A program made the position numbers and the translations under genes. DNA of 64,000 nucleotides from Pelagerythrobacter rhizovicinus (GTDB lineage Bacteria > Pseudomonadota > Alphaproteobacteria > Sphingomonadales > Sphingomonadaceae). The stretch spans positions 372,001 to 436,000 of the forward strand of contig NZ_SDPV01000002.1 in the NCBI RefSeq assembly GCF_004135625.1, in the 5' to 3' direction. How positions within the stretch are numbered: the stretch's first letter is position 1; the number at the start of each line of letters is the position of its first letter. The notes beneath the pieces are model-generated. The model did no database searches. It worked only from the letters and a program-made list of their open reading frames with translations, and was not told the DNA's origin. Positions 1-64,000 of the stretch are shown one piece after another.

Positions 1-2255
1 GCATCCACCACCGTCGCGCCGCCGGGGATGCTGACGCTGCCGGCGGAGCCGACCGCGACGATGCGGTCGCCCTCGATCACGATCGTGCCGTTGTCGATCG
101 CGCCGGCATCCTCGCCCGCCATCGTCAGGATGCGGGCGCCGGTCAGCGCGACCGTGCCGCTCGGCTTGGCGGCGCGGACGGTGCGCGCGATCGAGATGCC
201 GCTCTCGGGCGGGGTGAAGCCGGGCGCGCCTTCCGCCTGGGGCGCGCGCGGGAACATCGCCGCGGCCGTGGCGCGATAGACCGTCGGTCCCATCGACCAG
301 TAGAGCGTGTCGCCCCCGCCCGACCAGCCGATATATTCGGCGCCGCCCTTGCTGGCGCGGACCACCGGCAGGACTTTCGCCTCCTCGTCCACTTCGACCG
401 CCTGCCCGCCGGGCATCAGCGGCATGGCGAACACTTCGTAGTTCTGGCGGAAGGCGAAGAACTCGCCGTTCGGCGAGACGCGGAAGTCGCTCGCCAGCTC
501 GCCCTGCGCGTGCACGCGGCGCGCCTCGCCGTTGAGGTCGGCGGAGATGAGCTGCAGCTTGCCGCCCTCGCGGCCGAGCATGAACACCCGCTCGCCGTCG
601 GCGCCGAACTGCGGATCGCCGAGATCGCGTGCGATCAGCTCGGGCGTGCCGCCCGACACGGGCACGCGGTAGACGCCTGGGTCTTCCGAGTACTCGGGCG
701 CCGTCAGGCTGCCGCCCGCGCGCTTCTCGAACACCAGCGTGCGGCCGTCGGGCGAGAACTGCGGCACCGCGTAGTGGCCCGGCTGGCGGGTCACCGTGCG
801 CGCGTTGCGGCCATTGGCGTCGGCGACGACGATCTCGCCCAGCCCGGCGTCGGTCCAGCGCACCCAGGCAAGCTGGCGCCCGTCGCGCGACCAGGCCGGC
901 CACAGCTCCAGCGCCTCGTCCTGCTGGGTCAGGCGCCGCGGCTCACCGCCGGCAGTGTCCTTGACGTAGAGCTTGCCGAGGCTGGCGAAGACGACGCGGC
1001 CGCCATCGGGCGAGATCGCGGCGAACTTCGGCATTCTGGCGACGAAAGTATCGGGCGCCACCGGGATCGCCGGATGGGGCGCATCGGCGACGCCGCGCGT
1101 GTCGTCGATGGCGAAGGGGATCTCGCTAAGCCCGCTGCCGTCGGCGTTCACCCGGCGCAGCTTGCCGCCCGCCCAGAACACCACGCTGCGGCTGTCGGGC
1201 GTCCAGTCCATGTTGGGATAGACGCCGTAGACCGCCCATGTCTCCTGCATATCGAGGTCGAGATCGCCGTAGATCATCCGTTCCTCGCCGGTCTCCAGGT
1301 CCTTGACCCAGAGCTGCGACTGGTCCTTGTCGCGCCGCACGAAGGAAAGCAGCCTGCCGTCGGGCGACGGGTTGGGGCGGACCGAGCCGCCGTAGCCGGA
1401 GACCGCCGTGGTGACCTCGCCGGTCTTGAGGTCGTAGCGTTCGATCTCGAACATGCTCTGGGTCGAATCCTGCGCATATTCGAAGATCGGACCCGGCGTG
1501 ACGTTGCGCGTGTAGTAGATCGCGCTGCCGTCGGGCGCATAGACCGGCTCGCCCAGTTCCTTCTGGAGCTGCTCGCTCGCACGCTCGACCAGCGCCACGC
1601 CGCTGCCGCCCGAGACGTGGTAGATCCAGACTTCGCCGGTGCCCAGCGAACGCCCGGTCGTGAAATGCTTCCTCGCCGCGATGAAGCGCCCGTCGGGGCT
1701 CCAGGTCGGCTGGTTGAGCAGGCGGAACTTCTCCTTGGTGACCTGCCGCTTGTCCGACCCGTCGGCGTTCATCACCCAGATGTTGTCGCCGCCGCCCCGG
1801 TCGGAGGTGAAGGCGATCCGGCTCCCGTCGGGAGAGAAGCGCGGCTGCACTTCCCACGCCAGCCCCTCCGCGATCCGCCGGGGCGTGCCGCCGGTGATCG
1901 GCATGGTGTAGATGTCGCCGAGCAGCGCGAACGCAACGGTGCTGCCGTCGGGCGAGACGTCGACGTCCATCCATGTGCCTTCGTCGGTGCGGATCGGAAC
2001 CGGGCGGATCGTCGCCCCGAGAGGCGCGTTGACGTCCCACTTGGCCTCGTCCGCATCGGCTTCCGCGGGATCGACGGGGCTGGAGGTCACCGGCTCGCCG
2101 CTGCCTTCGGTCGGAAGCGGCCTTTCGTCGCCTTGCGAAGCATCGACCTCCTGCTCCTCCACCGGATTGGGCGAGGGCTGCGGTTCCTGGTCCTGCGCGC
2201 TGAGCGAGGTGGCGAACAGCAGGCTGGCGATGACGGATGCGACGCTGGCTTTCAT
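1..2255 (-). CDS. TolB-like beta-propeller amidohydrolase, secreted, 3' end outside window
   Basis: I translated this gene from the minus strand; it runs off the left edge, so the C-terminus is missing. It starts at ATG 2255-2253 behind GGGGAGA. The protein opens with a signal peptide (MKASVASVIASLLFATSLSAQ) and an acidic, proline-rich linker. About 600 residues of repeated PD40/WD40-like blades follow, such as SPDGSRIAF, SPDGRLLSF and VNADGSGLS. Just before the edge an amidohydrolase N-terminus begins (VALTGARILTMAGED ... GTIVIEGDRIVAVG). Propeller plus amidohydrolase is a known family of exported hydrolases of about 1000 residues; the metal-binding residues would lie beyond the window. The substrate cannot be told from sequence; peptide or imide bonds are possible. 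It is divergent from the E1 gene across about 120 bp. Confidence 0.9.
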   Translation of the reverse strand, partial: MKASVASVIASLLFATSLSAQDQEPQPSPNPVEEQEVDASQGDERPLPTEGSGEPVTSSPVDPAEADADEAKWDVNAPLGATIRPVPIRTDEGTWMDVDVSPDGSTVAFALLGDIYTMPITGGTPRRIAEGLAWEVQPRFSPDGSRIAFTSDRGGGDNIWVMNADGSDKRQVTKEKFRLLNQPTWSPDGRFIAARKHFTTGRSLGTGEVWIYHVSGGSGVALVERASEQLQKELGEPVYAPDGSAIYYTRNVTPGPIFEYAQDSTQSMFEIERYDLKTGEVTTAVSGYGGSVRPNPSPDGRLLSFVRRDKDQSQLWVKDLETGEERMIYGDLDLDMQETWAVYGVYPNMDWTPDSRSVVFWAGGKLRRVNADGSGLSEIPFAIDDTRGVADAPHPAIPVAPDTFVARMPKFAAISPDGGRVVFASLGKLYVKDTAGGEPRRLTQQDEALELWPAWSRDGRQLAWVRWTDAGLGEIVVADANGRNARTVTRQPGHYAVPQFSPDGRTLVFEKRAGGSLTAPEYSEDPGVYRVPVSGGTPELIARDLGDPQFGADGERVFMLGREGGKLQLISADLNGEARRVHAQGELASDFRVSPNGEFFAFRQNYEVFAMPLMPGGQAVEVDEEAKVLPVVRASKGGAEYIGWSGGGDTLYWSMGPTVYRATAAAMFPRAPQAEGAPGFTPPESGISIARTVRAAKPSGTVALTGARILTMAGEDAGAIDNGTIVIEGDRIVAVGSAGSVSIPGGATVVD

Positions 2256-2374
2256 ATGATCTGTCTCCCCTGGGAAAGCAGGCGTTCTATGCAAGCCGGT
2301 GCGCCGCGTCCATGCCGCCGGTCGATCGATTTCGCACCCTTTCCTTTTGCGCCGGACAGTCTAGCAACCGCGCA

Positions 2375-4564
2375 ATGGATCGGGCGACAATCGTTCACGA
2401 GAACTTCCTCCGCCGCGTGGCGCAGGGCGACCTGCCGCCGGGCGCGGAGCCGCACGGACCGCTCGGCCGCGAGGCGGCGGTCCAGCTCTACCGCTCGGGC
2501 TGCCTCACCCGCGCGCTCGACATCGTGAGCCGGCGGATGCAGGCGGCGGGCGAGGGATTTTACACGATCGGCTCGTCCGGCCACGAGGGCATGGCCGCGG
2601 TCGCCGCGGCGCTGCGGCCGACCGACATGGCCTTCCTCCACTACCGCGACGCCGCCTTCCAGATCGAGCGCGCGAACCAGGTGCCGGGCCAGTCGATCCT
2701 GTGGGACATGCTGCTGAGCTTCGCCTGCTCGCGCGAGGACCCGATCTCCGGCGGGCGGCACAAGGTGCTCGGCTCCAAGGCGCTCAACATTCCGCCGCAG
2801 ACCTCGACCATTGCCAGCCATCTGCCAAAGGCCGTCGGCGCGGCGTACTCCGTGGGGCTGACCAAGCGCGTGAAGCCCGAGCATCAGGCCCTCCCCGACG
2901 ATGCCATCGTCATGTGCAGCTTCGGCGACGCCAGCGCCAACCACTCCACCGCGCAGGGGGCGATCAACTCGAGCTGCTGGACCGCGTTCCAGAAGATTCC
3001 GATGCCGGTGCTGTGGGTCTGCGAGGACAACGGGATCGGCATCTCGACCAGGACCCCGAGCGGCTGGATCGCGGCCAACTTCGCGCACCGCCCGGGCCTC
3101 GGCTATTTCGCCTGCGACGGGCTCGACATCTACGACACTTACGCCACCGCGCGCGCCGCCGCCGAATTCGTCCGCACGCGGCGCAAGCCCGCCTTCCTCC
3201 ACCTGCGCACGGTGCGGCTCTACGGCCATGCCGGGGCCGACATGCCGACGACCTACATGGCGAAGCACGAGGTCGAGGCCGAGGAGGCGAACGATCCGCT
3301 GCTCCATTCGGTGCGGCTGCTCGGCGAAGCCGGCGCGCTCGAGCGCGAGGAGGCGCTGGCGATCTACCAGGAGACGCTCGAGCGGGTCGAGCGCGTGCGG
3401 GCGGAAGCGGTGACGCGGCCGCGGCTGAAGACCGCCTCCGAGGTCATGGCCAGCCTGATCCCGCCGAAGCGCGAGAATGCACCCAGCAACGGCCCTTCCG
3501 CCGAAGCGCGCGAGGCCGCGTTCGGCGCCGAGCTCAAGGCGATGGAAAGCCCGCAGATCATGAGCCGCCTGATCAACTGGGCGCTCACCGACCTGATGCT
3601 CGAGCACCGCGAGATCGCGCTGATGGGGGAGGACGTCTGCGCCAAGGGCGGCGTCTACGGCGTGACGCAGAAGCTGGGCCAGCGCTTCGGCCGCGCGCGG
3701 GTGATCGATACGCTGCTCGACGAGCAATCGATCCTAGGCCTCGGGCTCGGCATGGCGCAGAACGGGTTCCTGCCGATCCCCGAGATCCAGTTCCTCGCCT
3801 ACTACCATAACGCCGAGGACCAGATCCGCGGCGAAGGCGCGACGCTGCCGTTCTTCTCGAACGGGCAGTACAGCAATCCGATGGTGCTGCGGATCGCCGG
3901 GCTCGGCTATCAGAAGGGCTTCGGCGGGCACTTCCACAACGACAACAGCTTCGCCGCCCTGCGCGATGTGCCGGGGGTGATCCTCTGCTGTCCCTCGAAC
4001 GGCGCCGACGCCGCGAAACTCCTGCGTGAATGCGTGCGGCTGGCGCGCGAGGAGCAGCGGCTGGTCGTGTTCCTCGAGCCGATCGCGCTCTATCCCATGC
4101 GCGACCTGCACGAGCCGGGCGATGCACTGTGGCTGCGGCACTATCCCGAGCCTTCCGAGCGGATCGGCTTCGGCGAAGTGACCTCACATGGCGATGGCCG
4201 CGATCTGGCGATCGTCAGCTACGCCAACGGGCTGCACCTTTCGCTCCAGGCGCAGAAGCGGCTGGCCGGGGAGGGGATCGCGGTGCGGGTGATCGACCTC
4301 CACTGGCTCAACCCGCTGCCCGAGGAGGCTCTGCTGGAGGCGCTCGGCGACGCGGAGCGCGTGCTGGTGGTCGATGAAACCCGCCGCACCGGCGGTCTGG
4401 CAGAGGCGCTGATGACGCTGCTGACCGAGCGCACCGGCAAGCCGCAGGCCCGCTATGTCGCGGAGGACAGCTTCATCCCGACCGGCCCCGCCTATGCCGC
4501 GACGATGCCGAGCGTGGACGGCATCGTCGAAGCCGCGCGCGCGCTCGCAGGAGGCAAGGCATGA
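2375..4564 (+). CDS. Fused alpha+beta E1 subunit of a branched-chain-type 2-oxoacid dehydrogenase
   Basis: 729 residues from ATG 2375. The frame stays open back to 2237, but that extension overlaps the divergent gene's start and does not look like coding sequence. The N-terminal half is a thiamine-diphosphate E1-alpha domain with the split TPP motif (FGDASAN ... WVCEDNG), ending near residue 365. A linker follows, then an E1-beta domain (ALMGEDVCAKGGVYGVTQKL, LLDEQSILGLGLGMA) and a transketolase C-terminal domain (VLVVDETRRTGGLAEAL). The family decarboxylates 2-oxoacids and passes the acyl group to a lipoyl E2. Alpha and beta are usually separate genes; fused forms are known. No E2 or E3 gene lies nearby, so the partner is elsewhere or absent. 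The stop overlaps the next start (ATGA). Confidence 0.88.
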   Translation: MDRATIVHENFLRRVAQGDLPPGAEPHGPLGREAAVQLYRSGCLTRALDIVSRRMQAAGEGFYTIGSSGHEGMAAVAAALRPTDMAFLHYRDAAFQIERANQVPGQSILWDMLLSFACSREDPISGGRHKVLGSKALNIPPQTSTIASHLPKAVGAAYSVGLTKRVKPEHQALPDDAIVMCSFGDASANHSTAQGAINSSCWTAFQKIPMPVLWVCEDNGIGISTRTPSGWIAANFAHRPGLGYFACDGLDIYDTYATARAAAEFVRTRRKPAFLHLRTVRLYGHAGADMPTTYMAKHEVEAEEANDPLLHSVRLLGEAGALEREEALAIYQETLERVERVRAEAVTRPRLKTASEVMASLIPPKRENAPSNGPSAEAREAAFGAELKAMESPQIMSRLINWALTDLMLEHREIALMGEDVCAKGGVYGVTQKLGQRFGRARVIDTLLDEQSILGLGLGMAQNGFLPIPEIQFLAYYHNAEDQIRGEGATLPFFSNGQYSNPMVLRIAGLGYQKGFGGHFHNDNSFAALRDVPGVILCCPSNGADAAKLLRECVRLAREEQRLVVFLEPIALYPMRDLHEPGDALWLRHYPEPSERIGFGEVTSHGDGRDLAIVSYANGLHLSLQAQKRLAGEGIAVRVIDLHWLNPLPEEALLEALGDAERVLVVDETRRTGGLAEALMTLLTERTGKPQARYVAEDSFIPTGPAYAATMPSVDGIVEAARALAGGKA

Positions 4565-5604
4565 GCGGCCGGAAAACCGCCGTCGTGGTCTGCCCCGGGC
4601 GCGGGACCTACAACAAGGCGGAGCTCGGCTATCTGGGCCGGCACTTCCCCGATGCCGCCCTGCTCGCAGCGTTCGACGCGCAGCGCGCGGCGGCCGGGCA
4701 GGACACGCTTTCCGCGCTGGACGGCGCCGAGCGCTTCAGCCTCGCGCAGCACACCCGCGGCGACAACGCCTCGGGCCTGATCTACGCCGCCACGCTGGGC
4801 GACTTCCTCGCCATCGACCGCGAGCGGATCGAGGTGGTCGCCGTGACCGGCAATTCGATGGGCTGGTATTCCGCCCTCGCCTGCGCCGGCGCGGTGTCGG
4901 CGGAGGACGGGTTTACCGTCGCCAACACGATGGGCACGCTGATGCAGGAAGCGCTGATCGGCGGGCAGCTCGTCTATCCCTTCCTCGGCGACGACTGGCG
5001 CCCCGACCCGGCGCGCAAGGCCGCGCTGCTGGCCACAGTCGCCGAAATCGACACGCGGTCCGATCACACGCTGGCGCTGTCGATCGACCTCGGCGGAATG
5101 CTCGTGCTGGCGGGCGACGAAGCCGGGCTGAAGGCGTTCGAGAGCGCGGTCGAGCCGATCGACGGGCGTTTCCCGATGCGCCTCGGCAACCACGCCGCGT
5201 TCCACACGCATCTCCAGGCGCCGGTTGCCCGGCGGGGCCAGGCCGCGCTCGCGCTCGACTTGTTCGACCAGCCGGCGCTGCCGATGATCGACGGGCGCGG
5301 CGCGGTCTGGTGGCCGCGCTCGGCCGACGTGCACGCGCTGCGCGACTACACGCTCGGCGCGCAGGTCACCGAGACGTACGACTTCACCCGCGCCATCACC
5401 GTTGCCGCGCGCGAGTTCGCGCCCGACCTGTTCATCGTCACCGGCCCCGGCACCACGCTGGGCGGCGCAGTGGCGCAGTCGCTGATCCTCGCCGACTGGC
5501 GCGGAATGGGCAGCAAGGCCGACTTCAAGGCGCGGCAGGACAGCGAGCCGCTGCTCGTTTCGATGGGCATGGCCGAGCAGCGCGGGCTCGTCGCCGGTCA
5601 GTAG
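4561..5604 (+). CDS. FabD-like acyltransferase (ACP S-malonyltransferase family)
   Basis: 347 residues, translationally coupled to the E1 gene by a 4-bp ATGA overlap. It has the malonyl/acyl-transferase fold signature: a nucleophile elbow GNSMG with Ser99, a GDEAGL segment near residue 185 and a His-rich stretch NHAAFHTH (residues 210-217) that would supply the catalytic His. The normal FabD elbow reads GHSLGE; here His is replaced by Asn and the following Glu by Trp. It is therefore a divergent member, probably not the housekeeping FabD. Coupling to an E1 dehydrogenase suggests that it handles an acyl group produced by that enzyme; this is inference. The 3' end overlaps the convergent receptor gene by 7 bp. 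Confidence 0.75.
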   Translation: MSGRKTAVVVCPGRGTYNKAELGYLGRHFPDAALLAAFDAQRAAAGQDTLSALDGAERFSLAQHTRGDNASGLIYAATLGDFLAIDRERIEVVAVTGNSMGWYSALACAGAVSAEDGFTVANTMGTLMQEALIGGQLVYPFLGDDWRPDPARKAALLATVAEIDTRSDHTLALSIDLGGMLVLAGDEAGLKAFESAVEPIDGRFPMRLGNHAAFHTHLQAPVARRGQAALALDLFDQPALPMIDGRGAVWWPRSADVHALRDYTLGAQVTETYDFTRAITVAAREFAPDLFIVTGPGTTLGGAVAQSLILADWRGMGSKADFKARQDSEPLLVSMGMAEQRGLVAGQ

Positions 5605-7622
5605 CCGAAGCGGATGCCGGCCCAGACCGTGCGCGGCGCGCCGAGGTCGATTGAGCCGCCGTCGTTGCGGGTCACCACCCGCTCGTCGGTCAGGTTCTCG
5701 CCGCGCAGGACCAGCGAAAGCCCGGCGGTCAGCGGCATCTGCGCATAGGCGCCGAGCGTGGTCGCGGCGGGCAGGACGTCGGTTTCCTGATCGTCCTCGA
5801 ACTGCGCGCCGACGTGCCGCAGCGAGGCCGCAAGCATCCAGCCGGGCGCCGGCGTCCAGGCGAGCGATGCTCCGGCGGCCCAGCGCGGCGTCTGCGCCGG
5901 GCGGTTGCCGTCGAGATCGGCGGAGGGGCCGCTGCCTTCCACCTCGGCGTCGGTCCAGGCCAGCGTCCCGTCGAAGCGCACCTCGCCGCGCGTGACCGAC
6001 AGTCCGCCCTCGACCCCGCGCGAGGCGATCGCCGGAAGGTTCTGCCGCTGGCGCAAGTCCGGCGCGAGAGTGACGTTGGCGACCGCGTCCTTCACCTCGT
6101 TGTCGAACGCCGTCAGCGAAACCTCGATGCCGGGCGCGGGCGTGAGATCGAAGCCCGCCTCGTATCCCACCAGCCGCTCGTTCTCGAGCGCGGCGTTGGC
6201 CTGGGTGACCACCGGAAAGACGACGAACGGGCGATAGAGTTCGTTCAGCGTCGGCTGGCGCAGACTGCTGTAGGCCGCGGCGCGCAGGCGCAGGGCCGCG
6301 CTCAGGTCGTATGCCGCGCCGGCGCGCCAGCTCAGCGTCCAGTCCGCGCGGTCGGGCGCGACCGTGTCCTCGACCAGTACGCCGTCCGCATCCACCGCGC
6401 GGTAGAATCCGTCCGCCACCGTCGTCCGGTCGGCGCGCAGGCCGCCGGTGAGCACGAGATCGCCGAGGGACCAGTCGTCCTCCACGAACAGACCGAAATC
6501 GGTGTTCGTCCCACCCGCGCGGCGGCGCTCGGTCAGCGCGCCCGACATCGCGCTGTAGGCCTCCTCCTGCAGCTCGCCCGAGGCGCGGCGGTAGTCGATG
6601 CCGAGACGCAGCACGTGATCCTCACCCACCGGCGGCCGCAGCTCGAGCTTGCCGCCAAGACCGGTCGAAGGCGTGTTGCGCTGGTCGAGCACGCGGGTGA
6701 AGCTGGACGAGCTGATCACGACGTTCGAAAAGTTGCGCGCCTGGACGTAGCCCAGCGCCTCGAACTGCCACTCCCCGCGCCCGACGATGCGCAGGCTGGC
6801 GTCCTGCCCCTCGCTGGAGGAGTCGGCGCCCTCGAAACGCAGCGTGCGGTCGTCGCGGAACACCAGGCCCCGCGCCTGCAGCTCGATCGTCTCGCTCAGC
6901 GGCGCGACGCCGCGCAGGCCGAGAGACCAGCTATCGAACGCCGCGCGCGCGGTGGCGGGCACGCGATCCTCCGCAGGCGTCGTGAAGAAGCCCTTCCCCC
7001 GGTCCCACCGCCCGTCGGCCGCGACGAAACCGGCACCGAGGTCTTCGGCCAGACCAAGGCTCGCCTCGGTTTCCCCGCGGTCGTTGGCGAGCAGCGAGGC
7101 GCTGAGCGGAGCGAGCGCCGCCCGCTCAGCGCTTTCGAGCTCGATCCGCCCGGCGAGCGCGCCGGCGCCGAACGGCCCCGATCCGCCGCCGCGCGTCACC
7201 CGGATGGCGCCCAGCCGCTCGGGTGCCATCGCGCTCAGGGGAATGTAGCCGAAGAACGGATCGGCCATCGGCACCCCGTCGAGGAGCACCAGCGCCCGGC
7301 TCGTCGCGTTGCCGCCGAGCGCGCGCAGGGTCACGCCTTGCGCGCTGGGGTTGGAGGAACGGCTGTCGGACCGGCGGAACTGCTGGAAGCCGGCGACCGC
7401 GCCCAGGACGTCCTCGATCCGGCCCGAAGGCGCGCTGACGATCTGGTCGCGCCCGATCGTGATCGTGTCATAGGCAGGCGCGGCGGGCGTCTCGTCGAGG
7501 CCTCGGCCGAGCACGACGATCTCGGCCTCTCTCGCTCGCTCCTCCCCGAGTTCCTGGGCGGAGAGAGAGGGGGCGAGAACAAGAGGTGGAAGGACGGCGA
7601 TTGCGAGGCGGAATGACGGCAT
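5598..7622 (-). CDS. TonB-dependent outer-membrane receptor
   Basis: 674 residues when started at ATG 7622, which gives a clean signal peptide (MPSFRLAIAVLPPLVLAPSLSAQ); an upstream ATG at 7685 is in frame but would bury it. After cleavage come a TonB-box-like segment (AEIVVLGR), the plug domain (RIEDVLGAVAGFQQFRRSDSRSSN, LVLLDGVPMADPFFG) and a C-terminal beta-barrel ending in GPR-like strands and a terminal aromatic (AGIRFGY). The length fits the smaller receptor class (cobalamin/siderophore-like), but the ligand cannot be assigned. It is divergent from the flavin monooxygenase, with about 106 bp between the starts. Confidence 0.9.
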   Translation of the reverse strand: MPSFRLAIAVLPPLVLAPSLSAQELGEERAREAEIVVLGRGLDETPAAPAYDTITIGRDQIVSAPSGRIEDVLGAVAGFQQFRRSDSRSSNPSAQGVTLRALGGNATSRALVLLDGVPMADPFFGYIPLSAMAPERLGAIRVTRGGGSGPFGAGALAGRIELESAERAALAPLSASLLANDRGETEASLGLAEDLGAGFVAADGRWDRGKGFFTTPAEDRVPATARAAFDSWSLGLRGVAPLSETIELQARGLVFRDDRTLRFEGADSSSEGQDASLRIVGRGEWQFEALGYVQARNFSNVVISSSSFTRVLDQRNTPSTGLGGKLELRPPVGEDHVLRLGIDYRRASGELQEEAYSAMSGALTERRRAGGTNTDFGLFVEDDWSLGDLVLTGGLRADRTTVADGFYRAVDADGVLVEDTVAPDRADWTLSWRAGAAYDLSAALRLRAAAYSSLRQPTLNELYRPFVVFPVVTQANAALENERLVGYEAGFDLTPAPGIEVSLTAFDNEVKDAVANVTLAPDLRQRQNLPAIASRGVEGGLSVTRGEVRFDGTLAWTDAEVEGSGPSADLDGNRPAQTPRWAAGASLAWTPAPGWMLAASLRHVGAQFEDDQETDVLPAATTLGAYAQMPLTAGLSLVLRGENLTDERVVTRNDGGSIDLGAPRTVWAGIRFGY

Positions 7623-7728
7623 GGGCGAGCCCCTAGCCGATCGCGCGGGGGCAGTCAGTTTCAATCTGCCATGGGGACTCGCCATTCGCGGCGCGATGGT
7701 TTACGTTCGCGTCAAGGAGAGAGGGCCC

Positions 7729-9240
7729 ATGCTAGCAACACCACCCGATTTCGACGTGCTGATCGTCGGCGCCGGAATTTCCGGCATCGGCATGGCGGCG
7801 CACATGGAGATGATGTGTCCCGACCGCAGCTACACGGTGGTCGAGCGGCGGGAGAACCTCGGTGGAACCTGGGACCTGTTCCGCTATCCCGGCATCCGTT
7901 CGGATAGCGACATGCATACCCTCGGCTTCGTGTTCGAGCCTTGGAAGCACGAGAAATCGATCGCCGACGCGCCGGCCATCCTCGATTACCTGAACCGTAT
8001 CGTCGACGAGCGCGGCATTCGCGACAAGATCCGCCACGGCCACAAGGTCCTCTCCGCCGACTGGCGCGGAGACGAGGCGCGCTGGCACGTCACGGCCGAG
8101 CTGCCCGACGGGACGACGACGACCTTCACCGCCAGCTTCCTCTATCTCGGCTCGGGCTACTACGACTACGACGATCCCTACGACCCGGGCTTCGACTTCG
8201 GTGAATTCCAGGGGCAAGTCGTGCATCCGCAGTTCTGGCCCGAGGATCTCGCCTACGCCGGCAAGAAGGTCGTCGTGATCGGATCGGGCGCGACGGCCGT
8301 CACCATCGTGCCCGCCATGGCCGAGAAGGCGGGGCACGTGACGATGCTCCAGCGCACGCCGACCTGGATGTTCTCGCGCCCGGCGAAGGACCGGATCGCC
8401 AACTTCCTGCGCAGGATCCTGCCCGACGAGCTCGCCTACCGGATCACGCGCTGGAAGAACATCAAGCTGCAGGACATCGGCTACAAGCGTGCGCGCGAGC
8501 GGCCCGAGAAGGTCAAGGAATTCCTCCACAAGCGCATCCGCAAGATCTTCGGCGGCAGCGGCTACGACGTGGCGGACTTCACCCCGCCCTACAATCCCTG
8601 GGAACAGCGGCTCTGCCTGGTGCCCGACGACGACCTGTTCGAAGCAATCAAGCGCGGCAAGGCGGCGATCAAGACCGGCCGCATCGCGCGTTTCGTGAAG
8701 GAAGGGATCGAACTGGAAAGCGGCGAAGTTTTGCCCGCCGATATCGTCGTCACCGCCACCGGGCTCAAGCTCGCGGTGGCAGGCAAGATCGCGGTCAGCC
8801 AGGACGGCGCGCCGGTCGATTTCGCCCAGCGCTATTACTACAAGGGCTGCATGTTCTCGAACCTGCCGAACCTCGCGGTGGTGTTCGGGTACCTCAACGC
8901 GAGCTGGACGCTGCGCGCAGACCTCAATTCGGACTACGTCTGCCGCCTGCTCAACGAGATGAAGGCGAACGGCGCGGACATCGCCGTGCCGGTGCTGAGC
9001 GAAGCCGACGAAGCCGCGCTGGAGGAGGACGACATCTTCGATTTCTCCTCCGGCTACATCCAGCGGTCCAAGCACATCATGCCGAAGAACGCGGTCGATT
9101 TCCCCTGGCGGCTCAACCAGGAATACGTGCTCGACCGCAAGCGCATGGCGGAAGATCCGGTGGACGACGGCATCGTCGCCTTCCGCCGCGTCGGCGCGAA
9201 CGCGAGCGCTCCCGAAGAGCAGCTCGAGGCGGCAGAGTAA
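7729..9240 (+). CDS. FAD/NADPH-dependent Baeyer-Villiger-type monooxygenase
   Basis: 503 residues from ATG 7729, preceded by AAGGAGAG at good spacing; upstream in-frame starts at 7621 and 7696 have no such site. The N-terminus holds the FAD Rossmann motif GAGISG (14-19) and the GGTWD(L)F region. The Baeyer-Villiger fingerprint FxGxxxHxxxW is intact at residues 160-170 (F-QG-QVVH-PQF-W). A second nucleotide motif, GSGATA, follows at about 185 for NADPH. The family inserts oxygen next to ketones or oxidises sulfides and amines (EthA is a relative). Substrate unknown. It probably acts in the cytoplasm; no signal peptide is seen. Confidence 0.9.
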   Translation: MLATPPDFDVLIVGAGISGIGMAAHMEMMCPDRSYTVVERRENLGGTWDLFRYPGIRSDSDMHTLGFVFEPWKHEKSIADAPAILDYLNRIVDERGIRDKIRHGHKVLSADWRGDEARWHVTAELPDGTTTTFTASFLYLGSGYYDYDDPYDPGFDFGEFQGQVVHPQFWPEDLAYAGKKVVVIGSGATAVTIVPAMAEKAGHVTMLQRTPTWMFSRPAKDRIANFLRRILPDELAYRITRWKNIKLQDIGYKRARERPEKVKEFLHKRIRKIFGGSGYDVADFTPPYNPWEQRLCLVPDDDLFEAIKRGKAAIKTGRIARFVKEGIELESGEVLPADIVVTATGLKLAVAGKIAVSQDGAPVDFAQRYYYKGCMFSNLPNLAVVFGYLNASWTLRADLNSDYVCRLLNEMKANGADIAVPVLSEADEAALEEDDIFDFSSGYIQRSKHIMPKNAVDFPWRLNQEYVLDRKRMAEDPVDDGIVAFRRVGANASAPEEQLEAAE

Positions 9241-9384
9241 CTCTCTCCCCTTCAGGGGAGAGATACGCAGGCTTGCGAGCACAGCGAGCTAGCCGGAGTT
9301 GAGAGGGGGGCGGATCATGAATGGGGATGTTGCGCTTCCCCTCTCCCAACCCTCTCCCAACCCTCTCCCTTCATGGGGAGAGGG
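9241..9384. repeat. Intergenic palindromic repeat cluster
   Basis: Two GC-rich hairpins bracket this gap. One is CTCTCCCC-TTCA-GGGGAGAG at 9243-9262. The other is CCCTCTCCC / GGGAGAGGG at 9361-9384, preceded by tandem copies of the AACCCTCTCCC unit. No coding sequence is seen. It could act as a terminator-like or mRNA-stabilising structure after the monooxygenase, but there is no clear T tract. Such CTCTCCC/GGGAGAG repeats are common between genes in alphaproteobacteria. Confidence 0.6.
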
Positions 9385-9421
9385 CTAGCGGGCCGCACGG
9401 GCTTCGCCTAACCGTTCTCTC

Positions 9422-10177
9422 ATGAGCCAACGCATCTACACCGCCGGTCTGGTCGTGATCGGCGACGAGATCCTCTCGGGCCGCACGCACGACCGGAACA
9501 TCGCGCAAGTGGCGAGCTGGCTGCAGGTGCAGGGCATCCGCCTGGCCGAAGTTCGCGTCGTGCCCGACGTGCTCGACCGGATCGTCGCCGCAGTGAACGC
9601 GCTGCGAGCGGAGAACGACTATCTCTTCACCACCGGCGGGATCGGTCCGACGCACGACGACATCACCGTCGACGCGGTCGCCGCCGCACTCGGCGTTCCG
9701 GTCGTCATCCACCCCCAGGCGCGCGCCGTTCTGGAGCGGTACTACGCCGACCGGGGCGGGCTCAACGAAGGGCGGCTGCGCATGGCCCGCGTGCCTGACG
9801 GCGCCGAACTGATCCCCAACCGCATGTCGGGCGCGCCGGGGATCAAGATCGGCAACGTCCACATGATGGCCGGCGTGCCGCACATCGCCGCGCAGATGCT
9901 CGACGCGCTGACCGGCACGCTGGAAGGCGGCGCGCCGCTGCTGAGCGAGACCGTCGGCGGCTATATCCCGGAAAGCGAAGTCGCCGTGCTGCTGCGCGAG
10001 GTCGAGCAGGCGCACGAGAACTGCCAGATCGGCAGCTATCCGTTCTTCCGCGAAGGCAAGGTGGGCGCGAACTTCGTGGTCCGCTCGACCGATCCCGATG
10101 CGCTGCAGAGCTGCGTCCACACCCTGTGCGAAGGGCTGGGGGAACTGGGCTTCGACTTCACCCCCGGCGGTATCTGA
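9422..10177 (+). CDS. CinA N-terminal (MoCF) domain protein
   Basis: 251 residues forming one molybdopterin-binding MoCF/CinA-type domain: GLVVIGDEILSGRTHDRN at the N-terminus and the signature TTGGIGPTHDDIT near residue 75. The C-terminal nicotinamide-nucleotide amidase domain of full CinA is absent, as is usual for the alphaproteobacterial stand-alone form annotated competence/damage-inducible protein A. It is likely cytoplasmic and binds a nucleotide or pyrophosphate; a link to competence is not shown. No operon partner is obvious: the deacetylase starts 55 bp downstream on the same strand. Confidence 0.9.
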   Translation: MSQRIYTAGLVVIGDEILSGRTHDRNIAQVASWLQVQGIRLAEVRVVPDVLDRIVAAVNALRAENDYLFTTGGIGPTHDDITVDAVAAALGVPVVIHPQARAVLERYYADRGGLNEGRLRMARVPDGAELIPNRMSGAPGIKIGNVHMMAGVPHIAAQMLDALTGTLEGGAPLLSETVGGYIPESEVAVLLREVEQAHENCQIGSYPFFREGKVGANFVVRSTDPDALQSCVHTLCEGLGELGFDFTPGGI

Positions 10178-10232
10178 AGCATCCGAGCCGGTGAGAACCC
10201 GGTTTTAACCTTGCATCGCTAAGCCTCCGCGC

Positions 10233-11195
10233 ATGACGGGGGTCTACATCACGATCGACACCGAATACGCGTCGAGCCTCGCGGGCCTCGGCCGCGCGGA
10301 GAATTTCGCGCGCTCGATCGCAGGAGAGACGCCCGAAGGTCCTGCCGGCGTGTTCTACAAGATGCGCCTGATGGAGCGGCACGGCCTCAAGGGCGTGTTC
10401 TTCGTCGATCCCATGCCTGCGCTGCTGTGGGGTCGCGAGGCGATCGCCGACGTGGTCCGCCCGATCGTCGAGGCGGGCCACGACGTCCAGCTCCACTGCC
10501 ACACCGAATGGCTCGAGCTTGCCGGCAGCGCCGGTCCGTTCGGTGGCCGGGCCGGCCGGAACATCGCCGACTTCGCGTTCGACGAACAGTGCGCGATCCT
10601 CGAATGGGCGCGCGATACGCTGGTGGCGGCCGGCGCGCCGCGGCCGGTCGCGTTTCGCGCGGGCAATTACGGCGCCAACGACGACACCCTGCGCGCTCTC
10701 TCCGAGGTCGGGCTCGCTTACGATACGAGCCATACCCCGGGCATCGCCGATGGCGCGTGCCGCATCTCGCTCACCCGCCGGCACCGGAGGCCGATCAGCC
10801 ATTGCGGCGTGATCGAAGTGCCGACCGGCTGCATCCGCACCTTCGGCGGCGGTCTGCGCCACGCGCAGGTCACCGCGATTTCCTCCCGCGAGATGGTGGC
10901 GGCGATCCGCCACGCGCGCGATCACAATCTGTCGAGCTTCACGCTCGTCTCCCACAGCTTCGAACTGCTGTGCCGCGCGCGGATGCGGGTCAATACGATC
11001 GTACGGCGGCGGTTCGAGAACCTGTGCAGGGGCATTGCCGACATGCCCGGCGTGGCCACCGCCACATATGCCGACAACCCGCCGGTTCCTTCGCCCCACG
11101 CCAGCGTGCGTCCGGTGCTGCCCGAGAGCCGCATGCGGGCCGGCATGCGGATGGCGGAGCAGTTTCTTTCGAACAGCCTCTACGGCGCGAGCTGA
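10233..11195 (+). CDS. Polysaccharide deacetylase-family protein
   Basis: 320 residues. The NodB-homology features visible are the first strand YITIDTEY with candidate catalytic Asp9/Glu11, the metal-ligand region DVQLHCHTEW at about residue 89, and FRAGNYGANDDTLRALSEVG, the motif-3 equivalent. No signal peptide or membrane segment is seen, so a cytoplasmic or glycan-precursor substrate is more likely than cell-wall chitin or peptidoglycan. The stop overlaps the start of the next gene (TGATG), so the two are translationally coupled. Together they suggest tailoring of an exopolysaccharide or glycolipid, which is inference from context. Confidence 0.85.
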   Translation: MTGVYITIDTEYASSLAGLGRAENFARSIAGETPEGPAGVFYKMRLMERHGLKGVFFVDPMPALLWGREAIADVVRPIVEAGHDVQLHCHTEWLELAGSAGPFGGRAGRNIADFAFDEQCAILEWARDTLVAAGAPRPVAFRAGNYGANDDTLRALSEVGLAYDTSHTPGIADGACRISLTRRHRRPISHCGVIEVPTGCIRTFGGGLRHAQVTAISSREMVAAIRHARDHNLSSFTLVSHSFELLCRARMRVNTIVRRRFENLCRGIADMPGVATATYADNPPVPSPHASVRPVLPESRMRAGMRMAEQFLSNSLYGAS

Positions 11196-12106
11196 TGGGG
11201 GCGGAAACGCCGATCCGCTTCGTCGTCGGCTCGCGGCAGGTGCTTGCCGTGCCGCGGCGGCTGATCAAGGTGACCCATTCTCTCGAGCAGCTCGTCGCCG
11301 GGACCTGCCGCGCCCTTCCCGAACTGGCAGACGACGCCGACGGCTACCGCGTGCTCTCCGCCCCCGCCGACGCTGTCCGGCCGCTGTTCGTGAACCACCC
11401 CGCCCTGATACCCGGCGGCGTCCGGCGCTACCGCCGGCACTACATCGCGATGGACGGCGGCTTCGAGAGCTACATGGCCGGCTTCTCGGGCCGGACGCGC
11501 TCGACGCTGCGGCGCAAGCGGCGCCGGTTCGCCGATGCCGGCGGCGGCAAGCTCGATGTGCGCGAGTATCGCGGCGGGGCGGGCTTCGATGCCTTCCTGC
11601 AAGCGGCTCTCCCGCTGTCGCGGGCGACGTACCAGGGCAGGTATCTCGGCGCCGGGCTTCCGGACACGCCGGGCGAACAGGCCATGCTGCGCGATGCCGC
11701 GGCGGAGGATCGCCTGCGCGCCTTCATCCTGTTCCTGAACGACGAGCCCGCCAGCTATCTCTGCCTGCCCGTCGAAGGCGAGACGCTCGTCTACGCCTGG
11801 CTCGGCTATCATCCCGAGACCGCGCACCTCTCGCCCGGAACCGTCCTCCAGCTCGCGGCGCTGGAGCGGCTGTTTGCGGAACAGCGGTTCCGCTTCTTCG
11901 ATTTCACCGAGGGCGAAGGAGCGCACAAGGCGCTGTTCGGCACCGCATCGGTCGAGGCGGCAAGCTTCTTCCTGCTGCGCGGGCGCGCCGCCAACCGGCT
12001 GCTGCTCGGCGCGCTGGAAGCCTTCGACGGTTCGGTCGCGACAGCCAGACGTGTGGCCGAGCGCAGCGGTGCGCTCGCGGGCGCGCGTCGCCTGCTCAGG
12101 CGCTAG
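11195..12106 (+). CDS. GNAT/CelD-like acyltransferase coupled to the deacetylase
   Basis: 303 residues from ATG 11195-11197, sharing one base with the deacetylase stop. The frame is open back to 10427, but that part only shadows the deacetylase gene. The protein resembles the CelD/BcsL group of GNAT acyltransferases: a basic region (SGRTRSTLRRKRRRF, about residues 92-106), the core EPASYLCLPVEGETLVYAWLG, and a final segment reading FFDFTEGEGAHKALFG, typical of the family. It probably transfers an acyl or aminoacyl group to a sugar or lipid carrier. N-deacetylation followed by re-acylation of a glycan amine would be a natural two-step job for the pair; this is inference. Confidence 0.75.
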   Translation: MGAETPIRFVVGSRQVLAVPRRLIKVTHSLEQLVAGTCRALPELADDADGYRVLSAPADAVRPLFVNHPALIPGGVRRYRRHYIAMDGGFESYMAGFSGRTRSTLRRKRRRFADAGGGKLDVREYRGGAGFDAFLQAALPLSRATYQGRYLGAGLPDTPGEQAMLRDAAAEDRLRAFILFLNDEPASYLCLPVEGETLVYAWLGYHPETAHLSPGTVLQLAALERLFAEQRFRFFDFTEGEGAHKALFGTASVEAASFFLLRGRAANRLLLGALEAFDGSVATARRVAERSGALAGARRLLRR

Positions 12107-12109
12107 CCG

Positions 12110-12289
12110 CTAGAGGTCGACGGTCCGGTCCTGCCTTTCCTCGAGGTCTTCGCGCACCTTGCGGGCACCCCGTTCCGATTGCTCGACCGTGTGCGCCCCG
12201 GCCTGCCTGTTCCTCATCCAGACGTAGACTGCCACGGCGAGGAGGAGGATCGGGCCGAGAATGACGGCAACGCCCCAGATGGAACCCAT
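12110..12289 (-). CDS. Small single-span membrane protein (59 aa)
   Basis: I found this by reading the minus strand between the acyltransferase and L1. ATG 12289-12287 opens a 59-residue frame ending at TAG 12112-12110. It starts MGSIWGVAVILGPILLLAVA, one hydrophobic span of about 22 residues, followed by a positively charged anchor (WMRNRQAG) and a charged helix rich in Glu/Arg (ERGARKVREDLEERQD). This N-out or N-in single-pass layout, together with codon use like its neighbours, favours a real gene. The function is unknown. It lies downstream of the L1 terminator, so it probably has its own promoter. Confidence 0.6.
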   Translation of the reverse strand: MGSIWGVAVILGPILLLAVAVYVWMRNRQAGAHTVEQSERGARKVREDLEERQDRTVDL

Positions 12290-12352
12290 TGGTCTGCTCC
12301 TTGAATCAGCTCATCAAGGAAACGCGCGGCGGTACCGATCTTTCCGAACGAT

Positions 12353-12390
12353 CAAAGAGAAAGGGCCGGAAAGATCGCTCCTCCCGGCCC
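12353..12390 (-). terminator. Rho-independent terminator after rplA
   Basis: On the minus strand a stem GGGCCGG / CCGGCCC (12390-12384 with 12369-12363) is followed by TTTCTCTTT. It lies 25 bp past the rplA stop, as expected for the end of the L11-L1 transcript. Confidence 0.75.
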
Positions 12391-12414
12391 TCCACTTTTT
12401 CTCTTGCGCCTCGA

Positions 12415-13110
12415 TCAGGCGCCTTCGACCTCGGCGAGGTCGAGCTTGAGGCCCGGGCCCATCGAGCTGGTCAGGGTGACCTTGCGGACGTACTTGCCCT
12501 TGGCACCCGCCGGCTTGGCCTTCACCACGGCGTCGGTCAGCGCCTTGAAGTTCTTCAGCAGGTCCTCGTCCTTGAACGAGAGCTTGCCGATGCCGGAGTG
12601 GATGATGCCCTGCTTCTCGACGCGGAATTCGACCTGGCCCGCCTTGGCGTCCTTCACGGCCTGCTCCACGTTCGGCGTCACGGTGCCGAGCTTCGGGTTC
12701 GGCATCAGGCCCTTGGGGCCCAGAACCTTACCGAGGCGGCCGACCACGCCCATCATGTCCGGCGTCGCGATCACGCGGTCGTAGTCGAGGTTGCCGTTCT
12801 GCATGTCTTCCATCAGGTCCTCGGCACCGACCTTGTCGGCCCCGGCGGCGAGCGCCTTGTCGGCGTTGTCGCCGCGCGCGAAGACCGCGACCTTGACGTC
12901 CTTGCCCGTGCCCGAAGGCAGCGAGACCATGCCTCGGACCATCTGGTCGGCGTGGCGCGGATCGACGCCGAGGTTCATCGCGACCTCGACCGTCTCGTCG
13001 AACTTCTTGCTCGCGTACTGGCGCAGGGTGCTCAGCGCCTCTTCGACGTTGTAGAGCTTCTCGGCGTCGAGCTCGGCGAGCGTCTTCTGCTTCTTCGTCA
13101 GCTTTGCCAT
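12415..13110 (-). CDS. rplA: 50S ribosomal protein L1
   Basis: 231 residues, normal full length for bacterial L1. The C-terminal half carries the L1 signature region ([18 protein letters not shown], near residue 130) and ends ...[21 protein letters not shown]1 binds 23S rRNA at the mobile stalk near the E site. In many bacteria it also represses translation of the L11-L1 message by binding its leader. It starts 4 bp after the rplK stop, so the two form one operon, and a terminator follows at 12353-12390. Confidence 0.98.
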
Positions 13111-13114
13111 CGGA

Positions 13115-13546
13115 TCAGCCCTCCACCACTTCGAGGCCCATCGAACGCGCGGAGCCTTCGATGATCTTGGTCGCCTGCTCGATATCGTTCGCGTTGAGAT
13201 CCTTCATCTTGGTCTCGGCGATCTCGGCAAGCTGCGAGCGTTTGATCGTCCCGGCCGAAACCTTGCCCGGCTCCTTCGAGCCCGACTTGAGCTTGGCCGC
13301 GCGCTTGATCAGGAAGCTCGCGGGCGGGGTCTTGGTGACGAAGCTGAACGAGCGATCCGCATAGACCGTGATGATGGTCGGGATCGGCATCGACTTCTCG
13401 AGATCCTGCGTCGCGGCGTTGAACGCCTTGCAGAATTCCATGATGTTGACGCCGCGCTGACCGAGCGCGGGGCCGATCGGCGGGCTGGGGTTGGCGACGC
13501 CAGCCGGCACCTGCAGCTTGATGTAGCCGTCGATTTTCTTGGCCAT
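13115..13546 (-). CDS. rplK: 50S ribosomal protein L11
   Basis: 143 residues, full length. The N-terminal domain shows the proline-rich [20 protein letters not shown] signature and the C-terminal rRNA-binding domain contains [11 protein letters not shown] at the end. L11 builds the GTPase-associated centre on 23S rRNA with L10 and thiostrepton-loop RNA. An AGGAGTG site precedes ATG 13546. It is first in the rplK-rplA operon and is separated from nusG upstream by a 729-bp gap, so it must use a promoter within that gap unless read through from nusG. Confidence 0.98.
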
Positions 13547-14275
13547 GAGGCCACTCCTTTCTCACTGTCGCTCCGGCCGCAACCGAAGCTCATGGTAAGC
13601 GGTCAAGCGGCCTGCCCCAGATCGCTGGAAAAGCAGACCTCCCGCATGGATTCCCGATGCTGTCGCGTGGGAAGGCGCGCAGATAGCGCCAACAGCGCGA
13701 AATGCAAGCGATTGTGCCCGCGGCGGCGCGACAAGGCGACACCGGGCGCGTGACACTCGTGCCGGGTTTAGCATCTGTAACCTTGTCGCCTTTCCCCTTA
13801 CGCACCAGAGACTTGCGGGGCGCCCGCGCGCACCGGGTGTGGCTTTTCCCATCGCGAAAGCCACACTGTCACCTTGCACCGTCACCTTCGCCACCCGGCG
13901 GCGGGAGACTGCCGACATTCCGGCGCGCGAATCGCTCACCCGATAGAACATATGCGGAACGTAAGCAGGAAACGCACATGTAGGAAAGCACTAAACGGCT
14001 TGCCCGGTCTGCCTCGCTGTCCGCCTCTCGCGGTATTTTGTTCACGCGGAGACGCAGAGACGCGGAGAGAACGCGCTCGCGCCGCAGGTGCATTGCCAAG
14101 CCTATGGCCCGACCTCGAACCGGCGATACAGATGAAGAGCGGCTGCGCCGCGGGCGCAACACCCCCCGCGTCTCCGCGTCTCTGCGTGAATCCCGACTAT
14201 CTGCCTCCGCCATCCGCGACGCGGCGGCGGCCTGAGGTCCCCGCCTGCGCGGGGGCTCACGCGTCTGCGCGGGCG
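13547..14275. other. 729-bp non-coding gap between nusG and rplK
   Basis: No convincing gene lies here: the short frames on either strand have no usable start context or family signature. The half nearer rplK must carry the rplK promoter and leader. The half nearer nusG holds an inverted repeat (listed separately). It is longer than the usual spacing between these genes. Confidence 0.6.
14040..14195. repeat. Inverted-repeat intergenic element
   Basis: An arm at 14040-14071, made of two near-copies of the unit ACGCGGAGACGCAGAGA, is matched in inverted orientation at 14167-14195 (CGCGTCTCCGCGTCTCTG, then CGTGAATC). The two arms enclose about 95 bp with no gene. The arms pair imperfectly because of unit slippage. 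The structure looks like a non-autonomous palindromic or MITE-type element. Confidence 0.6.
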
Positions 14276-14812
14276 CTACTTGACCAGTTCGACCTGTTCG
14301 AAGTCGAGCTCCACCGGCGTCGCGCGGCCGAAGATCGAGACGCTGACCTTGACCTTGGCCTTGTCGAAGTCGAGCTCTTCCACCACGCCGTTGAAGCTGG
14401 CGAACGGGCCGTCGAGCACCTTGACCTGGTCGCCGATCTCGTAATCGACGCTGATGTCCTTCTTGGGCGCGGCCTTGGCTTCCTCGACGCCGCCGAAATA
14501 GCGCGCCGCTTCCTTCTCGGAGATCGGCTGCGGCTTGTTGCCGGAGCCGAGGAAGCCGGTGACCTTGGGCGTGTTCTTGACCAGGTGATAGACGTCGTCC
14601 GTCAGCCGCAGCTTGGCGAGCACGTAGCCGGGCATGAACTTGCGTTCGACCTGGACCTTCTTGCCGCGCTTGACCTCGGTCACGGTTTCGGTCGGGACCT
14701 GCACTTCCTCCACCGCCTCGGACAGCCCCAGCCGTTCGGCTTCGGCGATGATCGCGTCGCGGACCTTGTTCTCGAAACCCGAATAGGCGTGGATGATGTA
14801 CCAGCGAGCCAT
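14276..14812 (-). CDS. nusG: Transcription termination/antitermination protein NusG
   Basis: 178 residues. The N-terminal NGN domain starts MARWYIIHAYSGFENKVRDA, includes the FMPGYVLAKL motif near residue 65, and a KOW domain ends the protein (GDQVKVLDGPFASFNGVVEE ... VELDFEQVELVK). NusG binds the RNA polymerase clamp, suppresses pausing and links to Rho or ribosomal S10. It lies 34 bp downstream of secE on the same strand, the standard pairing. Confidence 0.97.
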   Translation of the reverse strand: MARWYIIHAYSGFENKVRDAIIAEAERLGLSEAVEEVQVPTETVTEVKRGKKVQVERKFMPGYVLAKLRLTDDVYHLVKNTPKVTGFLGSGNKPQPISEKEAARYFGGVEEAKAAPKKDISVDYEIGDQVKVLDGPFASFNGVVEELDFDKAKVKVSVSIFGRATPVELDFEQVELVK

Positions 14813-14846
14813 TGTGATCCCTGTCGTGTCGTTCGTGTTTTTTCGA

Positions 14847-15041
14847 TCAGGCCAGCGTCAGCAGCCAGCGCACCACCGCGCCGAAGGCCGAATCGACGCC
14901 GAGGAAGAACAGCGAGAGGACCAGCATCATGATGCCGACGAAGATCGACGTGCGGACCGTCTCTTCGCGCGTCGGCCACACCACCTTGCTGCCTTCGGCG
15001 CGGACCTGGCGGATGAATTCCCCGGGAGTGGTCTTGGCCAT
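14847..15041 (-). CDS. secE: Preprotein translocase subunit SecE
   Basis: 64 residues from ATG 15041 (MAKTTPGEFIRQVRAEGSKV). The frame extends to 15095, but this start gives the family's usual length. It has the SecE signature VWPTREETVRTSIFV followed by one transmembrane helix (about residues 35-58). SecE clamps SecY in the inner-membrane protein-conducting channel. It is followed by nusG. Upstream, the usual tRNA-Trp neighbour is displaced by about 2.2 kb by a symporter gene on the opposite strand. Confidence 0.93.
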   Translation of the reverse strand: MAKTTPGEFIRQVRAEGSKVVWPTREETVRTSIFVGIMMLVLSLFFLGVDSAFGAVVRWLLTLA

Positions 15042-15351
15042 GTGCTCTCTCGCTCTTGCCTGAAATTCCTGTTGCGCCTTCCGGAATGGGACCATCGCCG
15101 CCCCGGTTCAAGTCCGGGAGGGGCTTTTCGAGGCTCCGATGTCGGAAGGCGGCCTGCATTTAGTCTGCACGCAATGCAAAAGCAAGGCAGGCGCGGTCCC
15201 GATCGCCCGGACCCACGGTGCGCGCCGTAAAGCGCCGCCACGCCGGGCTCGGGGAGCCTATCCGGTTGCAATGGAAACTTGGGACTGGTCCTTGCGGCAT
15301 CACGCCGTTAGCGTGGCGCCTTTTCAAGGGACGCATGAGGGGACAGAGCGA

Positions 15352-16893
15352 ATGGCAACAGGCCAGGCACCAGCCGCGCTGGGCGAACGATTGATCGAAC
15401 CGGTCACCAACATATCCGATTTCATCTGGGGCGGCACCTGGAACGGGGAGCAGCTGATCCCCATCCCCCCGCTGGCCGTGATCCTGCTCGGCGTGGGGCT
15501 GTGGATCATGGTGGGGCTGCGCTTCTACCCGATCGTCAAGTTCGGCGCCGCGGTACGCGGGCTGTTCGCCAGCCGGAAGGGATCCGGCTCGGGCGAGATC
15601 AGCCCGTTCGCGGCGCTGTCCACCGCGCTTTCGGGCCAGGTCGGCACGGGCAACCTGGCCGGCGTCGCGACCGCGATCGCGCTCGGCGGCCCCGGGGCGG
15701 TGTTCTGGATGTGGGTCACCGCACTGTTCGGCATGGCGCTCGCCTTCGCCGAAGGGAGCCTCGCCATCCGCTACCGCGAAACCACCTCCGACGGCGTCGC
15801 GCGCGGCGGACCGATGAGCTACATCATGATGGGCCTCGGCCCGAAATGGACCTGGCTCGCCATCGTGTTCTGCCTCGGCACCCTGTTTTCCGCGCTCGTC
15901 ACCGGCAACTCGATCCAGGCCAACGAGGTTGCGAGCGGGCTCAACGAGCTGTTCGGGCTGGAGCGCTGGCTCGGCGGGCTGATCGTCGCGATCGCGGTGT
16001 TCGTCGTCATCATCGGCGGCATCAAGTCGATCGGCAATGTCGCCGAGAAGGTCGTGCCCTTCATGGCCGCGGCCTATATCGTGATGGCGATCACGGCGCT
16101 GATCCTCAATTTCGGCGACTTGCCCGAGACCTTCGGCCGCATTTTCGGCGGGGCGTTCAACGCACAGAGCGCGAGCGGCGGGTTCGTCGGCGCGGCGATC
16201 ATCCTGGCGATCCGCGCAGGCGTCGCCCGCGGGCTGTTCTCGAACGAGGCCGGTCAGGGCTCGACCCCGATGGCGCATGCCGTCGCGCAGACCGACGATC
16301 CCGAGCAGCAGGGCCGCATGGCGATGCTCGGCACGTTCATCGACACGATCGTGATCTGCACGATGACCGCGCTGGTGATCCTGACCGTGCAGGGCGACTT
16401 CACCTACAACGGCCAGCCGGTCGATCACGTCTGGCAATCGGACCTCGGCACGACCGCCATGTCCGGCTTCGTCACCACCTCGGGCGCGTTCGCCGCGGCT
16501 TTCCCGTTCGAGATCTTCTCGGTGCCGCTGGGGACATTCGTCGCCAGCGTGGCGCTGATCCTGTTCGTCTTCACCACGATGCTCACCTGGTCGTATTACG
16601 GCGAGCGCGCGATCACCTTCATCTACGACCGCGTGCCGGGCTCGACCCGCGGCGGGGAAAAGAAGCTGCATGTCGCGTGGCGGGTGATCTGGTGCATCGC
16701 GATCTTCATCGGCGCGACGCAGCCGTCGCAGCTCGTCTGGCGGCTCGGCGATATTTCCAACGCGACGATGGCGCTGCCGAACCTGCTTGCGCTGGCGCTG
16801 CTCTCGGGCGTGGTGTTCAAGCTGGCACGGGGAGAACGGACCGCGGGGCGGGACTACCACCGTGAGACCTCGGAAGAGCCCGAGGAATACTGA
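15352..16893 (+). CDS. Alanine/glycine:cation symporter (AGCS family)
   Basis: 513 residues from ATG 15352; the open frame back to 15139 overlaps the divergent secE promoter region and carries no domain. About 10-11 hydrophobic helices are visible. The family signature reads GVARGLFSNEAGQGSTPMAH near residue 290, and TALSGQVGTGNLAGVATAIA near residue 95 matches the conserved substrate-site loop. AGCS proteins import alanine or glycine with sodium or protons across the inner membrane. The gene sits between secE and tRNA-Trp and is oriented against both, so it appears inserted into a conserved arrangement. A hairpin follows the stop. Confidence 0.92.
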   Translation: MATGQAPAALGERLIEPVTNISDFIWGGTWNGEQLIPIPPLAVILLGVGLWIMVGLRFYPIVKFGAAVRGLFASRKGSGSGEISPFAALSTALSGQVGTGNLAGVATAIALGGPGAVFWMWVTALFGMALAFAEGSLAIRYRETTSDGVARGGPMSYIMMGLGPKWTWLAIVFCLGTLFSALVTGNSIQANEVASGLNELFGLERWLGGLIVAIAVFVVIIGGIKSIGNVAEKVVPFMAAAYIVMAITALILNFGDLPETFGRIFGGAFNAQSASGGFVGAAIILAIRAGVARGLFSNEAGQGSTPMAHAVAQTDDPEQQGRMAMLGTFIDTIVICTMTALVILTVQGDFTYNGQPVDHVWQSDLGTTAMSGFVTTSGAFAAAFPFEIFSVPLGTFVASVALILFVFTTMLTWSYYGERAITFIYDRVPGSTRGGEKKLHVAWRVIWCIAIFIGATQPSQLVWRLGDISNATMALPNLLALALLSGVVFKLARGERTAGRDYHRETSEEPEEY

Positions 16894-16907
16894 CGCGCAC
16901 CGCGCAA

Positions 16908-16939
16908 AAGGGGCCGGCCGCCTGAACGGCCGGCCCCTT
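16908..16939. terminator. Strong hairpin after the symporter, possible bidirectional terminator
   Basis: A perfect 13-bp stem AAGGGGCCGGCCG / CGGCCGGCCCCTT with a 6-base loop lies 15 bp after the symporter stop and 12 bp past the end of the 49-residue minus-strand gene. The T tracts are short (CTTG on plus, CTTTTG on minus), so efficiency is uncertain. Confidence 0.65.
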
Positions 16940-16950
16940 GCACGTCGATT

Positions 16951-17100
16951 CTAGTGCGTGCCGAACAGCCGGGCCAGAAGCCCGGGTTCTTCCATCGGCC
17001 GAATCGGCCCGTGCATCATGTATCGCAGCGAGGCGTCGCGGTGCGGGCGCGGTTGCACCCAGCCATCGGGACGGCTGCTGCGGAAGGACAAACTCGACAT
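16951..17100 (-). CDS. Small protein of unknown function (49 aa)
   Basis: ATG 17100-17098 is preceded by a strong GGAGGTAA ribosome site at 6-bp spacing. The frame runs 49 residues to TAG 16953-16951. The sequence is basic and proline-rich, beginning MSSLSFRSSRPDGWVQPRPH, with a central SLRYMMHGPIRPMEEPG and a C-terminal LLARLFGTH. No membrane span or known domain is seen. The excellent ribosome site and the position between tRNA-Trp and a terminator hairpin support a real gene. It is too short for standard ORF filters. I cannot assign a function. Confidence 0.6.
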   Translation of the reverse strand: MSSLSFRSSRPDGWVQPRPHRDASLRYMMHGPIRPMEEPGLLARLFGTH

Positions 17101-17299
17101 GGCCTTTACCTCCATGAACATTTGCACCCTCCGTCCGACGCTTATAATGACCGGTTCGCCGCAGCGGTTCCCACCATTTTTTCGCTCTTGGGGCAGCCGT
17201 CGCCCTCACCCTGCGCCAGCGCAGGACTTCCGGGGCAGTTCCCGAAAAGCGGAAATTTTCATGAGATGTGGCGCGAATGCCATCGCGGCCGATACCGCC

Positions 17300-17375
17300 T
17301 GGCAGGGGTGACAGGATTCGAACCCGTGGCCCTCGGTTTTGGAGACCGATGCTCTACCAACTGAGCTACACCCCT
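17300..17375 (-). tRNA. tRNA-Trp (anticodon CCA)
   Basis: On the minus strand a 76-nt cloverleaf starts AGGGGTGTAGCTCAGTTGG and ends GTTCGAATCCTGTCACCCCTGCCA in pieces that pair correctly. The acceptor stem is AGGGGTG with CACCCCT, the anticodon loop is CTCCAAA with anticodon CCA, the T loop is TTCGAAT, and the 3' CCA is encoded. In related genomes this tRNA sits just before secE. Confidence 0.96.
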
Positions 17376-17474
17376 GCAGGCGGAAGCGCCCTCTAGAGCC
17401 AAGCACGAAGGATGGCAAGGCGGCGCGCGCATCGCGCTAGGAACTTGCCGCCGTGCGCGGTATGGGCGGCAGCG

Positions 17475-18170
17475 ATGCACGCGCCCGCGCAAGGCCCGAT
17501 CCCCGGCGATCTCCTGCTGCTCGCCTATCGCAACGGGATCTTCCCGATGGCGGACGCACGCGACGATCCGGACGTGTTCTGGGTAGAGCCGCGCCGGCGG
17601 GCGATCATTCCGCTCGACGAGTTCCACTGCTCGCGCTCGCTGCGCAAGGTTCTGCGGCGGGGCGCGTTCACCGTCACCATCGACCGCGCGTTCGAGGAGG
17701 TTCTGCAGGCTTGCGCCGCGCCCCGGCCGGACCACGAGGGGACCTGGATCAACCGCCGGATCGAGGAGAGTTTCTGTACCCTCCACCGCGAGGGGCACGC
17801 GCACTCGCTCGAATGCTGGCGGGGCGGCGAGCTGGTCGGCGGGCTCTACGGCCTCGCAGTCGACCGCGCGTTCTGCGGGGAGAGCATGTTCAGCCGCGCC
17901 GACGATGCCTCGAAGGTGGCGCTCGCGTGGCTGGTGGCGCTGATGCGGCGCGCGGGCTTTGCGTTGCTGGATTGCCAGTTCATGACGCCGCACCTCGCCT
18001 CGCTCGGGGCGGTCGAGATCTCGCAGCAGCGCTACTGCGCCCTGCTCGATGAGGCGCGCGGGGAGCCGCGCATGTCGCTGGCCGAGGCCTACGACTCGCT
18101 GCTGGAAGAGGCCGGGCCGTCCTCTTCGCCGGGGAAGGTCATCGCGCAGTCCTTCACCCAGACGTCGTAG
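17475..18170 (+). CDS. aat: Leucyl/phenylalanyl-tRNA--protein transferase
   Basis: 231 residues from ATG 17475 (MHAPAQGPIPGDLLLLAYRNGIFPM). The family hallmarks GIFPMAD, VFWVEPRRRAIIPL and FCGESMFSRADDASKVAL are all present. The enzyme adds Leu or Phe from aminoacyl-tRNA to N-terminal Lys/Arg of proteins, creating a ClpAP/ClpS degradation signal (N-end rule). The length is normal. Its last 82 bp overlap, tail to tail, the end of the minus-strand DUF2155 gene, which is unusual for two conserved genes. Confidence 0.96.
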   Translation: MHAPAQGPIPGDLLLLAYRNGIFPMADARDDPDVFWVEPRRRAIIPLDEFHCSRSLRKVLRRGAFTVTIDRAFEEVLQACAAPRPDHEGTWINRRIEESFCTLHREGHAHSLECWRGGELVGGLYGLAVDRAFCGESMFSRADDASKVALAWLVALMRRAGFALLDCQFMTPHLASLGAVEISQQRYCALLDEARGEPRMSLAEAYDSLLEEAGPSSSPGKVIAQSFTQTS

Positions 18171-18601
18171 ATCGGGTGCTCGACCACGTTCAGGCTGGGC
18201 GAGTTCTTGAACAGCCAGCCCGAGAAGACCTTGTCCCACACGCCTTCGTCGCCCGCCTGGCGGACGAAGACCTGGACGAACGCGCCTGTCTCGTGCGGCA
18301 GTTCCCATGGGGCGGTGCGTTCGCAGGCGGCGAGGCGGACGATCACGTCGCCCACGCGGCGCGATTCGCCCGGCTGCATCTCCAGGTCCTGCGACAGGTT
18401 GTTGCGCTTGTTGAGCAGACCGAGCGTGGCGACCCGGTCCTCCATCGGCGTCCCCGCGCCGCTGTCGCCGACCGGCACGGGCGGCGTGCCGGTGCGCAGG
18501 CTCTCGGGAATCTCCGTCTCGACCGGCTCCGGCGCCGGCGCTTCCTGCGTGCAGGCGGCAAGCGCCGCCGCCAGTGGCAGCGCGAGGGCGAGCCGGGCCA
18601 C
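18089..18601 (-). CDS. DUF2155-domain secreted protein
   Basis: 170 residues when started at GTG 18601, which follows the upstream stop directly (TGAGCGTG) and gives a signal peptide ending ALPLAAALAACTQE; the Cys suggests a lipoprotein. The open frame extends back to 18799 but only shadows the NDUFA12 gene. The DUF2155 core is clear: LLNKRNNLSQDLEMQPGE, then LAACERTAPWELPHETGAF, VFSGWLFKNSPSLNVVEHP and YDVWVKDC. The family is restricted mainly to alphaproteobacteria and its function is unknown; it is presumably periplasmic or envelope-attached. It is last in a recX-DUF192-NDUFA12-DUF2155 run. Confidence 0.85.
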   Translation of the reverse strand: MARLALALPLAAALAACTQEAPAPEPVETEIPESLRTGTPPVPVGDSGAGTPMEDRVATLGLLNKRNNLSQDLEMQPGESRRVGDVIVRLAACERTAPWELPHETGAFVQVFVRQAGDEGVWDKVFSGWLFKNSPSLNVVEHPIYDVWVKDCAMTFPGEEDGPASSSSES

Positions 18602-18603
18602 GC

Positions 18604-19002
18604 TCAGCTGTCCGGCGACCACGCTTCGTAGTCGCCCGTTGCCGCAGCGCGGCGCCCGCCGCGCTGCAGCGCGCCCTGCGGCAGGTAGGCTGCCTCCGTC
18701 CCCGTCGCGTTCGGCGTATAGTCGGCCTCCCAGATCCGGGGCGGCGGCAAGCGGCTCTCGGGCACGTCGTCGAACTGGCCGTGGAGCCAGCCGTGCCATT
18801 CGGGCGGCACGCGGCTGGCGTCGTTCGAACCGTCGTAGATCACCCAGCGGCGCTCCCGCCCGTCGGGCGTCTTCTTGCGCGAGCGGAAATAGCGGTTTCC
18901 CTGCGCATCGGTGCCGACCTCGACCCCGTGGCGCCAGCTATGGAGCAGCGTGCCGATCGTCGCGCCGTTCCACCAGGTGAAGATCTTGGCCAGGAAGTTC
19001 AT
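18604..19002 (-). CDS. NDUFA12-family complex I accessory subunit
   Basis: 132 residues from ATG 19002 (MNFLAKIFTWWNGATIGTLL). The family core follows: GVEVGTDAQGNRYFRSR, RRWVIYDGSNDASRVPPEWHGWLHG. NDUFA12 (B17.2) is a peripheral subunit of NADH:ubiquinone oxidoreductase found in mitochondria and alphaproteobacteria, placed at the arm junction near the quinone site. The DUF2155 gene starts 2 bp after its stop. It lies 61 bp downstream of DUF192, so the run is probably one transcript. Confidence 0.92.
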   Translation of the reverse strand: MNFLAKIFTWWNGATIGTLLHSWRHGVEVGTDAQGNRYFRSRKKTPDGRERRWVIYDGSNDASRVPPEWHGWLHGQFDDVPESRLPPPRIWEADYTPNATGTEAAYLPQGALQRGGRRAAATGDYEAWSPDS

Positions 19003-19063
19003 GGAGCGGGCGGTTAGCCGATTCGCCCCGCGCGGCCAAGCGCGCAATCGAGAACGGCCGCGA

Positions 19064-19561
19064 TTACCATTCGACCGCGTCGCCCGGCTCGATCCCCAAT
19101 TCGGCCGCGCGGCCGCCGGGGATTTCGAGCACGGCGCTCGTCAGCCCGACGGCCGAGACCGACTCGAGCGAATAGGGAACGGTGTTCGCGGCGATGTTCA
19201 TGATCCGCCCGTCCTCGCCCACGAAGATGATGTCGAGCGGCAGCGGGGTGTTCTTCATCCAGAAGCTCGCCACGTCGGGCGGATTGCGCGGGAAGATCAT
19301 GCCCTCGTTGGGCCCCAGCTCGGTGCGGAACATCAGCCCGCGCGCCTGCTCCTGGGCAGTGCGCGCGACTTCCACCGCGAATTCATGCCGCTCGCCGTCG
19401 CTGATCACCGCGAGCGGTATGATCTCGAGGCCGGAGACGGGATGGCGGGATTCCGCCGTCTGCGCGTCCGCCGCGCCCGTGGCGGCGGCCGCTCCCGTGC
19501 CCGGCTGCGGCGAACAGGCGACGACCAGCGCGGCGGCAAGAAGGGATAGCGGTCGGCGCAT
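19064..19561 (-). CDS. DUF192-domain lipoprotein
   Basis: 165 residues. The N-terminus is a lipoprotein signal (MRRPLSLLAAALVVACSPQ, Cys16). The DUF192 core follows: FAVEVARTAQEQARGLMFRTEL, then MIFPRNPPDVASFWMKNTPLPLDIIFV and the Gly-rich end ILEIPGGRAAELGIEPGDAVEW. The family is widespread in bacteria and archaea and its function is unknown; it folds as a small beta-barrel. The start codon directly follows the recX stop (TAG then ATG with no gap), so its ribosome site is inside recX and translation is probably coupled. Confidence 0.9.
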   Translation of the reverse strand: MRRPLSLLAAALVVACSPQPGTGAAAATGAADAQTAESRHPVSGLEIIPLAVISDGERHEFAVEVARTAQEQARGLMFRTELGPNEGMIFPRNPPDVASFWMKNTPLPLDIIFVGEDGRIMNIAANTVPYSLESVSAVGLTSAVLEIPGGRAAELGIEPGDAVEW

Positions 19562-20137
19562 CTATCGATCCTCGTCTTCGGCAGCGGCGTCGGCCACCCA
19601 TTGCTCGGCATCCTCGACGCTCTCCGCATCCACTAGCGCGCGCGCTTCGTCAAATCCATGCCCGGCGCGGATCATTGCCGCCATCTGCTTCTCGCGCCGT
19701 TCGCGGTCGGGTTTTTCCGGCCCGAACGGGCCGAAGCGGCGCTTGCGTGCGAGGGTAAGCGCGGCCTCCCGCCGCGCCCGCTCGCGCGGCCGGGCCCGAT
19801 CGCGCAACGCCTCGTCGATCCCTGCCCCGCGCAGTGCCTGCTCGATCCGGCGCGTGCCATATCCGCTTCGGAGCAGCCCTCCGGCCCGCGCCCGCGCATA
19901 GGCTTCGTCGTCAACGTAGCCCAGTTCGGCGAAGCGCGCCGCGATCGCGCCGGGCTCGGCGGGCCGCTCGCCATCCCACCCGCGCTCGCGGAGCTTGCGC
20001 GCGAGATAGGCTTCCAGTTTGCCCGTGGTGGTCGCGAAACGCGCGACGTAGGCGAGCGCGAGCTCCTCCAGCCGCGCGGCGTCGAGCGGCTTCGGCGGGC
20101 GCCTTTTGCGCCTCTCGTGCATTCGTTCGCGAACCAT
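19562..20137 (-). CDS. recX: Regulatory protein RecX
   Basis: 191 residues with the RecX three-helix repeat pattern: LEAYLARKLRERGW, then FAELGYVDDEAYARARAGG and LRSGYGTRRIEQALRGAGID. The C-terminal repeat is longer and charged (AALTLARKRRFGPFG ... KQMAAMIRAGHGFDEAR). RecX binds RecA filaments and limits their activity; it acts in the cytoplasm. recA itself is not in the window, so this is one of the lineages where recX stands apart from recA. It heads a four-gene minus-strand run ending at 18089. Confidence 0.88.
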   Translation of the reverse strand: MVRERMHERRKRRPPKPLDAARLEELALAYVARFATTTGKLEAYLARKLRERGWDGERPAEPGAIAARFAELGYVDDEAYARARAGGLLRSGYGTRRIEQALRGAGIDEALRDRARPRERARREAALTLARKRRFGPFGPEKPDRERREKQMAAMIRAGHGFDEARALVDAESVEDAEQWVADAAAEDEDR

Positions 20138-20268
20138 GCGGCCTTATTCGTGCCACACTCGTTCGGAAATGGGAAAGTTTGAAACGACGGCGAGGAAGGG
20201 ATAAGGGCGCCGGTAGGGGATAATGAAAGCGCTATGTTGCGCGCCAATGACGGGTACCGCCTCCAGAC

Positions 20269-22008
20269 ATGACCGATTTCAACCTGATTCCGACCCCGAA
20301 CGACTGCGCCTTGCCGCGTCGCAGGTCGGATTTCGCCACCTTCAACGAGGCGGTCGACTACGCCGCCCGGAGCGAGAAGGGCCTCAATTTCCACGACATG
20401 CGCGGCACGCTGGAACGGGCCTATCCCTACGGCGAAATGCGCGAGGACGCGCTGGCGATGGCCCGGCGGCTGGTCGCGGCCGGGATCGGCAAGGAAGACC
20501 GCGTGGCCCTCGTCGCCGAGACCGGGCCGGAATTCGCCGCGCTGTTCTGCGCCTGCGTCTATGCCGGCGCCTGGCCGGTGCCGCTGCCGCTGCCGACCAG
20601 CTTCGGCGGCAAGGAGAGCTATATCGAGCAGCTCGCCGTGCAGCTCGAAAGCTCGGACCCGAAGATCCTCATCTATCCGCCCGAGATCGCCGAAATGGCG
20701 CAGGCGGCCGCCGACCGGCAGGGCTGCGAGGGGATTGATTGGGCGAGCTTCGCGGAGCGTGAGGCGCCCGACTGCGAACTGCCCGAGGCGAAGCCGGACG
20801 ACATCTGCTACCTGCAGTACTCCTCCGGCTCGACCCGCTTCCCGACCGGCGTGGCGGTGACGCACGAGGCGCTGCTGCACAATCTCTACGGCCATGCGAC
20901 CATGGTCGACCTGGGCGAAAACGACCGGGTGGTGAGCTGGCTGCCCTGGTATCACGACATGGGCCTGGTCGGCTGTCTCCTCTCGCCGATCGCCAACCAG
21001 GCCTCGGTCGATTACCTCAAGACCGAGCATTTCGCGCGCCGCCCGCTCGCCTGGCTCGATCTGATCAGCCGCAACAAGGGCAACACGCTCTCCTACTCGC
21101 CGACCTTCGGCTACGACATCTGCGCCCGCCGCATCTCGAGCCAGAGCAGCGTTTCGGAGCGCTTCGACCTCTCGCGCTGGCGCACCGCGGGCAACGGGGC
21201 GGACATGATCCGGCCCGACGTGATGCAGAGTTTCGTCAACGCTTTCGCCGACGCGGGCTTCCGCGCGAGCGCGTTCACCCCAAGCTACGGCCTGGCCGAA
21301 GCGACGCTCGCGGTGACCGTGATGCCGCCGGGCGAAGGCATCCGCGTGGAGCTGGTGGAGGAGGAGCGCCTGTCGGGCACACGAGCCGATTTCTCCCGCC
21401 CCGCGCGCTACCGCGCGATCGTCAACTGCGGCAAGCCGCTCCCCGGCATGGAAGTCGAAATCCGCGGGGAAGACGGAAAAGCCAAGGGCGATCACAAGAT
21501 CGGCAAGGTCTGGTGCCGCGGCAAGAGCGTCATGCATTCCTACTTCCGCAACGAGGAGGCGACCAGCGACTGCCTGGTCGACGGCTGGCTCGACACGGGC
21601 GACATGGGCTACATGGCGGACGGCTACCTGTTCATCGTCGGCCGGGCGAAGGACATGATCATCATCAACGGCAAGAACCACTGGCCGCAGGACATCGAGT
21701 GGGCGGTGGAGCAATTGCCCGGCTTCAACCACGGCGACATCGCGGCGTTCTCGGTCGAGACCGAAAACGGCGAGGAAGCGCCGGCAGTGCTGGTCCATTG
21801 CCGCGTGTCCGACCCGGAGGAGCGCGTGCGCCTGCACGAGCAGATCCGCGACAAGGTCCGCTCGATCACCGGCATGAACTGCGTGGTCGAACTGGTCCCC
21901 CCGCGCACCCTGCCGCGCACCAGCTCGGGCAAGCTGAGCCGGGCGAAGGCCAAGCGGCTCTACCTCGCCGGCGAGATCCAGCCCCTGCCCCTGATGGAAG
22001 CCGCCTGA
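20269..22008 (+). CDS. Fatty acyl-AMP ligase (FAAL)
   Basis: 579 residues of the AMP-binding superfamily. The P-loop-like motif reads YSSGSTRFPTGVAVTH (residues about 185-200); the A5 and A7/A8 motifs appear as TPSYGLAEATLAV and DGWLDTGDMGYMADGYLFIVGRAKDMIIINGKN. The family's FAAL branch activates fatty acids as acyl-adenylates and passes them to acyl carrier proteins of polyketide or lipid assembly lines rather than to CoA. The assignment to FAAL rather than acyl-CoA ligase rests on overall resemblance and is not certain. No carrier or synthase gene is adjacent. It stands alone between two divergent or repeat-rich gaps. Confidence 0.85.
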   Translation: MTDFNLIPTPNDCALPRRRSDFATFNEAVDYAARSEKGLNFHDMRGTLERAYPYGEMREDALAMARRLVAAGIGKEDRVALVAETGPEFAALFCACVYAGAWPVPLPLPTSFGGKESYIEQLAVQLESSDPKILIYPPEIAEMAQAAADRQGCEGIDWASFAEREAPDCELPEAKPDDICYLQYSSGSTRFPTGVAVTHEALLHNLYGHATMVDLGENDRVVSWLPWYHDMGLVGCLLSPIANQASVDYLKTEHFARRPLAWLDLISRNKGNTLSYSPTFGYDICARRISSQSSVSERFDLSRWRTAGNGADMIRPDVMQSFVNAFADAGFRASAFTPSYGLAEATLAVTVMPPGEGIRVELVEEERLSGTRADFSRPARYRAIVNCGKPLPGMEVEIRGEDGKAKGDHKIGKVWCRGKSVMHSYFRNEEATSDCLVDGWLDTGDMGYMADGYLFIVGRAKDMIIINGKNHWPQDIEWAVEQLPGFNHGDIAAFSVETENGEEAPAVLVHCRVSDPEERVRLHEQIRDKVRSITGMNCVVELVPPRTLPRTSSGKLSRAKAKRLYLAGEIQPLPLMEAA

Positions 22009-22068
22009 GCATCAGGCTAGGTTCGGGATTTGATAGGGTCCTGAGCCTGGTTCCCATTCTTTCCTGAT

Positions 22069-22207
22069 CCTCCCCATCGTCTCGCGATGGGGAGGTGGCA
22101 GACGCTGCAAGCGTCTGACGGAGGGGAACTGGCGCGCAAAAGGCCCCTCCACCACGAGCCGCTTCGCGTCTCGCGGTCCCCCTCCCCATCGCGAGACGGT
22201 GGGGAGG
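22069..22207. repeat. MITE-like element with 27-bp terminal inverted repeats
   Basis: The segment 22069-22095 (CCTCCCCATCG, TCTCG, CGATGGGGAGG) recurs in inverted orientation at 22181-22207 with one mismatch. Each end is itself a hairpin. A further hairpin, CAGACGC / GCGTCTG, lies at 22099-22117. The 139-bp unit has no coding sequence. It sits between the FAAL and DUF389 stops, which face each other. Confidence 0.65.
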
Positions 22208-22248
22208 ATCGTCCCCGCCATTCCCGTTCGCGCGCGGCTGCGTTCCGC

Positions 22249-23796
22249 CTATTCGCCCTCGTTCGGAGCCCATTCGACGCGCACCTCGCCCGTGCGGGTC
22301 TGGCCCAGGCTGGCCTCCGCCCCCTGCCCGACGAGCAGTGCACGAACGGTCTCCGCTTGCTCTTCCGGACCCGCGACCGTCAGGCGCCGGCCGAGCCGCT
22401 GCGCCGCCCAGGCTGCCAGCGCGATCGCCTCGCGGGCGGCGTCGCCGGGTTCCTCGCCCTCGAAGGTAACGGAGGGGAGCGTCGCGACGGGCGGGATCAA
22501 TTCGACCCTCCATTCGGGCTCGGTCGCGGCGATCCGGCGTTCGAGCGCGGCATAGGTTTCGAGCGGCGCTCCGGGCAGAGCCACAGCGCGCACGAGGGCA
22601 CGCCGGCGCTGACGGTCGATCAGAACGTCATCCTCCTCGACGCCGGCGGCCAGCGCGAGCCGCGCCGCCAGCTCTTCGAGGCGATCGCGCGTGGCTTCCT
22701 CCTCGGCGAGCTTGGCAGAGGCCAGTTGGGCTTCCTCGGCGCTCTCCTCGTCCCGGACGAGGAACTGCTTGAGCTGCACGTCGACCGCCGTACCGAGCAA
22801 ACGCGCAAGATTCTCTTCCGATCGCACCTCCGCGTCGGGTTCGAGCCGTGTCGTCCACACGAAAGCCGAAACCCGCACGGGCTCGCCGTCGAATTCGATC
22901 TCGGGCTGGGACAAGCGCGAGGAGGTGCCGAAATGCGCCGAGAGTTCGCTGCGCACCTGCCTGGCGGCGCCGGCTTCCCAGGCAATCTGGTGCAGCGAGA
23001 AGCCGAGCGGCACCGCAAGGGTGATAAATACCAGGCCGAGCACGAAGTTCTGCCACCGCGTCTGGTTTTCCGACAGCGTCGCGCTGAAACCGTACAGGCG
23101 CGCCATCGCCCATACGGTGAGCGCGATCGTCACGAAGTTGGTCACGTAGAGCAGCAGCGCGCCGGTGAATACCGTCCAGTTCAGTGTCGCGAGCCCGAAG
23201 CCGATCACGGCCAGCGGCGGCATGAGCGCGGTGGCGATGGCGACACCGACGATCGTCCCTTCGCGCCCGCGGATCATGGCATAGGCGCCGGCCATGGCCG
23301 AGAACAGGGCGACCATCAGATCGAACAGGTTCGGCCGCGTGCGCGAGGCGATCTCGCTGGTGATGTCCTGCAGCGGCGAAAGGAACACGATGACCGCGCA
23401 GAGCCCGATCGCCATCAGTGTCCCCCAGGCGAGCGAATGCGCCGACTGGCGCATCCAGCGGTAATCACCGATCGCCAGCGCGAAACCGAGCCCCATGATC
23501 GGGTCCATCAGCGGCGACAGCAGCATGGCGCCGATCACCACGGCCGGCGACGAGAGAAGCAGCCCGAGAACCGCGATGCCGGCCGACATCGCCGTCATGA
23601 ACAGGTAGCGGGAGGAAAGTGCACATTCCTCGCGGCGCTTGGCGATGACTTCGCCCTGTTCGACGGTTCCGATAACGGCATCGCGCCACCAGCGCCGGAA
23701 ACTCACGACGACGCGCAGGAACGACCACTGAGGCCGTGCCGCGGCGCCCGCCCCCCCGTTTGCCACGGCTTTCTCGCTCGCTGAACCGCTGTCCAT
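22249..23796 (-). CDS. DUF389 integral membrane protein
   Basis: 515 residues. A run of about six to seven hydrophobic helices occupies residues 60-290 with the conserved DUF389 phrases VIGAMLLSPLMDPIMGLGFAL and VGVAIATALMPPLAVIGFGLA. The C-terminal 230 residues are soluble, start as a coiled coil (ESAEEAQLASAKLAEEEATRD), and may form a BON/OsmY-like alpha-beta domain. The family function is unknown; it lies in the inner membrane. It is divergent from the TelA gene across about 145 bp, which may hold shared regulation. Confidence 0.87.
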   Translation of the reverse strand: MDSGSASEKAVANGGAGAAARPQWSFLRVVVSFRRWWRDAVIGTVEQGEVIAKRREECALSSRYLFMTAMSAGIAVLGLLLSSPAVVIGAMLLSPLMDPIMGLGFALAIGDYRWMRQSAHSLAWGTLMAIGLCAVIVFLSPLQDITSEIASRTRPNLFDLMVALFSAMAGAYAMIRGREGTIVGVAIATALMPPLAVIGFGLATLNWTVFTGALLLYVTNFVTIALTVWAMARLYGFSATLSENQTRWQNFVLGLVFITLAVPLGFSLHQIAWEAGAARQVRSELSAHFGTSSRLSQPEIEFDGEPVRVSAFVWTTRLEPDAEVRSEENLARLLGTAVDVQLKQFLVRDEESAEEAQLASAKLAEEEATRDRLEELAARLALAAGVEEDDVLIDRQRRRALVRAVALPGAPLETYAALERRIAATEPEWRVELIPPVATLPSVTFEGEEPGDAAREAIALAAWAAQRLGRRLTVAGPEEQAETVRALLVGQGAEASLGQTRTGEVRVEWAPNEGE

Positions 23797-23940
23797 TGCC
23801 GGGCTTTAGCGCTTGCCTTGCGCGGAAAAAAGCCGACATTCCGTGAAGGACGGGCACCGCCACCGTTGAATTTCGTGTGTTATGCGCTTAACACAGTATG
23901 CAGGAGCCGGCCGCGCCCGGCGAGGAGCGAAGAAGCAGGT

Positions 23941-25155
23941 ATGGCCACCAATCAAACCGCCACCGCGACGGAAACCGATCTGGAACTGACGCCGCCCGAT
24001 CCCGTGCCCCAGGTCGCGCCGGAGAAAGCCGCAGGCCTCGTGCCCGTGAGCGAGGAGAAGAAGTCCAAGCTGGACCAGAAGGTCGAGGCATTCATCGCCG
24101 ATCTCGTTTCCGAAGACGCGAACTCTCCCGAATTCGGCAAGAAAGTCGATCAGATCACCAATATGGGCCGCAAGGAAATCATGGCGGCGGCGCAGCATTC
24201 GAACCGCTTCCTCGACCGTCCGGTCCGCGCGATGGACAAGGACGAGGGCGTCGGCGCCAACCTGGCCGAGCTGCGCCGCACGGTGGAGGAGCTCGATCCC
24301 TCGCGCCGCGGCAAGCTTACGGGTCCGAAGAAGCTGCTCGGCATCATTCCCTTCGGCAACAAGCTCAACGACTATTTCCGCAGCTACCAGAGCGCGCAGA
24401 CGCACATTCAGGAAATCCTCTCCAAGCTCGCCAACGGCAAGGACGAGCTGCTGATGGACAACGCGGCGATCGACGTCGAACGGTCCAAGCTGTGGGAGGC
24501 GATGGGCAATCTGGAGCAGATGATCCATATCTCGCAGGCACTCGACGAGCGGCTGGAGGAAAAGGCCGCCGAGCTCGATGCGACCGATCCGGCCAAGGCC
24601 AAGGCGATCCGCGAGACCGCGCTGTTCTACGTCCGCCAGCGCACGCAGGACCTGCTCACCCAGATGGCGGTCAGCGTTCAGGGCTACCTCGCGCTCGATC
24701 TGGTCAAGAAGAACAACGTCGAGCTGGTGAAGGGCGTGGACCGCGCCAGCACCACCACCGTCGGCGCGCTGCGCACCGCGGTGACCGTGAGCGAGGCCAT
24801 GACCAACCAGCGCCTCGTGCTGCAGCAGATCACCGCTCTCAACGACACCACCGCGGGGATCATCGATTCGACCAGCACCATGCTGCGCGAGCAGACGGGC
24901 AAGATCCACGAACAGGCCGCGTCGAGCACGATCCCGCTGGAGACGCTCCAGCGCGCGTTCCAGAACATCTACGACACGATGGACGAGGTCGACACCTTCA
25001 AGCTGCGCGCGCTCGATTCGATGAAGCAGACGGTGACCGCGCTGAGCCAGGAGGTCGAGAAGTCGAAAGGCTATATCGCCCGCGCCGAAGGCCAGGCGCA
25101 GGCTCAGGCCAAGGTGGGCTCGAGCGAGCCGTCGCTGCTGACGCTCGATAGCTGA
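23941..25155 (+). CDS. TelA-family protein (toxic anion resistance)
   Basis: 404 residues from ATG 23941 behind GAAGCAGG; the frame extends to 23818 without domain content. It is largely helical and highly charged with the TelA core LGIIPFGNKLNDYFRSYQSA, MDNAAIDVERSKLWEAMGNLEQ and MTNQRLVLQQITALNDTT. The family is linked to tellurite, nisin or beta-lactam stress and phage or colicin resistance in different species; its mechanism is unknown. It is translationally coupled to the next gene (TGATG), an XpaC-like membrane protein, a pairing seen repeatedly for TelA. Confidence 0.93.
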   Translation: MATNQTATATETDLELTPPDPVPQVAPEKAAGLVPVSEEKKSKLDQKVEAFIADLVSEDANSPEFGKKVDQITNMGRKEIMAAAQHSNRFLDRPVRAMDKDEGVGANLAELRRTVEELDPSRRGKLTGPKKLLGIIPFGNKLNDYFRSYQSAQTHIQEILSKLANGKDELLMDNAAIDVERSKLWEAMGNLEQMIHISQALDERLEEKAAELDATDPAKAKAIRETALFYVRQRTQDLLTQMAVSVQGYLALDLVKKNNVELVKGVDRASTTTVGALRTAVTVSEAMTNQRLVLQQITALNDTTAGIIDSTSTMLREQTGKIHEQAASSTIPLETLQRAFQNIYDTMDEVDTFKLRALDSMKQTVTALSQEVEKSKGYIARAEGQAQAQAKVGSSEPSLLTLDS

Positions 25156-25895
25156 TGCCCGACAGCACGCGAAACAGCGACGTAATTCTCGCCGATGCGC
25201 GGCGCTCGCTCGCCGAAAACCGCGCGGGCGGATATCACCGGCGCGCGTCGATCGGGCGCGGCTCGGCCGATCTCAAGACGCGGCACCTGGTCGGCAAGCT
25301 CAAGCGCATCGCGCTCGCCGTCGGCGGGATCGTCGTCGCGGCAATGGTCGCGGGTCTCATCGTCGACGGGATCGGCTTTGCCGGCGTGATGGTGGCGCTG
25401 CTGGCGATCGTCGCGGCAGTCTTCGTGTTCTCGGCCTTCCCGAAGATGAAAGTGCCCAAGCGCGCCGAGCTCAACAAGGGCGACACGCGCGAGATGGTCG
25501 GCCGCACCGAGCTGTGGCTCGAGCACCAGCGCCCCGCCCTGCCTCCGCCTGCGGCGAAGATCGTCGACGATCTCGGCGTCCAGCTCGACGCGCTCGGCCT
25601 CCAGCTCGAGACCGTCGACCAGGCACACCCGGCGGTACGCGACGTGCGCCAGCTCGTCGGCGAGCACTTGCCCGAAATGATCGACTCCTACCGCAAGGTG
25701 CCGGCGCACCTGCGCGGCGAGAAGCGCGCCGGGGCGACGCCCGACGAGCAGCTCGCCGAAGGGCTCGGCCGCATCAGCCGCGAGATCGACAGCGTCACCC
25801 GCCAGCTCGCCGACGGCGCGCTCGACGATCTCGCCGTGCGCCACCGCTACCTCGACTACCGCTACGGCGAAGGCGCCACCAAGGACGAAGGCTGA
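25155..25895 (+). CDS. XpaC-like membrane protein
   Basis: 246 residues. A basic N-terminus (SIGRGSADLKTRHLVGKLK) precedes two adjacent hydrophobic helices (about residues 50-95: IALAVGGIVVAAMVAGLIVDG, VALLAIVAAVFVFSAF). The rest is a cytoplasmic helical domain (KIVDDLGVQLDALGLQLETVDQ; HLPEMIDSYRKVPAHLRG). This architecture and the TelA partner match the XpaC group (named for 5-bromo-4-chloroindolyl phosphate hydrolysis), but I do not see diagnostic residues. It overlaps telA by 1 bp and the next gene by 1 bp. Confidence 0.65.
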   Translation: MPDSTRNSDVILADARRSLAENRAGGYHRRASIGRGSADLKTRHLVGKLKRIALAVGGIVVAAMVAGLIVDGIGFAGVMVALLAIVAAVFVFSAFPKMKVPKRAELNKGDTREMVGRTELWLEHQRPALPPPAAKIVDDLGVQLDALGLQLETVDQAHPAVRDVRQLVGEHLPEMIDSYRKVPAHLRGEKRAGATPDEQLAEGLGRISREIDSVTRQLADGALDDLAVRHRYLDYRYGEGATKDEG

Positions 25896-26197
25896 TGCGC
25901 GTTGCGATTCCCCACGACCTCCCGCGCGAGACGGTGCGCGAGCGGCTGCGCAGCCGCAGCCACGAGATCGCCGACCACATCCCCGGCGGAATGGCCGAGG
26001 TCACGACCACATGGGCGAGCGAGGACAGCATGACCATGCGGGTCAGCGCCATGGGCCAGAATCTCGATGGCCGTGTGAACATCGAGGAGGGGCAGCTCGT
26101 GTTCGAGATCGACCTGCCGCCCGCGCTCGGCTTCGTCGAGCCGATGGTCGCCAATGCCGTGCGCCAGCAGGGCCAGAAGCTGCTGACCAAGGACTAG
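25895..26197 (+). CDS. Polyhydroxyalkanoic-acid-system family protein
   Basis: 100 residues from ATG 25895, overlapping the previous stop (TGATG). The sequence MRVAIPHDLPRETVRERL ... ADHIPGGMAEVTTTWASED ... MGQNLDGRVNIEEGQLVFEIDLP matches the PHA_gran_rgn type: a small alpha-beta protein found near PHA genes in proteobacteria. The role is not established. It is third in a coupled trio with TelA and the XpaC-like protein and is the only member related to carbon-storage granules, so the link is unexplained. Confidence 0.8.
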   Translation: MRVAIPHDLPRETVRERLRSRSHEIADHIPGGMAEVTTTWASEDSMTMRVSAMGQNLDGRVNIEEGQLVFEIDLPPALGFVEPMVANAVRQQGQKLLTKD

Positions 26198-26202
26198 GGT
26201 TC

Positions 26203-27231
26203 CTAGCCGCTCGCGCCGCCGAGCTTGCCGACCTTCTGCGCATCCTCGGCCCGCATCACCAGCACCTCGTCGCCGTCGACCACCACGATGACGTCCTCGA
26301 GGCCGATACACGAGACGCGCGGCCCGTCGCTGTCGACCATGACGTTGCGGCAGTCGACCAGCTCGGCCGCCCCGCGTACGACGTTGCCGCCCTCGTCCCC
26401 CTCCCGCGCCTCGCGCAGCGCGGTCCAGTTGCCGATGTCCGACCAGCCCATATCCACCGGCACGAGCGCTGCGCGATCGGTGTTCTCCATCACCGCGTAG
26501 TCGATCGATTCGCCTTCGATCCCGGCGAAGAACGACGCCGAGGGATGGAACCGCGGCCCGTTGTCGGAACCGCCCGCCACCGCTTCGCGGACAGCCTGCG
26601 CCATGGCCGGGCGGTGACGTGCCAGTTCCTCCAGCAGCGTGCCCGCCCGAAACGCGAAGATGCCGCCGTTCCAGCTGAACTCGCCCGAAGCGACGAAGTC
26701 GCGCGCCAGCGCCTCGCTCGGCTTCTCGACGAAGCGTGCCACGTCGTAGCCGCCATCGATTGCTGCCCCTCGCTGGATGTATCCGTAGCCGGTTTCGGCC
26801 CGGTCGGGCGCGATCCCGAAGGCGACGAGGCGCCCGCGCCCCGCAAGAGCGCCCGCCTGATCGACCGCGGCACGAAAGGCGTCCACGTCGGCGATGTGAT
26901 GGTCGCTGGGACAGACCAGCATCACCGCATCCTCGGGCAGCAGAGCCGCGGCAAGCGCGATAGCGGGCGCCGTGTTGCGTCCATCCGGCTCGACCACGAT
27001 GCGCATGCCGGGGTGACCCTGCGCCTCGACGAGGCCGACATGCCGCGCGCCGGTCACCACCATGGGCGGCGCAAAGCGGGCCGCATCGCGGCAGCGGGCC
27101 AGCGTCGCCTCGAACAGCGATTGCTCGCCCAGCAGGCGCAGGAAGGGCTTGGGGCGATCGGCGCGGCTTCGCGGCCAGAGCCGCGTTCCGCTGCCGCCGC
27201 ACAGGATCACCGGATGGATGCCGTCGGTCAT
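26203..27231 (-). CDS. Mannose-1-phosphate guanylyltransferase
   Basis: 342 residues. The nucleotidyltransferase signature is at the start (PVILCGGSGTRLWPRSR, followed by PKPFLRL). The GMP-pyrophosphorylase motif FVEKPSEALARDFVASGEFSWNGGIFAF is near residue 165, and VPVDMGWSDIGNW near 265 is typical of ManC/AlgA. The C-terminal isomerase domain of bifunctional AlgA/ManC is absent. The enzyme makes GDP-mannose from Man-1-P and GTP for exopolysaccharide or glycolipid. It is 71 bp downstream of tonB on the same strand and converges with the PHA-system gene. Confidence 0.93.
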   Translation of the reverse strand: MTDGIHPVILCGGSGTRLWPRSRADRPKPFLRLLGEQSLFEATLARCRDAARFAPPMVVTGARHVGLVEAQGHPGMRIVVEPDGRNTAPAIALAAALLPEDAVMLVCPSDHHIADVDAFRAAVDQAGALAGRGRLVAFGIAPDRAETGYGYIQRGAAIDGGYDVARFVEKPSEALARDFVASGEFSWNGGIFAFRAGTLLEELARHRPAMAQAVREAVAGGSDNGPRFHPSASFFAGIEGESIDYAVMENTDRAALVPVDMGWSDIGNWTALREAREGDEGGNVVRGAAELVDCRNVMVDSDGPRVSCIGLEDVIVVVDGDEVLVMRAEDAQKVGKLGGASG

Positions 27232-27302
27232 GCCTGTGCGTCATTCACCAGCTTGGACGACAGGGCAAGGCTCGGCACCCGCCCGGTACCCGTCTGTCCC
27301 GA

Positions 27303-28037
27303 TCAGAACCAGCGTTGCCGCCAGTAGAACGGCGCCGGAACGGGGTTGCCCTGCGCGTCGGTCGCCGGGCGAAAGCGCAGCCGCTCGACCACCAGGCGGC
27401 AGGTGATGCGGTCCGCCTCCGGATCGGGGCTCGGGCGATAGACGGTGCAATTCGACGCGCGCCCGTCGACGCCGACGATCGCGCGCACGATCACCTCGGT
27501 GCCCCGGCGCGCCGCGCGGCCGCCCGAGGGGACAGGGTAGTCGCGCGCATCGTCGATCGAGCCCGCAATGTGTTCGGGCTTGGTCACCGCGCCGCCACCC
27601 TGGCCGCTACCGCCCTGGCCGCTGCCCGTGCCTGCCCCCGAGCCGCCTGCCCCCGTCCCCGCGCCGCTCTCGCTCGCACCGGAAGTGTCGGCGGTGCCGG
27701 TGGAGGAGGCCCTGGGCGCCGGCGATGGACGCGGAACCGGGATCGGCGGGTCCGGCACAGCAACCTCGCGAGGTACCGCCTCACGCCCCTCCTCGCCCGA
27801 GGCGCCGGCATCCGGTTCGGCCGGAGGCTCGGGCAGTTCTTCGGGCGGAGTCGTGATCGTAACCGTGACCGCCTCGACCACCTGCCGCTCGACCGCTCCG
27901 GTGAAATCGGGCGCAAACGCCTTGGCCAGCCCGTAGATCGCGAGGACATGCAGCAGCGCGACGAGCAGCAGGGTGCCGAGGCGGGGTCTGCGGCGCCTGT
28001 TCGAAAATCCGGTCGCCCTCGTCATCTCGCTCGGCAC
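27303..28037 (-). CDS. TonB-family energy transducer
   Basis: 244 residues; an alternative start is Met5 (28025). One N-terminal membrane anchor (GTLLLVALLHVLAIYGLAKA) is followed by a Pro/Glu-rich periplasmic spacer (residues 60-105) and a Gly/Ser/Thr-rich stretch (110-145). The C-terminal TonB domain ends with CRLVVERLRFRPATDAQGNP, PFYWRQRWF. It transmits proton-motive force to outer-membrane receptors. It lies just downstream of a TonB receptor, beyond a terminator, so the two are probably separate transcripts. Confidence 0.88.
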   Translation of the reverse strand: MPSEMTRATGFSNRRRRPRLGTLLLVALLHVLAIYGLAKAFAPDFTGAVERQVVEAVTVTITTPPEELPEPPAEPDAGASGEEGREAVPREVAVPDPPIPVPRPSPAPRASSTGTADTSGASESGAGTGAGGSGAGTGSGQGGSGQGGGAVTKPEHIAGSIDDARDYPVPSGGRAARRGTEVIVRAIVGVDGRASNCTVYRPSPDPEADRITCRLVVERLRFRPATDAQGNPVPAPFYWRQRWF

Positions 28038-28105
28038 CCTATCGAAGTGGCTGACGTCGCGCCAAGTTTCCTCTTCGAGGCAGCATGCGGCTGGCCTGGC
28101 GGGAA

Positions 28106-28141
28106 GACAAAGAAAAACGGCGGCACCCAGGGGTGCCGCCG
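28106..28141 (-). terminator. Rho-independent terminator after the TonB receptor
   Basis: A perfect 10-bp stem CGGCGGCACC / GGTGCCGCCG (28141-28132 with 28127-28118) is followed on the minus strand by TTTTTCTTTG. It lies 28 bp past the receptor stop and separates it from tonB. Its other side (CCTTTTC) is weakly suited for the plus strand. Confidence 0.85.
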
Positions 28142-28168
28142 TCCTTTTCTCACCGTTCGTGCCGGCTG

Positions 28169-30637
28169 TTAGAAACCGACGACCAACGAGGCGACGATGG
28201 TGCGCGGAGCACCGATGTTCACGAACTCGGATTCGCTGATCAGGTCGGTCGGCGCGGAACCGATGTAGACCTCGTCGAACAGGTTGATGACGTTGAGCTG
28301 GAAGTAGGAGCGTTCCAGGCCCGCATCGGCGAGCGAGTAACGCAGGTCCAGATCGGCCACCGTATAGCCCGGCAGGGTGATCGTGTTGATATCGTTCAGG
28401 AAGCGCGAACCGGTGCGCTTGACCTGCGCGCCGATGTCGAACGCGCCCAGGCTGGCCTGAACGCGCGCGCCCAGCGTGTACTCGGGCACGCCCGATTCGC
28501 GCTTGCCGGCCGTCGGCGCGATCTCGTCGACGTCGAGCAGAACGTCATCCTTGATCTCCGAGTCCTGGTAGGAGCCGAAAACATAGGCGAGCAGTTCGGG
28601 GATCGGCTGGATCGAGATCGAACCGTCGATGCCGTACTTCTCGACTTCGCCCAGGTTGCGGGTGACCGTGCAATCGCATTCGAGGCTGTAGGCCGATGCC
28701 AACCGATTCTGATACTTGGTGTACCAGCCCGACAGTTGGGCCTGAACGATACCGGTCTGGTAGCGCACGCCAACGTCGAAACTATCCGAGGTTTCCGGCA
28801 CCGGCTGAGCCGCCGGATCGGATTCATCGAAATAGAGCGAACCGTAGAGCACGTCCGTGCCGGGCACCGACAGGTTCTTCGCATAGCTGGCGAAGACGCT
28901 GGCGGCATCGGTGAAATTATAGGTGAAGCCGACGTTCGGCAGGAACTTGTCGTAGTTCAGCACCCGCGAGGTCGGCGCCGCAGCGTTCGGATTGGCCGCG
29001 GCATAGCCGGCTCCATCTCCCGGCGAGACGCAATCGACGAACCCGCCCGCCGAGGTGGTGAAGCAGTACTGGTTCAGGTCACGCTCGAAGAAGGGGACAC
29101 GCGCGCCCAGCAGCACCACCAGATCGTCGTCCAGGAACTCGCCGCGATACTCACCCGAAACCTGGTGAAGCGTCGCATAGGACAGACGGTTGCGCTTGTT
29201 GAGCTGATTGCCCTCCGCATCGAGGATCGGGTCGTTGACCGGGAAGACGTCGACTGGTTCACCGCTGGGATAGAGGAAGCCGGCCTGGCCGGTCTGGCGG
29301 TGACGCGCACGATCGAAGGTGTAGGCGAGACGGACCCGGTGATCGTCGCTGATATCGTAAGCGAGGTTGGTGATCACCCCGAAACGATGCGTCTGAGTCT
29401 GGCTGGGCGAAAGGATGCGAACGGCGTCGAGCGTGTCGCCGTCGCCGTTAAGGTCGCGGCCGCCGGCGAAATAATAAACGGCACCGCGGCTGCTGACGAA
29501 GGGCACATTGTCAAAAATGACGCCGCTGAAGCCGTCGGAACTCGACCCTTCGATTCCGATGCTGGTCCCGCCGCCATTCGCCTTCACGTACTGATAGCTC
29601 GGGTCGACCGTCAGAACGAGGCCATCCGACAGAGTGAAGCGCGAGCTGCCGCGGATGTTACCGGTGTTCGACGGATTGTACCGGCGCTCGAAGGGCGAGC
29701 CGCAGCTGTTCGGCGTGTCAGCCTCACCCGTGACCGCGGGAGCTGTCGTGCAGGGCGTGCCGTCGTAGAGATCGTAGAAACGATCTTCGGGCTCGAGCGA
29801 GAAATTGGCGTTGTTGTTCGGCGAGCCGTTGAAGTTGTTGCGATTCTGGTTGTAGTGACCGGAAACCGAGATGAAATCCCCGTTCGCGCCCAGCTCCTGG
29901 TAGATGCGGCCGTTGTACTGCTGCTTGTCGACGCCGCCGTAGTTCGAGAAGGTGCTTTCGTTCACCGCGCGCGAGGCCGAGAACCATGCCTTGGTGCCCA
30001 TGCCGGTGATATCGCCGGTGTGAATCATCCCGAAGATGCGGTGGAACGGACGGCTGCCCGGATCGCCGCGGGCAACGATGTCGCCGTAGCTGGCCGACAC
30101 CATCGCGCCGAACTCGTCGCGCGGGATCAGCGTGCGGATGTTGATGGTACCGCCGACGGCCGAAGCGGTCGGGCTGTCGACGTCGGTGGAACCGAGCGAG
30201 ACGGTTACCGATTCGAGCGTCTCGGGGTCGAGCTGCTGGTTGGTGTAAAGCGCATAGTTGCCCGAATCGTTGAGCGGGATGCCGTCGACGGTCTGCGAAA
30301 TGCGATCCGAGCCGAAGCCCCGGATCGTGAAGTTGCCGCCGAGCGAGCCGAACGGGTCGTTGTTGGTGAAGCTCACGCCGGGAACGAGGTTGATGATGTC
30401 ATTGACCGTCTGACCGGGGGTCTGGCGCAGCATCAGTTCGCGTTCGATTTCCACACGCGCCTTGGGCGTTGCGGGAATGTCCACGCCGCCGACGTCGGTT
30501 GCACGGGTGCCGGTGACGATAATCTCGCTCTCCTCGAAATCGAGGGAGCCGGTGGATTGGGCGTGCGCGGTAGAAGGCATCACAGCCGCGGCGGAAAGGC
30601 TGACGACGCTGGCAGCCAGGAGGTACTTGAGCTTCAT
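28169..30637 (-). CDS. TonB-dependent outer-membrane receptor
   Basis: 822 residues with signal peptide MKLKYLLAASVVSLSAAAVM ending at AHA-Q. The TonB box ESEIIVTGTR follows, then the plug (TVNDIINLVPGVSFTNNDPFGS, TIRGFGSDRISQTVDGIPLND). The 22-stranded barrel ends with ...IGAPRTIVASLVVGF, an aromatic terminus. Two short disulfide-like Cys pairs occur in the extracellular loops (CTTAP ... NSCGS; CDC near residue 655). No substrate clue lies next to it apart from tonB downstream. The upstream 230 bp (30638-30870) carry no gene and must hold its promoter. Confidence 0.93.
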   Translation of the reverse strand: MKLKYLLAASVVSLSAAAVMPSTAHAQSTGSLDFEESEIIVTGTRATDVGGVDIPATPKARVEIERELMLRQTPGQTVNDIINLVPGVSFTNNDPFGSLGGNFTIRGFGSDRISQTVDGIPLNDSGNYALYTNQQLDPETLESVTVSLGSTDVDSPTASAVGGTINIRTLIPRDEFGAMVSASYGDIVARGDPGSRPFHRIFGMIHTGDITGMGTKAWFSASRAVNESTFSNYGGVDKQQYNGRIYQELGANGDFISVSGHYNQNRNNFNGSPNNNANFSLEPEDRFYDLYDGTPCTTAPAVTGEADTPNSCGSPFERRYNPSNTGNIRGSSRFTLSDGLVLTVDPSYQYVKANGGGTSIGIEGSSSDGFSGVIFDNVPFVSSRGAVYYFAGGRDLNGDGDTLDAVRILSPSQTQTHRFGVITNLAYDISDDHRVRLAYTFDRARHRQTGQAGFLYPSGEPVDVFPVNDPILDAEGNQLNKRNRLSYATLHQVSGEYRGEFLDDDLVVLLGARVPFFERDLNQYCFTTSAGGFVDCVSPGDGAGYAAANPNAAAPTSRVLNYDKFLPNVGFTYNFTDAASVFASYAKNLSVPGTDVLYGSLYFDESDPAAQPVPETSDSFDVGVRYQTGIVQAQLSGWYTKYQNRLASAYSLECDCTVTRNLGEVEKYGIDGSISIQPIPELLAYVFGSYQDSEIKDDVLLDVDEIAPTAGKRESGVPEYTLGARVQASLGAFDIGAQVKRTGSRFLNDINTITLPGYTVADLDLRYSLADAGLERSYFQLNVINLFDEVYIGSAPTDLISESEFVNIGAPRTIVASLVVGF

Positions 30638-30870
30638 GAAAACGATCCCTTCGGTGAGGCTCGGGTGGAGATGGAAACGGACGCCGGCCCGATAGGCACG
30701 AACGGCGACGCTAGAAAGTCGCTTTTGTTACCATGGCGTGACAGTGAGGTCGGTTAAGCGACGATCTTGTCACAGGCCCCGTAAAAGCCGCAGAATCCCA
30801 GGGGTTTCCGGCTGTTGCCGCAATGCAACATCAACGCGAAAACCGGTCGCCTGTGGAAAATGGGGCGTAC

Positions 30871-31800
30871 TCAGACGAGATTGATCTCTCGCAGCCGCTG
30901 CATCAGGAAGTCGTGACTCGAAATCGGCTCCGGACGCGTGTGGGGCGAGTCGGGGTCGACGCAGCTTTCCAGCGTCTCGATCGTGAAGTCGGGCCGGAAG
31001 TGCAGGAAGAACGGCATCGAGTAGCGTGACCGGTAGGCCGCTTCGCCGCGCGGGTTCACCACCCGGTGCGTGGTCGATCGCAGCTTGCCGTTGGTCAGCC
31101 GGTCGAGCATGTCGCCGATGTTCACCACCAGCGCGCCTTCGGGAACCTCGATCGCCTTCCACTCGCCGCTCGCGGTGAGCAGCTCGAGCCCGGCCTCTTC
31201 GGCGCCGAGCAGCAGGGTGATCGTATTGATGTCACCATGCGCGGCGGCGCGGATCGCGCCTTCCGCATCGGCTCCGGTCAGCGGCGGATAGTGCAGCAGG
31301 CGCATGACCGAGTTGCCGTCTTCCACCGTCTTGGCGAACCAGTCCTGCGGCAGCCCAAGGTGGAGCGCGATCGCCTCCAGCACGCGCGCGCCGGCTGTCT
31401 CGAACGCGGCGTAGAGTTCTTCGAAGGTTTCGCGGAACCCGGCGACCTCGGTCGGCCAGAGGTTCGGCGCCATGTATTCGGCGAGCGGGTGGCCTTCGCA
31501 CAGCGAACGGCCGACGTGCCAGAATTCCTTGAGATCGTGGACCGAAGCGTCCTTGGCCTTCTCGGTCCCGAACGGAGTATAGCCGCGGGCACCGCCGCCG
31601 CCGGGGATGTGGTAGGCGCGCTTGACCTCGTCCGGCAGAGCGAAGAACGCCTTGGAGAGGTCTTCCGCCTTCGCGATCAGGTCGGCCGGAATGCCGTGAT
31701 CGCGGATCACCGCGAAGCCGTACTCCTCGAAGCTGCGGCCGATCTCTTCCGAGACTTCGGACAGCGGGCGGGCGATGGAAACGGAAGCGATCTCGGACAT
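30871..31800 (-). CDS. Isopenicillin-N-synthase-like 2OG-Fe(II) oxygenase
   Basis: 309 residues. The double-stranded beta-helix shows the iron triad: H188 and D190 (AAHGDINTITLLL) and H245 (STTHRVVNP). The 2-oxoglutarate-binding RxS motif is R259-Y-S261 (RYSMPFF). The N-terminal DIOX_N domain reads SFEEYGFAVIRDHGIPADL and GGGARGYTPFGTEKAKD. The family hydroxylates or desaturates small molecules using 2OG. It follows the nucleoside transporter gene by 10 bp on the same strand, so a nucleoside-derived substrate is a natural hypothesis, not shown by sequence. Confidence 0.9.
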   Translation of the reverse strand: MSEIASVSIARPLSEVSEEIGRSFEEYGFAVIRDHGIPADLIAKAEDLSKAFFALPDEVKRAYHIPGGGGARGYTPFGTEKAKDASVHDLKEFWHVGRSLCEGHPLAEYMAPNLWPTEVAGFRETFEELYAAFETAGARVLEAIALHLGLPQDWFAKTVEDGNSVMRLLHYPPLTGADAEGAIRAAAHGDINTITLLLGAEEAGLELLTASGEWKAIEVPEGALVVNIGDMLDRLTNGKLRSTTHRVVNPRGEAAYRSRYSMPFFLHFRPDFTIETLESCVDPDSPHTRPEPISSHDFLMQRLREINLV

Positions 31801-31810
31801 GGGTTGCGAC

Positions 31811-33118
31811 TCAATAGGGTAGGAACAGGCCCGCCAGTGCAGCGCTCATCAGGTTGGCGAGACTGCCCGCGGCCAGCGCGCGCAGGCCCAGCTTCGCGAT
31901 GACCGGGCGCTGATTCGGCGCGAGTCCGCCCGTAACCGCCATCTGGATCGCAATCGAGGAAAAATTGGCGAAACCGCAGAGAGCGAAGGTGACGATCGCG
32001 CGGCTGCGGTCGGTCAGCACATCGAGCTGGCCCAGCTCGATGAAGGCGACGAATTCGTTGAGCACGATCTTGGTGCCGAACAGGCCGCCGGCGAGGCCCG
32101 CCTCTTCCCACGGCACTCCGATGAGGAACATCACCGGCGCGAACAGCCAGCCGAGCACCATCTGGAACGAAAGATCCGGGTAGCCGAACAGCCCGCCCAA
32201 TGCGCCGAGGAGGCCGTTAGCAAGGGCCACCAGCGCGACGAACGCCAGCACCATGGCGCCGACCGCCACCGCCAGCTTGACGCCCGTCTGTGCCCCCTGT
32301 GCCGCCGCTTCGATGATGTTGGCGGGCCGTTGGCCCTCTTCGAAGGTCTGGGCGACCTCGACTTCATGCGCCTTGTCGCCTTCGGTAATCGCGGCCGGAC
32401 CTTCGGCGCTGATTCGGCCACGCGGCAGGACGATCTTCCCCTCCGCCTCGGGCGAGGGTTCATCGTCATCCGGCATGATGATCTTCGCCATCAGGATCCC
32501 GCCGGGCGCCGACATGAAGGCGGCGGCGAGCAGGAACGGCAGGTATTCGCTGCCGAGCAACCCGGCATAGGCCGCCAGGATCGTGCCCGCGACGCCGGCC
32601 ATGCCGACGCTCATCAGGGTGAACAGCCGGCTCGGCGAAAGCGCGGCGAGATAGGGGCGGACCACGAGCGGGCTTTCCGACTGGCCGACGAAGATGTTCG
32701 CTGCCGCGCCCAGCGATTCCACCCGGCTGATGCCCGTCACCCAGCCGATCGCGCCGCCGACCCAGCGCACCACGCGCTGCATGATCCCGAGGTAATAGAG
32801 AATCGAGACCAGCGAGGCGAAGAACACGATCACCGGCAGGGCGCCGAGGGCGAAGGTGTTCTGCAGCGGGTTGTCCGCCCCGAACAGGAACGCGGTGCCG
32901 GCATCGGCATAGGAAAGCAGCGCCGCAACCCCGTCGCTCATCCCCTTGATCGTCGCCCGGCCCCAAGGCGTGCGCAGGACCAGGAAGGCGAGCAGGGCCT
33001 GCAGGGCAAAAGCCGCGGCTACCACGCGCAGGCGGATGCGGCGCTTGCCCGTCGACAGGAGGAAGGCAAGCGCCAGGATCGCAACGATCCCGAGCAGGCT
33101 GGTGAGGACTGGATGCAT
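31811..33118 (-). CDS. CNT-family nucleoside transporter (NupC type)
   Basis: 435 residues with 9-10 hydrophobic helices. The concentrative nucleoside transporter signatures GQSESPLVVRPYLAALSPSR and TKIVLNEFVAFIELGQL, plus CGFANFSSIAIQMAVTGGLAP, are present. A hydrophilic insert between helices (about residues 215-275: PDDDEPSPEAEGKIVLPRG) is normal for the bacterial branch. The protein imports nucleosides with protons or sodium across the inner membrane. It is first in a two-gene run with the oxygenase. It is divergent from the queuosine precursor transporter across about 120 bp. Confidence 0.92.
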   Translation of the reverse strand: MHPVLTSLLGIVAILALAFLLSTGKRRIRLRVVAAAFALQALLAFLVLRTPWGRATIKGMSDGVAALLSYADAGTAFLFGADNPLQNTFALGALPVIVFFASLVSILYYLGIMQRVVRWVGGAIGWVTGISRVESLGAAANIFVGQSESPLVVRPYLAALSPSRLFTLMSVGMAGVAGTILAAYAGLLGSEYLPFLLAAAFMSAPGGILMAKIIMPDDDEPSPEAEGKIVLPRGRISAEGPAAITEGDKAHEVEVAQTFEEGQRPANIIEAAAQGAQTGVKLAVAVGAMVLAFVALVALANGLLGALGGLFGYPDLSFQMVLGWLFAPVMFLIGVPWEEAGLAGGLFGTKIVLNEFVAFIELGQLDVLTDRSRAIVTFALCGFANFSSIAIQMAVTGGLAPNQRPVIAKLGLRALAAGSLANLMSAALAGLFLPY

Positions 33119-33239
33119 GGATGGCCCTGTTCGGCGAGATACCTATGCGGCTCTCTTGCCTGCCCGGCATCCACAGTCAAACACGGGAGCCGGCTTAGCC
33201 ACGCTTCCCTTTTCGCGCACGAGACAATAGGCGGTGGCC

Positions 33240-33908
33240 ATGAACGACGCATCCGCCGCGAATCCCATCCCACAATCCCTTTTCGTCTTCGCGCTCATCT
33301 ACGGCGGGATGACCGTTCTGGCCGGGTTCCTGGCGGTCAAGCAGGTCATGCTGTGGCCCACCTCGTTGGGTGTCGAGGCGGGGATCTTTGCCTTCCTGAT
33401 CCTGGTCGTGCTGTCGAGCGCGACGGCGCAGATGCATGGCCCCGCGGTCGCCAACCGGCTGGTCGTGTGGGGCTTCCTGCCGCTCGCGATGTCGATCGTG
33501 CTGATCCTGCTCGTTCTGCGCCTGCCCGCGGACCCGGCGATGTGGCCCGAGGGGCTCGAGGCATTCCAGCTGATCCATGCGACGACGCCGCGGATCATGG
33601 CAGCGGGGCCGGTCGCCTATCTCGTCTCGCTGCTGCTCAACGTGTGGATCTTCTCCAAGCTCCGCGGCGAGGGCGATGCCAAGGGCAATGTCGGGCTGAT
33701 GGTGCGCGGCGCAATCGCTTCGGCGCTGAGCCAGGCGATCGATTCGGTGATCTTCATCACGCTCGCCTTCGGCGGCGAGCGCGAGATCGGTTCCCTGATC
33801 GCGGGGCAGGCACTGGCGAAGATCGTGCTCTCGCTCGTCCTCGTGCCGTTCCTGATCGCGATTGCGGTGAAGATCGCGCAGCGGCTCGATCGAGGTCAGG
33901 CGGGGTAG
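33240..33908 (+). CDS. Queuosine precursor transporter (YhhQ/VUT family)
   Basis: 222 residues from ATG 33240; a GTG at 33234 is an equal in-frame alternative. About six hydrophobic helices occur. The family traits are HGPAVANRLVVWGFLPLAM in the middle and the QAIDSVIFITLAFGG segment (conserved S/Q-x-x-D) near residue 165. The family imports preQ0/preQ1 bases used for tRNA queuosine modification, or related bases. Base-transport and nucleoside-transport genes lie back to back here. Its stop abuts a convergent hypothetical gene. Confidence 0.8.
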   Translation: MNDASAANPIPQSLFVFALIYGGMTVLAGFLAVKQVMLWPTSLGVEAGIFAFLILVVLSSATAQMHGPAVANRLVVWGFLPLAMSIVLILLVLRLPADPAMWPEGLEAFQLIHATTPRIMAAGPVAYLVSLLLNVWIFSKLRGEGDAKGNVGLMVRGAIASALSQAIDSVIFITLAFGGEREIGSLIAGQALAKIVLSLVLVPFLIAIAVKIAQRLDRGQAG

Positions 33909-34169
33909 TCACGTCGTCCCGGTCGCATCGAGCAGGTCCATGAAGTTGCGCGCGGCTTCACGCTCTTCGTGGCTTTCGAAGACCTCGTCCAGGTCGGGTG
34001 CGGCGCCCAGCATATAGAGCAGCGTCCACAGCGCGAAACGTTTGCCCGGATCGGTCTCAAGCCCGATGTCGACCTGACAACGTTCGATCCCTGCCGCCAA
34101 CGCGGACGCGGGCACAGCTTCGATATCGTCCGTGGCGAAATAGCGGCGGAGCAGGTCGTCGAGGTCCAT
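33909..34169 (-). CDS. Hypothetical protein (86 aa)
   Basis: The 86-residue frame starts MDLDDLLRRYFATDDIEAVP and is acidic and helical (DLDEVFESHEEREAARNFMDLL). There is no signal peptide, membrane segment or known domain. It starts directly opposite the queuosine transporter stop and lies 49 bp downstream of the Lrp gene's end. The composition resembles its chromosomal neighbours. I do not recognise the family. Confidence 0.65.
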   Translation of the reverse strand: MDLDDLLRRYFATDDIEAVPASALAAGIERCQVDIGLETDPGKRFALWTLLYMLGAAPDLDEVFESHEEREAARNFMDLLDATGTT

Positions 34170-34218
34170 TGCCGGTGCCTAGCGCAGATCGGAGGCCGCT
34201 GCCACGGACCGGACGGCC

Positions 34219-34683
34219 TCAATCCAGCGGCAACTCCGTCGTCGCCTTGATCTCCGACAGGGCGACGGTGGAATTGATCTCCTGAACGCCGGGCAACTTG
34301 CTGAGCTGATCGAAGAAGAAGCGTTCGTAGGCGTCGATGTCCTTCGCGACGATCCGCAGCATGAAATCCATCGTCCCCATCAGGACGTAGGCATCGAGAA
34401 CTTCGGGGAAGCCGCGGATCGTCTCGCTGAACTCGTCGAGATTGGCGCGCCCGTGTGCATTGAGCTTCACCTGGGCGAAGACATGCGCGTTGAGGCCGAC
34501 CTTGCGCCGGTCGACGATCGCCACGCGCTTGCGGATGTAGCCCTCGCGCTCGAGCCGGTCGATGCGGCGCCAGCAGGGGGAGGCGGACAGGCCGACCCGC
34601 TCGGCAATCTGCGCCGTCGTTTGATTCGCGTCGCGCTGCAATTCGCGGAGAATCTTTCTCTCGTATCGGTCGAGTTGGGTCAT
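34219..34683 (-). CDS. Lrp/AsnC-family transcriptional regulator
   Basis: 154 residues from ATG 34683 (MTQLDRYERKILRELQRDAN); the frame extends to 34746 without conserved residues. A winged helix-turn-helix occupies residues 5-55 (QIAERVGLSASPCWRRIDRLEREG), followed by the RAM ligand-binding domain (AYVLMGTMDFMLRIVAKDIDAYERF). The family senses amino acids, often leucine. It is divergent from leucine dehydrogenase, 128 bp apart, so it most likely controls that gene and itself. Confidence 0.93.
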   Translation of the reverse strand: MTQLDRYERKILRELQRDANQTTAQIAERVGLSASPCWRRIDRLEREGYIRKRVAIVDRRKVGLNAHVFAQVKLNAHGRANLDEFSETIRGFPEVLDAYVLMGTMDFMLRIVAKDIDAYERFFFDQLSKLPGVQEINSTVALSEIKATTELPLD

Positions 34684-34811
34684 CCGTTTCGTATAGCCGG
34701 ATTCTGGGGGTAAAAACATTCCGTAAATGGGCCACCTAGCCACCAAAGCGATGAAGTTTCTCCAGCAAACCGGTGCGATGATCTGCGCAACCTCATGAAG
34801 GAGAGACTTGC
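34684..34811. promoter_or_regulatory. Divergent Lrp / leucine dehydrogenase control region
   Basis: This 128-bp gap lies between the start codons of the Lrp-type regulator and the dehydrogenase. It is more A+T-rich than the coding DNA around it and includes the dehydrogenase ribosome site GAAGGAGAGA before 34812. It is the natural place for Lrp binding; no specific operator sequence can be named. Confidence 0.5.
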
Positions 34812-35864
34812 ATGGTTGCCCGCCCCGCCCGCCTGACGCCGCCGCTGCAATGCGTGCCGCTGCGCGATCCCGAAAGCGATCTCGAGGGCGTGATCGTCAT
34901 CCACTCGACCGCGCTTGGGCCGGGGGCTGGCGGATGCCGCTTCTGGAGCTACCCCGACATGGACCGCGCGCAGGCAGACGCCATGCGGCTGGCCGAAGGG
35001 ATGAGTTACAAGAACGCGCTCGCCGGTCTGCCGCTTGGCGGGGCCAAGGCGGTCCTGCGCAAGCCGGAGGGAGCCTTCGACCGCACCCGCCTGTTCCGCG
35101 CCTTCGGCCGCGCGGTCGAGGAACTCGGCGGGCGTTATGTCACGGCCGAAGATGTCGGCACTTCGGTCGCCGACATGCAGGAGGTCGCCAAGGCGACGCG
35201 CCATGTGGCGGGCCTGCCGCCCGCCGAGGGACGCGCAGGCGGCGACCCTTCGCCGTGGACGGCGCTGGGGGTGTTCGAGTCAATGCGGGAGGCTGCGGCC
35301 TTCGCGCTCGGCAGCGAACTTTCCGGGCTGACCGTTGCGGTCCAGGGGACCGGCAACGTCGGCGCGGATCTGTGCCGTCACCTCGCGGAAGCGGGCGCGC
35401 GACTGGTGATCGCCGATCCGGACCCGCGCCGGCGCGAGGAACTGCGCGCAGCGCTTGGCGCGAGAGTCGTCGACGTCAACGAGATCGCCGAGGTCGAGGC
35501 GGACGTGTTCGCCCCCTGCGCCCTCGGCGGCGTGCTGAACCGCGAGAGCGTCGGCAAACTCAGGGTGCGGCTGGTCTGCGGGGCGGCGAACAACCAGCTC
35601 GCCAGCCCCGACGTCGGCGCCATGCTGCTCGACCGCGGGATCGCCTACGTGCCCGACTACGTCGCGAATGCGGGCGGGATCATCAGCGTTTCCGCCGAGT
35701 ATCTGGGCGAAACCGAAACCGACGTTGCGCAGCGGGTCGCCACCATTGCGCCGCGGGTCGCCGAAATCCTTGAACGCGCGGCGCATGAAAACCGCTCGCC
35801 CGCCGCCGTTGCCGACGAAATGGCCGAAGAGGTCATCGCCCGGGCGCAGCGAGCCGCGGCCTGA
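34812..35864 (+). CDS. Leucine dehydrogenase-type amino-acid dehydrogenase
   Basis: 350 residues. The family motif GMSYKNALAGLPLGGAKAV (residues 63-81) supplies Lys67 and the catalytic Lys79. A Rossmann domain follows with VAVQGTGNVGADLCRHL. The late segment YVPDYVANAGGIISVSAEYLG is typical of leucine/phenylalanine dehydrogenases. The enzyme oxidatively deaminates a branched-chain or aromatic amino acid to its oxoacid with NAD+. That could feed the branched-chain-type E1 enzyme elsewhere in the window; the link is only inference. Divergent Lrp probably regulates it. The ACT-like gene lies 10 bp downstream on the same strand. Confidence 0.93.
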   Translation: MVARPARLTPPLQCVPLRDPESDLEGVIVIHSTALGPGAGGCRFWSYPDMDRAQADAMRLAEGMSYKNALAGLPLGGAKAVLRKPEGAFDRTRLFRAFGRAVEELGGRYVTAEDVGTSVADMQEVAKATRHVAGLPPAEGRAGGDPSPWTALGVFESMREAAAFALGSELSGLTVAVQGTGNVGADLCRHLAEAGARLVIADPDPRRREELRAALGARVVDVNEIAEVEADVFAPCALGGVLNRESVGKLRVRLVCGAANNQLASPDVGAMLLDRGIAYVPDYVANAGGIISVSAEYLGETETDVAQRVATIAPRVAEILERAAHENRSPAAVADEMAEEVIARAQRAAA

Positions 35865-35874
35865 GGCGCACCCG

Positions 35875-36120
35875 ATGCACCGGTTCCATATCGACGCGAT
35901 TGCCGATCCGCAGTCGCTGCCGCGCGTGGCCGGTGCGTTCGCGCAGCGGGGGATCGTTCCCGATAGCCTTTCCGCTCGCTTCGACGGCGACACCGTAAGG
36001 ATCGAAGTGGCGATCTCGGGGCTGCACGCCCGGCAGGCGGCGATAATCGCCGCGAAGCTGGGCGAAACCGTCACGGCGATCGCAGTAAGGCTCGAGGCGG
36101 TGGAGGAAGTCTTCGCCTAG
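35875..36120 (+). CDS. Small ACT-domain-like protein
   Basis: 81 residues from ATG 35875 (MHRFHIDAIADPQSLPRVAG); the open frame back to 35668 shadows the dehydrogenase. The pattern strand-helix-strand-strand-helix-strand (LPRVAGAFAQRGIVPDSLSAR, VRIEVAISGLHARQAAIIAAK) resembles a lone ACT domain such as acetolactate synthase small subunit IlvM. ACT domains bind amino acids, often leucine or valine. Placed 10 bp after the dehydrogenase, it may be its regulatory partner; that is inference. Its 3' end overlaps the next convergent gene by 4 bp. Confidence 0.65.
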   Translation: MHRFHIDAIADPQSLPRVAGAFAQRGIVPDSLSARFDGDTVRIEVAISGLHARQAAIIAAKLGETVTAIAVRLEAVEEVFA

Positions 36121-37307
36121 TTCGCCCGCTCCCCGCCCTGCGCGGCGAGGATACGCAGCACGTTGCCGCTCCACATCTTCTCTATGTCGGCGTCGGAATA
36201 GCCCGCCGCCTTCAGCCGCTCGGTCACCTTGGGCAGCGCGGAGATATCCTCGATCCCCGTCAGGCCGCCGCCCCCGTCCCAGTCGGCACCGAAGCAGATA
36301 TGGTCCACCCCGCCGACTTCGATCGCGCGCAGGACCATGGCCATGTAGTCGTCGAAATCGGCGGCCCACATCGGCTCGGTCTTGTCGAGCTCGCGCCACT
36401 TGCGGGTCAGCTCGGCCTGCTCCTCCGGGGTCATCCCGCCGATCTGCTCGTACTGCCCGAACAGCTCGGCGCGCGCGGGCGACATGTTCATCTCCGACAT
36501 GAAGATGGTCGAGATGCACATCGCGCCGCCCTTGGCCGCGAGCTTGCGCAGCCGCTCCTCGTCGAGATTGCGCGGGTGGTCGTAGGCCGAGCGCAAGCTC
36601 GAATGCGAAAGGATGATCGGATATTTCGACAGCTCGAGAAGCTGATCGAACGCGGCGTCCGAGGAATGGCTGGCGTCGATGACGATGCCGAGCCGGTTCA
36701 TCTCCGCCACCCATTCCCTGCCGAGCGGGCTCAGGCCGTTCCAGCGCGCTTCCCCGGTCGCGGAATCGGCGAACTGGTTGGTTGCCGAATGGACCGGGCC
36801 GGCCATGCGCACGCCCTTATCGTAGAACTCCTGCAGCAGCGAGAGATCCTCGCCGAGCGGATAGCTGTTCTCGATCGCCTTGAACGCGATCAGCTTGCCT
36901 TCGCCGTTCAGCCGCCGCGCGTCCCCGGCCGTGAGCGCGGGGGCGATAGCATCGCCATGCTTCGCGATAACGCTGTCGATCAGGTCCGACCGCTCGCGCG
37001 CGAACGCCAGCGCGTCGGCATAGCCTTCCGGCGTCAACGGCCCTTGCTCAGTGTAGATGACGAAGAACCCGCCATCGAGCGCGCCGTCCTTCATCCGCGG
37101 AATATCGAGCTGGACGAGGTCGTTCGCCAGCGCGTGCCGATCGGCGAAGCTCCACCCTTCGCGCTCGAAATGGAGCGGCGTGTCGAGATGGGTGTCGAGC
37201 ACCAGCATATCCGCATGAACCGACGCGGGCTCGGCGGGTTTCTCCTCGCCTACGGCCGAGCAGGACGCGAGCGCCGTGGCGGCGAGCAGCAGGGCGGGCT
37301 TCTTCAT
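36117..37307 (-). CDS. M19 membrane dipeptidase, lipoprotein form
   Basis: 396 residues from ATG 37307. A lipoprotein signal (LLLAATALASC, Cys16) leads into the M19 (renal dipeptidase) fold. All zinc ligands are present: H40 and D42 (LDTHLDTPL), E146 (AIENSYP), H214 (DASHSSD), H235 (LSHSSLRS). A conserved Arg follows at 246 (DHPRNLD). The family cleaves dipeptides and accepts D-residues at the C-terminal position. It is last in a six-gene run whose members overlap by 4 bp or are a few bp apart. That run also holds DgcN-like, permease and TonB-receptor genes, suggesting a role in peptide breakdown at the envelope. Confidence 0.93.
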   Translation of the reverse strand: MKKPALLLAATALASCSAVGEEKPAEPASVHADMLVLDTHLDTPLHFEREGWSFADRHALANDLVQLDIPRMKDGALDGGFFVIYTEQGPLTPEGYADALAFARERSDLIDSVIAKHGDAIAPALTAGDARRLNGEGKLIAFKAIENSYPLGEDLSLLQEFYDKGVRMAGPVHSATNQFADSATGEARWNGLSPLGREWVAEMNRLGIVIDASHSSDAAFDQLLELSKYPIILSHSSLRSAYDHPRNLDEERLRKLAAKGGAMCISTIFMSEMNMSPARAELFGQYEQIGGMTPEEQAELTRKWRELDKTEPMWAADFDDYMAMVLRAIEVGGVDHICFGADWDGGGGLTGIEDISALPKVTERLKAAGYSDADIEKMWSGNVLRILAAQGGERAN

Positions 37308-38881
37308 TTCTTGTCCTCCACGGGCTTCAGGTCGAGATCCTGATAGTCCCAGCTGAAGTCGGCGATAACGCTCACCGGCTTCATCGTCACGCCGGTCACC
37401 TTGCCGTCCGCATCGAGCGCGAACGTGACGTAGGCAGGCTCGATCGCCGGATCGTCGAATTCGGTGACGAAGCTGTCGTATTGCCAATGCTTCAGGCGGC
37501 CGGCCATGTCGGGCGTGGTGGTGAAGTCGATCGTCAGCCCCTCGGGCGTCGCACCGATCACCACGTCCCCATACCAGGCATCGCGATACCGCCCGGCGTA
37601 GCGCGCAAGATCGAGCGAAGGGCCGACATCCACCGGAGAGGCTTTCGCCTGCTCGAGGTATTCCTTACCGCCCTGCAGCCGCGCTTCGAACCAGTCCTGC
37701 CACTTGGTCGTCCAGTCGAAATCGGGCTGATCGAGATAGTGGTCGAGCAGATCGTACGTCAGGCCGAGCATCATGCCGCTGTCCTCGCTGTTCATCATGA
37801 TCGCGAAGCCGACGTTGCGGTCCGGGATCATCACCACGCGCGTGATCGAGCCGAACACCCCGCCGCCGTGCTGGATGATCCGGTGCCCGCGATAGTCCTG
37901 GACCTGCCAGCCGAGCGCGTAGGCCTGGTAGGTCGGCTGCGCGGGCTTGAGGCTCTCGGGAAGCTCGGTGATCGGGATCGGCGTCACCGGAGTCCACATC
38001 TCCCTTGCCTGCTCCGCGCTGAACAGCCGTCCGCCGCCCGGCAGCGCGCCCTGCGCAAGCTGGATCTTGAGCCAGGCCGCCATGTCCTCCGCACTCAGTG
38101 CAAGGCCACCCGCAGGAGCGGCGTTGCGGCCGAGCTCGTCGCGCTCGTCGAGTACCTGCTGCGGGCCGAGCCCGCGCAACGCGCCCGAGAGACGCGCGTG
38201 CGGCCACGAACGGTTGGGCGTGCGGAACCGGTCCGTGCTGTCGCTGGTCGCGTTCTTCATCCCGCCCGCGCGTAGCACGCGGTCGCGCATGAAGACTTCC
38301 CAGGTCTGCCCGGTGACTTCCTCGATCAACTGGCCGGCCACGGCGTAGAGGATGTTGTCGTAGGCGTAAGCGGAGCGGAAACTCGTCTTCGGTTCGAGGA
38401 AAGCCACGCGCTCGACCGTCTCGCGGCGAGTGAGGCTGCTGCGCGGCACGAACAGCAGGTCGCCCTGCCCCAGCCCCAGACCGCTGCGATGGACGAGCAG
38501 ATCGCGGATCGTGATCTCGCGCGTGACCCAAGGGTCGTACATGCGGAACCAGGGCATGTGCTCGATGACCGGATCGTCCCACGCGATCTTGCCCTCGTCG
38601 ACCAGGATCGCGAGCGCGGCGGCGGTCATCGCCTTGCCGGTCGAGCCGGTCTGGAACAGCGTTTCGGCATCGACCGGCGTGGGCTCACCCAGCTTGCGCT
38701 CGCCCCAGCCGCGCGCGAGCGTCGTCTCCCCGTCCTCGACGATCGCGATCGAAACGCCGACCGCGCCGATCTCCTGCCGCAGCGCTTCGACGCTTTCGCC
38801 GATGTCGGTCGGCGGGTCGGCCAGCGCCGGCCCCGAGACGAGCAGCAGGAACGAAAGGGCAAGCAGGCGGACATGGCTCAT
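37304..38881 (-). CDS. Secreted serine hydrolase, beta-lactamase/D-aminopeptidase family (class C type)
   Basis: 525 residues from ATG 38881 (signal peptide MSHVRLLALSFLLLVSGPALA). Motifs of the class C fold are S80-T-G-K83 (nucleophile), Y174-D-N176 and a third motif near IIQHGGGVFG. The C-terminal 150 residues form an extra beta-rich domain. Members include beta-lactamase, esterases and D-aminopeptidases acting on D-amino-acid peptides; the substrate cannot be fixed by sequence. It overlaps the M19 gene and the permease gene by 4 bp each. Context favours D-amino-acid peptides. Confidence 0.88.
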   Translation of the reverse strand: MSHVRLLALSFLLLVSGPALADPPTDIGESVEALRQEIGAVGVSIAIVEDGETTLARGWGERKLGEPTPVDAETLFQTGSTGKAMTAAALAILVDEGKIAWDDPVIEHMPWFRMYDPWVTREITIRDLLVHRSGLGLGQGDLLFVPRSSLTRRETVERVAFLEPKTSFRSAYAYDNILYAVAGQLIEEVTGQTWEVFMRDRVLRAGGMKNATSDSTDRFRTPNRSWPHARLSGALRGLGPQQVLDERDELGRNAAPAGGLALSAEDMAAWLKIQLAQGALPGGGRLFSAEQAREMWTPVTPIPITELPESLKPAQPTYQAYALGWQVQDYRGHRIIQHGGGVFGSITRVVMIPDRNVGFAIMMNSEDSGMMLGLTYDLLDHYLDQPDFDWTTKWQDWFEARLQGGKEYLEQAKASPVDVGPSLDLARYAGRYRDAWYGDVVIGATPEGLTIDFTTTPDMAGRLKHWQYDSFVTEFDDPAIEPAYVTFALDADGKVTGVTMKPVSVIADFSWDYQDLDLKPVEDKK

Positions 38882-40017
38882 GACGATACCTCCGGTCGGG
38901 GTTCGCGGCCTCCGCGCAGGAGGCGATAAGTGCCGATGCCGAGCAGCGGCACCACGAACACGGCGAGAAACAGCCAGGCGAGGAAGCGGTAGCCGCTGGC
39001 GATCAGGTCGACGAGGCCCACGCGGGCCGCGATGAACATGCACCCGGCGAGGATCGCGGCGCCGATCAGCGCGCGCAGCGCCGGTCCCGGTGCGGCATGG
39101 CCGCGCGATTCCAGCGCCCCGCCGATACGCTCGTTGACGGCGTGGATCGCGCCGACGCCGCTTTCGAGCAGCGCCGTAAAGATCATCACCTGAAAGAGGA
39201 CGTGGAAGCCAGGCACCTCCATCTGGCGGAGCAGGAAATCGGACGGGAGCGTCTCGTTACCGATCGCCGGGTAGAAGGCCATCATCGCGACGAAGAAGAG
39301 GATCGCCGGCAGCATCGTCAGCGGCCCGGCCACGACACCGGCGATCAGCGCATCCCGCCGGCTGGTCAGGTGGCGCAGCACCGGCAGGATCACCACCGCG
39401 CCGACGATGTTGTAGCTGGCATAGGTCAGCCCGCCCGCCATCCAGTCCCCCGAAGGCGGCGGCGCAGCGGCGAAGCCCTGTCCGATCAGGTCGCCGAAGC
39501 TCGTCAGCGCGAAGGCAATGAACAGCGCGTAGACCGCGTAGATCAGCATCGAGGCATATTTGAACAGGCGCTCGACTCCGGCGGTTCCGAAGACGGTCGT
39601 CACGAGGATCGCCGCCGCGAGCAGGATCGAGCCGGCCAGTTCGGGCCAGCCGAAAGTCGCCGCCCCGATCGCGCCTGCCGCGGCGCCGAACACCGCGAGG
39701 ATCAGTACGACGAAGATCAGATAGGCAGCCTCGAACAGCACCCAGCCGGGGCCGAGCAGCCCCTTGAAGAAGCTGCGGTAGTCGTACGCGTTCATCGCCC
39801 GGGCGAGCGCGAAAGTGAGCGCGGCGACCACGCTCCAGATCAGCGTCGCCAGCAGCATTCCGGCGAGCCCGCCCCAGGGCCCAGCCGGCACGAAATACTC
39901 GGCCAGCTCGCGCCCCGTGGCGTAGCCGCCGCCGATGATCACCGCCTTGAGCGCGAAGCCGGGCAGCAGGAAGCGCTGGAACCAGTTCCCCCCGCCGACC
40001 GCCTCGCCCGCGCTCAT
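38878..40017 (-). CDS. YkvI-like integral membrane permease
   Basis: 379 residues with about ten hydrophobic helices from residue 20 to 370. The N-terminal KAVIIGGGYATGRELAEYFVPAG is the family hallmark of the YkvI group, which has a LeuT-like arrangement and is distantly related to amino-acid transporters. It is probably the inner-membrane uptake step for amino acid or dipeptide products of this locus. Its exact substrate is unknown. It is coupled to neighbours by 4-bp ATGA overlaps on both sides. Confidence 0.8.
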   Translation of the reverse strand: MSAGEAVGGGNWFQRFLLPGFALKAVIIGGGYATGRELAEYFVPAGPWGGLAGMLLATLIWSVVAALTFALARAMNAYDYRSFFKGLLGPGWVLFEAAYLIFVVLILAVFGAAAGAIGAATFGWPELAGSILLAAAILVTTVFGTAGVERLFKYASMLIYAVYALFIAFALTSFGDLIGQGFAAAPPPSGDWMAGGLTYASYNIVGAVVILPVLRHLTSRRDALIAGVVAGPLTMLPAILFFVAMMAFYPAIGNETLPSDFLLRQMEVPGFHVLFQVMIFTALLESGVGAIHAVNERIGGALESRGHAAPGPALRALIGAAILAGCMFIAARVGLVDLIASGYRFLAWLFLAVFVVPLLGIGTYRLLRGGREPRPEVSS

Positions 40018-41054
40018 GCGAGGCAGCTATCGACGAGTTCGGCGAAAGCGGCCCCACCGCGGATCGGGTCGGCTACGGGGATATTGAGCCGCTCACGCTC
40101 CGCGGCCATCAGCGCCCCCGCCTCGTCTGCGCTCAAGCTCGAGGTATTGAGGCTGACGCCGCCGCAGCGGATCGCCGGATTGGTGCGGCCGCCGAGACGG
40201 ATCGTGAGATCGACCACCTCCTCGACCGAGGGCAAAGCGAAGTCTTCCAGACCCAGGATCACCTTGCGCGTGGGATCGTGGCAGACGACGAACACGTCCG
40301 GCTGGCTGCCGTGCAGCAGGCCCAGCGAGACCGCCGCATAGGCCGGGTTGAAGATCGAACCCTGCCCTTCGATCACGTCCCAGTGAGCGGCGGGCGCGTC
40401 GGGACTCAGTATCTCGGCCGCTCCCGATTCGAAATCGGACACGACCGCATCCATCGGTATGCCGCCGCCCGCGATCATGATGCCCGTCTGGCCCGTCGCA
40501 CGAAAATCGGCGTCGATGCCGCGTTCGACGAAAGCCCGGTGCAGCGCGAGTGCGGTGTACTTCTTGCCCAGCGCGCAATCGGTGCCGACGGTCAGCAGCC
40601 GCTTGCCGCTGCGCTTGCGCCCGGTGCCGACCGGAATGCCCGGCGGCGGACTGCGCACGTTGATCAGCCGCCGCCCTGTGCGCCGCGCGGCGTCGGCCAG
40701 CGCGGGAATGCTGTCGAGCCGGACGTGGAGGCCGCTGACGATATCGAGTCCCGCCTCCATCGCCTCGACCAGCGCCGCGACCCACCGTTCGCCGATCACC
40801 CCGCCCTGGTTGGCGACGCCGATCACCAGCGAGCGGGCGCCTGCGTCCCGCGCCTCGGCGGGGGTCATGCGCGGCAGCCCGGTCGATACTGCGCAGCCGT
40901 CTACCCCGAACTCGCCGACGCAGCGGTCGGCCGCCCAGTCGGCCAGCCCGAACGCGGTCTTGGCAAAGCTCGGCTCGGTCGTATCGCCGAGGAACAGCAG
41001 ATAGGGCTGCGGCAGCACCATGGCGTCGGCCGGCCGGCCGATCGGAGCGTTCAT
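40014..41054 (-). CDS. DUF1611 / DgcN-type protein (D-glutamate pathway)
   Basis: 346 residues from ATG 41054; the frame continues to 41210 into the receptor gene's tail. The N-terminal half is Rossmann-like. The C-terminal half has a P-loop-like motif GTDCALGKKYTA (157-168), then TGQTGIMIAGGGIPMDAVVSDF and HWDVIEGQGSIFNP, the DUF1611 hallmarks. In marine bacteria DUF1611 protein DgcN is a D-glutamate N-acetyltransferase working with DgcA, an N-acetyl-glutamate racemase. A DgcA-like epimerase is encoded at 44477-45502, supporting that reading. The DgcN name here is by family, not proof. Confidence 0.8.
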   Translation of the reverse strand: MNAPIGRPADAMVLPQPYLLFLGDTTEPSFAKTAFGLADWAADRCVGEFGVDGCAVSTGLPRMTPAEARDAGARSLVIGVANQGGVIGERWVAALVEAMEAGLDIVSGLHVRLDSIPALADAARRTGRRLINVRSPPPGIPVGTGRKRSGKRLLTVGTDCALGKKYTALALHRAFVERGIDADFRATGQTGIMIAGGGIPMDAVVSDFESGAAEILSPDAPAAHWDVIEGQGSIFNPAYAAVSLGLLHGSQPDVFVVCHDPTRKVILGLEDFALPSVEEVVDLTIRLGGRTNPAIRCGGVSLNTSSLSADEAGALMAAERERLNIPVADPIRGGAAFAELVDSCLA

Positions 41055-41073
41055 CTCGTCCACCCCTCCCCGT

Positions 41074-43263
41074 TCAAAAGGCCATGTCGACCGCAAGGCC
41101 GATCGTGCGAGGTTGCAGCGGTGAAATGGCGAGAAAACTAGGCTGGTTGAGCCCGTCGGCCATCGTCGTCCGCCCCATCTCTCCCTCGTTGTCGAGCAGG
41201 TTGCGGGCATAGGCGCGCAATGTCCAATGATCGTTGAACGTCACCGAGGCGTTGAGATCCACCGAGGTGTACGGTTTCGCCCGGGCCGCGAGCGGATCGC
41301 TCTCCACCAGCGACAGACGGCTGCCTGCATGGCGGACACCGACGCCGAAGCTTCCGGTGTTGGAGGCACCGAGCGCGAACTCGTAGTCGGCACGCACCGC
41401 GCCGCTGAACTTGGGCACCGCGGGCAGGCGGTCGCCATCCACGCCGCTGATCTCGGGCACGTCCTCGCTCAGCGTCGCGTCGGTGTAGCTGCCGGTCGCG
41501 CTGAGCGTCAGGCCGGGCGAGGGCCGCAGTGCAATGCTTCCCTCGAAGCCCTTGCTCGTCGCCCGGCCTCCGTTGGCGCCGCCGGAGACCCCGCCGAAGG
41601 CGCGGACCACCTGGATGTCGGTCCAGTCCATCCAGAAGGCCGCGATGTCGAGCGAGATCATGCGGTCGGCGAGATCGCCTTTGAAGCCCACCTCGTAGTT
41701 TGTCATGCGGTCGGCATCGACGCTGGGCGGCACGTTGGGGACGATCACGTTGGGGCCGCCCGGCCGGTAGCCCGTGGCCACCCGCCCGTAGAGCATCGCG
41801 TTCTCGTTCAGGTGGATTTGCGGGCTGACGGAGAAGGTCCACACGCTTTCGGCCGATTCGCCGGGATCGTTCGCGCTCGGGACGATCGCACCCTCGCTGA
41901 TCTGCCGGAACGTCTGCTCGTTGCGCGCCCAGCGCAAGCCGGCCGTTATGTCGAACATGTCGCTGAACTTATAGGTGCCGTTACCGAACACCGCATATTC
42001 CTTGTAGGTCGCAGGCAAACCGACGGTCGCCAGCGGATCGAGCGCGGCGATCGGGTTGCCGTCCATGTCGAACGAGCGGACGAGTTGGGTGTTGCTGGTC
42101 GTCTCGTCGGTGAAGAAGCCGCCGATCATCCATTCGAAGCGTTCGCCGGTCGGCGATGCGAGCCGCACTTCCTGAGTCCACTTCTCAAGGCCCAGGTCCA
42201 GCGCGAAAGGCGTGATGCCGGGATCGATCGCCCCGCCCGTGAGCAGCGGGAAGAGAACGCCGAAGGCGTAGCTCGCATCCTGCAACTGCCGGCTCTGCGT
42301 CTCGCTGTAGGTGGTTGCCGACGTCAGTACGACCGGACCGAAGTCGTAGTCGATCGTCGCCGAGTAGTATTCAAGATCGATGTCGTAGGATTCGGGGACG
42401 AAGTTGTTGAACGAGCGTCCGTCGCCCAGCCGATTGCCGTCGAGATCGGCGGCGTAGAGCGCATTGCCGTCCGAATCGAGCGACTGCCAGATGCCCGCCA
42501 GCTTGACGCTGAGCTCCGGCGTCGGCTGCCACAGCAGGGCAACGCGGCCACCACGCTGTTCGTAATCGTTCTGGTCCTCCAGCGCGGGATTGTTGATGCT
42601 GTCGACCCAGCCCGGCGTGCTACGCCAGGCAAAGCTGCCGCTGATGGCCAGCTTGTCCTCGACGATCGGCACGTTGACCAGCGTCTGCGCGCCCCAGCCG
42701 AGCCCATCCCCTCCCTTGATGCTGAAGCCTTCGACTCCGCCCCGGACCCGGAACTCGCGCGTGTCGGGCTGCACCGTCACGTATTTCACAAGGCCGCCGA
42801 TCGAGCTCGCGCCATAGAGTGTGCCCTGAGGTCCCTTGAGCACTTCGACCCGCTCGAGATCGTAGGGCATGAGATCGATGGTGAAGGCCCCGGCACGATT
42901 GTAGATCGCGCTCGACCCGACCGGCGCGTCGTCGAGATAGATGCCCACCGTCTGCGCGGCGGAAATCGGCGCGACACCGCGCAAAGTGACGGTGGTCTGC
43001 CCCGGTGTGCCGGAGTTGGAGACCTGCATGCCGGGCACGTAGCCGGCGTAGTCGACCAGCGACGCAGCGCCTTGCTCCTGCAGTTCCTCCCCATCCACAA
43101 CGCTGATCGAGATCGGGACGTCCTGGATGTTCTGCGTCCGCTTCTGCGCGGTGACGACGATTTCGCCGTCCGTCACGGTTGCCGCCGCATCTTCCTGCGC
43201 CTGCGCCGGCATCGCCGCCGCGAAGGCGAGCACACTTCCTGCGATCCAAAGATTCTGCTTCAT
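41074..43263 (-). CDS. TonB-dependent receptor, D-amino-acid/peptide locus
   Basis: 729 residues. The signal peptide ends at AMPAQAQ-E, the TonB box is GEIVVTAQKR, and the plug reads NIQDVPISISVVDGEELQEQGA and TVTLRGVAPISAAQTVGIYLDDAPVGSS. The barrel ends GLAVDMAF. This plug resembles the large sphingomonad receptor class with RxxxxxQxVP motifs, which has very many paralogs. It is 4 bp downstream of the second M19 gene and 19 bp upstream of the DgcN-like gene on the same strand, so it is likely the uptake route for the locus substrate. Confidence 0.92.
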   Translation of the reverse strand: MKQNLWIAGSVLAFAAAMPAQAQEDAAATVTDGEIVVTAQKRTQNIQDVPISISVVDGEELQEQGAASLVDYAGYVPGMQVSNSGTPGQTTVTLRGVAPISAAQTVGIYLDDAPVGSSAIYNRAGAFTIDLMPYDLERVEVLKGPQGTLYGASSIGGLVKYVTVQPDTREFRVRGGVEGFSIKGGDGLGWGAQTLVNVPIVEDKLAISGSFAWRSTPGWVDSINNPALEDQNDYEQRGGRVALLWQPTPELSVKLAGIWQSLDSDGNALYAADLDGNRLGDGRSFNNFVPESYDIDLEYYSATIDYDFGPVVLTSATTYSETQSRQLQDASYAFGVLFPLLTGGAIDPGITPFALDLGLEKWTQEVRLASPTGERFEWMIGGFFTDETTSNTQLVRSFDMDGNPIAALDPLATVGLPATYKEYAVFGNGTYKFSDMFDITAGLRWARNEQTFRQISEGAIVPSANDPGESAESVWTFSVSPQIHLNENAMLYGRVATGYRPGGPNVIVPNVPPSVDADRMTNYEVGFKGDLADRMISLDIAAFWMDWTDIQVVRAFGGVSGGANGGRATSKGFEGSIALRPSPGLTLSATGSYTDATLSEDVPEISGVDGDRLPAVPKFSGAVRADYEFALGASNTGSFGVGVRHAGSRLSLVESDPLAARAKPYTSVDLNASVTFNDHWTLRAYARNLLDNEGEMGRTTMADGLNQPSFLAISPLQPRTIGLAVDMAF

Positions 43264-43267
43264 CGTC

Positions 43268-44410
43268 TCACCCCCACACTTGCGCGAGCAGCCGGCGGAA
43301 GTTGCCGCCGAGAACCGCCCGGATGTTGTCGTTGGAATAACCGCGGCGGATCAGTTCCTCGGTCAGATCGAAGATCTTGCGAGGGTGATCGAAGCCGTCG
43401 ATGTCGATCTTGTCGCGGAAGCCGTAGCTTCCCTTGTATCCCGCCTTCAGTGCCTCGTACTCTTCCGGCACCATGTCGTCGTAGCCGTGGAGGTCGGCGT
43501 CCGAGCCGATGCCCACATGCTCGATACCGACGAGTTTCGCGACGTGATCGATGTGATCGACCATGTGGCTCACGTTCGTCGGGTCGGTCGCGCGAATGAA
43601 CATCCGCACGCCGGTGATGCCCATCACCCCGCCCTTGGCCGCGAGCGCCTGGATCGCCTCGTCGGTCTTGACCCGCGGATGATCGACCAGCGCGCGCGCG
43701 TTGCTGTGCGTGATCGCAATCGGCCCTTTGGCGATGGCGATCGCATCGAGCGTCGTCCGGTCGCCGCAGTGCGACACGTCGACCAGCATGTTCGCCTCTT
43801 CCATGGCGGCGATGATCGCCGCGCCGAAATCGCTGACCCCGCCGTCGACGCGCTCGGTACTGCCCGAGCCGATCAGGTTCTGGCTGTTGTAAGTGAGCTG
43901 CGCACACCGCAGACCGAGGCCACGAAAGCGGGCGACGTCCTCCACCGTCTCGAACTGCTCGGCGTTCTGGATGCCCATGATAACCGCGCACTTGCCCTCG
44001 GCCTTGGCCCGGTCGAGATCCTCGACCCGGCCGGCGAGGGTGAAGACGTGACTGTTGCGGCCAACGAAGCCCTGCCACCCGGCAAGATATTCGAGCGCTT
44101 GCGCCTGGGCATCCGGCCCGCCGATACCGTACGCCGTATGAAAGCCGGTGATGCCGCTGGCATGGAATTCCGCCGCTTCGGCATCGGTCAGCCGGTGCGC
44201 GACATAGGCTGGGTTCATCGTGATCTTGAGCGGCGCGAGCATGTCGATGACGAGCGTTTCGGCCACGAGATCGACCGCACGACGCGAGTAGGTCCGCCCC
44301 GGCGCACCGGAGAAGGCGAATGCCCCCGTGGCGATCATCGGCGCCGCCACGGCCGCACCGATCGCACCCGCCATCACCGCGCGCCGCGTCGCGGGGAATG
44401 AACGCGCCAT
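43268..44410 (-). CDS. M19-family dipeptidase homolog, Tat signal, altered metal site
   Basis: 380 residues from ATG 44410 with GGAGGAAGGA before it. A Tat-type signal is present (ATRRAVMAGAIGAAVAAPM). The M19 fold is recognisable and H214 (DVSHCGD) and H235 (ITHSNAR) align with the zinc histidines. The usual N-terminal HxD is replaced (IDMLAPL, residues 55-61) and the bridging Glu position is Gln148 (IMGIQNAEQ). So the binuclear zinc site is probably incomplete; it may be a one-metal enzyme or a binding protein. Seen directly in sequence; consequence inferred. It is first in the six-gene operon and has the shared 21-bp operator 41 bp upstream. Confidence 0.85.
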   Translation of the reverse strand: MARSFPATRRAVMAGAIGAAVAAPMIATGAFAFSGAPGRTYSRRAVDLVAETLVIDMLAPLKITMNPAYVAHRLTDAEAAEFHASGITGFHTAYGIGGPDAQAQALEYLAGWQGFVGRNSHVFTLAGRVEDLDRAKAEGKCAVIMGIQNAEQFETVEDVARFRGLGLRCAQLTYNSQNLIGSGSTERVDGGVSDFGAAIIAAMEEANMLVDVSHCGDRTTLDAIAIAKGPIAITHSNARALVDHPRVKTDEAIQALAAKGGVMGITGVRMFIRATDPTNVSHMVDHIDHVAKLVGIEHVGIGSDADLHGYDDMVPEEYEALKAGYKGSYGFRDKIDIDGFDHPRKIFDLTEELIRRGYSNDNIRAVLGGNFRRLLAQVWG

Positions 44411-44442
44411 TCCTTCCTCCCTCAAGATTATCTGTTTTGTCG

Positions 44443-44471
44443 AGTATTTGTCCTGATTAGAAAATTGTCAA
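44443..44471 (-). promoter_or_regulatory. Promoter/operator for the dipeptidase operon
   Basis: On the minus strand TTGACA (44471-44466) and AATACT (44448-44443) are separated by exactly 17 bp. The block from TTGACA through the spacer to AATCAGGA matches the site at 47585-47605 in 20 of 21 positions. The -35 box therefore lies inside the shared block, so a protein bound there would compete with or help RNA polymerase. The likely regulator is the XRE-cupin protein at 47625-48248. Confidence 0.7.
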
Positions 44472-44476
44472 CCCGT

Positions 44477-45502
44477 TCAGGACACATTATCCATCTGGTA
44501 TCCCCAGACCTCGGGCGGACAGTGGATCATGCCGTCTCGGTAGCGGACGCCCGGCGTGCGATCGCGCGCCAGGAAGGTTGGCCCGTCGAGATCGACGATG
44601 TCGCAGAGCTGGCCCACAAGGTAGGAGGGCGCCATCGACAGGCTGGTGCCCATCATGTTGCCGACCATGACCTCGAGCCCGAGCTTCCGCGCCTGACGGG
44701 CGATCGCGAGCCCCTCGGTCAGCCCGCCGCACTTGTCGAGCTTGATGTTCACGACATCGAAGCGCCCGATCAGCGACGGCGTGTCCGCAAGCGACAGCGC
44801 GCTCTCGTCGGCGGCGAAGGGCAGCGGCCGCTTCAGTCCGTCCAGATCCCCCTCCCGTCCGCGCGGTAGAGGCTGTTCGAGGACCGCCACCCGATGCTCG
44901 ACCAGCACCTCCAGGAGGGCTGGAAGCGTCTTCCGGCGATAGCCCTGGTTGGCATCGACGCCGATCCAGGCCTGCGGCCGGGCCGCACGGATGGCCGCGA
45001 GGCGTGCGGCATCATCCTCGACGTCGCCCGTCAGCTTGACCTTGACCGGCGCCTGCGGATCGATGGCGAGCGAGGCGGCCGCCGTCGCCTCGGGCGTGTC
45101 GGCGCCGAGCGTCAACGTCGAACGCAGCGGGCGCGGCTCGGAGAGACCTGCCAGGTCCCACACCGGCCTGCCGGTGCGCTTGGCCTCGAGATCCCAGTAG
45201 GCGCAATCGAGCGCATTGCGCGCACCGCCCGGCGGCAGCAGCTCTTGCAGGTCCTCGCGCGTCGCCCCCGCCTCGATCGCGCCTCGCACCCGCTCCGCCT
45301 CGGCGAGCATGTGGTCCGCGTCGTCGCCGAGGTAGTAGACCCCCGCCCCCTCACCCCGCCCGCGATGCTCGCCGTCCGAGATCTCGGTGACGAGCAGCGC
45401 GGTTTCGGTAAACACGTGCCCGGCGATGCGGAACAGCTGATGATAGGGAAAGCGCTCGATCCGAAGATCGAGCGCCAGTTCCCGCTTCACGCCCGTGGCC
45501 AT
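44477..45502 (-). CDS. Dipeptide epimerase, enolase superfamily (DgcA-like)
   Basis: 341 residues from ATG 45502, sharing one base with the upstream stop. The muconate-lactonizing subgroup motifs are complete: KxK with K154/K156, D183 (GVDANQG), E209 (LEQPLP), D232 (AADES) and the acid/base K254 (NIKLDKCGG). The C-terminal DLD at 304-306 is the DxD motif that, in L-Ala-D/L-Glu epimerases, binds the free amino group of the dipeptide. It interconverts Glu stereochemistry in dipeptides or, as DgcA, N-acyl-glutamate. It sits with DgcN-like, dipeptidase and permease genes, which fits murein-peptide or D-Glu catabolism. Confidence 0.9.
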   Translation of the reverse strand: MATGVKRELALDLRIERFPYHQLFRIAGHVFTETALLVTEISDGEHRGRGEGAGVYYLGDDADHMLAEAERVRGAIEAGATREDLQELLPPGGARNALDCAYWDLEAKRTGRPVWDLAGLSEPRPLRSTLTLGADTPEATAAASLAIDPQAPVKVKLTGDVEDDAARLAAIRAARPQAWIGVDANQGYRRKTLPALLEVLVEHRVAVLEQPLPRGREGDLDGLKRPLPFAADESALSLADTPSLIGRFDVVNIKLDKCGGLTEGLAIARQARKLGLEVMVGNMMGTSLSMAPSYLVGQLCDIVDLDGPTFLARDRTPGVRYRDGMIHCPPEVWGYQMDNVS

Positions 45503-47481
45503 CAGTAGACCATCGAGAAGCCGTAGAGGTTGAAGGCGAACGTCACCCACACCAGCACCAGCGCCGCCAGCACGAGCAGCGCCCCGCCGACCTTCATCGT
45601 CCACCGCCGCCGGTCGCGGAAGCAGAGCCACAAGTGCCATGCGGACGCGGCGAGGAGGCCGACGGTTGCTATCGGCGTCAGTATGCGCAGCAGGATGATC
45701 AGCCAGTCGAGCGGGCCGCCGAGACTGCCGATGTCGCCCGAGAAGGTCACCACCAGCATGACCCAGCCGAAGACTGCGAGTAACACCAGCCAGGCGAAGA
45801 TGCGCGACAGGCGCCAGGCCTTGCGGGCATCGTTCTCGAGTGCGAACGCCGCCTGGAAATGCCGGCGAACGAGCGCGCGCACCGGCCAGGCGAGCGCGGC
45901 GAGAAGCACCAGCGCCAGTGCCAGGATCAGCGCAGGCATCAGCCAAGCGGTATTTGTGCCGGCAGACGCGGGCTCGAGAACCATGAAGGGCGACACCGCA
46001 TCGGTGCTCACGCGCACCACACGACCGTCCTTCACTTCGGCAGCCAGGCGCTCACCCGTGGCCGTGTCGACCCAGACGAACGGCTCGACCTCGACCCAGT
46101 CGCGCGCGGCCGCGCTGAGCCCGTCGAGCGCCGGCATGGCGATCTTGCCGTTCTCGTCCACCACGATCTCCAGCTGGCCCAGGAGGCCGAGCAGGCTCAT
46201 GAAGTTGGTGAACGCGCCGCGGCTCGACACGTAATGGCCGGCCACCATCGCGGCGTGCTCCCGGGCGGTCTCCGGATCGACGCGGCCGGTCGGTTCGGGA
46301 CCGGGCAGATAGCGGTCGGCAAACTCATGGAACAGGGCGCTGCGCAGCGCCTGCGCCCCACCTTCCTTGCCCGCGCTGTTGACCGAGACGAACAACCCGA
46401 TGTCGGCGTCGGGGAACAGCCAGAGATACGAGTGGAACCACTCGGTATCGCCGCCGTGGCCGATCGCCCGGCGGCCGTTGACCCACTGCTCGTAGAATCC
46501 GAGCGCCATCGTGTTGAGCGGCCCCACGCCCGGCGCACGATAGTCGTGCATCGTCCGCGCAGTTTCGGGCTGGAGCAAAGGCCCTCCTTCGTTGAGGTGC
46601 GCCATCATGAACTTGCCCATCGCCGCGCCCGACGCCGAGAGACTGCCGGCCGGCGCGGGAATGACGATCTCGAACGGCTTCGCCTTCTCGCCCACGGTCG
46701 GATAGCCGCTCGACATGTGCGGCTGCAGCGCCTCCGGAAGCGGCTGGCGGAAGGTTGCGTACCGCATCTCCAGCGGCGCGAAGATGTGCCGCTCGACATA
46801 GTCGTCGAACGGCTGCCCGCTCACGCGCTCAACAATATATCCGGCGAGTGCGGTTGCGTAGTTGGAGTAGGCCGGCGTGGTGCCCGGCGCGAAGACCCGC
46901 TCGGGCAGCGCTTCGCGGGCATAGTCCTGAAGCGGCATGACCGCGTCGGGATCGCTGCTGATCAGATGGCGGATCGATTCCTCGAACCCCGGGGTATGCG
47001 TGAGGATGTGCCGCAACGTGATCGGCTCGCCCTCATAGGGAGGAATCTCGAAGTCGAGATAGGCGTTCACGTCCTCGTCGAGATCGAGCTGGCCTGCCTC
47101 GACTTGTTGCATCACCGCCGTCCAGGTGAACAGCTTCGACACCGAGCCGGGGCGGAACAGCGTGGTCTGCGGGTCTACCGGCTTGCGCGAGGCGACATCG
47201 GCGAAGCCGTAGCCCTTCTGCAGCACTGGCCCATCGCCCCGCACGACCACGACGACAGCGCCTGCGATCTGCCCGCGATCGAGCGCGAAGGGCATGAAAC
47301 CATCGAGCCAGGCCTCGACGTCCGCTGCATCGAGCTCGGCCCGCTCGGCTTGTGCGGCCGAAGCCGGCGGTGCCGACCTCTCCGGCTGCTGCGACGGCTG
47401 CTGCGGCACCGGCCCCTGCGCGACCAGCGGCAGCGCCAGCAGCGCCGCCAGACCGATCATCAGCTTGCGAAGAACACGCAT
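45502..47481 (-). CDS. Serine hydrolase (class C beta-lactamase family) with C-terminal membrane domain
   Basis: 659 residues with a signal peptide (LMIGLAALLALPLVAQG) and a Gln/Pro-rich linker. The catalytic domain has S113-V-S-K116 and Y205-S-N207, then IGHGGDTEWF as the third motif. The last 150 residues contain about four hydrophobic helices (AWLMPALILALALVLLAALAW; LVLLAVFGWVMLVVTF; LLAASAWHLWLC; ALLVLAALVLVWVTF), so the enzyme is anchored at the membrane with its active site in the periplasm. It may be a D-aminopeptidase- or esterase-like member. Its promoter shares the 21-bp block with the dipeptidase operon. The epimerase follows with a 1-bp overlap. Confidence 0.88.
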   Translation of the reverse strand: MRVLRKLMIGLAALLALPLVAQGPVPQQPSQQPERSAPPASAAQAERAELDAADVEAWLDGFMPFALDRGQIAGAVVVVVRGDGPVLQKGYGFADVASRKPVDPQTTLFRPGSVSKLFTWTAVMQQVEAGQLDLDEDVNAYLDFEIPPYEGEPITLRHILTHTPGFEESIRHLISSDPDAVMPLQDYAREALPERVFAPGTTPAYSNYATALAGYIVERVSGQPFDDYVERHIFAPLEMRYATFRQPLPEALQPHMSSGYPTVGEKAKPFEIVIPAPAGSLSASGAAMGKFMMAHLNEGGPLLQPETARTMHDYRAPGVGPLNTMALGFYEQWVNGRRAIGHGGDTEWFHSYLWLFPDADIGLFVSVNSAGKEGGAQALRSALFHEFADRYLPGPEPTGRVDPETAREHAAMVAGHYVSSRGAFTNFMSLLGLLGQLEIVVDENGKIAMPALDGLSAAARDWVEVEPFVWVDTATGERLAAEVKDGRVVRVSTDAVSPFMVLEPASAGTNTAWLMPALILALALVLLAALAWPVRALVRRHFQAAFALENDARKAWRLSRIFAWLVLLAVFGWVMLVVTFSGDIGSLGGPLDWLIILLRILTPIATVGLLAASAWHLWLCFRDRRRWTMKVGGALLVLAALVLVWVTFAFNLYGFSMVY

Positions 47482-47576
47482 CGCTCTTTCCCCTCCTCTA
47501 CAACTCCGTTCGTCACACCTTGCAGCATGTCGAGCGAGCCCTTACCAAGGAACAATATCAGTTGACCCGATGGGGA

Positions 47577-47605
47577 CATAATGATCCTGATTGGAAAATT
47601 GTCAA
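47577..47605 (-). promoter_or_regulatory. Promoter/operator for the serine hydrolase-epimerase operon
   Basis: On the minus strand TTGACA (47605-47600) is followed after 17 bp by ATTATG (47582-47577). The block from TTGACA through ATTTTCCAATCAGGA repeats the 44451-44471 site with one difference. It lies about 96 bp before the serine hydrolase start and 20 bp before the XRE-cupin start on the other strand, so one bound regulator could control both directions. Confidence 0.7.
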
Positions 47606-47624
47606 ATAGGAGTTGGAAGATTTG

Positions 47625-48248
47625 ATGGCGGACGCGGCAAACCCGCCAACGCTCGGCTCGGTCCTGCGCGGCATCCGCTCGCGAAACGGCTGGACGCTCA
47701 AGGAGATGAGCGCGAAGTCGGGAATTCCGGTGTCGACGCTCTCGAAAGTCGAACATGACCGCCTGACGCTGAGCTACGACAAGCTCCAGCAGCTCAGCCA
47801 GCGGCTCAAGATCCGCATGGCCGATCTCTTTGCCGAGGGTACGGAGGAGAACGCGCCGCGGGTGACCGGCCGCCGCAGCATCGGCACGCTGGACCAGGCG
47901 GTGCGCGTCACCACCGACAACTACGATTACCACTATCTCTGCACCGATCTGCGCCAGAAGCGCATGATCCCGATCATCACTCGCATCCGCGCGCACAGCG
48001 CCCGCGAGTTCGGCGATCTCGTCCGTCATCAGGGCGAGGAGTTCATCTACGTGCTGGAAGGCCAGATCGAAGTGCATTCGGAATTCTACGACCCGGTCCT
48101 GCTTCGGGCCGGCGAGAGCATCTATCTCGATTCGTCGATGGGCCATGCCTATGTCGTGGCCAAGGGCTGCGACGAAGCCCTCGTCCTCGGCGTCTGCTCG
48201 AGCGCCGACGAAGGCCTGATGGACTCGCTGATGAACCTGCACGGCTGA
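47625..48248 (+). CDS. XRE-cupin transcriptional regulator
   Basis: 207 residues from ATG 47625; TTG codons at 47613 and 47622 are in-frame alternatives with an AGGAG just before 47613. An XRE helix-turn-helix (residues 10-67: TLKEMSAKSGIPVSTLSKVEHDRL) is joined to a C-terminal cupin (about 115-195: HQGEEFIYVLEGQIEVHS). Such proteins sense small ligands, often amino-acid-like, and regulate catabolic genes. It is divergent from the serine hydrolase-epimerase pair. The two matching 21-bp blocks, one in its own promoter region and one before the dipeptidase operon, are candidate binding sites. Confidence 0.9.
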   Translation: MADAANPPTLGSVLRGIRSRNGWTLKEMSAKSGIPVSTLSKVEHDRLTLSYDKLQQLSQRLKIRMADLFAEGTEENAPRVTGRRSIGTLDQAVRVTTDNYDYHYLCTDLRQKRMIPIITRIRAHSAREFGDLVRHQGEEFIYVLEGQIEVHSEFYDPVLLRAGESIYLDSSMGHAYVVAKGCDEALVLGVCSSADEGLMDSLMNLHG

Positions 48249-48402
48249 GGGTTCGCCCTGCAGCTGGACGACCGAAGATTCCACCCCGCCGATTATCGGC
48301 AATCACAGTTCCACTTTGCGCCGAATTCGCGGCGTTCTCGCCCGCACAGATACGCGCGGCCGCCGATTGACAACGAAGGACAGTTTCGCCACCGATTTTC
48401 GT

Positions 48403-49431
48403 ATGGCTCGCGGAGCAAAACGTTCGACCATCATCGATGTCGCGAGGTTGGCGCAGGTTTCACCCAAGAGCGTATCGCGCGTCTTCAACAATGAGCCCCA
48501 TATCACGCCGGCGCTGCGCAAGAAGGTGCTCAGTGCGGCCAAGGAGCTCAACTATCACCCCAATGTGCTGGCGCAGGGCCTCGTCGGGAGGCGGTCCTAT
48601 CTCGTCGGACTGATCTATGAAAAGCCCAGCCCCAGCTACGTCGTCGAATTGCAGCGCGGCGCGATCGAGCGGCTGCACGGCGAGCGCTATCGGCTGATCG
48701 TGCTCCCGGTCGAATCGGTAGCGGATCATCCGCAGGAGGTGGTCGGCATGGTGCGATCGGCTGCGCTCGACGGCGTCATACTTGCGCCGCCGGCGTCAGA
48801 TCATCCCGAAGTCCTCGCCGGCCTCTCCGAGGCCCGAATTCCCTTCGCCCGCATCGCGCCGCAGTCGCAGCTGGAGCTTGGGCTTTCGACAGCGATGGAC
48901 GACATCGCGGCGGCGCGCGAAATAGCCGAGCATGTCGTCGGCCTGGGCCATCGGACGATTGCCATCATCAAGGGAGATCCCGCCCACGCAGCGAGCGCGC
49001 AGCGCCTCGCCGGCTATCACCTCGCTTTCGAAGCAAGCGGCGTACAACAACGCCCCGAACTGGTGGAAACCGGCGATTTCAGCTTCGAATCAGGCTACGA
49101 AGCAACCAAGCGTCTCCTGTCACGCAAACTGAGACCGACCGCCATACTGGCGCAGAACGACGATATGGCCGTGGGAGCCATGTCGGCCGCTCGCGAGCTG
49201 GGGTTCGATGTGCCCGCCGATCTGACTGTCGTCGGGTTCGACGATTCCGAAATCGCACGCATCGTTTGGCCTCGCCTCACGACGATCCGGCAGCCGGTCG
49301 TCGAGATGGCAAAGACGGCGACGGATATGCTGCTGCGCGAGCTGGCGGGCGAACCTGCAGCCGAGATGGTCATCCATGCGCACCGGCTTGTCGAAGGGTC
49401 GAGCGCCGCACCGCCACCGGGCGACGCATAG
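48403..49431 (+). CDS. LacI-family transcriptional regulator
   Basis: 342 residues from ATG 48403 (MARGAKRSTIIDVARLAQVS); the frame extends to 48316 without conserved residues. The N-terminal HTH is STIIDVARLAQVSPKSVSRVFNN. The periplasmic-binding-protein-like sensor follows (YLVGLIYEKPSPSYVVELQRGA; LTVVGFDDSEIARIVWPRLTTI). The family usually represses sugar-uptake and glycosidase genes until an inducer binds. It faces the adjacent TonB receptor gene (convergent), with the GH3 gene just beyond, and operator-like sites lie between those two. It thus most likely controls the receptor/GH3 pair. Confidence 0.93.
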   Translation: MARGAKRSTIIDVARLAQVSPKSVSRVFNNEPHITPALRKKVLSAAKELNYHPNVLAQGLVGRRSYLVGLIYEKPSPSYVVELQRGAIERLHGERYRLIVLPVESVADHPQEVVGMVRSAALDGVILAPPASDHPEVLAGLSEARIPFARIAPQSQLELGLSTAMDDIAAAREIAEHVVGLGHRTIAIIKGDPAHAASAQRLAGYHLAFEASGVQQRPELVETGDFSFESGYEATKRLLSRKLRPTAILAQNDDMAVGAMSAARELGFDVPADLTVVGFDDSEIARIVWPRLTTIRQPVVEMAKTATDMLLRELAGEPAAEMVIHAHRLVEGSSAAPPPGDA

Positions 49432-49462
49432 GCGCACTGCGCGGCCGCGACAGATGACCAGG

Positions 49463-49489
49463 AGCGGCCCCTCCACAGGAAGGGCCGCT
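49463..49489. terminator. Hairpin between convergent lacI-type and receptor genes
   Basis: The stem AGCGGCCC / GGGCCGCT spans 49463-49470 and 49482-49489. It lies 32 bp after the LacI stop and 21 bp past the receptor stop. Neither side has a T run, so termination efficiency is doubtful. Confidence 0.45.
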
Positions 49490-49509
49490 GCCTTGTCCGT
49501 CCTCTCGAA

Positions 49510-52503
49510 TCAGAAGCTGAACTTCACGCCGCCATAGATCCGTCTCGATCCGGATTCGTAGCGGAAGGGCAGATCCGGAAACTGCAGATAGACACTGGTA
49601 TCGGCCTTGGTGATGTTGATCGCCTCCGCAAACACTTCGAAGTTGTCCGTGAGCTTGTAGCTGATCTGCCCGTCGAGCTGCCCATACGGCTTCTGATAGA
49701 TGCCAAGCGTGCGTGTCACCGACCCATCGGAAAAACCGAAGTTCCCGAGATACTGTTTCGAGCGCCAGCTGTACGACGCGCGCGCGGCGAAGCCGTACTT
49801 CTCGAAATAGACCTGTCCGTTCGCCGAATGCTTCGACACGCCGGGCAAGGGTAGGTGGTCGGTGAAATCGGTGCTGAAATCGGTGGTTGTATCCGAAAAA
49901 GTGTAGTTGGCCGTAAAGCCGAGGCCGAAGTCGAAGGCGTATTGCGCAGCGAGTTCGAAGCCCTTCACGCGGCCGCCTGAACCGTTCGCCGGCTGCGAGA
50001 CCGGGCCCAGCCTGCCCCCCGCCTGGTCGTTCACGAACACAGCGATGGTTTCGTTGACGATGAAGCTGTCGACTTCCTTCCAGAACAGCCCTGCCGACAA
50101 GAGCCCCTGGTTACCGAAATAGTGCTCGAAGCCGAGATCGAACTGATAGGCGCGGAAAGGCTCGAGCTCGGCATTGCCGCGGCTGCCGTTGGTGAACTTG
50201 AACAGGTCATCCGCCGGGTCGCGGGTGAACTGGGTGGCAAAACCCTGTCCCAGCGAAACGAGCGGCTGGCGGGCGACCACCCGCGCCGCCGAGAAGCGGA
50301 TCTTGCTGCCATCGCTCACATCGAACACGGCGTTGGCGCTCGGCAGAAAGTCGGTGTAGCTGCGGATCACCCTGTTGGTGGTGAAGTCCCGCAGCACGCC
50401 GTTCCAGTTGTCGGTCCCCCAATAGCTGGGATCGACACCCTCGGGCTGGTTCTGATCGACCGCCAGTCTGGTGTTGACGACCCGCAACCCGACATTGACG
50501 TGGTAGGGATCATCGAGCCCGCCCAGGTCGGCCATGACGTAGCCCGATTTCGTCTCCTCCTTGACCCGGTAGGTCTGCAGCGGGTCGGCGAAGAAGCTGA
50601 AGGGCGTATCGGGATAGAGCGACTGAATCCATTCGAGCGCGTTGGTCATTTGCGAACGGTCGGCGACCATCACCGTATCGCCCTCGACATGCCCGCCGCC
50701 GGCGAAGTTGGTGATCGTCTCGACCCGCTCGGGATTGCTCACGAAAGTGGCGTAAGGCGTGATCAGGGCGGGCGAATTTCCGAAGCGCGTGCACCCGGCG
50801 AATGCCGCGGGCTTGTTCACCTCTGGAAGATCGCAGATCTTGTAGCCGATCGCCCCGTCCTGGAAGTAGCCATATGGCGTCCAGTTGTAGGAATAGCCGT
50901 CGACGCGCTCGTCCTCCGGGATTGCGGTCGCATCGAGTTCGCCCTTGCCGCTGTAATCGGCGAGGTAGCGGCCCGAGGTGAAGTCCACCGTTCGCTGTCC
51001 GTAGCGGAATCCCGCACTCAGCGTGATCGTGTTCGTATCACTGTCGTCGACGTCATAGGCGAAGTCCGCACGAATCGAGTTGCCCTTGATGTCCGAGCGG
51101 TCGCCGAACGCCCAATGCGACTTGAAGAAACCGTAGGCCGGGTTGTTGAACAGATCCTGCGGGCTACCGTCCGCGATGCCGAAGCTCGGGAAATCGCCAT
51201 TTCGGTAAGTGAAGTCGAACGTGGGCGGGGCTTCGGAATTCGGGGTGAAACCCGGCTGCGGCCCCGAGGTACCCGGACCGCGAACGCCGTAGGCGGTGTA
51301 GCGTACATCGTTGTTCGCCACTTCCCGATCCATCTTGGAGGACGAGTAGGTCGCCGTGACGGATGCGCGGAAATTGGTCGCGTTGTCCCAGTCGACGTTG
51401 AACTGGAGATTGTCGGATTTGATGTTCGATACGTCGACGAAGGAAATGGCCTCGGCCGACTGCGCGCGCACCGTCCCTTCGAGCAGAATGCCGTCGTCGT
51501 TGATGTTGTAGTCCCCGACCAGGCCCTGCGATTCCCCCTGACCGAACGGGAATTTGACCGACGCCTCGCGCGTGTCGATCTTCAGGTCTGAGTGGAAATA
51601 CTGCGCGCTGACTTCCAGTTCGTCGGTGGGCCTGAAATTGATGCCGAGCGATGCGCCCCAGCGCCGGCGGTACTGGTCGCGATCGGTAATGTAGCGATAT
51701 TCGGGGGCATAGTAGTTCGTCGGCACCGTCGCCGTGTCGCGGCGGCCCTCGTCGAAGGCCCAGTTGCCGCGGTTGTCGCCGCCGAGCACGTTGACGTGAT
51801 TGTTGGTCTTCTCATAGCTGAACGAGGCGATCACGCCGAGACGATCGTTGAAGTTGTAGCCCACGACCGCCGCACCGGCCGGCTCCCAGCCGCCGATCTC
51901 GCTGCCTTTGCTCATCTTGACGTTTCCGGCGACTGTCAGCCCGTCTTGCAGATCGAGGGGGTTGCGCGTCTTCAGGTTGACGATACCGCCCAGACCGCCT
52001 TCGAGCAGCGAGGCGTTCGGCGACTTGTATACCTCGATTCCGCCGATCAGCTCGGACGGCACGCCTTCGAGGCTGTCGTTGCGATTGTAGTTCCCCTCGC
52101 CGACCTTGTAGACTTCGAGACCGCTCACGAAGAGTTCGCCATTGAGCAGCGTCACATTCTGCTCGAGGCCGCGTATCCTGACTTTCGAGCCCTGGCCGTT
52201 CTCGCGGTCGATCTGAATGCCCGGCAGGCGCTGGAGCGATTCGGCCACGTTCTGGTCGGGGAATTTCCCGATATCCTCAGCCGTGACCGATTCGATGATG
52301 AGATTGGATTCACGCTTGGCGTTAAGCGCGTCCTGCAGCGAAGCGCGAAAGCCGGTGACGACGATCTCCTCGGTGCTGCCCTCGTCCGCGCCTGCCGCTT
52401 CCGACTGCGCATAGACGGGGGCCGCTCCGCAGGCCAACGCCACGACCGAAGCTGCGCCAAGCAGCCTCATGCGACTGCACATTGTTCCGCTGATCATATC
52501 CAT
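49510..52503 (-). CDS. TonB-dependent receptor, Caulobacter type, carbohydrate locus
   Basis: 997 residues. Met1 (52503) directly follows GGGAGGGT, so the ATG two codons later (52497) may be better spaced from it. A signal peptide ends near VYAQSEA. The TonB box EEIVVTGFRASLQDAL and IIESVTAEDIGKFPDQNVAESLQRLPGIQ are the marks of the Caulobacter-type receptor subfamily, which mostly serves oligosaccharide uptake. The barrel ends GSRRIYGGVKFSF. It is divergent from the GH3 gene and convergent with the LacI regulator; the set is a typical sugar-utilisation locus. The sugar is probably a beta-glucan given the GH3 enzyme; this is inference. Confidence 0.94.
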   Translation of the reverse strand: MDMISGTMCSRMRLLGAASVVALACGAAPVYAQSEAAGADEGSTEEIVVTGFRASLQDALNAKRESNLIIESVTAEDIGKFPDQNVAESLQRLPGIQIDRENGQGSKVRIRGLEQNVTLLNGELFVSGLEVYKVGEGNYNRNDSLEGVPSELIGGIEVYKSPNASLLEGGLGGIVNLKTRNPLDLQDGLTVAGNVKMSKGSEIGGWEPAGAAVVGYNFNDRLGVIASFSYEKTNNHVNVLGGDNRGNWAFDEGRRDTATVPTNYYAPEYRYITDRDQYRRRWGASLGINFRPTDELEVSAQYFHSDLKIDTREASVKFPFGQGESQGLVGDYNINDDGILLEGTVRAQSAEAISFVDVSNIKSDNLQFNVDWDNATNFRASVTATYSSSKMDREVANNDVRYTAYGVRGPGTSGPQPGFTPNSEAPPTFDFTYRNGDFPSFGIADGSPQDLFNNPAYGFFKSHWAFGDRSDIKGNSIRADFAYDVDDSDTNTITLSAGFRYGQRTVDFTSGRYLADYSGKGELDATAIPEDERVDGYSYNWTPYGYFQDGAIGYKICDLPEVNKPAAFAGCTRFGNSPALITPYATFVSNPERVETITNFAGGGHVEGDTVMVADRSQMTNALEWIQSLYPDTPFSFFADPLQTYRVKEETKSGYVMADLGGLDDPYHVNVGLRVVNTRLAVDQNQPEGVDPSYWGTDNWNGVLRDFTTNRVIRSYTDFLPSANAVFDVSDGSKIRFSAARVVARQPLVSLGQGFATQFTRDPADDLFKFTNGSRGNAELEPFRAYQFDLGFEHYFGNQGLLSAGLFWKEVDSFIVNETIAVFVNDQAGGRLGPVSQPANGSGGRVKGFELAAQYAFDFGLGFTANYTFSDTTTDFSTDFTDHLPLPGVSKHSANGQVYFEKYGFAARASYSWRSKQYLGNFGFSDGSVTRTLGIYQKPYGQLDGQISYKLTDNFEVFAEAINITKADTSVYLQFPDLPFRYESGSRRIYGGVKFSF

Positions 52504-52633
52504 ACCCTCCCAATCCGCATCGTCGCGCGCGGAAATTATCGGTTTTGCGTCTGCGGGTTCGCGAGTGCTCCAGCGAATCTCCGGACTCGACTCGGCGCTC
52601 GTGACCCCTGCACGTCTTTCTCTTGCATATTTC

Positions 52634-52712
52634 TGTCAACGTTGTCAAACAGCCTGTCGCCTTTGCCGATGTCCCTCTCCGGATTCGACGGCATCTGCTG
52701 TCAAGGTTGTCA
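52634..52712. promoter_or_regulatory. Two LacI-operator-like sites between receptor and GH3 genes
   Basis: TGTCAACGTTGTCA occurs at 52634-52647 and TGTCAAGGTTGTCA at 52699-52712, 65 bp apart, both in the 263-bp divergent gap. The core CAACGTTG is palindromic and the outer bases nearly so. Spaced paired sites at a divergent promoter suit a dimeric or tetrameric LacI-type repressor, and the neighbouring LacI-family gene is the likely binder. Confidence 0.6.
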
Positions 52713-52766
52713 GGGTGAGGCGGCACGGAACTTTGAAGAAGCGGAACTGCGGGACGGGGACACTCT

Positions 52767-55307
52767 ATGCAATCAAGACCAGCCTTCTACGCCATCGCCT
52801 GCATGGCGATCAGCGCCCTGCCCTTGTCCGGCGCGGGCATGGCTCAGGATCAGCTCTCGCCGCCGGCGAATGGACAGGTCCATCCCGACCAGTGGCCACG
52901 CGTCGCCTATCCGCGAATCGTCGCTCCCGAAGGGGAGGCCCGCGTCCAGGACCTGCTCTCGCAGATGACCGTCGAGCAGAAGGTGGGCCAGATCATCCAG
53001 GCGGACATCGGCAGCGTGACGCCCGAGGAGGTCTGCGAGTATCATCTTGGCTCGGTGCTCAACGGCGGAAACTCGGGGCCCGGCGGAAACGACCTTGCGC
53101 CGGCGCCGGAGTGGCTCGCGCTCGCCGACGCGTTCTATACGGCATCGATGGAGTGCCCGTCAGGGGGGCCGGCGATCCCGATCATGTGGGGCACCGATGC
53201 CGTCCACGGGCACAGCAACATCGTGGGCGCGACGATCTTTCCTCACAATGTCGGGCTCGGCGCCGCGCGCGATCCGGATCTGATCGAGCGCATCGGCCGG
53301 GCGACGGCGATCGAGATCCGTGTGACTGGCCAGGAATGGACTTTCGCCCCCACCGTAACCGTTCCCCAGGACTATCGCTGGGGGCGCGCCTACGAAGGCT
53401 ACTCTTCCGACCCCGCGCTCGTCGCGTCCTACGTCGGCAGGATGGTTCGCGGCCTGCAGGGGCCGGCCTCGACCGCACCGATACTCGCGGGGCCGCATGT
53501 CGCCGCCAGCACCAAGCACTTCCTGGCCGACGGGGCGACGGTCGACGGCAAGGACCAGGGCGACGCGGCCATCTCGGAGCTCGAACTCCGGCTCGTTCAC
53601 GGCGCGCCATACATCCCCGCGATGGAGAACGGTGTGGCGACGGTCATGACCAGCTTTTCGAGCTGGCAGGGCGTGAAGATCTCCGGAAACAAGGGGCTGG
53701 TTACCGATATCCTGAAAGATCGCCTGGGGTTCGGCGGGCTCGTGATAACCGACTGGAACGCGCACGGTCAGATAGCCGGGTGCAGCAACTCGAGCTGTCC
53801 GATAGCGATAGACGCCGGACTGGACATGCTCATGGCGCCCGACACCTGGCGCGATCTTTACGCCAGCACTTTGGCCGAGGTGAAAGCCGGAACGATAAGC
53901 ATGGCGCGGCTCGACGATGCGGTGGCGCGCGTGTTGCGGGTGAAGCAGCGGCTCGGCCTGTTCGAAGCCGGCAAGCCGTCGACGCGCCCGCTCTCCGGCG
54001 ACTACGATCTGCTCGGTGCGCCGGAGCATCGGGCGGTCGCACGTGAGGCAGTCCGCAAGTCGCTGGTCCTGCTCAAGAACACCGGCGTCCTTCCCCTGAA
54101 GCCGAGCGCCCGCATCCTCGTCGCAGGCGACGGCGCCGACGACATCGCCCGCCAGTCGGGCGGGTGGACCTTGAGCTGGCAGGGCACCGGCCTCGACAAC
54201 AGCGACTTTCCCGGCGCGACCTCGCTGTGGCGCGGGATCGAACGGGCAGTCAGCGCGGCGGGCGGCAGTGCGGAACTGGCGCCCGACGGCGCCTTCGAGC
54301 GGCGGCCGGATGCAGCGATCGTCGTCTTCGGCGAAACGCCCTACGCCGAATTCCAGGGCGATATTCCGTCGCTCCAGCTTCGCCCCGAATTGCGCTGGCC
54401 TATCGAGACGATGCGCAAGCTCAAGGAAGCAGGCATTCCGGTCGTCGCGGTGATGATCACCGGCCGGCCGCTCTACGTGAACGAAGCGCTGAACGAAGCC
54501 GACGCCTTCGTCACCGCCTGGTTACCCGGATCCGAAGGCGGGGGGGTGGCCGATCTGCTGTTCGCGGGCGCGGACGGCAACCCGGCTTACGATTTCCAGG
54601 GCCGCCTGCCGACCGCGTGGCCGGCAACGGCGAGACATGACGGCCCGACACTGTTCCCCTTCGGCTATGGACTTACTTACGCCGATGGCGCGCAGTCGTG
54701 GGAGACGCTGCCGCAGGACAGCCAGGTCGCCGACGACGGCCGCGGAAACGGCGTCTATTTCGACAAGGGGTCGGTGGCAGCGCCCTGGTCGCTGGTCGTC
54801 TCGCAGATCGACGGCAGCGACTCCTTGCGCTTGACGACCGTTCCCGCGACCGGCCTGTCGGGGCGGGCGACCATCACCGCCGCCGACCATGGCGTGCAGG
54901 AAGGAGCGCGGCAGTTTGCGATCGAGGCCGGACCCGGCGGGGGGGCGGTGGAGATCGGCAACGACAACCCCACGGACCTGTCGCGCGAGACCAACGGCGA
55001 TGTCCTGCTGCTCACGACGTTGCGGATCGACGCACCGCCGACCGCGCCCGTATCGATGTCGCTTCGCTGCGGCGCGTCGGATTGCGGACGTCCGCTTCCC
55101 ATCCCGGCACTCGCCACACTCGATCGTGGGCAGTGGCGCATATTGGGGGTACCGCTCAAGTGCTTCGCCGCGGCGGGCGCGGACATGACGCAGATCACCG
55201 CACCTTTTCGCCTGACGACCGAGGGCGCCATCGGTTTCAGTCTTTCACGGGTCGCCCTCGGCAGCGCAGGGGAAGCCGATGTCGTGGCGCAATGTCCCGT
55301 TCGCTGA
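52767..55307 (+). CDS. GH3 beta-glucosidase (exo-beta-glucan hydrolase type)
   Basis: 846 residues with a signal peptide (MQSRPAFYAIACMAISALPL, cleavage near AQD). GH3 landmarks: EKVGQIIQADIG-like start (residues 70-85), TDAVHGHSN (143-151), KHF (250-252), and the nucleophile D329 in GGLVITDWNAHG. The C-terminal half has the second GH3 domain ending with LFPFGYGLTY, then a 180-residue beta domain resembling the galactose-binding-like C-terminus of exo-1,3/1,4-beta-glucanases. It releases glucose from beta-glucans or cello-oligosaccharides in the periplasm. Divergent receptor and LacI operators place it under sugar control. Confidence 0.93.
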   Translation: MQSRPAFYAIACMAISALPLSGAGMAQDQLSPPANGQVHPDQWPRVAYPRIVAPEGEARVQDLLSQMTVEQKVGQIIQADIGSVTPEEVCEYHLGSVLNGGNSGPGGNDLAPAPEWLALADAFYTASMECPSGGPAIPIMWGTDAVHGHSNIVGATIFPHNVGLGAARDPDLIERIGRATAIEIRVTGQEWTFAPTVTVPQDYRWGRAYEGYSSDPALVASYVGRMVRGLQGPASTAPILAGPHVAASTKHFLADGATVDGKDQGDAAISELELRLVHGAPYIPAMENGVATVMTSFSSWQGVKISGNKGLVTDILKDRLGFGGLVITDWNAHGQIAGCSNSSCPIAIDAGLDMLMAPDTWRDLYASTLAEVKAGTISMARLDDAVARVLRVKQRLGLFEAGKPSTRPLSGDYDLLGAPEHRAVAREAVRKSLVLLKNTGVLPLKPSARILVAGDGADDIARQSGGWTLSWQGTGLDNSDFPGATSLWRGIERAVSAAGGSAELAPDGAFERRPDAAIVVFGETPYAEFQGDIPSLQLRPELRWPIETMRKLKEAGIPVVAVMITGRPLYVNEALNEADAFVTAWLPGSEGGGVADLLFAGADGNPAYDFQGRLPTAWPATARHDGPTLFPFGYGLTYADGAQSWETLPQDSQVADDGRGNGVYFDKGSVAAPWSLVVSQIDGSDSLRLTTVPATGLSGRATITAADHGVQEGARQFAIEAGPGGGAVEIGNDNPTDLSRETNGDVLLLTTLRIDAPPTAPVSMSLRCGASDCGRPLPIPALATLDRGQWRILGVPLKCFAAAGADMTQITAPFRLTTEGAIGFSLSRVALGSAGEADVVAQCPVR

Positions 55308-55600
55308 GAGACCGACCCTCTTCGCCCGACCGGTTCCCGCCTGCGCCTGGCCGCCGACCACCAACGCGGCCTGAGCCAATCCGCCGAACCTGGAACCGAC
55401 CAGACGCGGTTTCCGGGCCGGGGTGCGACTCTGGATAGCGGTGAGAAAGCGGTAGGCGGCCTGACGTCGCATGATCGATGAAAGCAGGTTTGTTAGGGAC
55501 GGAATCGCAGCGGAACCACGCCTGTGGGCGAGCGGCTGTTCGCAGGGTCGGTGGGTTTTGCTATCGGACCACTCCAGCTCCTGCGACGACGGACGACGCT

Positions 55601-56278
55601 ATGCACCCACCGATTGATCGCCTTCGGCAAAGGCTGGATGCCAACGCGCGGCTGGCCTGGCACAGTCACGCCGCCCCCTATGCGGCGCTCGTGCTCGACG
55701 GCAACTATGAAGAATCCGGAGACGGAGGGCGCCGCCGTGTCGGTCCCGGCCATCTCGTCGTCCATCCGCCGTTCTCGGCGCACACCGACATCATCGGCAG
55801 GCGCGGCGCGACCGTCGTCAATCTGCCGCTGACGGTTACCCAGGCGCTAACGCTGCAATCGGGCCTACTGTCAAATCCGGAAGCAGTCCTGGACCGCTAC
55901 ACGGCCGATCCATTTTCCCTCAGCCAGGTATTGGGCTCGAGCGTCACTCCGGTCGATCAGCCCGACGATATGCCGGACCGGCTGGCAGCTGCGCTTGCAT
56001 TGCCCGGGCGCGTGGTGATCGCCGAGTGGGGTGCCGATCAAGGGATATCGGCCCGGTCTGTCACGCGCCACTTCTCAGCTGCCATCGGTCTTCCGCCGGC
56101 ACAATATCGCTGGCGCGCCCGGACGCATGGCGCCTTGCGCGCCGTGGTCACGACCGCTCAGCCACTGATCGAGATTGCGCACGACTGGGGCTTCTCTGAC
56201 CAGGCCCATATGACGAGGTCAATTCGCCGGCTGACTGGCAGATCTCCAAGTGCATGGCGCGCAATCGTGTCCGATTAG
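55601..56278 (+). CDS. AraC-family transcriptional regulator
   Basis: 225 residues from ATG 55601; the frame opens at 55478 without domain content. The N-terminus is cupin-like (HSHAAPYAALVLDGNYEESGD and VGPGHLVVHPPFSAHTD). The C-terminal part has the two-helix-turn-helix AraC domain (SARSVTRHFSAAIGLPPAQYRWRAR; LIEIAHDWGFSDQAHMTRSIRRLTGRSP). Target and effector are unknown. The next gene begins 40 bp downstream on the same strand. The 293 bp before it (55308-55600) contain no gene. Confidence 0.88.
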   Translation: MHPPIDRLRQRLDANARLAWHSHAAPYAALVLDGNYEESGDGGRRRVGPGHLVVHPPFSAHTDIIGRRGATVVNLPLTVTQALTLQSGLLSNPEAVLDRYTADPFSLSQVLGSSVTPVDQPDDMPDRLAAALALPGRVVIAEWGADQGISARSVTRHFSAAIGLPPAQYRWRARTHGALRAVVTTAQPLIEIAHDWGFSDQAHMTRSIRRLTGRSPSAWRAIVSD

Positions 56279-56318
56279 TTCAAGACGTGACCTCGGAAGC
56301 GAGGCAATCACTGCGGCC

Positions 56319-58148
56319 ATGAGAACACTGCTTTTCGGCCTGCTGCTTAGCATCATTCCCAGTGCGGGCGCGGCTTCCACCTTGGCCGAAGCCCAGGCCG
56401 CTTACGGCGTCTACGATGTGAACAAAGCGGAGACGCTCTATCGCGAGGTCGCCTCGGACCCGGCCGCACCTGCCAAGGATAGAGCCGCTGCGAACCGGGA
56501 GCTGGCGCGAATTGCCTGGCTCGTGGATGGTCAGCGCGACGGGGCACTTGCGATACTCGCCGCGAGTCTCCGGGAGGATCCCGACCCCTGCCCAGCAGCT
56601 CATCTGTACGCCCGCATCCGGAACGCGGGTCCGCTCCCCGAGCCCGCCCCCGTCCTCGCACGCTTGGAAACCCAGTGCCTCGGGACCGAGCCCGGTGTCG
56701 CACTTGAAGGCATCCGCTCGCTGCAGCTTGCGGCGCTCGAACTCGCGGGCGAGGGACCGCAGCGTTCGGCAGCGGTCGCAGCACTGCGCCAATTGAATGC
56801 GCTTCCGGAGCCTGTGCGCTTCTCGGCGCAGGGAGCGAAACTGAGGTTGGCGCTGGGTATCCTGGCAGCGGACGCGCATGTCGCGCTGGCCGGCTGGCGG
56901 GACTATTTCTGGCTCGATGACCGCACGCATGCTCCCGAGGCAATAGCAGCGGACGTTCCTCGCGTGTTTCGCGAAGGGCTCGCGCCACAGCCGGCCACTG
57001 GCGCTGCGCTTCGGCTCGCGGGCTTGCTGATGCGCTCAGGCTTTCACGAGGATCTACGTGCCTACGCTGAGCGGCGGCAGCTGGCGCGAGTTGAGGGATG
57101 GGAACCCATCGGCGTCTACTTGGACCTACATGACGCTCTCACGAGCGAAATTCTCGCACACGACCGTCGATATGCGCGCAAGGGCCCCGCCGATGAGGAC
57201 GCCTACGAGAAGAAGCTGACGGCCATCCTGGCGAGTGCCGCCGAGCAACTCGCTCAAGGCGTGGGGTGGCAGGACGCGCTGTACCGCGAGTTCGGACTAT
57301 GGGGAACGGAACCGGGCAAGTCCAACGGCGTGTCGGGCGTTCACTTGGGTCATGTTGTCGTAGATGAGCGTCAGAAGGTGACGCAGGACAACCGCAGCGG
57401 CGAAATCCGTTTCATCGTGCTGGACAATATGATCCATAACTCATTCTCGGCCTGGCTGATGGATGGTGCTTCGGCCCCGGGAGGCTGGGCGGTCGATGGC
57501 GCGACGATCGTCCAGGTTCGACCTCGCTATCTCACATTGATTGATGGCTTCGCCCGGATCGCCCGTCCCGGTGCCGCGCGAGAGAACGCGTATGCGGAGG
57601 CTGAGGCGGAGCGCCTCAGCGACCGGAGGATAGCGGCCAGCACACCAATAGCATTCTTGAGCGGAGTGCGATCTCGTCTCCGGCTGGCCGGCATCGACGC
57701 TCTGGCCGATGAGGTGCGTGCGACCTTGAGCTCCGAAGACAACTTCGAAATGGCATTCAAGAAGGCTTACTACGATGCCCTCGTAGAGAGCGCGATCACC
57801 GCTCACGAGGGGCGGCATGTCCTGGACCAGGCTACCTTCGCGGGGCCTTGTGAACTGGAGAACGCTGAACTCGAATACCGTGCAAAGCTATCGGAGCTCC
57901 GGTTCGCGCGGAATGCAAGGCTAGCGCTGTCCTCCATCTACAGCCCGTTGTTTGGAGGGACGAGCGGGCATGGCGTGGCCAACGAGCGACTCATGAGGGA
58001 GATCGCGGAGTGGATTGCCGCGCGCCCGGAGGAGATCAAAAACTACGATGCGTCTCTGACTCCCCTCGAACAACTCGACAAACTGACTGACGAGCAGATC
58101 GGAGACATCGCATCCTCTCTCGAAGAACCTGCGATGAGACCATGCTGA
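56319..58148 (+). CDS. Secreted protein with HExxH motif, putative metallopeptidase
   Basis: 609 residues from ATG 56319 with signal peptide MRTLLFGLLLSIIPSAGA. Residues 25-340 look like helical, TPR-like repeats (LAEAQAAYGVYDVNKAETLYREV). A C-terminal segment contains H496-E-G-R-H500 (AITAHEGRHVLDQ) followed 17 residues later by E517 (NAELEYRAKL). This is a zinc-peptidase pattern: HExxH with a downstream Glu as the third ligand. I do not recognise the whole family. GC content and codon choice look lower than the core genes. It sits between AraC and the tRNA-Lys att site. Peptidase function is inference from one motif. Confidence 0.7.
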   Translation: MRTLLFGLLLSIIPSAGAASTLAEAQAAYGVYDVNKAETLYREVASDPAAPAKDRAAANRELARIAWLVDGQRDGALAILAASLREDPDPCPAAHLYARIRNAGPLPEPAPVLARLETQCLGTEPGVALEGIRSLQLAALELAGEGPQRSAAVAALRQLNALPEPVRFSAQGAKLRLALGILAADAHVALAGWRDYFWLDDRTHAPEAIAADVPRVFREGLAPQPATGAALRLAGLLMRSGFHEDLRAYAERRQLARVEGWEPIGVYLDLHDALTSEILAHDRRYARKGPADEDAYEKKLTAILASAAEQLAQGVGWQDALYREFGLWGTEPGKSNGVSGVHLGHVVVDERQKVTQDNRSGEIRFIVLDNMIHNSFSAWLMDGASAPGGWAVDGATIVQVRPRYLTLIDGFARIARPGAARENAYAEAEAERLSDRRIAASTPIAFLSGVRSRLRLAGIDALADEVRATLSSEDNFEMAFKKAYYDALVESAITAHEGRHVLDQATFAGPCELENAELEYRAKLSELRFARNARLALSSIYSPLFGGTSGHGVANERLMREIAEWIAARPEEIKNYDASLTPLEQLDKLTDEQIGDIASSLEEPAMRPC

Positions 58149-58427
58149 CTCGGGACGTACCTGCTCGAGAACCTCGTGAGGTGGTCACGCGCTGCAGACT
58201 TTTTGCGGAGGCGATTCTAGAACGCACCGCGAGGAGGCGGACAGTACGACGCTCGGTTCCGGAGATTCGGTCGGCATTTGCTAGCGACCCGCCAGATGAT
58301 GCGAGAACCGTCTTCTTGCCGCTACACAGCAAGCCTCGTTGAACTAAACGGTGAATCCCAGGTGAATCCTTTTAGGGTGCGTTTCGCTCCCGCACTCAAC
58401 AAAAATGCGCCTAAGGCATTGAAAAGG
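58149..58427. other. Non-coding stretch before the tRNA-Lys fragment
   Basis: No convincing gene: a 66-codon plus frame (58142-58342) overlaps the upstream stop by 7 bp but lacks a known domain. This is chromosome outside the integrative element, by the orientation of the tRNA fragment. Confidence 0.4.
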
Positions 58428-58475
58428 TGGTGAGCCCTGCTGGGTTCGAACCAGCGACCTACTGATTAAAAGTCA
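58428..58475 (-). other. 3' tRNA-Lys(TTT) fragment, probable att site of integrative element
   Basis: On the minus strand the segment reads from the anticodon loop CTTTTAA through stem TCAGT, T arm GCTGG/TTCGAAC/CCAGC, to AGGGCTC, A and CCA. This is the 3' half of a lysine tRNA with anticodon TTT. The 5' half is absent: TTTGA replaces the expected ACTGA. Such half-tRNAs are made when a tyrosine integrase inserts an element into a tRNA 3' end. The orientation puts the element to the right and the intact tRNA beyond 64000. Confidence 0.8.
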
Positions 58476-58632
58476 AATCTCGGCGAATGCCATGGAGTAC
58501 CCCCGGTTGCTCTGCCCTGCTACTAGCCCTTGATTTGACTTGCTTTTCGCTTCGCGCGCGTGAGCCGCAGCGATACTGATTGCCCTTGCATACTCCACCG
58601 CGTGGTTGCTATGTGGTTGCCAAAGGATGGTG

Positions 58633-59853
58633 ATGGCGACTGCGCTGAAAATAACGAAGAGCAATGTAGATGCGCTCGTCGCCGACGCAGGCAAACCAGC
58701 GTTCCTCTGGGATATGACGCTCCCTGGCTTTGGTGTTAAATGCTCGAGTCGGGGCGTCAAAAGCTACGTCGTGAAATATAGGGTGAACGGCGGCGGACGC
58801 TCCGCAAAGCAACGTTGGCTGACGCTCGGCCGACACGGAAAGCTAACGCCGGACCAAGCTCGCAAATTTGCTCAACAGGTACTGGCCGCGGTCGCCAGAG
58901 GGGAGGACCCTCAAGGCGAACGAGTGAGCGGACGCAGCGCTACAACTTTAGCTGATGTTTGGGCGCGATATACAAGGGATCATCTACCCAGGCGAAAGCC
59001 GCGAACCCGTTACGACTATGAGCGGCAATGGGATAAAGTGATCAGTCCCGCCTTCGGTCAAATGGCGGTACACCAGATATCACGGAGTGATGTCGATCGG
59101 TGCCACAAACGGCTACGAGCCACACCCTACCGGGCAAATAGGGTTCTGGCGCTCCTCTCGCGGCTCATGACACTCGCGGAAGTTTGGGAACATCGCCCGG
59201 CCGGTTCCAATCCGTGCCGTCACGTCGAGCGCTTCAGTGAGAAGCCGCGCAGCCGCTATCTCAGTAGGGACGAGCTGGTGAAGCTTGGCGAAGCGCTACA
59301 ATTGTCGGTTGTTGAAGGCGAAATCACTCAAGGCGCCGCAAACGCGGTTCGCCTTCTATTGTTCACAGGCGCCAGGCTTACCGAGGTTCTGAGTTTGGAA
59401 TGGAACTGGGTCGATTATGAGCGAAATCTGATATCTCTGCCCGATAGCAAGTCAGGGGCGAAGCCGATCTTCCTGAACGATGCCGCAGTTGCAGTGCTCA
59501 AAGAGCAGGCGGAAAATTCCTGTAGCGGCAAGTTTGTGTTCCCGGGGGGCGGAAAGCTTGGGCGGATGGTCAACTTACGAAAGCCTTGGACGAAGCTCTG
59601 TGCCCGCGCCGGGCTCGACGGAGTTCGTTTGCACGACCTCAGGCACACCGTAGCCAGCGTGGCTGTCGGCCAAGGCGCCTCGCTGCCGGTAATTGGCCGC
59701 CTGCTCGGACACAGCCAAGCACAAACGACACAGCGCTACGCCCACGTGGATGCCGATCCAGCTCTAGTCGCGGCGAACGCAGTTGGACAAGCAATCAGCA
59801 GCGCGCTCGAATTTGGCGTGAAAACTAGAAGCTTCCCAGAGCAGCGTCCTTGA
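58633..59853 (+). CDS. Tyrosine recombinase / integrase (DUF4102 N-domain)
   Basis: 406 residues from ATG 58633, with AAAGG 6 bp before it; ATG codons at 58606 and 58627 are alternatives. The N-terminal Arm-DNA-binding domain (LPGFGVKCSSRGVKSYVVKYR) and core-binding domain lead to the catalytic tyrosine-recombinase domain. Residues R248 (TGARLTEVL), H334 and R337 (LHDLRHT), H360 (LLGHSQ) and Tyr369 (QRYAHV) are all present, so it should be active. It lies about 160 bp inside the tRNA-Lys fragment, the normal position for an element's integrase. Confidence 0.95.
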   Translation: MATALKITKSNVDALVADAGKPAFLWDMTLPGFGVKCSSRGVKSYVVKYRVNGGGRSAKQRWLTLGRHGKLTPDQARKFAQQVLAAVARGEDPQGERVSGRSATTLADVWARYTRDHLPRRKPRTRYDYERQWDKVISPAFGQMAVHQISRSDVDRCHKRLRATPYRANRVLALLSRLMTLAEVWEHRPAGSNPCRHVERFSEKPRSRYLSRDELVKLGEALQLSVVEGEITQGAANAVRLLLFTGARLTEVLSLEWNWVDYERNLISLPDSKSGAKPIFLNDAAVAVLKEQAENSCSGKFVFPGGGKLGRMVNLRKPWTKLCARAGLDGVRLHDLRHTVASVAVGQGASLPVIGRLLGHSQAQTTQRYAHVDADPALVAANAVGQAISSALEFGVKTRSFPEQRP

Positions 59854-59995
59854 TCAGACCTGCAATCGCGCCGCTCCGAGAAAGGCCGAGGTAGCGCTGC
59901 CGACCTTTACCTTGTCGGAAGCCATCTCGGCGAGCCTCGCTCCCGCATCCGCCTCCTTCAACACACTGCTCTTCTGAAAACCAGTTACGCCTCAT
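59854..59995 (-). pseudogene. IS3-family transposase OrfA remnant
   Basis: On the minus strand MRRNWFSEEQ, then, after a frameshift, VLKEADAGARLAEM, match the N-terminus of IS3-group OrfA (typically ...FSEEQIIxVLKEAEAGxxxADLCRKHG). The remainder (ASDKVKVGSATSAFLGA) is diverged and no OrfB is found. It directly follows the integrase stop. Confidence 0.5.
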
Positions 59996-60220
59996 CTCGT
60001 CCGCCCTTCCATCAAGGGCCGGACTCTAATCGAGCGTGGAGGAAAATCAGCGGGGCACCTCAGCACTCGTAGCTGTTAGGCCACGTGGGCCTGCTCCGAA
60101 TATGGATCAACGCATTCCACCCCCGTAAACTCGATTCGGCAGCGTTGGTCGGTCGCATTCGGTTTCCGACGTGGCGCTGCTGACGCCTTCCCGACATCAT
60201 TGAACCGAAGGAGACTGGGT
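59996..60220. other. Non-coding gap downstream of the IS3 remnant
   Basis: No gene seen. The final bases contain AAGGAGA, the ribosome site for the GTG start at 60221. Confidence 0.4.
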
Positions 60221-60838
60221 GTGAGCACCACAGAGCAGAACGACTTGGCTATGGCGAAGGACCCGGAAATCGTGGGCCGCATCGTCAGGAACATCACACA
60301 ACTCGAGCGGGATTTCCGACTTGCCGATGGCTACCTGAGCGACTGGTTGATCCGCATGATTACTATCTCGATGAAGGTCGCCGCGCCCGAGCCCTTCACG
60401 ATCGAGAGCACGGCATGGAGCGCTTATCTTTCCCACCCGGACTGGAAGCCCACCAAACGCATCGGTCGGGGAGACGCCTGGCTTGAGATCGTCGAACGTG
60501 CCCGGGACGATCAAGACCATACCTGGATTGCCGCGGCCCTCGGTGCTGGCCCGACTGAACTAAGCCTGGAACTCACTTTCCGCGAAGGCCTCAGTCACTA
60601 CTTCATGAAACTGGAAGGCGATGAGGGTCTGATCGCCAAGCTCCGCAAGAAGGGGTTTAAGATCGATCCCGGCGGAAAGCGGGTCTACCTGCCTATCGTC
60701 ATTAACGCCGATTTGTTGGCAAAGGCTCTACCGACAGACGATTTCGAGGATGCGATGGCGCCGGTACGCGAAGCCGTCGAACTCTCCATTGCCGCCAAGC
60801 CGGAAATCGACCTGCTGTTGAACCTGGTGCGGAGGTGA
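60221..60838 (+). CDS. Hypothetical protein of the integrative element (205 aa)
   Basis: 205 residues from GTG 60221 with AAGGAGA 7 bp upstream; a TTG at 60200 lacks spacing. It is soluble, acidic and helical, beginning VSTTEQNDLAMAKDPEIVGR, with LSDWLIRMITISMKVAAPEP and a charged C-terminus. No known domain or catalytic motif is visible. The stop overlaps the next gene's GTG start by 4 bp, so the two are translated together. Function unknown. Confidence 0.75.
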   Translation: MSTTEQNDLAMAKDPEIVGRIVRNITQLERDFRLADGYLSDWLIRMITISMKVAAPEPFTIESTAWSAYLSHPDWKPTKRIGRGDAWLEIVERARDDQDHTWIAAALGAGPTELSLELTFREGLSHYFMKLEGDEGLIAKLRKKGFKIDPGGKRVYLPIVINADLLAKALPTDDFEDAMAPVREAVELSIAAKPEIDLLLNLVRR

Positions 60839-61185
60839 TCGCCGTGGCGGAAGTGGCGCTACCTCGTGCTGAGACAATAGCGAGGCTTAATGACCGACTC
60901 CGCAAGGACGGCATTGGAGGGACCATCATGGTCACGCAGGGCGTTCTCGGCATCACAGGGTACAACTTGCAAATGCTGACCGAGGCACTTGCAGCCTACA
61001 ATAGCTTTGACGCCGATAACGATCCTCATGGCGAACGCGACTTCGGGGACCTTAAACTGTGGGGCACGGACCTGCTCTGGAAGATCGACTACTACGATAG
61101 GGACCTGAAATACGGGTCGGATGACCCTGCCGATCCATCGAGAACCGCGCGCGTCCTCACCGTCATGACGGCGACGGAGTGGTGA
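60835..61185 (+). CDS. DUF3768-family protein
   Basis: 116 residues from GTG 60835, overlapping the upstream stop. The DUF3768 signature is strong: IARLNDRLRKDGIGGTIMVT, then SFDADNDPHGERDFGDLKL and LWKIDYYDRDLKYGSDDPAD, ending VLTVMTATEW. The family is common on alphaproteobacterial plasmids and integrative elements and has no known function. It supports the view that this region is mobile. The upstream hypothetical gene may be a partner. Confidence 0.85.
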   Translation: MIAVAEVALPRAETIARLNDRLRKDGIGGTIMVTQGVLGITGYNLQMLTEALAAYNSFDADNDPHGERDFGDLKLWGTDLLWKIDYYDRDLKYGSDDPADPSRTARVLTVMTATEW

Positions 61186-61427
61186 GCGCCATGGTAGATC
61201 GTCTTGCAATTCCGGTCGGCTCGCCACATAGTTTTTCCACCTACGGTCAGTCCCGTGGGGGAGGCCTAGTAACCTCTGAAAGTAGACGCCGGTCGACATG
61301 TTTCGGCCGGGTGGCCGTCACGTATGTCCAGGGCTCGCCTAAAGGTGGCGGCGCCTTGGGTCTACTCGAGGTTACTAGCACCCGGCTCGCACCGGTGCCT
61401 CCACATGAACAGGAGGTATCAGCGCGA
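61186..61427. other. Gap with a long inverted repeat before the next element gene
   Basis: Two copies of CTAGTAACCTC with nearby AGTAGAC lie in inverted orientation at 61266-61287 and 61360-61378. No gene is certain here, although the downstream frame is open back to 61179 in this region. Confidence 0.55.
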
Positions 61428-62405
61428 ATGACCGGGCAAGCAGTACCATATCGAGACTTGGCGAGAGGGGTTCGCCGATTGCTGCAAGCAATCGGACGCA
61501 TCAGCTGGAAAGCTGCCGCTATCGCCGTCCCAATGGCTTCAGCATCAGTGGCGCACTCTCAGCATCAAAGCTTGGAGGAGGCCGACCGAGAACGACTGTT
61601 GGGGAAAATCGCCTTCTACATTCGTTCGAACCCAGAGGCTGCTTGCGCACTCCCGAAATCAGAGATTGAACAATATCTTTCAGCAGAAGCAAATCGATAC
61701 GGCTTGCTCGATAACATCGGGCAAACCGTCTTCAACGAGGGCAATGCCCCGCTGACAGGATATGCAGCCCAGCTCGAACAAATTCGTCGAGAAACCGCCC
61801 GCCTGTCCGCTCGTAACCGCGCGATCTATAGCGGCCAGGAAGCGCCCGTGAACGACACGTGGCAGGAGCCTGCCAAACGGTTTCCCGCGCAATTGCACAA
61901 TGTCGAAGCTGCAAGTCGGATTGAGAATGGTTTGAAGTGTATCGCGAGCGGACGCGTCGAACGCTTGCGGTTTCCGATCAGCTATATCGTATATTTGGAT
62001 CCCAGTTCTGCCGATGGTTGGACGGCCCAGTTTGTCGGGCTTCCCACTTTCACCGAAGAAGCTGCGCTCGGCGAGCAATCCACCCTGCGAGTTTCCTATG
62101 GCGACACGTTCTTCACGTTGAGTGAAGCGCGATTGCAGGCAATCGCTGATCGCGCCAGCGCAAGGGTGAGAGAGGCAGAACTTGAGCAGAGGAGAGCCGA
62201 GCGCGAAGCGTACCGCAACTCGGCCGCTGGCCGCGCGGAGGCACTGAGGCAACGACAGGCAATGGCCGACAAGCAAAAGGCTTGCGAGGCGAATGGCGGG
62301 ACGTGGGGAGTTCGCTTCGACGACAGCGCGATCATGGGCGTCGATGCCCAAGACGTAGATGGATTTCTGTGGATGATGCAAGGTTGCTATTTCTTGGGCC
62401 GTTAG
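61428..62405 (+). CDS. Hypothetical exported/membrane-anchored protein with coiled coil
   Basis: 325 residues from ATG 61428, placed by AGGAGG at 61411-61416. The open frame back to 61179 has no domain. A hydrophobic stretch (SWKAAAIAVPMASASVAHS, about residues 26-45) is a signal or anchor, followed by a helical region (LTGYAAQLEQIRRETARLSARNRA), a beta region and a Glu/Arg/Gln-rich coiled coil (ARVREAELEQRRAEREAYRNSA) near 250-285. Cys pairs lie at the end (KQKACEANGG ... MMQGCYFLGR). I do not recognise it; it could belong to the element's conjugation or surface functions. Confidence 0.65.
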   Translation: MTGQAVPYRDLARGVRRLLQAIGRISWKAAAIAVPMASASVAHSQHQSLEEADRERLLGKIAFYIRSNPEAACALPKSEIEQYLSAEANRYGLLDNIGQTVFNEGNAPLTGYAAQLEQIRRETARLSARNRAIYSGQEAPVNDTWQEPAKRFPAQLHNVEAASRIENGLKCIASGRVERLRFPISYIVYLDPSSADGWTAQFVGLPTFTEEAALGEQSTLRVSYGDTFFTLSEARLQAIADRASARVREAELEQRRAEREAYRNSAAGRAEALRQRQAMADKQKACEANGGTWGVRFDDSAIMGVDAQDVDGFLWMMQGCYFLGR

Positions 62406-62647
62406 CCTCGAACGACCACCGTTTCGCGTAGCTTTCTAGGTTGGCGCGACGACAATCCCGCTTTCGGAGGCCATATCTTGAAGAGGGCGGGAAGAGGCAA
62501 TCCACTGGTAGCAGCGGAGGCACCGAACCAGATTTTTCTCTTTGCGCGCTTATGCCGGCGCTTGACACCCTTAATAACAAGCGCCGCGAGCCGCAACGGT
62601 ATGCGGTTTCGCTTGCGAAAACCGGCGTTTCACGCTCGACACGCCGA

Positions 62648-63757
62648 ATGGACCATACATTTCTCATCGCTGGCGACGACGGCTTACTTCTGAGAGCTCG
62701 GGTGGATATCGACGGCAGTGACCTTGTCCTTCACAGCCGCAGCGGACTCAAGGCCGATGGACGCAATCCGGACTATCGTCCCGCGCTCGAGGCAATCCTG
62801 AAGCGCCTCGCCGCGCGCCGCGCAGCATTCAAGGCCTTTCTCGACAGCCGCCCGTTCGCACATTTACCACTGGCAGATCGGATCATAGGCAACAGCTCCA
62901 ATTTTCCCAGCGATCCAGCGGAACTATTCAGAGCCATCCTTCGCGCAATGAATGCCAACTCCTCGAGCAATGGATCATACCGTCGCTTGCGCATCCAAGT
63001 CGAGGGCCTTTCGGGCGTCGCGCTGCTTCTTGCCGTTCGCGGAACGCCCGAACTTCGGCCAAAGCCTGTCCGGCCACGGCACGATCGTTTCGGCCCGAAA
63101 GAGGTGCAAGGCATCGGGCCCGATCACGTGCGCAAAGCCGCCGCGCGTATGCTTGCGGGCGACCGTGCCCCGAATTTCGCTCCGTCGACGGATTACGACG
63201 TGATCGTCGAAGCTGGGCGCCGCCTGGCGCCCAAGGCGCTCTATGGCCTCGCGGCGGAAGAGGGACTGGCTCTTGAGGCTTTCCCGACGCACTTCGCCGC
63301 CGGTTTCGGGAAGCCTTGCTTCACCGCGATTGAGGAGGCTGGCTACTCGATCGTGCCGAAGATTGAGGGTGAAGACGATCCGGACAGTCCCGATGCGGAC
63401 CGAGCCCAGGACTCGGTTCTCAACGACGATGAAGAGCGCAGCTGGGCCGAAGGTGACATGCGCATCGTCTCACATCTGCGCAACGAACGCCGTCGCAATT
63501 CCGCCGTGGCTCGCGAGAAGCGCAAGGCGGTGAAAGCCGCGAACGGCGGTCGCCTCGTATGCGAGGCCGAGGGCTGCGCCATCGACTGGTACGAAGTCTA
63601 CCCCGACGGCATCGCGGATGCGGTATTTGAGATCCACCATACGACGCCACTTCATCAAACGGCGGAGGAGGGCACAGTTACGACGCTTGCCGACGTCGTG
63701 TGTCTCTGCGCCAGCTGCCACCGGGCCGAACACCGACGACTTGCTTCGGCAAACTAG
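62648..63757 (+). CDS. HNH endonuclease-domain protein
   Basis: 369 residues from ATG 62648; the frame opens at 62441 and the start is uncertain because no clear ribosome site is seen. The last 70 residues form an HNH domain: CEAEGCAIDWYEV, then FEIHHTTPLHQTAEEGTVTT and VCLCASCHRAEHRRLA, with zinc-binding Cys pairs and catalytic His. The middle shows RIQVEGLSGVALLLAVRGTP and a charged stretch. The N-terminal 250 residues match no domain I can name. HNH proteins on mobile elements are often restriction, anti-phage or homing nucleases; which applies is unknown. Confidence 0.75.
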   Translation: MDHTFLIAGDDGLLLRARVDIDGSDLVLHSRSGLKADGRNPDYRPALEAILKRLAARRAAFKAFLDSRPFAHLPLADRIIGNSSNFPSDPAELFRAILRAMNANSSSNGSYRRLRIQVEGLSGVALLLAVRGTPELRPKPVRPRHDRFGPKEVQGIGPDHVRKAAARMLAGDRAPNFAPSTDYDVIVEAGRRLAPKALYGLAAEEGLALEAFPTHFAAGFGKPCFTAIEEAGYSIVPKIEGEDDPDSPDADRAQDSVLNDDEERSWAEGDMRIVSHLRNERRRNSAVAREKRKAVKAANGGRLVCEAEGCAIDWYEVYPDGIADAVFEIHHTTPLHQTAEEGTVTTLADVVCLCASCHRAEHRRLASAN

Positions 63758-64000
63758 CAGCGGAAGTAGACGGGCGTCCCGGATATTGGCCGGAGGTGGG
63801 CCGCTTGCAGCTTGACCGCTTTCAGCGAAAGCTGGTGGAGTGCGAACGTGTACTTTTGAGCTGCACCCTTCGCCGGGGTCGGCAAAACGCACGCGCACGC
63901 TAGCCTCGTCTAGATGTTAGATCCCGCGCCTGATCTTGCGAGATTTGTTTCCCCCACCAGGGGCGGCGTACCACGACTAGAAAGGTTCGCCGATGTCGAC
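63758..64000. other. Window end; no gene identified
   Basis: There is no supported gene except a possible start: ATG 63993 preceded by AAAGG, cut off after three codons by the window edge. The integrative element is expected to continue past here. Confidence 0.3.

What the first reader, a model, noticed from the sequence alone, without database searches (positions are those of the whole stretch)
36117..48248. Compact locus for D-amino-acid-containing peptide scavenging with its own regulator
Two M19 dipeptidase homologs, two class C-type serine hydrolases, a TonB receptor, a YkvI-like permease, a DUF1611/DgcN-type protein and a complete enolase-superfamily dipeptide epimerase lie in two tightly packed minus-strand operons, with a divergent XRE-cupin regulator. 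DgcN plus DgcA-like proteins are known from D-glutamate use in marine bacteria, and the epimerase DxD motif (304-306) fits L-Ala-Glu dipeptides. Pairing them with outer-membrane uptake, two periplasmic serine hydrolases and an atypical M19 protein suggests a full murein-peptide route. I do not recall this combination being described as one system. Substrate and flow are inference.
Basis: partly seen in the sequence, partly recalled or inferred. Interest (0 to 1): 0.75.

Follow-up and report, generated by a model that had tools for sequence, protein, structure and literature searches.

The report
Operon for eating D-amino-acid peptides
A bacterium carries one tightly packed gene set with its own regulator, shared with many distant relatives, that looks built to import and break down peptides containing mirror-image (D) amino acids, but its key enzyme lacks residues expected for handling glutamate, so the target is probably a different D-amino acid.

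Summary
The set is widely conserved: of 56 named relatives with over 20 kb held, 39 have at least five of six core partners, in Alpha-, Beta- and Gammaproteobacteria. A 32-bp operator-like site occurs once in the genome. Partners fit scavenging of D-amino-acid-containing peptides: S12-type hydrolases, M19 proteins, often N-acyl-D-amino-acid-deacylase relatives or a peptide symporter. The D-glutamate/murein reading is not supported. DgcN and DgcA fall in a separate lineage, below NCBI's curated cut-offs; the epimerase has Gly28 and Tyr57 where E. coli L-Ala-D/L-Glu epimerase has arginines (Gly 79/80, Tyr 75/80 named relatives). Canonical loci of the order carry LysR (15/26) and a glutamate-type symporter (6/26); these loci carry neither (0/31). 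Best reading: a non-acidic D-amino acid is imported, N-acylated, racemised and deacylated. Substrate and chemistry are inferred; no enzyme was assayed.

The parts
36117..37307 (-). M19 dipeptidase A with the canonical motif (HLD, Glu, two His, Asp); lipobox LASC near the N-terminus
   Evidence: PF01244 294 bits; nearest solved chain 2rag, 410 bits; 4-bp overlap with next gene. Lipobox read by eye; the hydropathy scan flagged no segment
37304..38881 (-). SerH1: S12/class-C-type serine hydrolase with C-terminal DUF3471, N-terminal hydrophobic segment
   Evidence: PF00144 211 bits, PF11954 88 bits; PDB matches include ClbP peptidase (68 bits) and alkaline D-peptidase (49 bits); segment 3-21
38878..40017 (-).
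   Evidence: Nine hydrophobic segments; relatives in 22 of 31 lineage II loci and 0 of 26 canonical DgcN loci; no verified family or PDB match
40014..41054 (-). DgcN-like DUF1611 protein, predicted N-acyltransferase for a D-amino acid
   Evidence: NF041892 448 bits, cut-off 480; nearest solved chain 7xrj, 338 bits; lineage II
41074..43263 (-). TonB-dependent outer-membrane receptor
   Evidence: PF00593 and PF07715; a relative in 52 of 80 named loci
43268..44410 (-). M19 protein B, twin-arginine-like leader, HxD and one conserved Glu lost
   Evidence: PF01244 257 bits; 9 of 9 members lack HxD and have Gln for Glu; nearest solved chain 2i5g; leader read by eye
44477..45502 (-). DgcA/dipeptide-epimerase-like enolase-superfamily racemase with Gly28, Phe31, Tyr57 in the substrate loops
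   Evidence: NF042940 362 bits, cut-off 400; residue tallies; alignment to 4gfi, 1jpd, 3iji
45502..47481 (-). SerH2: S12-type serine hydrolase with N-terminal and about four C-terminal hydrophobic segments
   Evidence: PF00144 215 bits; segments; alkaline D-peptidase 4y7p third among PDB matches
47575..47606 (.). Conserved operator-like site between the divergent starts
   Evidence: Only match at up to 3 mismatches in window (0 expected) and genome; aligned in orthologues; scan of 80 loci
47613..48248 (+). XRE-cupin transcription regulator, divergent
   Evidence: PF01381 and PF07883; a relative in 67 of 80 named loci

Best explanation
One operon, controlled by the divergent XRE-cupin protein, for using extracellular peptides that contain a non-acidic (neutral or hydrophobic) D-amino acid. 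The TonB receptor brings peptides into the periplasm. The exported S12-type serine hydrolases and M19 proteins cut them; many relatives add an N-acyl-D-amino-acid-deacylase-like enzyme. The permease (and in many relatives a di/tripeptide symporter) carries D-amino acids or D-dipeptides into the cytoplasm. There the DgcN-like protein N-acylates the D-amino acid, the DgcA-like racemase inverts it, and a deacylase encoded elsewhere frees the L-amino acid. Shown: gene content, order, conservation, conserved site, lineage and residue changes. Inferred: localisation, substrate class, reaction order, regulator binding and ligand. Weakest step: whether the DgcA-like enzyme acts on N-acyl-D-amino acids, on dipeptides, or on both.
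For: Conserved set: 39 of 56 named loci over 20 kb hold at least 5 of 6 core partners, 26 hold all six. Lineage II against canonical DgcN loci of the order: permease 22/31 v 0/26, SerH2 20/31 v 3/26, SerH1 11/31 v 0/26, M19B 10/31 v 0/26, XRE-cupin 8/31 v 0/26, LysR 0/31 v 15/26, glutamate-type symporter 0/31 v 6/26. Deacylase relatives in 27 of 56 named loci, an M19 in 36. Epimerase: Gly28 21/21 v Arg 24/26; Phe31 21/21 v Lys or Arg 21/26; Tyr57 21/21 v Arg 16/26 and His 6/26; in named relatives Gly28 79/80, Tyr57 75/80, with K156, K257, D183, E209 80/80. NCBI cut-off of 400 bits: 5 of 5 tested lineage I epimerases above, 5 of 5 tested lineage II below. The same genome has a second locus pairing a glutamate-type symporter with LysR, a D-acylase-like amidohydrolase and a DAO-family protein. 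N-acylation of aromatic D-amino acids coupled to an enolase-superfamily racemase is published for other enzymes (Sakai 2006, as cited in PMC8762209, passages read).
Against: No assay. Only one dipeptide-epimerase-like gene was found in the genome, so it could still serve L-Ala-D-Glu. D-Glu contacts of DgcN were not mapped. No deacylase for the N-acyl-L product is in the operon. Deacylase relatives do not separate the lineages (19/31 v 9/26, p=0.06) and M19A is not enriched (4/31 v 1/26). Seven of 31 lineage II loci have no DgcA relative in the stretch and a few have only a distant enolase-superfamily relative. Six epimerase rows were dropped before the residue count; one of them (L051) has Arg28 with Tyr57. 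The 80 named loci were chosen for likeness to lineage II and about twenty are close relatives, so counts are not independent. The permease fold prediction never finished.
Confidence: 0.55

Rival explanations
1. One reading: a murein-peptide route in which L-Ala-D-Glu or D-Glu from peptidoglycan is imported and converted through DgcN and DgcA or by dipeptide epimerisation.
For: Best family names are DgcN and DgcA; M19 and S12-type enzymes fit D-residue peptides; only one epimerase-like gene found in the genome.
Against: Loop arginines replaced by Gly28 (79/80) and Tyr57 (75/80) in named relatives; LysR and glutamate-type symporter absent (0/31; 1 of 80 named loci each); no recognised murein-recycling gene in the operon or among the neighbours read (not exhaustive); both proteins below curated cut-offs.
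Confidence: 0.2
2. A dipeptide route: the DgcA-like enzyme epimerises imported X-D-Y dipeptides with a neutral second residue and cytoplasmic peptidases cut the L,L product; DgcN serves a side reaction.
For: A di/tripeptide symporter gene in 36 of 80 named loci (one representative scores TIGR00924 297 bits); DxD kept; a Thermotoga relative prefers L-Ala-Phe, -Tyr and -His (PMC5808125, passages read).
Against: The window operon has no symporter; DgcN is in 64 of 80 loci, more often than the symporter, which argues for N-acyl intermediates; DxD is equally kept in 26 of 26 canonical-lineage sequences.
Confidence: 0.2
3. The cluster degrades a particular D-residue natural product (cyclic peptide, lipopeptide or beta-lactam-derived fragment) rather than general D-peptides, in the manner of the microcystin mlr genes.
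For: Sphingopyxis mlr genes also combine peptide hydrolases with an oligopeptide-transporter-like protein (PMC6563193, passages read); a class-A-lactamase-like gene sits between DgcN and the permease in three Stenotrophomonas loci and one Caulobacter locus.
Against: Breadth across three classes argues for a common substrate; no product-specific enzyme was seen to be constant.
Confidence: 0.05

Closest known systems
DgcN-DgcA D-glutamate pathway (Yu et al. 2023, ISME J; not held; known from recall, the NCBIfam names and passages of citing papers PMC10845958 and PMC12363236)
   Same: Same two protein families, usually neighbours; N-acylation then racemisation of a D-amino acid (chemistry recalled)
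   Different: Here a separate lineage below the curated cut-offs, loop arginines replaced, other transporter and regulator, plus outer-membrane receptor and exported hydrolases
L-Ala-D/L-Glu epimerases YcjG and YkfB (PMC5808125, passages read)
   Same: Enolase-superfamily enzyme, the two catalytic lysines, metal ligands, DxD
   Different: Loop arginines absent; 233 bits against cut-off 343
N-succinylamino acid racemase pathway of Sakai et al. 2006 (seen only as cited in PMC8762209, passages read)
   Same: Works alike: a D-amino acid, aromatic ones included, is N-acylated and an enolase-superfamily racemase takes part in an irreversible D-to-L conversion
   Different: GNAT-type acyltransferase there, DUF1611 protein here; outer-membrane uptake and exported hydrolases are not part of it as far as I recall
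Microcystin mlr cluster of Sphingopyxis (PMC6563193, passages read)
   Same: Peptide hydrolases plus an oligopeptide-transporter-like protein; that microcystin holds D-residues is recalled
   Different: The four mlr genes include no epimerase or DgcN; homology of the hydrolases was not tested
M19 dipeptidase of PDB 2rag (Caulobacter, recalled)
   Same: M19A matches over residues 7-389 with 410 bits
   Different: Its gene neighbourhood was not examined

Membership tests
DgcA, N-acetyl-D-Glu racemase (NF042940) | Whole-protein score over curated cut-off of 400 bits | tested here: not met
   362 bits; five lineage II relatives 351-385 bits, five lineage I 426-458 (ten chosen of those in hand)
DgcA, N-acetyl-D-Glu racemase (NF042940) | Arginines in the N-terminal substrate loops, as in 1jpd, 4gfi and most of lineage I (role in Glu binding recalled) | tested here: not met
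   Gly28, Phe31, Tyr57
DgcA, N-acetyl-D-Glu racemase (NF042940) | Activity on N-acetyl-Glu | not testable with these tools
   Needs enzyme assay
DgcN, N-acetyltransferase (NF041892) | Whole-protein score over curated cut-off of 480 bits | tested here: not met
   448 bits; 21 of 26 lineage I and 1 of 31 lineage II rows over cut-off (rows matched by hand to clades)
DgcN, N-acetyltransferase (NF041892) | DUF1611 two-domain architecture | tested here: met
   PF17396 and PF07755 over cut-off
L-Ala-D/L-Glu epimerase (NF011708) | Score over curated cut-off of 343 bits | tested here: not met
   233 bits. Lineage I sequences straddle it: two of five over
L-Ala-D/L-Glu epimerase (NF011708) | Catalytic lysines, metal ligands and DxD (roles recalled) | tested here: met
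   K156, K257, D183, E209, D304, D306 in 80 of 80 named relatives; D232 in 21 of 21 of the order sample
Binuclear M19 dipeptidase: M19A | HxD, bridging Glu, two His, Asp (ligand roles recalled) | tested here: met
   Alignments
Binuclear M19 dipeptidase: M19B | HxD and bridging Glu | tested here: not met
   Absent in 9 of 9 members
Murein-peptide recycling locus | Amidase, LD-carboxypeptidase, AmpG, NagZ or Mpl-type partner | tested here: inconclusive
   None among the nine window genes with a family match (the permease has none); none seen in the 22 neighbour clusters read and the genes scanned. No dedicated search for these families was made
YkvI permease family | Match to a curated family or to B. 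subtilis YkvI | tested here: inconclusive
   No family match; the B. subtilis protein was not compared

The most novel reading that the evidence does not exclude
A second, widespread DgcN/DgcA lineage that converts non-acidic D-amino acids to L-amino acids by N-acylation and racemisation, built into an outer-membrane-to-cytoplasm operon for D-peptides with its own XRE-cupin regulator and operator, spanning Alpha-, Beta- and Gammaproteobacteria.
Probability: 0.45. Interest if true: 0.65.

Novelty: new variant of a known kind. Interest (0 to 1): 0.5.

Why it matters
D-amino acids are described as a widely distributed, recalcitrant part of marine dissolved organic matter (abstracts and passages of PMC10845958 and PMC12363236). 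If this reading is true, a DgcN gene is not by itself a sign of D-glutamate use: surveys that count it so may be mixing two pathways (whether any published count does was not checked). The second pathway has a testable substrate class, a candidate operator and a wide host range. The two lineages would also be a natural pair in which a change of substrate charge can be followed.

Tried and rejected
Leucine/tryptophan-type dehydrogenase plus Lrp next to the operon (34219-35864) as a clue to a hydrophobic substrate: a relative in 10 of 80 named loci, in more than one arrangement. But some match exists in 141 of 147 genomes of the order; the close relatives (over 350 bits) occur in 9, are adjacent to the operon in only 2 of the 4 that have it, and 5 of the 9 have no DgcN match. 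In one search it is 2/31 v 0/26, not significant. Kept only as a hint.

Di/tripeptide symporter and M19B as alternatives in one slot: p=0.013 over 56 loci, but p=0.18 without the first twenty, closely related, loci. Not claimed.

Flanking genes outside the core as a substrate clue: ten scanned (chemotaxis receptors, polyphosphate kinase, sulphate permease, FecR and others), no common theme.

Literature: no paper describing this operon appeared in the rows listed for DgcN+DgcA, DUF1611 with and without D-glutamate, N-acetyl-D-glutamate terms (15 of 820 listed), dipeptide epimerase terms (4 of 4, 12 of 55 and 15 of 617 listed) and YkvI. Only the held open-licence library was searched. One paper (PMC3605383) was searched for specificity residues and gave no passage.

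Structure of the permease: job accepted, still unfinished; not used. Structure of the epimerase was not accepted. No fold search was run.

Rows dropped before counts: four of 60 fetched DgcN loci (L051, L052, L054, L081); six epimerase rows (L051, L052, and four distant enolase-superfamily rows of L063, L064, L077, L092).


Full report
What is there. The stretch 36117-47481 holds eight minus-strand genes, and 47613-48248 holds a divergent XRE-cupin gene. In order of transcription: SerH2 (S12-type hydrolase with C-terminal hydrophobic segments), DgcA-like epimerase, M19B, TonB receptor, DgcN-like DUF1611 protein, permease, SerH1 (S12-type with DUF3471) and M19A. A hydropathy scan found no hydrophobic segment in the epimerase and the DgcN-like protein, one near the N-terminus of SerH1, SerH2 and M19B, and none in M19A. 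By eye M19A has a lipobox and M19B a twin-arginine-like leader. I infer that the first two are cytoplasmic and the other four exported.

Conservation in the order. A family search for DgcN in 147 genomes gave matches in 71 (114 rows). I fetched 60 of the rows, chosen for contig length, up to 19.5 kb each, and added the window. Trees of DgcN and DgcA show a lineage with the window genes and most permease-positive loci, and another of canonical type; the deepest splits are not all firmly supported. By the DgcN tree I counted 31 lineage II loci (window included) and 26 lineage I loci; four fetched loci were left out. Lineage II against lineage I: permease 22/31 v 0/26, SerH2 20/31 v 3/26, SerH1 11/31 v 0/26, TonB receptor 17/31 v 4/26, M19B 10/31 v 0/26, XRE-cupin 8/31 v 0/26, GntR 18/31 v 0/26, LysR 0/31 v 15/26, glutamate-type symporter 0/31 v 6/26. 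Not different: DgcA 24/31 v 24/26, M19A 4/31 v 1/26, symporter of the POT kind 3/31 v 0/26, any deacylase relative 19/31 v 9/26, leucine-type dehydrogenase 2/31 v 0/26. The query proteins come from the window and from a few of these loci, and the rows are related, so the p-values are only a guide.

Conservation further out. In the 80, relatives of SerH2 occur in 70, XRE-cupin in 67, DgcN in 64, permease in 55, TonB receptor in 52, SerH1 in 51, M19A in 36, a POT symporter in 36 and M19B in 26; LysR and the glutamate-type symporter in one each. Among the 56 loci longer than 20 kb, 39 have at least five of six core partners (XRE-cupin, SerH2, DgcN, permease, TonB receptor, SerH1) and 26 have all six; deacylase relatives occur in 27 and an M19 in 36. 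By class, at least five of six in 29 of 43 Alpha-, 4 of 4 Beta-, 4 of 7 Gamma- and 2 of 2 unresolved loci; the four Beta loci lack the permease and have the symporter.

Regulation. The region between the divergent starts contains GACATAATGATCCTGATTGGAAAATTGTCAAA at 47575-47606. It is the only match at up to three mismatches in the window (0 expected) and in the genome. Over 27 scored positions, 57 of 80 named loci have a site with eight mismatches or fewer, while the best in 80 singly shuffled loci has nine. Loci used to write the consensus match by construction; among the 65 not used, 14 have three or fewer and 42 eight or fewer. Of the 57, 48 lie within 220 bp of the XRE-cupin match. The other nine lie just before another operon gene: five before the TonB receptor (L130, L132, L138, L147, L165), two before M19B, one before DgcN, one before SerH2. 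I read this as a dedicated operator; binding is not shown. 23 loci have no such site.

Substrate. In one search the window epimerase aligns to E. coli L-Ala-D/L-Glu epimerase (1jpd) and to 4gfi. Both have Arg where the window has Gly28 and Phe31, and Arg where it has Tyr57; 3iji has Arg at column 31 only of the first two. In the order sample column 28 is Gly in 21 of 21 lineage II and Arg in 24 of 26 lineage I; column 31 Phe in 21 of 21 against Lys or Arg in 21 of 26; column 57 Tyr in 21 of 21 against Arg in 16 and His in 6 of 26. In the named relatives Gly28 is 79/80, Gly54 80/80, Phe31 76/80, Tyr57 75/80, and K156, K257, D183, E209 80/80. The 80 were chosen for likeness to lineage II, so they test constancy within it, not contrast. 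One dropped row, L051, has Arg28 with Tyr57. That these arginines hold the glutamate side chain is recalled from the structural literature and was not read here. DxD is kept in 80/80 and in 26/26 lineage I, so it does not point to Glu or to dipeptides. NCBI's curated cut-offs draw a similar line: five of five tested lineage I epimerases over 400 bits, five of five tested lineage II and the window below; for DgcN 21 of 26 lineage I and 1 of 31 lineage II rows are over 480 (matched by hand).

A second D-amino-acid locus in the same genome (L185) has a LysR 43% identical to that of a canonical locus, a D-acylase-like amidohydrolase, a glutamate-type symporter (PF00375, 397 bits), a DAO-family protein, a RidA-family protein and, by eye, a TonB receptor; a genome search found no second DgcN. 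That is where I would look first for D-glutamate use in this organism.

Mechanism. I propose uptake by the TonB receptor, cutting by exported hydrolases, import of a neutral D-amino acid, N-acylation, racemisation and deacylation. A published parallel is a GNAT-related enzyme that acylates aromatic D-amino acids, in a D-to-L pathway with an enolase-superfamily racemase (Sakai 2006, as cited in PMC8762209, passages read). The dipeptide route remains open: a Thermotoga relative prefers L-Ala-Phe, -Tyr and -His (PMC5808125, passages read). DgcN being more frequent than the symporter (64 against 36 of 80) makes me prefer the N-acyl route.

M19B. All nine aligned members lack HxD and carry Gln for the Glu of M19A, but keep two His and an Asp. 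It may be a one-metal enzyme or a binding protein; its conservation (49-82% identity to the window copy) speaks against decay.

Limits. Everything here is sequence comparison. The permease family, M19B activity, acyl donor, final deacylase and substrate are open. The best support is that neighbourhood, lineage, curated cut-offs and active-site residues agree in separating this operon from canonical DgcN-DgcA loci.

Noticed in passing
L185 (window genome, contig C1 1443500-1463400), 4135-14911: Second D-amino-acid locus: LysR, D-acylase-like amidohydrolase, glutamate-type symporter, DAO-family and RidA-family proteins, and by eye a TonB receptor; no DgcN or DgcA relative in the stretch.
   Followed up: partly
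L186 (window genome, contig C1 1588000-1607900), 6761-13527: Small look-alike cluster: cupin protein 36% like the regulator, M19 32% like M19B, a sodium:neurotransmitter-type symporter and by eye a TonB receptor; best operator match has 10 mismatches.
   Followed up: partly
L139 15792-16826; L162 18287-19288; L165 18147-19151; L176 17962-18969: Class-A-lactamase-like gene directly between DgcN and the permease. NCBIfam class A model over cut-off in the two tested, L139 and L165; by eye the omega-loop Glu is missing where the loop was printed (L139, L162, L165; consensus recalled).
   Followed up: partly
window 34219-36120: Lrp-type regulator, leucine/tryptophan-type dehydrogenase and a small unassigned gene beside the operon; the dehydrogenase recurs near it in 10 of 80 named loci but the link is weak overall.
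   Followed up: partly
window 48316-52503: A LacI-type regulator and a second TonB receptor follow the XRE-cupin gene, where 9 of the 13 loci L099-L111 (Sphingopyxis) have an N-acyl-D-amino-acid-deacylase-like gene (receptor by eye).
   Followed up: partly
L119, L121, L122, L123, L125, L126, L127, L136: An amidohydrolase cluster found in these 8 named loci; the L121 member, next to the epimerase, matches an Xaa-Pro dipeptidase model (NF051886 354 bits, cut-off 500).
   Followed up: no
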